DNA of 22,740 nucleotides from a virus: positions 1 through 22,740 of the IMG/VR virus record IMGVR_UViG_3300012209_000384; one strand, 5' to 3'. Positions within the stretch are counted from its first letter, which is position 1, and each line of letters starts with the position of its first letter. Below are positions 1-22,740 of the stretch, in pieces. The notes under the pieces were generated by a model. That model was not told where the DNA came from and ran no database searches. It was given only the letters and a program-made list of their open reading frames with translations. The position numbers were made by a program, and so were the translations under genes.

Positions 1-133
1 ACAAAATCCCCCGCCCAAAAACAACGCCAGAAACAACCAGAGCCCAAAAGACAAAAACCCAAAAAATTTTTCAACGTAGGGTGGCGCGTGTTTTTTTTAA
101 GGGTTTACGGCGGGGGGGGGGGGGGGGGGGGGG
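1..133. other. Low-complexity left end with 22-base poly-G run
   Basis: The first ~110 bases are A- and C-rich with homopolymers (runs of A, T and C) and are far lower in GC than the rest of the window. They end in an uninterrupted run of 22 G (112-133). I see no gene or ribosome site here. The abrupt composition change and long mononucleotide run look more like a poor-quality contig end than phage sequence. A genuine terminal or intergenic poly-G tract cannot be excluded. Confidence 0.6.
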
Positions 134-206
134 AGGAGGAGGGGCGCCTGCCGGACGGAAGCAGACCGGCTCTTCCCCAGCAGCGGGACCTGCCCTGAAG
201 CGAAAT

Positions 207-281
207 ACCTCCTCACCTCCTCACCTCCTCTCACCAGCGGAAACATGGTGAGGAGGTAGGGGACCTCCTCACCTCCTCACC
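207..281. repeat. ACCTCCTC iteron cluster
   Basis: Three perfect head-to-tail copies of the 8-mer ACCTCCTC lie at 207-214, 215-222 and 223-230. One inverted copy (GAGGAGGT) follows at 250-257 and two more direct copies at 263-270 and 271-278. The unit resembles the anti-Shine-Dalgarno 3' end of 16S rRNA, and its complement resembles a ribosome site. The cluster ends 74-77 bases before the endolysin start. Function unknown: an operator array, an RNA structure or a recombination-prone simple repeat are all possible. Confidence 0.75.
247..273 (+). promoter_or_regulatory. Perfect 11-bp hairpin upstream of endolysin
   Basis: GGTGAGGAGGT (247-257) and ACCTCCTCACC (263-273) form a perfect 11-bp stem around the five-base loop AGGGG. 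The upstream ACCTCCTC copies (207-230) could pair with the same GAGGAGGT arm, so two mutually exclusive structures are possible in a + strand transcript, as in an attenuator. No U tract follows, so a simple intrinsic terminator is less likely. Role inferred only. Confidence 0.5.
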
Positions 282-354
282 TTCATGAGCACTGGTCTGG
301 TATCAGAACACCGTTCATCCGCCCCCCTGGTCAGCAGCATCACCGCGAGTTACC

Positions 355-1110
355 GTGAGCAGCATGAGCAAGGGTCTCGATTATGCGTTCAAGCCCCACC
401 CGGCTCCGGCGGCAATCAAGGCAGCTGGCGCCACCTGGGTCGGCCGGTACATCTCCTCCCTCCTGGCGAACGACGGCAACGGCAAGAACCTGCTGCCAGC
501 CGAGAAGAACCATCTGCTCGCGGCCGGGATCGAGATCGTGCTGTTCGTCGAGGAGGGCGCGCAGCGGATGCTGGGCGGCCACGCGGCCGGGGTCGCCGAT
601 GCCCAGCACGCCGTCGCGGTGGCCAAGGTCCTGGGCCTGGACGGCATCCCCTTCTACTACGCAGCCGACTGGGACGCGACCCCGGCCGAGCAGACGGCGA
701 TCAACGCCTACCTGGACGGCACGGCCTCGGTGCACGGCGTGGAGCGCAACGGCATCTACGGCGGCTACTACGTGGTCCAGCGCTGCCTGAACGCAGGCAA
801 GGCCCACTTTGCCTGCCAGACCCGGGCCTGGTCCGGCGGCCAGTGGGACTCCCGGGCGAACATCCGCCAGGGCGCGACCACGACCGTGGGCGGCGCCAGC
901 TGCGATGACGACCTGTCCATGACGGCCGACTTCGGCCAGTACCCGCGGCCGAAGGCGCCGGCCGTGAAGCCGGCCGTGCCGCCTGGCCAGTGGCTCGACC
1001 CGAAGGCGTGGACCTGGGCTGAGGCGACGATCACCGGCAAGGGCCTGGACGGCAAGCCGTACCAGTTCGCCTATAGCACCAAGACCGGCACCTGGGCCAA
1101 AGTGGCCTGA
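355..1110 (+). CDS. Endolysin-like protein, DUF1906 (GH25-like) glycoside hydrolase fold
   Basis: A 251-residue protein (GTG start; an internal ATG at 364 would remove three residues). Residues ~6-200 read as a DUF1906/Rv2525c-like TIM-barrel domain: an opening GLDYAFKPHP block, WVGRYIS, a strand ending in IVLFVEEG, FYYAADWDA in the middle, GIYGGYYVV, then a WSGGQWD block and a late CDDDLS acidic motif. In actinobacterial phages such domains act as cell-wall lysins. The last ~45 residues after a Pro/Ala linker contain a W-rich repeat-like segment (PKAWTWAEATI, KTGTWAKV) that could bind the wall. There is no signal peptide, so export would need a holin. No strong ribosome site lies before either start. 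The gene stands alone on the + strand, away from the tail genes. Which bond it cleaves cannot be read from sequence. Confidence 0.75.
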   Translation: MSSMSKGLDYAFKPHPAPAAIKAAGATWVGRYISSLLANDGNGKNLLPAEKNHLLAAGIEIVLFVEEGAQRMLGGHAAGVADAQHAVAVAKVLGLDGIPFYYAADWDATPAEQTAINAYLDGTASVHGVERNGIYGGYYVVQRCLNAGKAHFACQTRAWSGGQWDSRANIRQGATTTVGGASCDDDLSMTADFGQYPRPKAPAVKPAVPPGQWLDPKAWTWAEATITGKGLDGKPYQFAYSTKTGTWAKVA

Positions 1111-1317
1111 CCCGGGTGCCCTAGGTTCCTGGATAGAGTAGCCAGTCCAGGCGTAGCGCCGAAGGATGGGCTTGGCCTGGTGAGGCGGTCCAGGTAAAGC
1201 GGTGCAGAGCTAGGGCAGCAAGGCAAGGCAGTCTAGGCGGGGTACCGCGGCGACAGCATGGCTAGGCCCGGTGCGGCAGCCAAGGCTTAGCGTGGCCTGG
1301 CAACGCAAGGTGAGGCG
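1111..1317 (+). other. AGGC-rich untranslated stretch after the endolysin
   Basis: About 205 bases hold no convincing gene on either strand. The + strand is rich in short AGGC-centred words (AAGGC, TAGGC, GAGGC, CAGGC; about ten), while GCCT occurs only about twice. CTAG tetramers recur (near 1121, 1211, 1233 and 1262) although CTAG is usually rare in high-GC actinobacterial DNA. It lies between the endolysin stop and a hairpin, so it would form a long 3' untranslated region. I do not recognise a tRNA or a known RNA. Confidence 0.5.
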
Positions 1318-1347
1318 AGGCAGGACTGGTTACGGCCGGTCCTGCCT
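1318..1347 (+). terminator. Hairpin terminator between convergent genes
   Basis: AGGCAGGAC (1318-1326) pairs with GTCCTGCCT (1339-1347). A wobble pair and two G-C pairs extend the stem to 12 bp with a six-base loop, and TTT at 1347-1349 closes it. The wobble is a U-G pair only in + strand RNA, so it fits best as the terminator of the endolysin transcript. It sits just before the stop of the opposing membrane-protein gene and may also slow that transcript. Confidence 0.6.
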
Positions 1348-1357
1348 TTCGCTCCAG

Positions 1358-1663
1358 CTAGCAGCCGAACTGCCGTTTCAGCGTCAGGAAGTCCTCATAC
1401 AGCTCGTACTGGCCTTCCCGGCTGGGGTTAGCCGCCGGCCTGGGCGGCTTCGGGACCGGGCTGGCAGTTATCAGCCTGATCACTGCGCACCAGCGCAGGT
1501 CAGAGGCGCGCTGGTTAGCAGCGATCCGGCTGGAGTTGGACGCGCTGATGAAGAACACGTACCAGAGCCCGCCGAGCAGCAAGAAGACGGCGAGCACGAT
1601 AGCGACGATAGACAGCAGGGTTGCCCCTGACCTGGGCAGCTCGTCCGCCGGCTTAGGGTCCAC
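1358..1663 (-). CDS. Small single-span membrane protein, lysis-accessory candidate
   Basis: A 101-residue protein with a GTG start preceded by AGGAG about eight bases upstream. Residues ~14-40 form one strongly hydrophobic helix (LLSIVAIVLAVFLLLGGLWYVFFIS). The remainder is soluble with a basic/proline segment (SPVPKPPRPA) and an acidic-aromatic C-terminus (GQYELYEDFL). The start overlaps the stop of the upstream membrane-protein gene by 11 bases, so the two are probably translationally coupled. Small membrane-protein pairs near an endolysin are commonly holin or holin-like genes, but no family is recognised here and the pair lies on the opposite strand from the lysin. Function is inference from position and topology. 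Confidence 0.6.
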   Translation of the reverse strand: MDPKPADELPRSGATLLSIVAIVLAVFLLLGGLWYVFFISASNSSRIAANQRASDLRWCAVIRLITASPVPKPPRPAANPSREGQYELYEDFLTLKRQFGC

Positions 1664-1958
1664 TGGGGGTGCTCCTGCCGCGCCGCATGTCCAGTTCCCT
1701 TTCCGTTTCGTTCACCCGGATGGCCAGGGCCTCGTACGCCCGGTTAGCGGCTTTGTTGTACTCTTCCAGCCGGTCGGTCAGGTCCTTGGTGGCCAGGGTG
1801 TTGTCCCGCAGCACGGTCGCCGTCTTCCAGATAGCCCGGACCAGAGCCGCCACGCCGCCCAGCACGACGACAGCCGAAGCCAGGATCGCGGTGATCGTCA
1901 GTGCTATGGCGCTAGACGATTCGGCGGCAGCGGCCAGGATCAATTTTCCTCTCTTCAC
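1653..1958 (-). CDS. Membrane protein with coiled-coil tail, putative holin
   Basis: A 101-residue protein with a GTG start and GGAG seven bases upstream. After MKRGK, residues ~6-45 are hydrophobic (one long helix or a tight pair: SSAIALTITAILASAVVVLGG is the core). Residues ~46-90 are a charged heptad-rich helix (DNTLATKDLTDRLEEYNKAA, AIRVNETERELDMR). An N-terminal anchor followed by a long amphipathic helix is the layout of several putative actinophage holins, including DUF2746-type proteins, though I cannot assign the family from memory alone. It is the first gene of a two-gene leftward unit diverging from the regulator cassette, 127 bases away. Confidence 0.6.
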   Translation of the reverse strand: MKRGKLILAAAAESSSAIALTITAILASAVVVLGGVAALVRAIWKTATVLRDNTLATKDLTDRLEEYNKAANRAYEALAIRVNETERELDMRRGRSTPSGP

Positions 1959-2049
1959 CGGGTGTCTCCAGTATGAGCCCGGCCACGGACAATGAGTTAG
2001 TTCCTCCTGGTCAGCCCCCGGTTACCGTGCCTGCCTTCTGCTATCTTAT

Positions 2050-2079
2050 TTGACAAGCACTTTGGTAGTCTGGTACTTT
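2050..2079 (+). promoter_or_regulatory. Sigma70-type promoter of the regulator cassette
   Basis: A perfect -35 box TTGACA (2050-2055) and a -10 box TACTTT (2074-2079, fitting the actinobacterial TANNNT pattern) are separated by 18 bases. Initiation about seven bases beyond the -10 falls at or next to the ATG at 2086, which would give a leaderless or nearly leaderless mRNA. No ribosome site precedes that ATG, which agrees. The TTG within the -35 box is also in frame with the gene but is unlikely to be the start. Confidence 0.7.
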
Positions 2080-2082
2080 GGT
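2059..2082 (+). promoter_or_regulatory. Three tandem 8-bp operator repeats over the promoter
   Basis: ACTTTGGT (2059-2066), AGTCTGGT (2067-2074) and ACTTTGGT (2075-2082) stand head to tail with no spacer, consensus A(C/G)T(T/C)TGGT. They fill the -35/-10 spacer and cover the -10 box. The first gene downstream encodes a ribbon-helix-helix protein, a family that often binds short tandem repeats cooperatively and represses its own promoter. The site assignment is inference; the repeat is direct observation. Confidence 0.6.
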
Positions 2083-2085
2083 GAC

Positions 2086-2268
2086 ATGGACCAGGAAGAC
2101 CCCGAGCGGGCAATGAGCATCCGGGTACCGGAGAGCCAGCACCGCCAGCTGCGGGCGCTGTACGTGGCGACCGGGCGATCCATGAAATCGATGATCAACG
2201 AGGCCATCCAAGAGTGGCTCGCCAGGCAGGAGAAGGAAAATGGGACTGATCCACAGCAGGGCCAGTAA
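2086..2268 (+). CDS. Ribbon-helix-helix (CopG/Arc-like) regulator
   Basis: A 60-residue protein. Residues ~9-15 form the basic beta strand (AMSIRVP), followed by helix 1 (ESQHRQLRALYVATG) and helix 2 (SMKSMINEAIQEWLARQEKE), the complete ribbon-helix-helix fold of small dimeric DNA-binding proteins. The tail is polar (NGTDPQQGQ). ATG 2086 is chosen because the promoter would start transcription there and because an upstream TTG start would lie in the -35 box. ATG 2113 is possible but would leave only the core fold. It is the first gene of a rightward cassette and overlaps the next gene by 29 bases. Probable job: autorepressor of the cassette through the three-copy repeat. Confidence 0.75.
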   Translation: MDQEDPERAMSIRVPESQHRQLRALYVATGRSMKSMINEAIQEWLARQEKENGTDPQQGQ

Positions 2269-2572
2269 GCAGCGGGACAAGGCCGCGGCCCGGGTGCTGA
2301 AGGACGAGCACGAGGACAACGCCGAGGCGCGCAGGCAGGCCGACCTGGCCGGCAAGCCCTGGTACCTCCAGAAGACGATCGGCAGCGCCATCCAGGCGGC
2401 AGGACGGCAGCACGCCGCTGCTGAGAAGGCCGCTGACGCAGAGTTCTTCGCGCCGAGCGCGGCCGATGGCGTCGCCGAGCGCATGAGCACGCTGCGCGAC
2501 CTGCACCAGCGCGGCATCCTGGACGACGACGAGTTCGCCGCCAAGCGCGCCGAGATCCTGGGGAGCCTGTAG
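2240..2572 (+). CDS. SHOCT-domain protein
   Basis: A 110-residue protein with a strong ribosome site (AGGAGAAGGA) six bases or so before the ATG. The last ~30 residues (STLRDLHQRGILDDDEFAAK then RAEILGSL) match the SHOCT short C-terminal helical domain: leucine-rich first helix, a GILDDDEF turn, then a KRAEIL helix. The N-terminal part is charged and alanine-rich, likely helical, with a W at residue ~42 (GKPWYLQKTIG). SHOCT domains usually help oligomerisation in proteins of many functions, so no activity can be named. It lies within the regulator's 3' end and is followed two bases later by the next gene, so the set is co-transcribed. Confidence 0.7.
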   Translation: MGLIHSRASKQRDKAAARVLKDEHEDNAEARRQADLAGKPWYLQKTIGSAIQAAGRQHAAAEKAADAEFFAPSAADGVAERMSTLRDLHQRGILDDDEFAAKRAEILGSL

Positions 2573-2574
2573 GG

Positions 2575-2844
2575 GTGAAGAACTACGTCTGCACCGTCAA
2601 CGGGACCACGACCTTCACGCTGAGCGGGGAGACCGCAGGCGAGGTCGCGGCCCGGATCCGCAGGGACGGCAAGGCCGGCCTGATCACCAGCGACGACCAC
2701 GTCCTGACGATCGACCCGGCGAAGATCGCCACGCTGGATGTCATGGTCATGTTCCGTGTCGGCGGCAGCGCCGAAGTCCAGCCGCCGCCCGCCAAGTTCA
2801 AGCCGGCGCCGGCAACGGCGCCAGAAGTGACAACGAGGTCATGA
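2575..2844 (+). CDS. Small protein of unknown function
   Basis: An 89-residue protein starting at GTG two bases after the SHOCT stop and ending in an ATGA overlap with the secreted-protein gene. It reads as a compact alternating beta/alpha fold: YVCTVNGTTTFTLSGETAGE suggests a beta hairpin, AARIRRDGKAGLIT a helix, and VLTIDPAKIATLDVMVMFRV further strands. The tail is rich in proline, alanine and lysine. No family recognised and no signal peptide. The overlaps on both sides argue that it is a real member of the operon. Confidence 0.6.
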   Translation: MKNYVCTVNGTTTFTLSGETAGEVAARIRRDGKAGLITSDDHVLTIDPAKIATLDVMVMFRVGGSAEVQPPPAKFKPAPATAPEVTTRS

Positions 2845-3296
2845 GACTCTCAGTCGCACTTGCAGGTGCACTTGCTGCCCTGTGCCTCGCCGCGGCCCCG
2901 GCCGCTCAGGCATCCGCCCATCCTGCCCCGAAGGTTACCTCCAGCTACACGTGCCACAAGGCGGTCGACCCGCTGAACTCAAAGAACCCGGACGGCAGCT
3001 GGCACTACGACAGGCAGTGCGACCTGAGCGTCACGGCCGCCGGCCTGGTGAGCTTCAGGGTCGTCACCGCAGGAGCCCGCGGTACGACGGTCATGTTCTT
3101 CGAGTCGCAGCCCGCAGAATGGCTCAACGGAGTCCAGCAGCCGCAGGGCATGGGAGCCGGCCACCAGCCCGAGACGCTGCCCTACAGCCTGACTGCCGCG
3201 GTCCCCGGCGGCTGGCGGTACCTGTGGACATGGACGGTGACGCTGCCGCTGAATCAGCAGGTGCCTCACATGTACGTGACCTCGGTCAGGCGCTAG
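2841..3296 (+). CDS. Secreted protein of unknown function
   Basis: A 151-residue protein with a clear Sec signal peptide: MR, then a hydrophobic core (LSVALAGALAALCLAAA), then an AXA site (AQA-SA or ASA-HP, near residues 23-27). The mature ~125 residues carry two cysteines (C38 and C60) that could form a disulphide, and a beta-rich pattern (CDLSVTAAGLVSFRVVTAG, WRYLWTWTVTLPL). It resembles a small exported beta sandwich, but I do not recognise a family. As the last gene of a regulated rightward cassette ending in a strong terminator, it may be an accessory (moron) product acting on the host surface, for example in superinfection exclusion; that role is inference. Confidence 0.7.
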   Translation: MRLSVALAGALAALCLAAAPAAQASAHPAPKVTSSYTCHKAVDPLNSKNPDGSWHYDRQCDLSVTAAGLVSFRVVTAGARGTTVMFFESQPAEWLNGVQQPQGMGAGHQPETLPYSLTAAVPGGWRYLWTWTVTLPLNQQVPHMYVTSVRR

Positions 3297-3304
3297 GCAG
3301 CAAC

Positions 3305-3340
3305 CTGAGCGGCCAGGAGTGCGGCCTCCTGGCCGCTCAG
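3305..3340. terminator. Perfect 15-bp bidirectional hairpin terminator
   Basis: CTGAGCGGCCAGGAG (3305-3319) and CTCCTGGCCGCTCAG (3326-3340) pair perfectly over 15 bp around a six-base loop. It sits in the 50-base gap between the stop of the rightward secreted-protein gene (3296) and the stop of the leftward tail operon (3347), so it can end both transcripts. There is no U tract, as is usual for actinobacterial hairpin terminators. Confidence 0.85.
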
Positions 3341-3346
3341 CCATGC

Positions 3347-3877
3347 CTACTGAAGCTGGGTGCAGCGGCCCCAGGAGCCCGGCTGCACGACGGTTCCGGT
3401 GGCGTTGGAGACGTTCTGGGCCCAGGCCAGCGCGACGCTGCCGGAGCTGCCGGCCGTGAAAGCCGAGGTCTCCCGGAAGCACTGGACCAGGGTGACTGAG
3501 TTCCGGGCACAGCCGTACGGGATGCCCGCGCCGTAGCTGTGCACGCCATGGCGCGACGTGATGTTGTCGGCGCTCGCGTCGGAGGACGTCGACCCGGGGC
3601 CGCTGCACTGGCGGAAGCCCGAGGTGCCGGTCGGGACAATCCACGCCACGGAGATATCCGCGGCGGCCAGGCCGGAGAAGGCGACCTCGAACTCGACGAC
3701 GTAGACGCCGCCCGCGACCACCGGGAAGCTCAGGTACGGGTCGGCGGTCTCGGTGGTCACCGAGGGCCGGGTAGTGGCAGCCGGAGTGATGACGAACATC
3801 GGCTCCATGCTGGACAGCTGGCCAGCGGTGATGTCCTGGCCTGCCGTCCAGGTCGGGAACTGGTAAGGGGTTGTCAT
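3347..3877 (-). CDS. Minor tail or fibre-like protein, last gene of the tail operon
   Basis: A 176-residue protein with GAGG before the ATG, starting five bases after the hub-like gene's stop. The N-terminus (MTTPYQFPTWTAGQDITAGQ) is the kind of attachment peptide common at the start of actinophage fibre proteins. The remainder is beta-rich with YLSFPVVAGGVYVVEFEVAF, a pattern compatible with a trimeric jelly-roll head domain. The C-terminal end has a repeated Ser/Thr/Gly character and closes with GSWGRCTQLQ. Its position after the hub-like protein and before the operon terminator suggests a receptor-binding or decoration role. No firm family assignment. Confidence 0.6.
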   Translation of the reverse strand: MTTPYQFPTWTAGQDITAGQLSSMEPMFVITPAATTRPSVTTETADPYLSFPVVAGGVYVVEFEVAFSGLAAADISVAWIVPTGTSGFRQCSGPGSTSSDASADNITSRHGVHSYGAGIPYGCARNSVTLVQCFRETSAFTAGSSGSVALAWAQNVSNATGTVVQPGSWGRCTQLQ

Positions 3878-3882
3878 CTGCC

Positions 3883-6800
3883 TCAGATCCCTGTGGTGGC
3901 CGGGTAGAACAAGCTGACGGCCTCACCTGCATTGTGCGACAGGACGACACCGTTGATGCTCCTGGTGATCTGGAACGTCTGCGGGCTGGTGAGGCCGGTG
4001 ATGCCGTGGACGGTGATCCGCTCGCCGTTCATGATCACGTCGAACGGGAAGTCGCTGGCCGCCACGGTCCACAGCGGGAAGCCGGGGTCGGTCGTGGCCA
4101 CCTGCATCGTGGTGTCGCTGGGGCCGATGCCCACGTCCAGCTGGCTGCCGTCGGTATCGGCCTTGCCGTAGTAGGCGCCGTTGTCGGAGACGGCCGTGAA
4201 GTACGGCAGCGCCGGGACGGCATTCCAGCCGATCGTCCAGGTGTAGATGCCCAGCGTCTCGGTCCAGCCGACCGCCAGCTGCTGGATCAGCTCCGGCGGC
4301 AGCCAGGGCGGCGGGTGGGAGATGGTCAGCAAGTCGCCGACATCCAGCGAGGTGATCGGGCCGAAGACGGCGCCGATCTCGGCGTTGCGGGCCAGGTTGA
4401 CGTTGATCTGGGGGAACCGCGGCTGGTCCACCGACCCGATCGACCGCAGCCAGCCGGCCACGCCAGGCAGCTGCTCGTCGGAGGCCACGTTGACCGTGTA
4501 GGTCTTCGGGTACGGGCCGACGCCGGCCGGCGGCGGGTTTACTGACAGCCGGCCCGTCTGGGTGGATGCAGTAAACGACGAGCCGCCGGTACGAGTGACC
4601 GTGATGCTGTTGGCCAGCAGCTGGTCGTCATCGGTCGGCGCGAGCGGCGCGACCAGCTGGGACTGGGCGTAGTCCAGCGCGCAGACCGGCGTCTGATTGC
4701 ACATGTCGACCCGGGTCCGGTAGCCCAGGCCGAACATCCTGCGCGGCTCGTACAGCTGGCCCAGGTCGGCGTTCTCGCACTCCTGGAGCAGGGACATCAG
4801 GGTGCCCGGCTGCTGCGCGCCCATCAGCGCCGTGTCCTCGTTGCTGCCGGTGACCTCGGTGTCCACGCCTTCCTCGGAGCAGAGCCGCTGGAACCGGTCG
4901 GCAGCCTGCTCGCCCTCGTAGGCTGCTGCAGCGAAGGCCATCTCGCTGATGTCGGTCGTGATGTACTGCACGGCCGGGGCGCCGAGCGAGGTGGTCCGGA
5001 GCAGGCCGCCGGGGTTGACGATGACCTGGGTGACCGTGGAAACTCCCACGCCGGCCACCGAGCCGCTGAACAGCAGCTCGGTGGAGTCCTGGCCGGGCGG
5101 GACGACGCCGAGGACCCAGGTGATGCTGGTGCCGTTCTGCTGAAGCTCGGCCGTGACGATCAGCGGGACGCCGTTGACATGGAACTGCTCGGCGCCCGAG
5201 GTGAAGATGACCGCTCCGGCGGCGGAATAGCCGGTCAAAGTCAGCGTGCCGCCCGTGCCGTAGATGACGTCCAGCTGGTAGATGCTGCCGGTGGTGAACA
5301 TCCTGGCGAGCACGCCGAGGTTGGTGTCCCCGGCCGCCGGGACGTCCAGCAGGAACCGCAGCGTGTTCGCCGACACGACGCCGACCGAGCTGGCGCTGTA
5401 GGTCATCTGGAGCTTGCCGCCGGCCCCGTTCCCGCCGGTACCTCCGCCATTGACGTTAAAGCCCAGGCCGCCGCCGCCACCGCCGCCGCCGCCAGGACCT
5501 GACCCGTTGCCCCCGTGACCGCCCGTGGAGCCTCCGGTTCCGCCCTTGCCCCCGCCGGCCACCGGGGTGGCCCCGACCGACCCGCCAGGCGTCGCGGCGT
5601 TCCGGCCCGCCGGGCCGGCCGATGACGGGCCGGCCGAGCCTCCGCCGCTGGCCGCACCGGAGCCGGTGTCCGTCCCGCCCTTGCCGCCAAGGCGCAGCAC
5701 CTGGCCGACCGAGCCGCTGCCGCCGCCGCCGGACCCGCCGGCCGACCGGGAAGGAACCCCGCCGGGAGTAACCAGCAGCTTCGTTACCCCGTTGTAGGTG
5801 AACTTGGTCTGGGTGCCCAGCGTGCCCAGGTGGTTCGAGGTGCCGCCGACACCGCCCGTGCCGACCTGCCAGGTGTACGGCAGGCCCGGTTCCACCGGGA
5901 TGACGGTCTTGCCGTAGCCGCCGCCGCCGCCGCCGAAGCCGCCCGGGTGCGGCGTGCTCTCCACCGCGGTGCCCACGCCTCCGGCCCCGGGCCCGCCAGG
6001 GCTCCAGCCCTCGACGGTCAGGCTGAACACGCCCGGCGGGATGACCCCGGACCCTGACCCGGACGGGAAGATGACGGTATTGAGCTTGGCCGCGGGCGCG
6101 CCGGCCCCGATGACGCCGTTCCACGACGAGCCGTTCAGCACCGGGATGGCGGCCGACCCCGGGAACGGGCTGGCATTGGACAGGGTCGGCACGCCGGAGA
6201 TCGTCATCGGCTGCACGCCCTGGACAGCGGACGCCAGGCGGGTTGCGGAGGTCCCGTCATCGGCCGGCCAGAAGCCCGCGGGCGCGGCGGCGCCGGTCAG
6301 GTTCTGGTAGTACCGGGTCAGGGCCGTGCCCAGGGTGGCCGCTCCGGACTGGGTCAGGCGCCGGATGATCCCGGCTACGGTGATCTGGGTGAAGACGTCC
6401 TGGCCGGTGGTATCCCACTGCGGCGGCCAGGCCGGCACTTCGCCCCAGAAGCGGTAGTCCAGGGTGCTCATCAGCGGGTCGGTAGGCGCCGACAGCCGCA
6501 GCTGGTTGTTCCTGCCCAGGTCGCCGAAGTACGGGCCGGCCGGATTCCGCGGGCTGAAGCGGCCGTCGCGGTTGTTGATGGTCAGGCCCAAGGCACCGGG
6601 GCTGATCGTCGAGGCCTCGTTCGGCCGGCCGCGGCCGATGGTGATGGCATCGCGCTGGTAGACGAAATCGGTGATGTCGATCCAGGTGCCGCCGACGAAC
6701 AGCTCGACGAAGATGACCAGCGGCTGCAGCGGGAAAACCTGCGGCGGGTTGACCACCTGGCCGCTGGCGATGAAGCCGGGCTTGGGCACCGCGACGCTGC

Positions 6801-6924
6801 CGGACATGCTGCCCAGGGTGCCCGGGTTGACCTGGCCGGCCAGGGACGGCTTGGGCACGGCGATCGATCCCGTGGCCGAGATCGGCAGCACGTTGATCAT
6901 GGCGACGGTACTGATATTGGTCAT
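3883..6924 (-). CDS. Tail hub / minor tail protein with glycine-rich insertion
   Basis: A 1013-residue protein. Residues 18-55 hold two copies of the linker motif GS(I/V)AVPKP that also recurs in the adjacent fibre. Residues ~64-190 (VELFVGGTWIDITDFVYQRD, LGLTINNRDGRFSPRNPAGP) are the conserved N-terminal core of an actinophage minor tail/hub family. Residues ~205-270 and ~515-650 look like two halves of a LamG-like sandwich (FWPADDGTSATRLASAVQG then LRFLLDVPAAGDTNLGVLAR). Between them, residues ~297-505 are a glycine-rich domain (VEGWSPGGPGAGG, GGFGGGGGGYGKTVIPVEPG). Residues ~650-1013 are a conserved hub-like region with internal cysteines (C682, C716, C742, C748). The start overlaps the fibre stop by ATGA. 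It probably joins the tail tube to the fibres. Assigned from family memory and order. Confidence 0.75.
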   Translation of the reverse strand: MTNISTVAMINVLPISATGSIAVPKPSLAGQVNPGTLGSMSGSVAVPKPGFIASGQVVNPPQVFPLQPLVIFVELFVGGTWIDITDFVYQRDAITIGRGRPNEASTISPGALGLTINNRDGRFSPRNPAGPYFGDLGRNNQLRLSAPTDPLMSTLDYRFWGEVPAWPPQWDTTGQDVFTQITVAGIIRRLTQSGAATLGTALTRYYQNLTGAAAPAGFWPADDGTSATRLASAVQGVQPMTISGVPTLSNASPFPGSAAIPVLNGSSWNGVIGAGAPAAKLNTVIFPSGSGSGVIPPGVFSLTVEGWSPGGPGAGGVGTAVESTPHPGGFGGGGGGYGKTVIPVEPGLPYTWQVGTGGVGGTSNHLGTLGTQTKFTYNGVTKLLVTPGGVPSRSAGGSGGGGSGSVGQVLRLGGKGGTDTGSGAASGGGSAGPSSAGPAGRNAATPGGSVGATPVAGGGKGGTGGSTGGHGGNGSGPGGGGGGGGGLGFNVNGGGTGGNGAGGKLQMTYSASSVGVVSANTLRFLLDVPAAGDTNLGVLARMFTTGSIYQLDVIYGTGGTLTLTGYSAAGAVIFTSGAEQFHVNGVPLIVTAELQQNGTSITWVLGVVPPGQDSTELLFSGSVAGVGVSTVTQVIVNPGGLLRTTSLGAPAVQYITTDISEMAFAAAAYEGEQAADRFQRLCSEEGVDTEVTGSNEDTALMGAQQPGTLMSLLQECENADLGQLYEPRRMFGLGYRTRVDMCNQTPVCALDYAQSQLVAPLAPTDDDQLLANSITVTRTGGSSFTASTQTGRLSVNPPPAGVGPYPKTYTVNVASDEQLPGVAGWLRSIGSVDQPRFPQINVNLARNAEIGAVFGPITSLDVGDLLTISHPPPWLPPELIQQLAVGWTETLGIYTWTIGWNAVPALPYFTAVSDNGAYYGKADTDGSQLDVGIGPSDTTMQVATTDPGFPLWTVAASDFPFDVIMNGERITVHGITGLTSPQTFQITRSINGVVLSHNAGEAVSLFYPATTGI

Positions 6925-9900
6925 GCCGGGAGGATTTCTGCGAGGGCGAAGGAGTTCAGCGCCGCGGTGTTAGTGAACCCGACCGATATCGGCGTGCCTG
7001 CGACGGACAAGGCCGCGGCCTCGACGGCGGCCTCGGTGTCGCCTGCAACACCGCCGTCGTACTGGCCGTAGATCGAGGTGGTCCCGTTGGCGGTCAGGAC
7101 CTTCGCCCCGCTGCCGGTGCCGAAGGCGCCTACCACCTGGGAGTTTACCGTTCCCGGGGTGATCGACAGGTTCTGGTTCGAGGTGTTGAAGACGCTCGCC
7201 GTGACGCCGGGCTGCGAGGCGGCCGGAAGTGCATTCGCGAACTGCCGGACGATGATGGAGCAGTCGACGACGGTGGACGGCAGGGCAGTAGCGGTCACCG
7301 TGGCAGCCCCGGACCAGGCGTCCCGGCACCAGATCGCGCAGTAGGGGCCGCCTGAGGCGCTGGATGCTGCTTTCAGCAGCGTCCACGACCCGGACCCGCT
7401 GGTGTCGGTGATCGCCAGCGACGTCTGGCCGATGCCGTTGCCGTTGCCCCAGCTGACAATCGCCACCTGGAGAGCCCCCGCGGTCGGCGTGTAGCTGCCC
7501 GAAGTCACTGCGTTGGTGTTGGAGTGCGCGTAAGCCGCGCCTGCCGTCTCGGTCAGGATCCCGTTGTCAGCGGTGCCAGCCAGGGCGGGCTTCGGCACGG
7601 CGATGGAGCCCGCTGACGTGACCGCGGTATCCCCGGCCAGGACCTGCACGAACATCGCCGACAGGTCCAGGTTGTAGGTGGTGCTCCATAGCGTGGTCCA
7701 GGTCACGCCGTCCGGCGCGGTCTGGAAGAACAGCGTGCCGCCGGACTCCAGGATCTGCCACCAGGCATGATTCGTCGCGTTATAGGCGACTGTCGAGCCG
7801 AAGGTGAGCACGCCCGCCTGGGTGATCTGGGCGGTCATGCTGCCGTTGAAGTACAGGATCTCGATGGCATTGTTGGCGTCGGAGTACAGCTTCAGCGACA
7901 GGACCCCGGTGCCATCGGCGGTGTACGGGCCGAACTTGCCGAAGACGCCGTAGCCGTAGACGCTGTAGGCGCTGGTCGAGACCAGGGACGAGTCGTAGCT
8001 GGGGTCAGTGTTGATCGAGACCTGATCAGCACTGACCGTGACCGTGCCGAAGCTGTTGTCCCACAGCGTGGCCAGGTCGTTGACGGTGAACCCGTCGGCG
8101 AGCGCGTACAGCGGGATCCCGGGCGGCAGGATGGGCAGGAACACCACGACCAGGCCGGCTCCGAAAGCGGTGGCATTCGTGGTCCAGTGCCCGGCATCGG
8201 TGATCGTAGCCCCGGCTCCGGGGCCCGGGTTGGTATCGACAGCGGTGTGCGCCACCGATGAGGTCGCGCCGTCGTTGGTGACGTTGGTGAAGCCGGTGCC
8301 GGATTCGTTCCAGGTGTTGGTGGCCGCAGCGGCCTCCTGGACGAAGGCCCCGATGGCGAACTGGCCCAGGCCGTTCGCGGCTGCGGTGGCCGCGGACATC
8401 GCCGAGAGCGTCCCGGTCGAGGCGCCGGAGGCGAAGGTGCCCGCGATGTCCAGCGGGGCGATCTGGTTGCCCTCGGGCAGCTCCAGCAGGGTCACGGTCA
8501 TCGCGCCCGTGCCGGTCAGCGTGGTGGTGAAGGTCGGCGCGGCGTCGCTGCCCACGGCGGTCTTGGTCCAGACGGCAACGTAAGCATGCGGCGACGTCGG
8601 GGTGTTCTGGGAGGACTGCTGCAAGACCCAGCCGCTGGTGCTGCACGCGATGGCCGTGACGCTGGTGGCCGCCGCGGCCGAGACGACGGCCACCAGCAGG
8701 TCCCCTGCCGCGGTGGTCTGGCCGGTCCCCCACGAGCCCGTGACGCTGCCTGAGGTGCTCCGGACCATGGTCGGGGTACCGAGGGAGGTGACCGGGCTGA
8801 GCACCGTGGCAGAGCCGCTCAGGCCCGGCTTCGGCACGGCGGCGGAGCCGGTCGACGTGGTGTCCGCGCTCGTCCCGGAGCCGACCACGCCGGAGATGGC
8901 GGGCTTCGGGACGGCGATCGAGCCCGAGGTGATGACCGGCGGCACGTTGACGTCGGTGACGAAGCTGGTGCCGGTGGCATCGGAGCCGAAGTCGCCTGCG
9001 TAGACCAGCACCGAGACCGCCGTGGCCGTCATCGAGTAGACGCTCGAATAGATGTTGGTCCAGGTCAGGCCGTCCGGAGCGACATCGAAGTACAGCGTGC
9101 CCAGCGCCTCGCGGATCCGCCACCAGGCGTGCGCGGTCGCGCTGTAGGTGATCGGCGCGCTGGTGACCGTGACGCCGCCGTACACCGTCCGCACGAGCAG
9201 CTGGCCGCCGGCGTAGATGATGGTCGCCGTGTTGCCCGCAGCGTCGACGATCTGGAGCCCGGTCTCAGCCGACGGGGCGATGTACGGCAGGACCTGGGCG
9301 AAGACGTAGCTGCTGACGATGTTGTAGGTGATCGAGCTTTCCAGGCCCGAGTCATAGGCGGTATCAGCCTGGATCGAGCACTGGCTGGCCGCCACCGCAA
9401 CCGTGCCGAAGGTGTGCGACCACAGCGTGGCCAGGTTGTTGCTGTCGAACGAGTCCGTCAGCATGGACAGGGCGTTCGGGTTGGTATTGATGTTGGTGAT
9501 GAAGGCGGTACCGGTGACGGTGCCCGGCGAGAAGACCCCGGCGAAGGCCCCGGCCGTCAGCGCGGTGATTGCCATGGTGTAGGTCACCGACCAGAAGTTC
9601 GTCCAGGTGCTGGCGTCCGGTGCCGTGTCGAAAAAGATCGTCCCGGCGGCCTCGCGGATCCGCCACCAGGCATGATTCGTCGCGTTGTAGGTGACGAACG
9701 GGCCCTGCGTGACCACGCCGGCCTGCTTGATGCTGGCGGTCATGCTGCCGCCGGCGTACTCGAAGATGATCTCGTTGTTGCCGTCGAGGTACAGCTGGAG
9801 CGCCGTCTCGCCATCGGCGTAGAGGTACGGGCTGACCTGGGCGAAAATGGAGCTTCCGGTCAGGTTGTAGGTGCTGGTGGACTCCAGGGCCGAGGAGTAG

Positions 9901-10163
9901 CCGGTATCCGCCTGGATCGAGCATCTCCCCGTCGCGACGCCGACCGTGCCGTAGGAGTTCGCCCACAAGGTGGCCAGGTCGTTGCTGCCGAAGGCGTCGA
10001 TCAGCGTGGCCAGGGCCGAGCTGCCGGACAGGCTGCTGTTCGTGCCGATGCCGGCCAGGCCGGGCTTAGGCACCTGAAGGCCGCCGGTCGCGGTGAAGGC
10101 GCCCGCGGCGGTAACCGAGGCGATGCCTGCCAGGGCAGGCTTGGGTACGGCTACGGACCCGGT
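6760..10163 (-). repeat. Seven dispersed copies of a VPKP linker repeat
   Basis: A ~13-residue unit, consensus (S/T)GS(I/V)AVPKPxLxG, is encoded at 10125-10163, 10050-10088, 8889-8927, 8814-8852 and 7575-7613 in the fibre gene, and at 6835-6873 and 6760-6804 at the start of the hub-like gene. Copies come as close pairs (25-37 residues apart) or singly, always at module boundaries. The coding DNA is also similar (a shared GGCTTnGGnAC core on the + strand), so the copies could act as short homologies for module exchange as well as rigid proline hinges. Confidence 0.8.
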
Positions 10164-12395
10164 AGCCGTGAAGACGTTCCCGGTGTTCGGGTCCGGGCCG
10201 GCCGGGGACCAGATCCGCACGTAGTCGACGGCGAAGACCTCGGCCGGCAGGCTGGCCGCGTTCGGCGTGCCGTAGCCGGCGCTCGGGTCGACCTGGCAGA
10301 CCAGGATGACGTACATCCCGCCCTGGGTGGTGAAGTCCCAGCCGCCGCCAGCCGCGTTCGCGCCCGCCTGGGTGAGCGTGTAGAACAGCGTCCCGTCGAT
10401 GAAGATCTGGATCTCGCCCTCGGTGAGGTCCAGCCGCCAGGTGTGGTAGTTCCCGTCGCCGACATTGAAGCCGCCGGACTCGCCGAGCGGCGTGCCGCCC
10501 GAGGCGTTGGTCCCCCAGATCGTGACGAAGGACTGGTTGATGTTGGGGTCGCCCGACTCCTCCATGTCGATCTCGGCCCAGGTGCCCCCGGTGTACTGGC
10601 TGTTCACGCCCGCGAACCACAGGGCTGGCCAGGCGCCCTGGAACGGGAAGATCTTCGCCCTGATCTCACACGACTGGCCGGCCTGCACCGCGTACTTCGG
10701 CGTGCCGCCGACCGAGGCGCCGCTCGCGGAGGTGTCCAGGCGGGCCGTCGGGTAGTCGCCGGAAGGCACGCCGAGACTGTTCAGCACGCCCAGCTTGACG
10801 ACGAGGTTGGAGGCGCCGTCCTGGAAGACGACCGAGGTGTCATTGACGTACCACTCGATGTGGCCGCCGCCGAAGTTGGAGCCGCCGGTCCCGCTGAGCA
10901 CGTTCCAGATGGAGGAGCTGGGCAGCGTGCCGGCCACGCCGCTGCTGCCGGAGTGGACCACGCCGTTGACGTCGGTCCAGCTGCCCCCGTTGAAATCGTC
11001 GTTCAGGATGTAGTGGCCGCCGCTGGCGCCCGCGGGGACCTGCGCCACCCAGATGCCGGCGTAGGCGCCCGATGCGTCGTTGGACTCGACCAGCGGGGTC
11101 CAGGTCAGGTTGTTCGTGTCAGACAGGCTCATCGAGATGGAGCCGTTCTGGACGAAGTTCGAGTTGACCGAGACGTAGGCGACCAGCAGAACGCCAGCAG
11201 CAGGCTGCGTTCGGAAGATTGCGGTCTGCTGCACATTCGGCGTGGTGAAATCCGCGGCAGTCTGGCCGAGTGCGGTCACGGTCGACTGCACCGAAAGGGT
11301 GCCGGCCGCCAGGATCTCGGCCAGCGCGATGTTGCGCCGGGTATTGGCCGGGGCGGTCGCGCCGTAGGTGGTTGCCGCCCCCTTGGCCGGCGCGGCCGTC
11401 GAGTGGAACGTGCCGTAGCTCGCCAGGTTCGACGAGTCGTAGACGTTCTGGCTGAACGTGGTGCCGGCCGCCGCGGTGTAGGCCACGCCGGGCTGCCACT
11501 CCATCAGCGCACCGCAGATCCGCGAGCCGGTCCCCTTCGGCGTGATGGCCAGGCTCGGGGTCGCCGATGCGCCCGCTGAGTAGTGCTTGGCCGTAGCGCC
11601 GCCAGCCAGGATGGCTGCTATCGACTGGGCGCCGGAGATCGCCTCGACCGTCAGGGCCATGCCGATCTGCGGAACACCCTGGTAATTGCTGCCGCCGACG
11701 GTGCCCAGGACTGCTCCGCTGGCCTGTGCGGTCACCAGCATCTGGTTCGCGGGCGTCGTGATCGTGAGGACTAGGAACCCGGCGTAGAGAGTCGAGTTCT
11801 CGACGCTGGTGATCGTCGGGTTGCCGGTCGACCCGACGTGCTCGGCGAGACCGATACAGGTGGCCTGGAGGCCCCCGACTACCGAGTCGTTGCTCTCGCC
11901 GATCGGCGGGATGACCGCGGTCCAGCTGGCGGGCAGCGCCAGGGTGTGGATGCCGGAGGTGGCCGACGAGCCGTAATCCAGGCCTCCTGCAAACAGCAGC
12001 ACAACCTGGCTGCCGGTGACGCCGCCCGGGAACGTCGGCGTGTAGGTGGAGGAGTTCCCGCCGTTGTTCCCGAACGAGGTAGTCCCGACCGTGGCCGGAG
12101 GGTAGGCGGAGATGGTGACGATCGCCACGCAGGTCCCGCTGAAGGTGACCGTGACCGAGGGCTCGTTCGCCACCGCGGTCTTGGTGAACACGCCGAACGG
12201 GGCATTGGCTGCTGACCTGGCTGTCCAGCCGGCCGGGGTCGAAGCATGCACCACACCCGGGCTGGCCACGCCGCCGTGGGCGCACATGACGAGCAGGTCA
12301 CCCGCCTGGTAGGACGGCGGCGGCTTGACCACCACGGTCGTCGAGGTCGACGCGTGCGGGGTGATCCCGAAGCTGTAGCTCAGCAGGCTGCTCAT
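6921..12395 (-). CDS. Giant modular tail fibre with embedded GH16 glycosidase domain
   Basis: A 1824-residue protein whose ATG overlaps the upstream stop (TGATG). Order: beta-sandwich modules at ~1-110 and ~215-365; a half-length sandwich ~366-461; a GH16 laminarinase-like domain ~462-732; three ConA/LamG-like repeats at ~795-970, ~975-1150 and ~1428-1590, each with LATLW near the start and a HAWW(R/Q)I(R/L)E...GT(I/L)(Y/F)F block; another sandwich ~1205-1420; and a final module ~1611-1824 ending SFALAEILPA, echoing NIALAEILAA at 355-364. GH16 marks: GAWPALWFAG, then WAEIDMEES with E608, D610 and E612/E613, YHTWRLDL and FAVDYVRIW. Five VPKP linkers separate modules. GH16 enzymes cleave beta-1,3/1,4-glucans or galactans; here it would degrade host surface glycan. 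Substrate unknown. Confidence 0.8.
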   Translation of the reverse strand: MSSLLSYSFGITPHASTSTTVVVKPPPSYQAGDLLVMCAHGGVASPGVVHASTPAGWTARSAANAPFGVFTKTAVANEPSVTVTFSGTCVAIVTISAYPPATVGTTSFGNNGGNSSTYTPTFPGGVTGSQVVLLFAGGLDYGSSATSGIHTLALPASWTAVIPPIGESNDSVVGGLQATCIGLAEHVGSTGNPTITSVENSTLYAGFLVLTITTPANQMLVTAQASGAVLGTVGGSNYQGVPQIGMALTVEAISGAQSIAAILAGGATAKHYSAGASATPSLAITPKGTGSRICGALMEWQPGVAYTAAAGTTFSQNVYDSSNLASYGTFHSTAAPAKGAATTYGATAPANTRRNIALAEILAAGTLSVQSTVTALGQTAADFTTPNVQQTAIFRTQPAAGVLLVAYVSVNSNFVQNGSISMSLSDTNNLTWTPLVESNDASGAYAGIWVAQVPAGASGGHYILNDDFNGGSWTDVNGVVHSGSSGVAGTLPSSSIWNVLSGTGGSNFGGGHIEWYVNDTSVVFQDGASNLVVKLGVLNSLGVPSGDYPTARLDTSASGASVGGTPKYAVQAGQSCEIRAKIFPFQGAWPALWFAGVNSQYTGGTWAEIDMEESGDPNINQSFVTIWGTNASGGTPLGESGGFNVGDGNYHTWRLDLTEGEIQIFIDGTLFYTLTQAGANAAGGGWDFTTQGGMYVILVCQVDPSAGYGTPNAASLPAEVFAVDYVRIWSPAGPDPNTGNVFTATGSVAVPKPALAGIASVTAAGAFTATGGLQVPKPGLAGIGTNSSLSGSSALATLIDAFGSNDLATLWANSYGTVGVATGRCSIQADTGYSSALESTSTYNLTGSSIFAQVSPYLYADGETALQLYLDGNNEIIFEYAGGSMTASIKQAGVVTQGPFVTYNATNHAWWRIREAAGTIFFDTAPDASTWTNFWSVTYTMAITALTAGAFAGVFSPGTVTGTAFITNINTNPNALSMLTDSFDSNNLATLWSHTFGTVAVAASQCSIQADTAYDSGLESSITYNIVSSYVFAQVLPYIAPSAETGLQIVDAAGNTATIIYAGGQLLVRTVYGGVTVTSAPITYSATAHAWWRIREALGTLYFDVAPDGLTWTNIYSSVYSMTATAVSVLVYAGDFGSDATGTSFVTDVNVPPVITSGSIAVPKPAISGVVGSGTSADTTSTGSAAVPKPGLSGSATVLSPVTSLGTPTMVRSTSGSVTGSWGTGQTTAAGDLLVAVVSAAAATSVTAIACSTSGWVLQQSSQNTPTSPHAYVAVWTKTAVGSDAAPTFTTTLTGTGAMTVTLLELPEGNQIAPLDIAGTFASGASTGTLSAMSAATAAANGLGQFAIGAFVQEAAAATNTWNESGTGFTNVTNDGATSSVAHTAVDTNPGPGAGATITDAGHWTTNATAFGAGLVVVFLPILPPGIPLYALADGFTVNDLATLWDNSFGTVTVSADQVSINTDPSYDSSLVSTSAYSVYGYGVFGKFGPYTADGTGVLSLKLYSDANNAIEILYFNGSMTAQITQAGVLTFGSTVAYNATNHAWWQILESGGTLFFQTAPDGVTWTTLWSTTYNLDLSAMFVQVLAGDTAVTSAGSIAVPKPALAGTADNGILTETAGAAYAHSNTNAVTSGSYTPTAGALQVAIVSWGNGNGIGQTSLAITDTSGSGSWTLLKAASSASGGPYCAIWCRDAWSGAATVTATALPSTVVDCSIIVRQFANALPAASQPGVTASVFNTSNQNLSITPGTVNSQVVGAFGTGSGAKVLTANGTTSIYGQYDGGVAGDTEAAVEAAALSVAGTPISVGFTNTAALNSFALAEILPA

Positions 12396-13102
12396 CAGCT
12401 GAAGTTGTTCCAGGTCATGGTGAACGCCCCGCCTGAGAGCGTCCCCGGAGTCTGCTGAGTGTGAGCGCCGACAGTGGTGAGGTAGGTGATGTTCGCCGGG
12501 TCGATGGCAGGAGTCATAGAGATATTGCTGAAGGTGAGAGTGCCGTAGTTCGGCAGATTGCTATTCTCGTTCTCGATGATCACCACGGCATCGTTCTGCG
12601 GGTACTGCCAGCCGAGCGTCGCGATGCCGACCGCCTGGACCGGAGTCGAGTTCGTGTAAGTCCAGCTCTGCGTGGCGTTTGACTGAGTGGACACCCAGTA
12701 GTTCCCGGACAGGGCCAGTGTCAGCGTCATCACGTCACCGGCCGATGACGGGTAAAGAGCGGTATTCCAGAACTGGCTCGCCCCGTTCCCGGCAATGAAC
12801 CAGGTCCACGAGGTAAGAGTGTTGTTGTTGCCGGAGTGGCCAGTGTCGTAGAACGAGTAGATGCCGGTCTGGAAGATGTTCCCGATGCCGACCCAGATCG
12901 ATCCCTCAGAGCCAGCCTGGCCGGACAGGGTGGGCACCGTGAAAGTAGCGGTGATAGACGTGACCGGAGCATTCGCCGAATTGCACTGGATGCCGCCCCA
13001 GATCGTGTTATTCGCGGCGTTAGGCACTGGTCCGGATTGATCCATGACAGGACGTACCGGTCCTCGCAGGCGCCTGCGCCGCATGCTCAGGTCTAGTGTC
13101 AT
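12395..13102 (-). CDS. G1-family (eqolisin-like) glutamic peptidase in the tail module
   Basis: A 235-residue protein. After a basic N-terminus (MRRRRLRG at 7-14) the rest follows the G1 peptidase family end to end: NNTIWGG (31-37); SITATFTVPTLS; SIWVGIGNIFQTG with the candidate catalytic glutamine Q78; an aromatic SWTWFIAG segment; SAGDVMTLTLALSG; a TQSWTYTN strand; VVIIENE with candidate catalytic glutamate E177; LPNYGTLTFSNISM; and the C-terminal TLSGGAFTMTW strand. Fungal and bacterial eqolisins use a Gln/Glu dyad and usually work at acid pH. There is no signal peptide; it sits between tape measure and fibre with ATGA and TGATG overlaps, so it is likely a virion component. Possible job: cutting host surface protein, or processing a tail protein. 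A binding-only beta sandwich is the alternative. Confidence 0.7.
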   Translation of the reverse strand: MTLDLSMRRRRLRGPVRPVMDQSGPVPNAANNTIWGGIQCNSANAPVTSITATFTVPTLSGQAGSEGSIWVGIGNIFQTGIYSFYDTGHSGNNNTLTSWTWFIAGNGASQFWNTALYPSSAGDVMTLTLALSGNYWVSTQSNATQSWTYTNSTPVQAVGIATLGWQYPQNDAVVIIENENSNLPNYGTLTFSNISMTPAIDPANITYLTTVGAHTQQTPGTLSGGAFTMTWNNFS

Positions 13103-16100
13103 GGGCCCAGCACCTTGGCCAGTCCGCCGTTCACCCGGATGTGCTCCTTGATCAGCGAGATCAGGTCCCTCATCACGCCAGCGGAGCTGTCCACGCCCAG
13201 CTCGACCTTCAGCACACCGCTGCCCACGGCGCCGAACGCCGGCCCGGCTGCATGAGGCTGGGTGTGCGGGTAGACGTGGCTGCCCTGCGGCAGCCGGACC
13301 AGCTCGCGGCCGTACTCGCCGACCGTGGCCCAGCCGCCGCCGATGCCGCCCGTGCCGTAGCCCACGTAGGTGCCGCCCGACACCAGGCCGGGGATCCTGT
13401 CCGGGCTGCCGTAGCTCGCCGCGATGTACCGCTCGGAGGAGATCAGGTTGTCGACCGGGCTCCAGATGTTGCCGTGCCCCGCCATCATGTAGGCCCGGAA
13501 CGTGGCCGGCATCATCTGCGCGATGCCGCTGGCGCCGCTGGGGTTCTGGGCCCTGGAGTCGCCGCGGGACTCCTTGCTGACCAGCACGCCCATGTCATGA
13601 GCCCACGAGGAGGGCTTACCGGAGATGCCCAGGGACTGCGCGATCCAGGAGCCGACCGTCCCGCCCGGGGCCGCGCCGCCCGCGCCCTTCGGGAACCCGC
13701 CCGGCGGTACGCCGGTCCACAGCAGCGGCATGCCGCGGATCCCCATCAGGATCGGGCCCATCCCGCCGCCCTGGCTGATGACGGTGTTCATGTCCTTGAC
13801 GATGGCCACGTGGCCAGGGTCCGGGCCGCCGCCCATAGAGTGGTAGAACGCCAGGCCGCCAGGCTGCGGGCCGGAGCGCCTGACCCAGGATCCCTGAGCC
13901 TCCGACGTCCGGGGGGCGTGGATGCCGAATCGCGAGTAGACAGCCTGGGTGAATCCCGAGCAGTCGGCGCCTCCGGGGACAGCAGTACCGCCCCACACGT
14001 ACGGGATCTTCCCGATCCAGGACTCGGCGTACTTCACGATCTCGCCGGCACCGCCGCCCAGCTGGCCGCCGGCGATCAGGCTCTTCACGAACTTCATGGC
14101 CTGGCCGACGATGGTCTTCGGGATCCCGATCATCATCTTGGCCAGGTCAGCCGCCGCGGGCGAGCCGATCAGCTTCATCAGGTCATTGCCGAGCGCGGTG
14201 GTGTTGCCGGTCAGCAGCGCGGAGCCGATGCTGACCGCGTCCTTGGCCCAGTTGAACGCGCTCTTGCCCGCGTTGACGATCGCCGAGATCGGGTTCGGGA
14301 TGCCGCCAGAGGCGTACCCGGGCACGCCGACCGCGGAGAAGAACGGGGCCAGGATCTTGGAGTGGGCCGCCGAGACCACCGTCTCGTCCTTCGACACCCG
14401 GGCCAGCACGTCATCAGAGATCGGGCCGGTGCCCCGGGTGATCCTGCCGCCCCCGGCAAGGCCGGGCACGGACTTCAGCTTGGGGCCCCCGATTGCCCCC
14501 ATGACGTCATTCCAGAACCGCACGATACCGCCGTCATAGACGGTCTTGATAAGGAAGTTAACCGGTCCCTTGAAAATCCCTTCTAGCTTGTTCCAGGTGG
14601 TCTTCAGGGTGTTCACCGAAGAGTCAAAGCCGCCCTTTATGGCGCCCAGCGTGCTGGAGATGAAGTTCTTGATGTTATTCCAGGTGCCCTTGACCCCGTT
14701 GTAGATGTCGTTCCAGCCCCTGGAGAATACGCCGGTAACGGTGGAGATGATGTTGCGGAAGCCGCTGATTTCGGCATTCCAGAAGGAAGCGAGCCAGCCC
14801 TTGATCGCATTCCACACGTTCTTGACGGTGCTGAATACGGAGTTCCAGCCGTCCGAGAACAGCTTCTCGACGTTGGAGAGCGTCGACTTGAAGAAGCCGA
14901 AGATGACATTCCAGATCGACTTGAAGAAATTGAGTATATTATTCCAGGTCTTGACGATGAACGCCCAGATGTCATTGTGGTACTTGACGATCAGCCCGGC
15001 CGGGCCGAGCAGCAGCGGCCACCACTGCTTGGCAAAGGACAGGATGTCATTCCAGATCCTGACGACGAAGTTCTTCACTTCATTCCAGGTCTTGACGATG
15101 AAGGCCCAGATCTGGGTGTGGTACTTCACGATGACCGCGGCGAGCAGGAGGGCGGCGGTGGCGATGGCGACGAACGGGTTCGTGTTCATCGCGATGGTCA
15201 GGAGCTTCCAGGCGATGACCGCCCCGGCCAGCACCGGCAGCATCGGCTGCAGCGCGCTGCTCAGCAGCTTGGTGATCCAGGTGACGACCGTGACGATCGC
15301 CGGGGCCAGCGCGATGAAGATCTTCAGGATCGCCGTCAGCACGGCGGTGGCCTGCCCGGTGAGTACCGCCAGGAACTGGGCGAACAACCCGATGATCTTC
15401 GGCAGGACCGGGGCCAGCCCGATGACCAGGGTGTTGACCAGCTTCGCTATCAGCGGGGCTATCTGGCCGACGGCATTGGCCAGCACGAACATGACACCGC
15501 TGTTCTCCAGCACGGTGAAGACCTGGCCCAGGGACTTCGCGAGGACCGTAACGGCCGGGGACAAGGCCACGAAGAGCCTGGCCAGCGTCTGGAGCACGCC
15601 GGAGATGCTGGCCAGGACGGCCCCGGCCAGCTGGGCCAGGATGCCGAAGACGATCTTGATGGCGGGCTCCAGCGCCTTGAAGGCGCCCATGATGGCGACG
15701 AGCACCGGGGCAAGATTCGTGGCCAGGGTGGCGGCGAGCTGGCCGATGATGGGCATCAGGGAGCCGACCAGCTTGACCAGCATGGTCAGGATCTGCATCG
15801 ACGGGCCGATGGCGGGAGCCATGGCGGACAGCATCTTGCCCAGGTCGCGGCCGACCCCTGAGATCGTTGACGCCAGCTGGCCCAGGTAGGGGACAACCGC
15901 CTTCACGATGGTGACCAGCCCCGGCAGGATCCCCCTGACCAGCCCGGTTATCGCATTGACAAAGGGGAGGATGGCCGGGACCGCGGCCCGCATCAGCGGG
16001 ATCAGCTGGGAGAAAACGCCTTCGATGTCCTTGACCACCGGCATGATGACCGGGCCGAGGGTCTTGAACACCCCGGCCAGCTGCGGGCCGATCTGCTTGA

Positions 16101-16491
16101 GGAAACCGCTGATCTGGCTCATCGCGCCGACCACGATGGGCACCAGCGGCTTGACGGTGGCCTGGAGCGTCGAGGTCACCTGCGTGCTCATGCTCTTCGC
16201 AGCCGCCTTGACGACCGGGTTCTTCTCCAGGATGGACGCCGCGAGCTGGCCGACCAGCATGGCGCCCATGCCCGCGCCCGCCACGCCGGCCAGGGCAGGC
16301 ATCGTGGCCAGGGCGGCGGCGCCCGCGGTAACCAGGGCGCCCTGCTTGCCGAACGTGGTCGAGGAAGCGAAGCTCTTAGCGAAGCTGGCGCTGGACTGCT
16401 GCCCAGCCGCCGCAGAGCGCGCCCTGATGGCGTCGTAGGCGCCGGTCGTCGCGTCCTTGACCCGGACGGTGATGTCGACGATGTTCGGGAT
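13099..16491 (-). CDS. Tape measure protein with NlpC/P60 and lytic transglycosylase domains; ATC start proposed
   Basis: 1130 residues from the proposed ATC at 16491 (1067 from the first ordinary ATG at 16302). The extra 63 residues (PNIVDITVRVKDATTGAYDA and on) look like a normal tape-measure N-terminus. Residues ~75-440 are long hydrophobic/amphipathic helices; ~455-665 carry repeated W-rich units (IWNDILSF, IWAFIVKTWNNI). Residues ~818-908 are an NlpC/P60 domain with catalytic C844 (GADCSGF) and H894 (PGHVAIV). Residues ~960-1028 are a transglycosylase SLT domain with E974 (SKESRGD) and SGIAQMMPATF. It sets tail length and may open peptidoglycan during entry. It follows the frameshifted chaperone, as in most siphophages. 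Confidence 0.9.
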   Translation of the reverse strand: MPNIVDITVRVKDATTGAYDAIRARSAAAGQQSSASFAKSFASSTTFGKQGALVTAGAAALATMPALAGVAGAGMGAMLVGQLAASILEKNPVVKAAAKSMSTQVTSTLQATVKPLVPIVVGAMSQISGFLKQIGPQLAGVFKTLGPVIMPVVKDIEGVFSQLIPLMRAAVPAILPFVNAITGLVRGILPGLVTIVKAVVPYLGQLASTISGVGRDLGKMLSAMAPAIGPSMQILTMLVKLVGSLMPIIGQLAATLATNLAPVLVAIMGAFKALEPAIKIVFGILAQLAGAVLASISGVLQTLARLFVALSPAVTVLAKSLGQVFTVLENSGVMFVLANAVGQIAPLIAKLVNTLVIGLAPVLPKIIGLFAQFLAVLTGQATAVLTAILKIFIALAPAIVTVVTWITKLLSSALQPMLPVLAGAVIAWKLLTIAMNTNPFVAIATAALLLAAVIVKYHTQIWAFIVKTWNEVKNFVVRIWNDILSFAKQWWPLLLGPAGLIVKYHNDIWAFIVKTWNNILNFFKSIWNVIFGFFKSTLSNVEKLFSDGWNSVFSTVKNVWNAIKGWLASFWNAEISGFRNIISTVTGVFSRGWNDIYNGVKGTWNNIKNFISSTLGAIKGGFDSSVNTLKTTWNKLEGIFKGPVNFLIKTVYDGGIVRFWNDVMGAIGGPKLKSVPGLAGGGRITRGTGPISDDVLARVSKDETVVSAAHSKILAPFFSAVGVPGYASGGIPNPISAIVNAGKSAFNWAKDAVSIGSALLTGNTTALGNDLMKLIGSPAAADLAKMMIGIPKTIVGQAMKFVKSLIAGGQLGGGAGEIVKYAESWIGKIPYVWGGTAVPGGADCSGFTQAVYSRFGIHAPRTSEAQGSWVRRSGPQPGGLAFYHSMGGGPDPGHVAIVKDMNTVISQGGGMGPILMGIRGMPLLWTGVPPGGFPKGAGGAAPGGTVGSWIAQSLGISGKPSSWAHDMGVLVSKESRGDSRAQNPSGASGIAQMMPATFRAYMMAGHGNIWSPVDNLISSERYIAASYGSPDRIPGLVSGGTYVGYGTGGIGGGWATVGEYGRELVRLPQGSHVYPHTQPHAAGPAFGAVGSGVLKVELGVDSSAGVMRDLISLIKEHIRVNGGLAKVLGP

Positions 16492-16505
16492 TAGATCTCA
16501 CCTCC
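16489..16505 (-). promoter_or_regulatory. Ribosome site and TAATC stop/start overlap of the tape measure gene
   Basis: GGAGGTGAG (16505-16497) is the strongest ribosome site in the neighbourhood. Nine bases after its GGAGG comes TAATC: the chaperone stop TAA (16493-16491) overlaps ATC (16491-16489). The frame behind ATC is open into the tape measure, and the frame just upstream is closed by TGA. A single base change would give the usual TAATG coupling. No ATG, GTG or TTG in this frame occurs before 16302. Confidence 0.7.
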
Positions 16506-17164
16506 CTCATCCCGCCTGGTGCCGAGTTCCTCGATCCTCAGCAGCCTGAGCACCTCCGCTCCCTCGGCCCTGGCCTGGCTCGGCAGGCAGTGGAAGCGGT
16601 CGCAGATGCCGAGGATCGTCTTGGTCTCTATGAGTTCGGCAGGCTCCGTGACAAGCTCGCCAGCTGCTGTGACACCTCCGGGGAAATCCCGCCATTGTTC
16701 GAGCCGCTCAGCAAAGGGGGCGGCACCGAGGCGATCGCGGACATCCAGCCCATCAGGATCTGCATCGTGAAGTCGATGTCCTGGGCGCACAGCCCTGTGT
16801 AGTCGCACGGCTTGCCCGGGTCTTCCGGGTCCTCGGGCCGGTGGTCCGGGCACGGCGTGCCCGGCGTGCCCTGCTTGCGCGACTCACGGCAGACCGCCCA
16901 GGCGATCGGGACCGGCGTGTCGGTGTCGTCATCTTCCAGCAGGTTCCACTCGACGATCGAGCTGGCCAGCAGGTCGAAGACCGAGCCGATATCGCCGGTC
17001 GCCCCGGTGGCCAGCCCGGTCGCCATTATCGACAGCGTGACGAACTCATCGACGGTGACTGACTTGGCGAGGCACTCAAAGCCCTCCATGTCGGGGTCCT
17101 CGAACCTCAGCCGGTACTGCTTGGGCTTACGCCGGTAGCCGGCCTTCGCCTTCTTCGCTGTCAT
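16491..17164 (-). CDS. Tail assembly chaperone GT, -1 frameshift fusion
   Basis: The long chaperone form is made by a -1 shift at the CCCTTTG heptamer (16718-16712). It has 151 residues in the first frame, ending SVPPPL, then 73 residues in the second frame beginning AERLEQWRDFPGG and ending RRDEGGEI, about 224 in all. The second-frame part (ELIETKTILGICDRFHCLPS, LRLLRIEELGTR) has the look of a conserved actinophage T domain and has no start of its own near the overlap. By analogy with lambda G/GT, the minor fusion bridges the tape measure and the tail tube protein during tail assembly and is absent from the mature virion. Confidence 0.85.
16628..17164 (-). CDS. Tail assembly chaperone G (unshifted form)
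   Basis: A 178-residue protein. ATG 17164 is preceded by AGGGAG seven bases upstream and gives a typical MTAKKAKAGYRRKPKQYRLR N-terminus; a GTG at 17224 would add 20 hydrophobic residues without a ribosome site. The core (FEDPDMEGFECLAKSVTVDE, then FVTLSIMATGLATGATGDIG) is the conserved part. It is followed by an acidic stretch (LLEDDDTD) and a Pro/Cys-rich loop (TPGTPCPDHRPEDPEDPGKP) with C95, C105, C120 and C126. The last 27 residues lie beyond the slip site and belong only to this form. It is expected in excess over GT and lies between the tail-tube genes and the tape measure. Confidence 0.85.
   Translation of the reverse strand: MTAKKAKAGYRRKPKQYRLRFEDPDMEGFECLAKSVTVDEFVTLSIMATGLATGATGDIGSVFDLLASSIVEWNLLEDDDTDTPVPIAWAVCRESRKQGTPGTPCPDHRPEDPEDPGKPCDYTGLCAQDIDFTMQILMGWMSAIASVPPPLLSGSNNGGISPEVSQQLASLSRSLPNS
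16712..16718 (-). promoter_or_regulatory. CCCTTTG -1 frameshift heptamer
   Basis: In the G frame the codons are CCC CCT TTG, so the heptamer reads C CCT TTG, a perfect X XXY YYZ. After slipping, both tRNAs re-pair on CCC TTT and the next codon is GCT, which opens the conserved T frame through to 16491. I see no obvious strong stem-loop just downstream; efficiency may rest on the heptamer alone. Confidence 0.85.
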
Positions 17165-17214
17165 GTAGATCTCCCTAGCCAGCCACAGGGCCACGATCAG
17201 GATCTGAGGCCACG

Positions 17215-17616
17215 TCAGCTCCACGTCGGCACGGTGCCGTCGGCCAGCGACCCCGCAGCCGACCAGTTCAGGTCGCCGCCCGCGGCGCGGACCACGGTGT
17301 AATCGGTGTAGAGCACCTCGTTCGGCAGGGTGGCGGCGTTGACCACCATCGACGTGGTCCGGATCACCGCCGACGAGGTGACCTGCCTGAGCACCTTGTG
17401 CGAGCCGGCCGGGTTGAACTGGCCGTTCAGCGTGATGCTGAAGTCGGCCAGCAGGAGCAGCCGCTCGATCGCCGAGGAGTCCAGCCCGGTCACGTCGGTC
17501 ACGGCACGCGGCGTGCCGAACTGCAGGTTGGTGACGTCGTTCCTGATGTCGGTCAGCGACCCGGTGACGTCATCGACGCTCATCGTGGTCCAGGCGATGC
17601 CTGATGCCTTGGCCAT
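17215..17616 (-). CDS. Major tail (tube) protein, paralogue B
   Basis: A 133-residue protein with a strong ribosome site (AAAGGAGG) four to five bases before the ATG. It carries the tail-tube-type motif DVTGL...ERLLLLADFSITLNG (residues ~41-67) and a conserved C-terminal EVLYTDY, DLNW, LADGTVPTW. About 93 of 133 positions match the adjacent upstream gene by eye, so the two are a tandem duplication. It lies directly before the chaperone genes, the usual place of the major tail protein. Either copy could be the main tube subunit; one may be a minor or alternative subunit. Confidence 0.75.
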   Translation of the reverse strand: MAKASGIAWTTMSVDDVTGSLTDIRNDVTNLQFGTPRAVTDVTGLDSSAIERLLLLADFSITLNGQFNPAGSHKVLRQVTSSAVIRTTSMVVNAATLPNEVLYTDYTVVRAAGGDLNWSAAGSLADGTVPTWS

Positions 17617-17652
17617 CGTCCCTCCTTTCCCAGAGCCAGGTCCGGAAGGCCA

Positions 17653-18057
17653 TCAGGCCCAGGTCGGGACGGTGCCGTCCGCCAGCACGCCCGGCGAGGA
17701 CCAGTTCAGGTCGCCGCCCGTGGCGCGGGTGATGGCGTAGTCGGTGTACAGCACCTCGTTGGCCAGCGACACCGAGTTCATGCCGATGGTGGTGGTCCGC
17801 TTCACCGAGGTCGACGGCACGGTCCTGAAGACCAGGTGCGCTCCGACAGAGTTCCACTGGCCGTTCAGCGTGATGCTGAAGTCGGCCAGCAGCAGCAGCC
17901 GCTCGATCGCGGCTTTGTCGATGCCGGTGACGTCGGTGACAGCACGCGGCGTGGCGAACTGGAGGTTGGTCACGTCGTTGCGGATGTCGGTGACGGTGGT
18001 GCCGTCTGACAGGTCCACGTTCAGCGTGGTCCAGGAGACTCCTGTGGCCTTCGCCAT
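17653..18057 (-). CDS. Major tail (tube) protein, paralogue A
   Basis: A 134-residue protein with AAGGGATG upstream of the ATG. It shares about 70 percent of its residues with the next gene; the shared core runs from TDIRNDVTNLQF through RAVTDVTG and AIERLLLLADFSITLNGQ, and differences cluster at residues 12-21 and 70-95. The DVTGI...ERL spacing (ten residues) also occurs in the larger tube-like protein encoded at 18533-19288, which suggests a common fold. A 36-base gap with its own ribosome site separates it from paralogue B. Confidence 0.75.
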   Translation of the reverse strand: MAKATGVSWTTLNVDLSDGTTVTDIRNDVTNLQFATPRAVTDVTGIDKAAIERLLLLADFSITLNGQWNSVGAHLVFRTVPSTSVKRTTTIGMNSVSLANEVLYTDYAITRATGGDLNWSSPGVLADGTVPTWA

Positions 18058-18071
18058 GGTTCACATCCCTT

Positions 18072-18533
18072 CTAGCCGCGCTGGAGCGCGGTCGCGAGCC
18101 GGTCCTGGTGGTTGGCGAACGAGTCGACCCAGTCGGCTGCGTTCAGTTCCTGGGCCGGCGTGCCGCGGGGATTCCCGCGCCAGTCGCCCCCGGTGATGAG
18201 GAAGCGCTCCTCGCGCTCCAGCCGCGTCTTGTGCTCCTCGAAGCACCGCTGGCCAGGCGGGTAGGTGAAGGTGGTCATCCCGTCCGCCTGCTTGCCCTCG
18301 TAGTGCGCGCGGGTACGGTCCTCGCGGGCATAGCTGGCCTGGAACGCCCCGAGCGGGCTGGTCTCGTCGATGACCAGCTGGTGGCCGCCGAGGAACTTCT
18401 CGCAGCGGACTTCCTCGCAGGTCGCCGGGCGCCAGTGGGTGCTGACCGGCGCGGCGATCTGGTAGCTCTTGTAGTTCGCCGCAGGCATGCCGGGCTGGAT
18501 CCGGTTGAGCTGCTGAGCGCCGCGGAGGTCCAC
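18072..18533 (-). CDS. Conserved actinophage tail-region protein, unknown function
   Basis: A 153-residue protein starting at GTG in a TAGTG overlap with the upstream tube-like gene; that overlap decides the start, since the frame stays open far upstream as a non-coding shadow. Motifs: MPAANYKSYQIAAPVSTHWR, ATCEEVRC, GAFQASYARED, TYPPGQRCFEEH, LITGGDWRGNPRG and WVDSFANHQDRLATALQRG. C39-x4-C44 and C97-x3-H101 could bind a metal. The pattern is familiar from tail regions of Streptomyces-type phages, where it has no assigned role. It lies between two tube-protein genes, so a tail-assembly or tube-associated role is likely. Confidence 0.75.
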   Translation of the reverse strand: MDLRGAQQLNRIQPGMPAANYKSYQIAAPVSTHWRPATCEEVRCEKFLGGHQLVIDETSPLGAFQASYAREDRTRAHYEGKQADGMTTFTYPPGQRCFEEHKTRLEREERFLITGGDWRGNPRGTPAQELNAADWVDSFANHQDRLATALQRG

Positions 18534-19288
18534 TAGAACACCACCCCGGCGGCGAGGTTGCGGACCAGGATCACGGCGAATCTGGCGTTGGTGAACGTGC
18601 CGGTGGTGACCACCCGGGTCCAGCGGCGGATCAGCGCGTTGTTTGCGGTGGCCACCCGGACGCCGTAGGGGCACATGGCCGGGGTGACCGCGCCGGTCGC
18701 CAGGCCGGTCACGTCGGCGTAGGAGCCCGGGGTGTCCGCGGTGAAGTCCTGCATCTTGACCGTCACCGAGGTCCCGGAGACGCTGAAGACCTGGACGTAG
18801 AGCTGGGCCCCGAAGCTCGCGCCGGCCGCGCCGCTGTCCATCCCGGCGGACGAGGCCGGGGCCGCGTCGAGCTGGATCCCGGCGGTGTGCTGAGTGCCCC
18901 ACTCCAGCCCGAAGCCGTTGGCCTGAAGCGAGCAGACGAAGGAGAACGACCCGTCGGTGCCGCGGGTGCCGTCGTAGTTCAGCTGCTTGGACACCGCCCC
19001 GGCGGCCTCGTTCCCCACCGCCGTGCCCTGGAAGTAGCATCCGACCACGTCCGCGGCAGGCAGCAGGTACAGCCCGGCAGGCACCCCGGCGCCGTAGGGG
19101 TTGAACCACGATGCGAAGTCGAAGCCGCCATCGCGATGACCGCCGAGCCGCTCGTTGGCGCTGGACTTGATGCCGGTCACGTCGAGCGCGGCCGGGCCGC
19201 CGCCGATCTTGGTGACCGCGCTCACGTCACCGGACAAGTCCAGGCCGGACAGGTAGAAGTTGTCGCCCAGCCCCGCCACTTTGGTCAT
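18533..19288 (-). CDS. Tail-tube-like structural protein
   Basis: A 251-residue protein. ATG 19288 is chosen because it makes an ATGA overlap with the preceding gene and has GGAGG upstream; an in-frame codon at 19312 would add eight unlikely residues. Residues ~34-55 (ALDVTGIKSSANERLGGHRD) share the DVTGI-x5-ERL signature of the two small tube paralogues, followed by WFNP. The rest is beta-rich (SFSFVCSLQANGFGLEWGTQ, LYVQVFSVSGTSVTVKMQDF) and ends RFAVILVRNLAAGVVF. It is familiar as a conserved protein of Streptomyces-type phages, sometimes called major tail protein. Its exact share of the tube cannot be told from sequence. Confidence 0.7.
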   Translation of the reverse strand: MTKVAGLGDNFYLSGLDLSGDVSAVTKIGGGPAALDVTGIKSSANERLGGHRDGGFDFASWFNPYGAGVPAGLYLLPAADVVGCYFQGTAVGNEAAGAVSKQLNYDGTRGTDGSFSFVCSLQANGFGLEWGTQHTAGIQLDAAPASSAGMDSGAAGASFGAQLYVQVFSVSGTSVTVKMQDFTADTPGSYADVTGLATGAVTPAMCPYGVRVATANNALIRRWTRVVTTGTFTNARFAVILVRNLAAGVVF

Positions 19289-19767
19289 GGCAGATCGCCT
19301 CCCTGGATCCACATGTCGTTCACCACGACGGGGATCGTCACCGTCATGACGCGGTTCATCTTGCGGTCGATCTCCACGTAGCCCGCCTGGGCGGCCAGCG
19401 CCGTGCCCTCGGCGCCGAGCAGGTCGATGGCCCGGGTGCCGCCTGCGCCGCCCAGGTCGAAGTCAGCGGAGTAGGCGCCGATCAGCCAGGACACGGCGGA
19501 CAGCACGTTCGGGTCGATCGCGTCGAACGGCTGGCTGATGAAGGACGTGTAGACGCGCTGCATCAGCACCAGCAGGCCCGAGGTGCTGGCCAGGCCCGAG
19601 GACTGCACCGGGGCAATGCGGTCCACCCAGACCGCGGCGGTCAGGCCGTTTCCGGGCGCGGACTTCGGCTCGTGGCCGTTGACCGCATCGAAGTAGCCCG
19701 AGGCCGCAGCGTGGCTGACCATCTTGTCGAAGATGGCGGCGATCGCGGCCTCGTTGAAGTTACTCAC
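19285..19767 (-). CDS. Probable tail terminator / tail completion protein
   Basis: A 160-residue protein with a GTG start in a GTGA overlap. N-terminal helix MSNFNEAAIAAIFDKMVSHA, then DAVNGHEPKSAPGNGLTAAV, a RIAPVQSSGLASTSGLLVLM segment with a following RVYTSF strand, and a C-terminal YVEIDRKMNRVMTVTIPVVV strand pair. The helix-strand arrangement, size and position just before the tube genes fit the tail terminator that caps the tube in siphophages. The assignment rests mainly on gene order and general look, not on a diagnostic motif. Confidence 0.6.
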   Translation of the reverse strand: MSNFNEAAIAAIFDKMVSHAAASGYFDAVNGHEPKSAPGNGLTAAVWVDRIAPVQSSGLASTSGLLVLMQRVYTSFISQPFDAIDPNVLSAVSWLIGAYSADFDLGGAGGTRAIDLLGAEGTALAAQAGYVEIDRKMNRVMTVTIPVVVNDMWIQGGDLP

Positions 19768-20006
19768 CAGTAGTGCAGCTCCTCGGCCAGCCGCTCAAGC
19801 TCCTCGGCGATGAAGGAGCGAGCCAGGAGCGTCATCCCGTTCTTCATGACCTCCAGGGCGTCAGCCTCAGGAGGAGCATCCGGCGTGTCCACGACCTCCT
19901 GTGCTAGCGCCCTGGCGCGTGCCAGCAGGGCGCGCTCGACCGGCACCACCGACGCGTCCAGGTGGGTGCGGCGGCGCTCCCTGCGCTGCGGGTCGGGGAC
20001 CGGCAT
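19764..20006 (-). CDS. Small helical connector-region protein
   Basis: An 80-residue protein starting in a TGATG overlap with the upstream gene and ending in an overlap with the next. It is basic at the N-terminus (PQRRERRRTH) and otherwise helical and acidic (ERALLARARALAQEVVDTPD, IAEELERLAEELHYW). No family recognised. The overlaps on both sides and position between connector and tail terminator genes support a head-tail joining or assembly role. The same frame is open further upstream, but those residues are arginine/proline shadow sequence and are left out. Confidence 0.6.
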   Translation of the reverse strand: MPVPDPQRRERRRTHLDASVVPVERALLARARALAQEVVDTPDAPPEADALEVMKNGMTLLARSFIAEELERLAEELHYW

Positions 20007-20263
20007 CAGCGCTCGATCTTGCCCAGGACGACGCCCTGGCTCAGGTCCAGCGCGCTCTTGCGCTCGACGAGCAGGTGATCGCCGCACGTCGGCACCGCGA
20101 CGCAGGCGATCACCTGCTGCGGGCCGATCTGGTGCATCTGCCAGGACGGCGCCAGCGTGATGGCGTCGTTGGCCACCGGGGCCGGGGCAGGACCGCTGCC
20201 GTTGCCCTCGCTGGCGGCCATCTTGCCCTCGGCCAGGCATTGAAGGCACTTGTATGCGGACAT
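20006..20263 (-). CDS. Small cysteine-containing protein, unknown function
   Basis: An 85-residue protein with GGAG shortly before the ATG, three bases after the preceding stop. Cysteines C6 and C9 (CLQC) and C54 and C60 with H63 (CVAVPTCGDH) are arranged as a possible zinc-binding pair of knuckles. Residues ~12-30 are a Gly/Ala/Pro linker. The C-terminal half is beta-like (HLLVERKSALDLSQGVVLGK). Such small cysteine proteins are common among head-tail genes of actinophages with no known role. The overlaps and ribosome site support it as real. Confidence 0.6.
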   Translation of the reverse strand: MSAYKCLQCLAEGKMAASEGNGSGPAPAPVANDAITLAPSWQMHQIGPQQVIACVAVPTCGDHLLVERKSALDLSQGVVLGKIER

Positions 20264-20266
20264 CGG

Positions 20267-20698
20267 CTACTCCAGAAGCGTGATGGTAAACGAGGAACAG
20301 GACACGGTCGCGCCTGAGGTAATCGACAGCGAGTTCAGGTTCAGGTCGGCGCCGCTGGTGCCCACCGAGCCGGTCGCGATGACCGTGGTGCCGTCAGACT
20401 TCTCCAGCACGAAGTAGCCCGCCGTGCCGGTGGCCGCCGCGGTGCCCGAGGTGATGGCGTTGGCGGTCGCCGTCACCAGCCGGCCGGAGCCGTCCGTGCC
20501 GGACGCGACCGGGGTGCCGAAGGCGGTCGCGTTGAGCGTCAGGGTGACCAGCAGCGTGCCGGTCAGGGCGGTGTTCGCGGCAACCTGGGTGCCGGTGTAG
20601 ATCTTCAGCTTGCCGGTGTTCAGCAGCGTGCACAGCGTCGCCAGCATGCCGCCGGAGCCGGCCATCGCCGTGTCGCTGAAGAACGGGTTATTCGCCAT
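20267..20698 (-). CDS. Putative virion structural protein
   Basis: A 143-residue protein with AAGGGAG before the ATG. Residues ~20-37 (ATLCTLLNTGKLKIYTGTQV) are followed by a Thr/Ala/Gly-rich beta region (ALTGTLLVTLTLNATAFGTP, GYFVLEKSDGTTVIATGSVG) and a terminal strand VSCSSFTITLLE. The LNTGKLKIYTGTQ segment recalls a group of phage and prophage structural proteins found near the head-tail joint. A beta-sandwich decoration or connector role is likely, but no specific assignment is possible. Confidence 0.6.
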   Translation of the reverse strand: MANNPFFSDTAMAGSGGMLATLCTLLNTGKLKIYTGTQVAANTALTGTLLVTLTLNATAFGTPVASGTDGSGRLVTATANAITSGTAAATGTAGYFVLEKSDGTTVIATGSVGTSGADLNLNSLSITSGATVSCSSFTITLLE

Positions 20699-20719
20699 CT
20701 AGCCGCACTCCCTTGAAGT

Positions 20720-21097
20720 TCATGCGCTGATCTCCTTCGCGGCGAGCCCGGCCTCGCGTTCGGCCATGGCCTGGGCCATGCCGTCCATCTGCTGGCTGAC
20801 CTCGCGGAATGTGTGGTAGCCCCGGAACCTGGTCACCGGGTAGTTGCGGCTGCCGACGCCCTCCAGCCAGGGGCCGTAGATGATCCCGCCGTCGGTGACG
20901 ACCAGATCGTCCACCTGGCGCTCGGTCCTGATGGCGGACTCGTACCGGCCGGTCGGGTGCCGGAGCACGTCGTGCAGCCGGGCGTGGACGCGGTTGACCG
21001 CCTCCTGCGCCAGGTCGGCCCGGAGCTGATCGGCATGATGCCGGGTGATCTGGCCGGCCCGGCCGTCGAACAGCGGCCCGATGAGGATCTCAGACAA
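20720..21097 (-). CDS. Head-tail connector / neck protein, HK97 gp10-like
   Basis: A 125-residue protein starting at TTG (21097), eight bases inside the end of the upstream gene, with a GAGG-type ribosome site. Helical N-terminal half (ADLAQEAVNRVHARLHDVLR), then RYESAIRTERQVDDLVVTDG and the diagnostic-looking IIYGPWLEGVGSRN...TRFRGYHTFR motif, which recurs in small phage neck proteins of the HK97 gp10 type. It ends with a long helix (QQMDGMAQAMAEREAGLAAK). Such proteins join the connector to the tail. Family placement is by motif memory. Confidence 0.7.
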   Translation of the reverse strand: MSEILIGPLFDGRAGQITRHHADQLRADLAQEAVNRVHARLHDVLRHPTGRYESAIRTERQVDDLVVTDGGIIYGPWLEGVGSRNYPVTRFRGYHTFREVSQQMDGMAQAMAEREAGLAAKEISA

Positions 21098-22166
21098 CTC
21101 GCTGCCTCGCCTTCCTGCCGTGCTGGGTGAAGCAGCGGTTGCGCAGGTCCGGAATGCCCTGGCCGGGCGGCGGTCCCTTGGTCTGGCCGTCCTGATCGGG
21201 GCTGGAACCCGAGGACCCGGCGTAGGCGCCGGGCTCCTGGGTGACGCTGACGACGGCCTCGGCCACGGCCAGCTGCTTGACCAGCGCGGGCACGACGGAG
21301 ATGGACAGCGCGTCGCCTGAGGTGTGCGCGGCTGCCGCGGTGCCCAGCTGGCCGCGCAGCACCGCCAGCTTGCGGCGGGCCCAGATGGTGCCGCTGGTGT
21401 GGGCGACCAGGATGGAGCCGTCCCATGCTCGCTTGAGCTGGAGGTTGTTGCCCAGGATGTTCTGGATCAGGCACCACTCGGTGTCCAGCTGGAGCACTTC
21501 GCCCTGCGCGAACTTGGTGCCGTCCGGGACGGCCAGGATGTTGTCGGCCATCGATGCGGTCGTCAGGCCGGTGAAGGCGACCGCGGTGCTCACGTAGTAG
21601 GCGTCGGTGACGATCATCCGCTCGGTCCCCGCGATGAGCAGGTCGCCGACGCCGATCAGGCCGCCCGAGCTGACCGTCACGACCGTGTCGCCGATGAGGG
21701 CGTTGGCGGCCAGCGTGCCGGCCGGGGCGGTCTTGCGCCAGTAGCCGTAGGTGCCGGCGATCGAGATGCTGCGCTGCGGGGTGATGCCGCCGCCGAACGC
21801 GGCCAGCGTCGAGCGGTTCAGCTCCAGGTAGGTGTACGGCGGCGCGTACCGCGGGTTGCCCCACAGGATGTCCGCGCTGGGGATCACGGTGCCGCCGCTG
21901 GTCACGACGGGGATGTTGACGGTGACGTCGGCCAGCTCGGCCGCATCGAGCCACAGCCGCCACGGGTAGGCCATCTGGTACGACGGCCAGTCCCAGGAGA
22001 CGGTCTTGTCCTCGGGATAGAACCGGCGGTGGCACAGCCCCTCGACCGAGTCCCGGGCGGAGTCGATGGCGCGGTCCACCTGGTCGTCATTCCAGGCAGC
22101 CTGCTTGACGTCAAGCGCCCGCCGGACTTCAGAGCGCGTGCAGTATGCAGGCAGAACTAGCGCCAT
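21090..22166 (-). CDS. Head-tail connector protein, adaptor-like (gp6-type) with extra domain
   Basis: A 358-residue protein with AAGG upstream of the ATG. Residues ~1-60 (YCTRSEVRRALDVKQAAWND, DQVDRAIDSARDSVEGLCHR) are the helical core of an adaptor protein. Then comes a WDW/YPWRLWLDA stretch (~58-75), a long beta-rich middle with two LI(G/A)DTVVTV / GDLLIAGTERM-like repeats (~150-260), and a helical end (~290-325, LVKQLAVAEAVVSVTQEPGA). At ~358 residues it is much longer than simple gp6-type adaptors (~100 residues); the extra middle resembles the insertion seen in actinophage connectors. It binds below the portal and links to the neck protein. A 94-base gap precedes it. Confidence 0.75.
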   Translation of the reverse strand: MALVLPAYCTRSEVRRALDVKQAAWNDDQVDRAIDSARDSVEGLCHRRFYPEDKTVSWDWPSYQMAYPWRLWLDAAELADVTVNIPVVTSGGTVIPSADILWGNPRYAPPYTYLELNRSTLAAFGGGITPQRSISIAGTYGYWRKTAPAGTLAANALIGDTVVTVSSGGLIGVGDLLIAGTERMIVTDAYYVSTAVAFTGLTTASMADNILAVPDGTKFAQGEVLQLDTEWCLIQNILGNNLQLKRAWDGSILVAHTSGTIWARRKLAVLRGQLGTAAAAHTSGDALSISVVPALVKQLAVAEAVVSVTQEPGAYAGSSGSSPDQDGQTKGPPPGQGIPDLRNRCFTQHGRKARQRVV

Positions 22167-22260
22167 CCTGGACCTTGCTTTCTCGCCCGAGTACCGCTAA
22201 TGCGGTGGGACTGGCTATGGCCAGCATAGACAGGTCTAGACCAAAGGTATAGACCAATGA
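22167..22260. promoter_or_regulatory. Intergenic region with tandem GGTCTAGACC-type repeats
   Basis: This is the longest gap in the leftward operon. On the + strand GGTCTAGACC (22233-22242, a perfect palindrome) and GGTATAGACC (22246-22255) are 13 bases apart; on the leftward strand they read as 13-bp direct repeats, (A/T)TTGGTCTA(T/G)ACC. Small stem-loops ACCGC-TAAT-GCGGT (22193-22206) and CTGGC-TATG-GCCAG (22211-22224) lie next to them. It could hold a regulator site, a processing site or a weak terminator; I find no convincing -35/-10 pair. Confidence 0.5.
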
Positions 22261-22569
22261 TCAGAGCAGCGGCGGCTTGACCAGCCAGGCGTCCGGCGCG
22301 AGCGCCTGCACGGCCCCGGTGCCGTCCCACTCGGCGAACCACTGCTGCAAGCCAGGGCCGGTGAAGCCAGACGTATCCAGATCGGCGTGGTAGTTGCCCT
22401 CGGAGTCCCGGACGATCGGGGACGACGGGGCGGTGATCACGGTGGTGGCGCCTGCGTCCTTCTTGTACTTCAACACGATCGTCGAGGGATCGGTCGCGGC
22501 CCCGGCCTCGTTGACGAAGGCCGCGCTGGTGGTGACCAGCGACCCGGATTCATAGATAGTCAGGCTCAT
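22261..22569 (-). CDS. Small structural protein of the head-tail region
   Basis: A 102-residue protein whose ATG overlaps the stop of the upstream gene (ATGA). The sequence reads as a single immunoglobulin-like sandwich: MSLTIYESGSLVTTSAAFVN, a STIVLKYKKDAGATTVI strand pair, SPIVRDSEGNYHADLDTSGF, and LQQWFAEWDGTGAVQA. This pattern is common in small proteins between capsid and connector genes of actinophages. It may decorate the capsid or join the neck. No enzymatic signature. Confidence 0.65.
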   Translation of the reverse strand: MSLTIYESGSLVTTSAAFVNEAGAATDPSTIVLKYKKDAGATTVITAPSSPIVRDSEGNYHADLDTSGFTGPGLQQWFAEWDGTGAVQALAPDAWLVKPPLL

Positions 22570-22740
22570 GGCTTCCTCCCGGTGGTGACCCTGCCGCCGC
22601 CCGGCTTATCCGAGGCGCTGGCGCTGGGACCGGACCTGGACACGGCGGGCCCGGCCGATACTGAGCTGGCGCTGGCTGACGATGCCCGCCTGCCTGCAGA
22701 TGCTGTCCCGGCCAGGTGATTGACGGTCGAGACAGAACCG
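22566..22740 (-). CDS. C-terminal fragment of an upstream structural gene
   Basis: One leftward frame stays open from the right edge to a TGA at 22568-22566, which makes an ATGA overlap with the next gene. It gives ~57 residues rich in Ser, Ala and Gly with scattered Arg (SVSTVNHLAGTASAGRRASS, SASASDKPGGGRVTTGRKP). Third codon positions are mostly G or C. The overlap fits the style of this operon, so it is probably the tail end of a capsid or head-tail protein outside the window. The low complexity gives no family information. Confidence 0.5.
   Translation of the reverse strand, partial: GSVSTVNHLAGTASAGRRASSASASSVSAGPAVSRSGPSASASDKPGGGRVTTGRKP

Follow-up and report, generated by a model that had tools for sequence, protein, structure and literature searches.

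The question raised by this stretch of viral DNA (the window, 22,740 nucleotides, positions 1 to 22,740 of IMG/VR record IMGVR_UViG_3300012209_000384) is what a relative of the eqolisins, the glutamic peptidases of MEROPS family G1, may be doing in the tail operon of a virus of soil bacteria. Glutamic peptidases are rare, acid-loving enzymes. The gene lies at 12395..13102 on the minus strand, stop codon included, and encodes a protein of 235 aa, P0001, identified from its open reading frame and translation, its Pfam match, and an AlphaFold2 model. The open reading frame is present where the preliminary description of this DNA had placed it; that description had left out the strand, on which the gene runs from 13102 to 12395. 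The G1 membership claimed there is significant: P0001 residues 34–212 match Peptidase_A4 (PF01828, MEROPS G1) with 54.8 bits (E 1.1e-14) against a curated cut-off of 22.3 bits, and residues 32–233 align end to end with a profile built from 82 cellular G1 sequences. Three other phage homologues, described below, score 55.2–69.9 bits against PF01828, also above the cut-off.

The AlphaFold2 model (pLDDT 77.6, pTM 0.78, with core values mostly between 70 and 96) predicts that P0001 adopts a concanavalin-like β-sandwich as in scytalidoglutamic peptidase (SGP), although the input alignment included G1 homologues, so that the predicted fold is not evidence separate from the sequence. SGP (2ifw) is the top Foldseek match to the model (E 8e-10), and VIA-align superposes P0001 residues 30–232 on 2ifw with a Z score of 21.9 and an rmsd of 2.2 Å over 181 residues, which bears out the superposition that the preliminary description had anticipated. 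A chance match is ruled out by this Z score together with the full-length profile alignment. Taken with the pLDDT values and the profile alignment, the superposition delimits a G1 core domain of residues 35–232 (12407..13000, minus strand). The model also superposes on neprosin (approximately 10% identity) and two Bacillus proteins at Z scores of about 15 and on GH16 glucanases at about 10, and the VIA-align list includes lectins and the carbohydrate-binding module of a phage Dit protein (5ly8, Z 10.7).

The gene neighborhood, entirely on the minus strand, is that of a tail. Upstream is P0002 (13099..16302), a tape measure protein that carries NlpC/P60 and SLT domains, and downstream is P0004, a large fiber or minor tail protein of 1824 aa (6921..12395), both assigned by domain and profile matches. 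An ATGA overlap (13099..13102) joins the tape measure gene to the G1 gene and a TGATG overlap (12393..12397) joins the G1 gene to the fiber gene; both were read directly in the sequence, and the tail-operon position proposed earlier holds. Residues 576–680 of P0004 form a GH16 glucanase-like domain (10356..10670; PF00722, 25.5 bits against a cut-off of 22). The tail-tip protein P0003 (3883..6924) was assigned by its profile match to phrog_5313, and its relatives belong to Streptomyces phages; in two of these, Ignacio and phiSASD1, the homologue directly follows the tape measure gene. No G1 gene is found in Ignacio, in phiSASD1, or in the related loci L003 and L004, and we therefore regard the protein as dispensable for tail building. 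P0001 was said to have no signal peptide, and we agree on the basis of the hydropathy of 12-residue stretches, used here instead of SignalP: the best stretch ahead of the core reaches −0.08 in P0001, 0.01 in P0014, and −1.24 in P0018, and at least 1.6 in 79 of the 82 sampled cellular homologues.

The first 213 aa of P0004 (11757..12395, minus strand) constitute a domain that recurs with the G1 protein. New here are three more loci with a G1 protein and this partner domain, two on IMG/VR contigs and one on a contig of an actinobacterial MAG, whose G1 proteins are 45–61% identical and which belong with P0001 to one divergent clade. At all four loci the G1 gene lies directly ahead of the same tail domain of approximately 213 aa, with overlapping start and stop codons. 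L101 was recovered with the partner domain as the query, not the G1 protein, and a G1 gene directly precedes the domain there; L104 and L090 have the same pair. The tail-tip protein and the partner domain form one fused polypeptide in both L101 and L104, an arrangement suggesting that the domain belongs to the virion, and in L104 the G1/partner cassette sits within the tail-tip gene. Fold searches with the partner domain gave no clear match (best Foldseek E 0.02, best Z 6.3). GH16 domains are encoded near the G1 gene in three of the loci, and one relative has tail-borne GH16, GH25, and GH26 domains. The phage G1 proteins form a single clade (99/96) separate from the cellular G1 sequences, and P0001 most likely belongs to a phage-tail-specific subfamily of the G1 family. 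The tail context, the absent signal peptide, and the separate clade rule out a secreted host G1 peptidase on a miscalled virus contig.

We found no wider distribution of this subfamily in the data searched. There was no G1 match by tblastn with four queries in 50,697 phage records, no PHROG or plasmid match, no match in a single-protein scan of genome contigs, and no additional member of the phage subfamily in genomes from the phylum, order, and family of the MAG (G004; approximately 1,040 genome searches in overlapping sets). Literature searches on phage G1 proteins, tail peptidases, and the phi29 appendage turned up no earlier case of a G1 protein in a tail, so the earlier statement that no such role has been described agrees with both kinds of search.

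The catalytic dyad of the family is preserved. Q78 (codon 12869..12871) and E177 (codon 12572..12574, both minus strand) align with SGP Gln53 and Glu136 and are invariant in an alignment of 42 homologous sequences, and they are the Gln/Glu pair that the preliminary description had named; the cellular G1 profile places Q78 on the glutamine of EQTG and E177 on the glutamate of SAEVI-E. A pairwise MAFFT alignment with SGP paired Q78 with Q48 instead, and was overruled by the deeper alignments. Equivalents of SGP W39, G41, G55, W67, and G86 accompany the dyad in all four phage sequences. The second shell does not follow suit. D43, G44, E69, and P72 are all replaced or deleted in P0001; across the phage proteins the first three are absent or replaced in four of four and P72 in three of four. 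All four residues are present in 40 of 40 sampled cellular G1 sequences, a sample that leans to canonical members because it was fetched with a canonical consensus probe, used only to retrieve natural sequences. At the E69 position the phage clade has Trp or Phe (W101 in P0001, codon 12800..12802, minus strand), and the phage proteins share an additional glutamate two residues after E177 (E179, codon 12566..12568, minus strand; four of four) where the sampled cellular homologues have proline (40 of 40). A published study describes E69 as strictly conserved and as helping to position W67 and Q53, regards G44 and P72 as necessary, and cites a D43A variant as retaining approximately 20% activity (PMC6154417). 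The description of P0001 as a complete G1 peptidase is therefore only partly retained: it stands for the fold and the dyad and fails for the second shell. Judged by its sequence, the P0001 subfamily is a divergent eqolisin that is not fully canonical, and the loss of these residues means that activity is not to be assumed.

Comparison with known systems places P0001 closest to the eqolisins, with which (SGP 2ifw/1s2b) it has in common PF01828, the fold, the Gln/Glu dyad, and the W39, G41, G55, and W67 equivalents; unlike them, it lacks a signal peptide and the four second-shell residues, has the extra glutamate, and has its gene in the tail operon of a phage, linked to a tail domain. The phi29 pre-neck appendage protein gp12 (MEROPS G2) undergoes glutamic-type self-cleavage in a phage tail appendage; however, gp12 cleaves off its own chaperone domain within the spike, whereas P0001 is a stand-alone G1 fold. 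The nearest cellular relatives are secreted bacterial G1 proteins (Alicyclobacillus pepG1, PMC3009609, and actinobacterial L008–L087 and L095), which have the same dyad at a core identity of 22–31% but carry all of the motifs and, in 79 of 82 cases, a signal-like hydrophobic segment. The plant-virus glutamic protease SMoV Pro2-Glu (MEROPS G3; PMC6357015) and neprosin share with P0001 a β-sandwich and a catalytic glutamate but use two glutamates rather than a Gln/Glu pair (PMC9147577). Tail enzymes that open the cell surface, such as capsule depolymerases and the RcGTA peptidoglycan peptidase g14 (PMC9863714; PMC7296036), resemble P0001 as a putative surface-opening tail enzyme, and differ in acting on glycans or peptidoglycan.

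An enzyme that cuts proteins, or once did, seems to have been recruited by phages as a component of their tails. We posit, at about even chances, that P0001 serves at the tail tip as an accessory peptidase and acts together with tail glycanases on the surface of actinobacteria. The protein would be made in the cytoplasm, in the absence of a signal peptide, by translation coupled to that of its two neighbors, the tape measure protein before it and the tail protein after it, and would most likely be built into the tail tip beside the partner domain; there it would cut a protein layer on the actinobacterial host alongside tail-borne glycanases, probably under acid soil conditions, which would allow the tail to reach its receptor. 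The parts of this reading differ in strength: P0001 is quite probably present in the virion, is somewhat more likely active than inactive, and has nearly an even chance of acting on a host-surface protein. The family match, SGP-like fold, and kept dyad argue for it, as do the tail neighbors with their overlaps, the missing signal peptide, the recurrent partner domain with GH16 nearby, and the Streptomyces phage relatives; the altered second shell, the use of this fold for pure sugar binding, and the related phages that lack a G1 gene argue against it. More tentatively, G1 and partner domain might form a mobile two-part tail cassette of soil-actinobacterial phages, a proteolytic counterpart of the polysaccharide depolymerases, that cuts a host protein layer with a re-tuned site, in which E179 replaces the D43 and E69 carboxylates. 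In known phages, tail enzymes act for the most part on sugars or peptidoglycan. A glutamic peptidase conserved among tail genes would point to protein cleavage as a way for some phages to reach their host, for example cleavage of the protein sheaths of filamentous actinobacteria. Because the whole clade lost residues thought essential, it also offers a natural test of what eqolisins need beyond Gln and Glu.

P0001 could instead be a dead peptidase whose role in the tail is adhesion, in the manner of a lectin or a protein-binding module, its sandwich binding a host glycan or protein and its dyad no longer cutting. The clade-wide second-shell losses, at positions judged essential or important (PMC6154417), and the carbohydrate binders in the fold family favor this possibility, which we nevertheless consider unlikely: the dyad and the W39, W67, G41, and G55 equivalents are kept despite 45–61% identity, invariant positions are more frequent in the Q78 block than elsewhere (12 of 19 versus 68 of 197 in the core), and the new acidic residue beside E177 looks like re-tuning rather than decay.

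The strict adjacency of the partner domain at four loci, together with the start/stop overlap, would also fit a maturation protease that trims a fiber or tail-tip protein of the phage itself, such as that domain, at assembly, with phi29 gp12 as a precedent for glutamic-type self-cleavage. This is an improbable role, given that the related tail of L003 has a GH16 fiber without a G1 protein, that known G1 enzymes are active at acid pH (PMC3009609), unlike the cytoplasm in which tails are assembled, and that two structural subunits binding to each other would be expected to show the same translational coupling. The reading of P0001 as a tail-tip accessory peptidase faces one further alternative, a host-derived cargo gene acquired by recombination that lies in the tail operon by chance with no virion role; the base composition of the gene (G+C 59.7%, GC3 78.8%, versus 65.8–70.6% and approximately 92% in its neighbors) and the insertion within the L104 tail-tip gene are in its favor, but it is very improbable, because a passenger would not be expected to retain its link to the partner domain, which persists across four loci in one clade far from cellular G1 sequences and without a signal peptide. 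A second, separately assembled IMG/VR contig contains the same gene in DNA that is 99.92% identical over 11.5 kb, which makes a sequencing artifact unlikely.

The gene under study occupies positions 12395-13102 on the minus strand and encodes P0001, a protein of 235 amino acids. It lies between an upstream gene for a tape measure protein that carries NlpC/P60 and SLT domains (13099-16302, minus) and downstream genes for a GH16-containing fibre of 1824 aa (P0004; 6921-12395, minus) and a 1013-aa tail-tip protein (P0003; 3883-6924, minus). The preliminary description reported this reading frame, its ATGA and TGATG overlaps with the tape measure and fibre genes, and the lack of a signal peptide; the frame and both overlaps (13099-13102 and 12393-12397, minus) are present in the sequence, and hydropathy of the N-terminal part of P0001 reveals no signal peptide. 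The window, an IMG/VR virus record of 22,740 bases, is likely a fragment of a virus genome, and a second record, IMGVR_UViG_3300012351_000144, is 99.92% identical in DNA across window positions 9648-21102.

The proposed G1 identity is borne out by a significant match of P0001 to Pfam PF01828 (Peptidase_A4, the G1 family; E-value of 1.1e-14, 54.8 bits against a cut-off of 22.3); PHROGs gave no match. A profile built from 82 actinobacterial and other bacterial G1 sequences aligns with residues 32-233 and pairs the claimed dyad with the G1 catalytic motifs, placing Q78 on the glutamine of EQTG and E177 on the glutamate of SAEVI-E. The best solved-structure match of an AlphaFold2 model (pLDDT 77.6, pTM 0.78, alignment of 42 sequences; first 29 residues of low confidence) is scytalidoglutamic peptidase (SGP; Foldseek E-value of 8e-10). 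VIA-align superposes residues 30-232 on SGP residues 1-206 (Z 21.9, rmsd 2.2, 181 aligned), ahead of neprosin and the Bacillus proteins 8xai/4hfs (about Z 15) and GH16 glucanases (Z about 10), a likeness that is not independent of the sequence evidence because G1 homologues stood in the model's alignment.

Three other loci encode phage-type G1 proteins, and in all four the G1 stop overlaps the start of one partner domain, the first 213 residues of P0004 (66, 51 and 43% identical to P0004 in the other three). L101 (IMGVR_UViG_3300037187_000017, 44.9 kb), found by a partner-domain query, encodes a 61% identical G1, preceded by a GH16 protein and a tape measure protein and immediately upstream of the partner domain, which here forms the N-terminal part of the tail-tip protein. 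In L104 (IMGVR_UViG_3300014838_000586, 25.2 kb; G1 at 7989-8687, 58% identical) the partner domain is joined in one protein to the 32 C-terminal residues of the tail-tip protein, and an X-domain, G1 and partner block interrupts the tail-tip sequence at a point flanked by the counterparts of P0003 residues 976 and 982. In L090, a 6.3-kb contig of the actinobacterial MAG palsa_505, the G1 domain (45% identical) ends a 413-aa protein. Judged from the shared overlap and the L101 and L104 arrangements, G1 and its partner act like a mobile tail-gene cassette. No G1 was detected in the related phages Ignacio and phiSASD1, where the tail tip directly follows the tape measure protein, or in the related contigs L003 (which has a tape measure protein and GH16 fibre) and L004.

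The four phage G1s form a single clade (support 99/96) in a tree whose root, on a long branch through SGP, is not relied on. Across the core, P0001 and the sampled cellular G1s share 22-31% identity. The G+C content of its gene (59.7%, GC3 78.8%) is below that of its neighbours (65.8-70.6%, GC3 about 92%), consistent with acquisition from elsewhere. No member of the clade turned up in 50,697 phage records, and about a thousand Actinomycetota genome searches yielded none except that in the MAG of L090.

We aligned the phage G1s with SGP and 40 cellular homologues, a sample in which odd members are under-represented because a canonical consensus served as its search probe, and 14 of the 27 columns identical in at least 39 of the 40 are retained in all four phage proteins. 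The residues kept in all four include the equivalents of W39, G41, Q53, G55, W67, G86, A131 and E136; none of the four retains D43, G44 or E69 (SGP numbering), and P72 is gone from three, P0001 among them. A D43A mutant keeps about 20% activity, as cited in PMC6154417, which regards G44 and P72 as necessary and describes a strict conservation of E69, a residue that together with W67 helps to position Q53. E179, two residues past the catalytic glutamate, is Glu in all phage G1s and Pro in cellular enzymes, and may stand in for a lost carboxylate. P0001 belongs to G1 by profile, predicted fold and dyad, and the description of a complete G1 holds to that extent; it fails at the second-shell residues D43, G44, E69 and P72. 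Retention of the dyad and its first shell suggests that P0001 is rather more probably active than not. That it is instead a dead peptidase serving as a lectin-like adhesin seems unlikely.

The lack of a signal peptide, the coupling to tail genes, the constant association with the partner domain and the presence of that domain within the tail-tip protein in two loci argue that P0001 is probably a tail-tip subunit. A maturation protease acting on the fibre, whose gene overlaps that of P0001, is a distinctly improbable reading. Given the tail glycanases adjoining G1 (GH16, with GH25 and GH26 as well in L104), we suggest that a tail-tip P0001 would share with them one task, the opening of the host surface. 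Relatives of the tail-tip protein belong to phages infecting Streptomyces, whose aerial hyphae bear an amyloid coat made of chaplins and rodlins (PMC10117723); as a guess, proteins of this type could be the substrate.

P0001 differs from phi29 gp12 (MEROPS G2), a glutamic peptidase that belongs to a phage appendage and cleaves itself. The literature searched describes no phage tail with a G1 protein, in agreement with the earlier remark that eqolisins are not known to have a role in a tail tip; among plant viruses, a glutamic protease with a similar fold is already known (PMC6357015).

Elsewhere in the window, two tandem tail-protein genes (17215-17616 and 17653-18057, minus) are about 78% identical in DNA to each other. 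The first has a match to a major tail protein family, which suggests that the major tail protein gene of this phage is duplicated. A tRNA-Arg(CCT) called by ARAGORN at 17400-17488 (minus) lies wholly within the same-strand frame 17215-17616 and is probably a false positive. Opposite in orientation to the tail operon, positions 355-1110 (plus) encode a protein with an Rv2525c-like glycoside-hydrolase domain that matches an endolysin PHROG. The beta-rich product of L090:3412-4308, encoded beside the G1 gene, has no Pfam match and presumably a GH12-like sequence flavour (AAFDIWFSN..EVMIQ). In L104:1102-9447, the tail-tip gene is broken up into three reading frames with GH26 and GH25 domains, and the X-domain/G1/partner cassette is inserted near its 3' end. 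A short GSIAVPKPALAG-like linker motif is repeated between the fibre domains (6921-12395, minus) and recurs at the beginning of the tail-tip protein (3883-6924, minus), and L003 has an analogous GSVALGPLA repeat. The tail-tip protein also carries a long glycine-rich insert (5390-6030, minus; about residues 300-510), which is large in L003 too.
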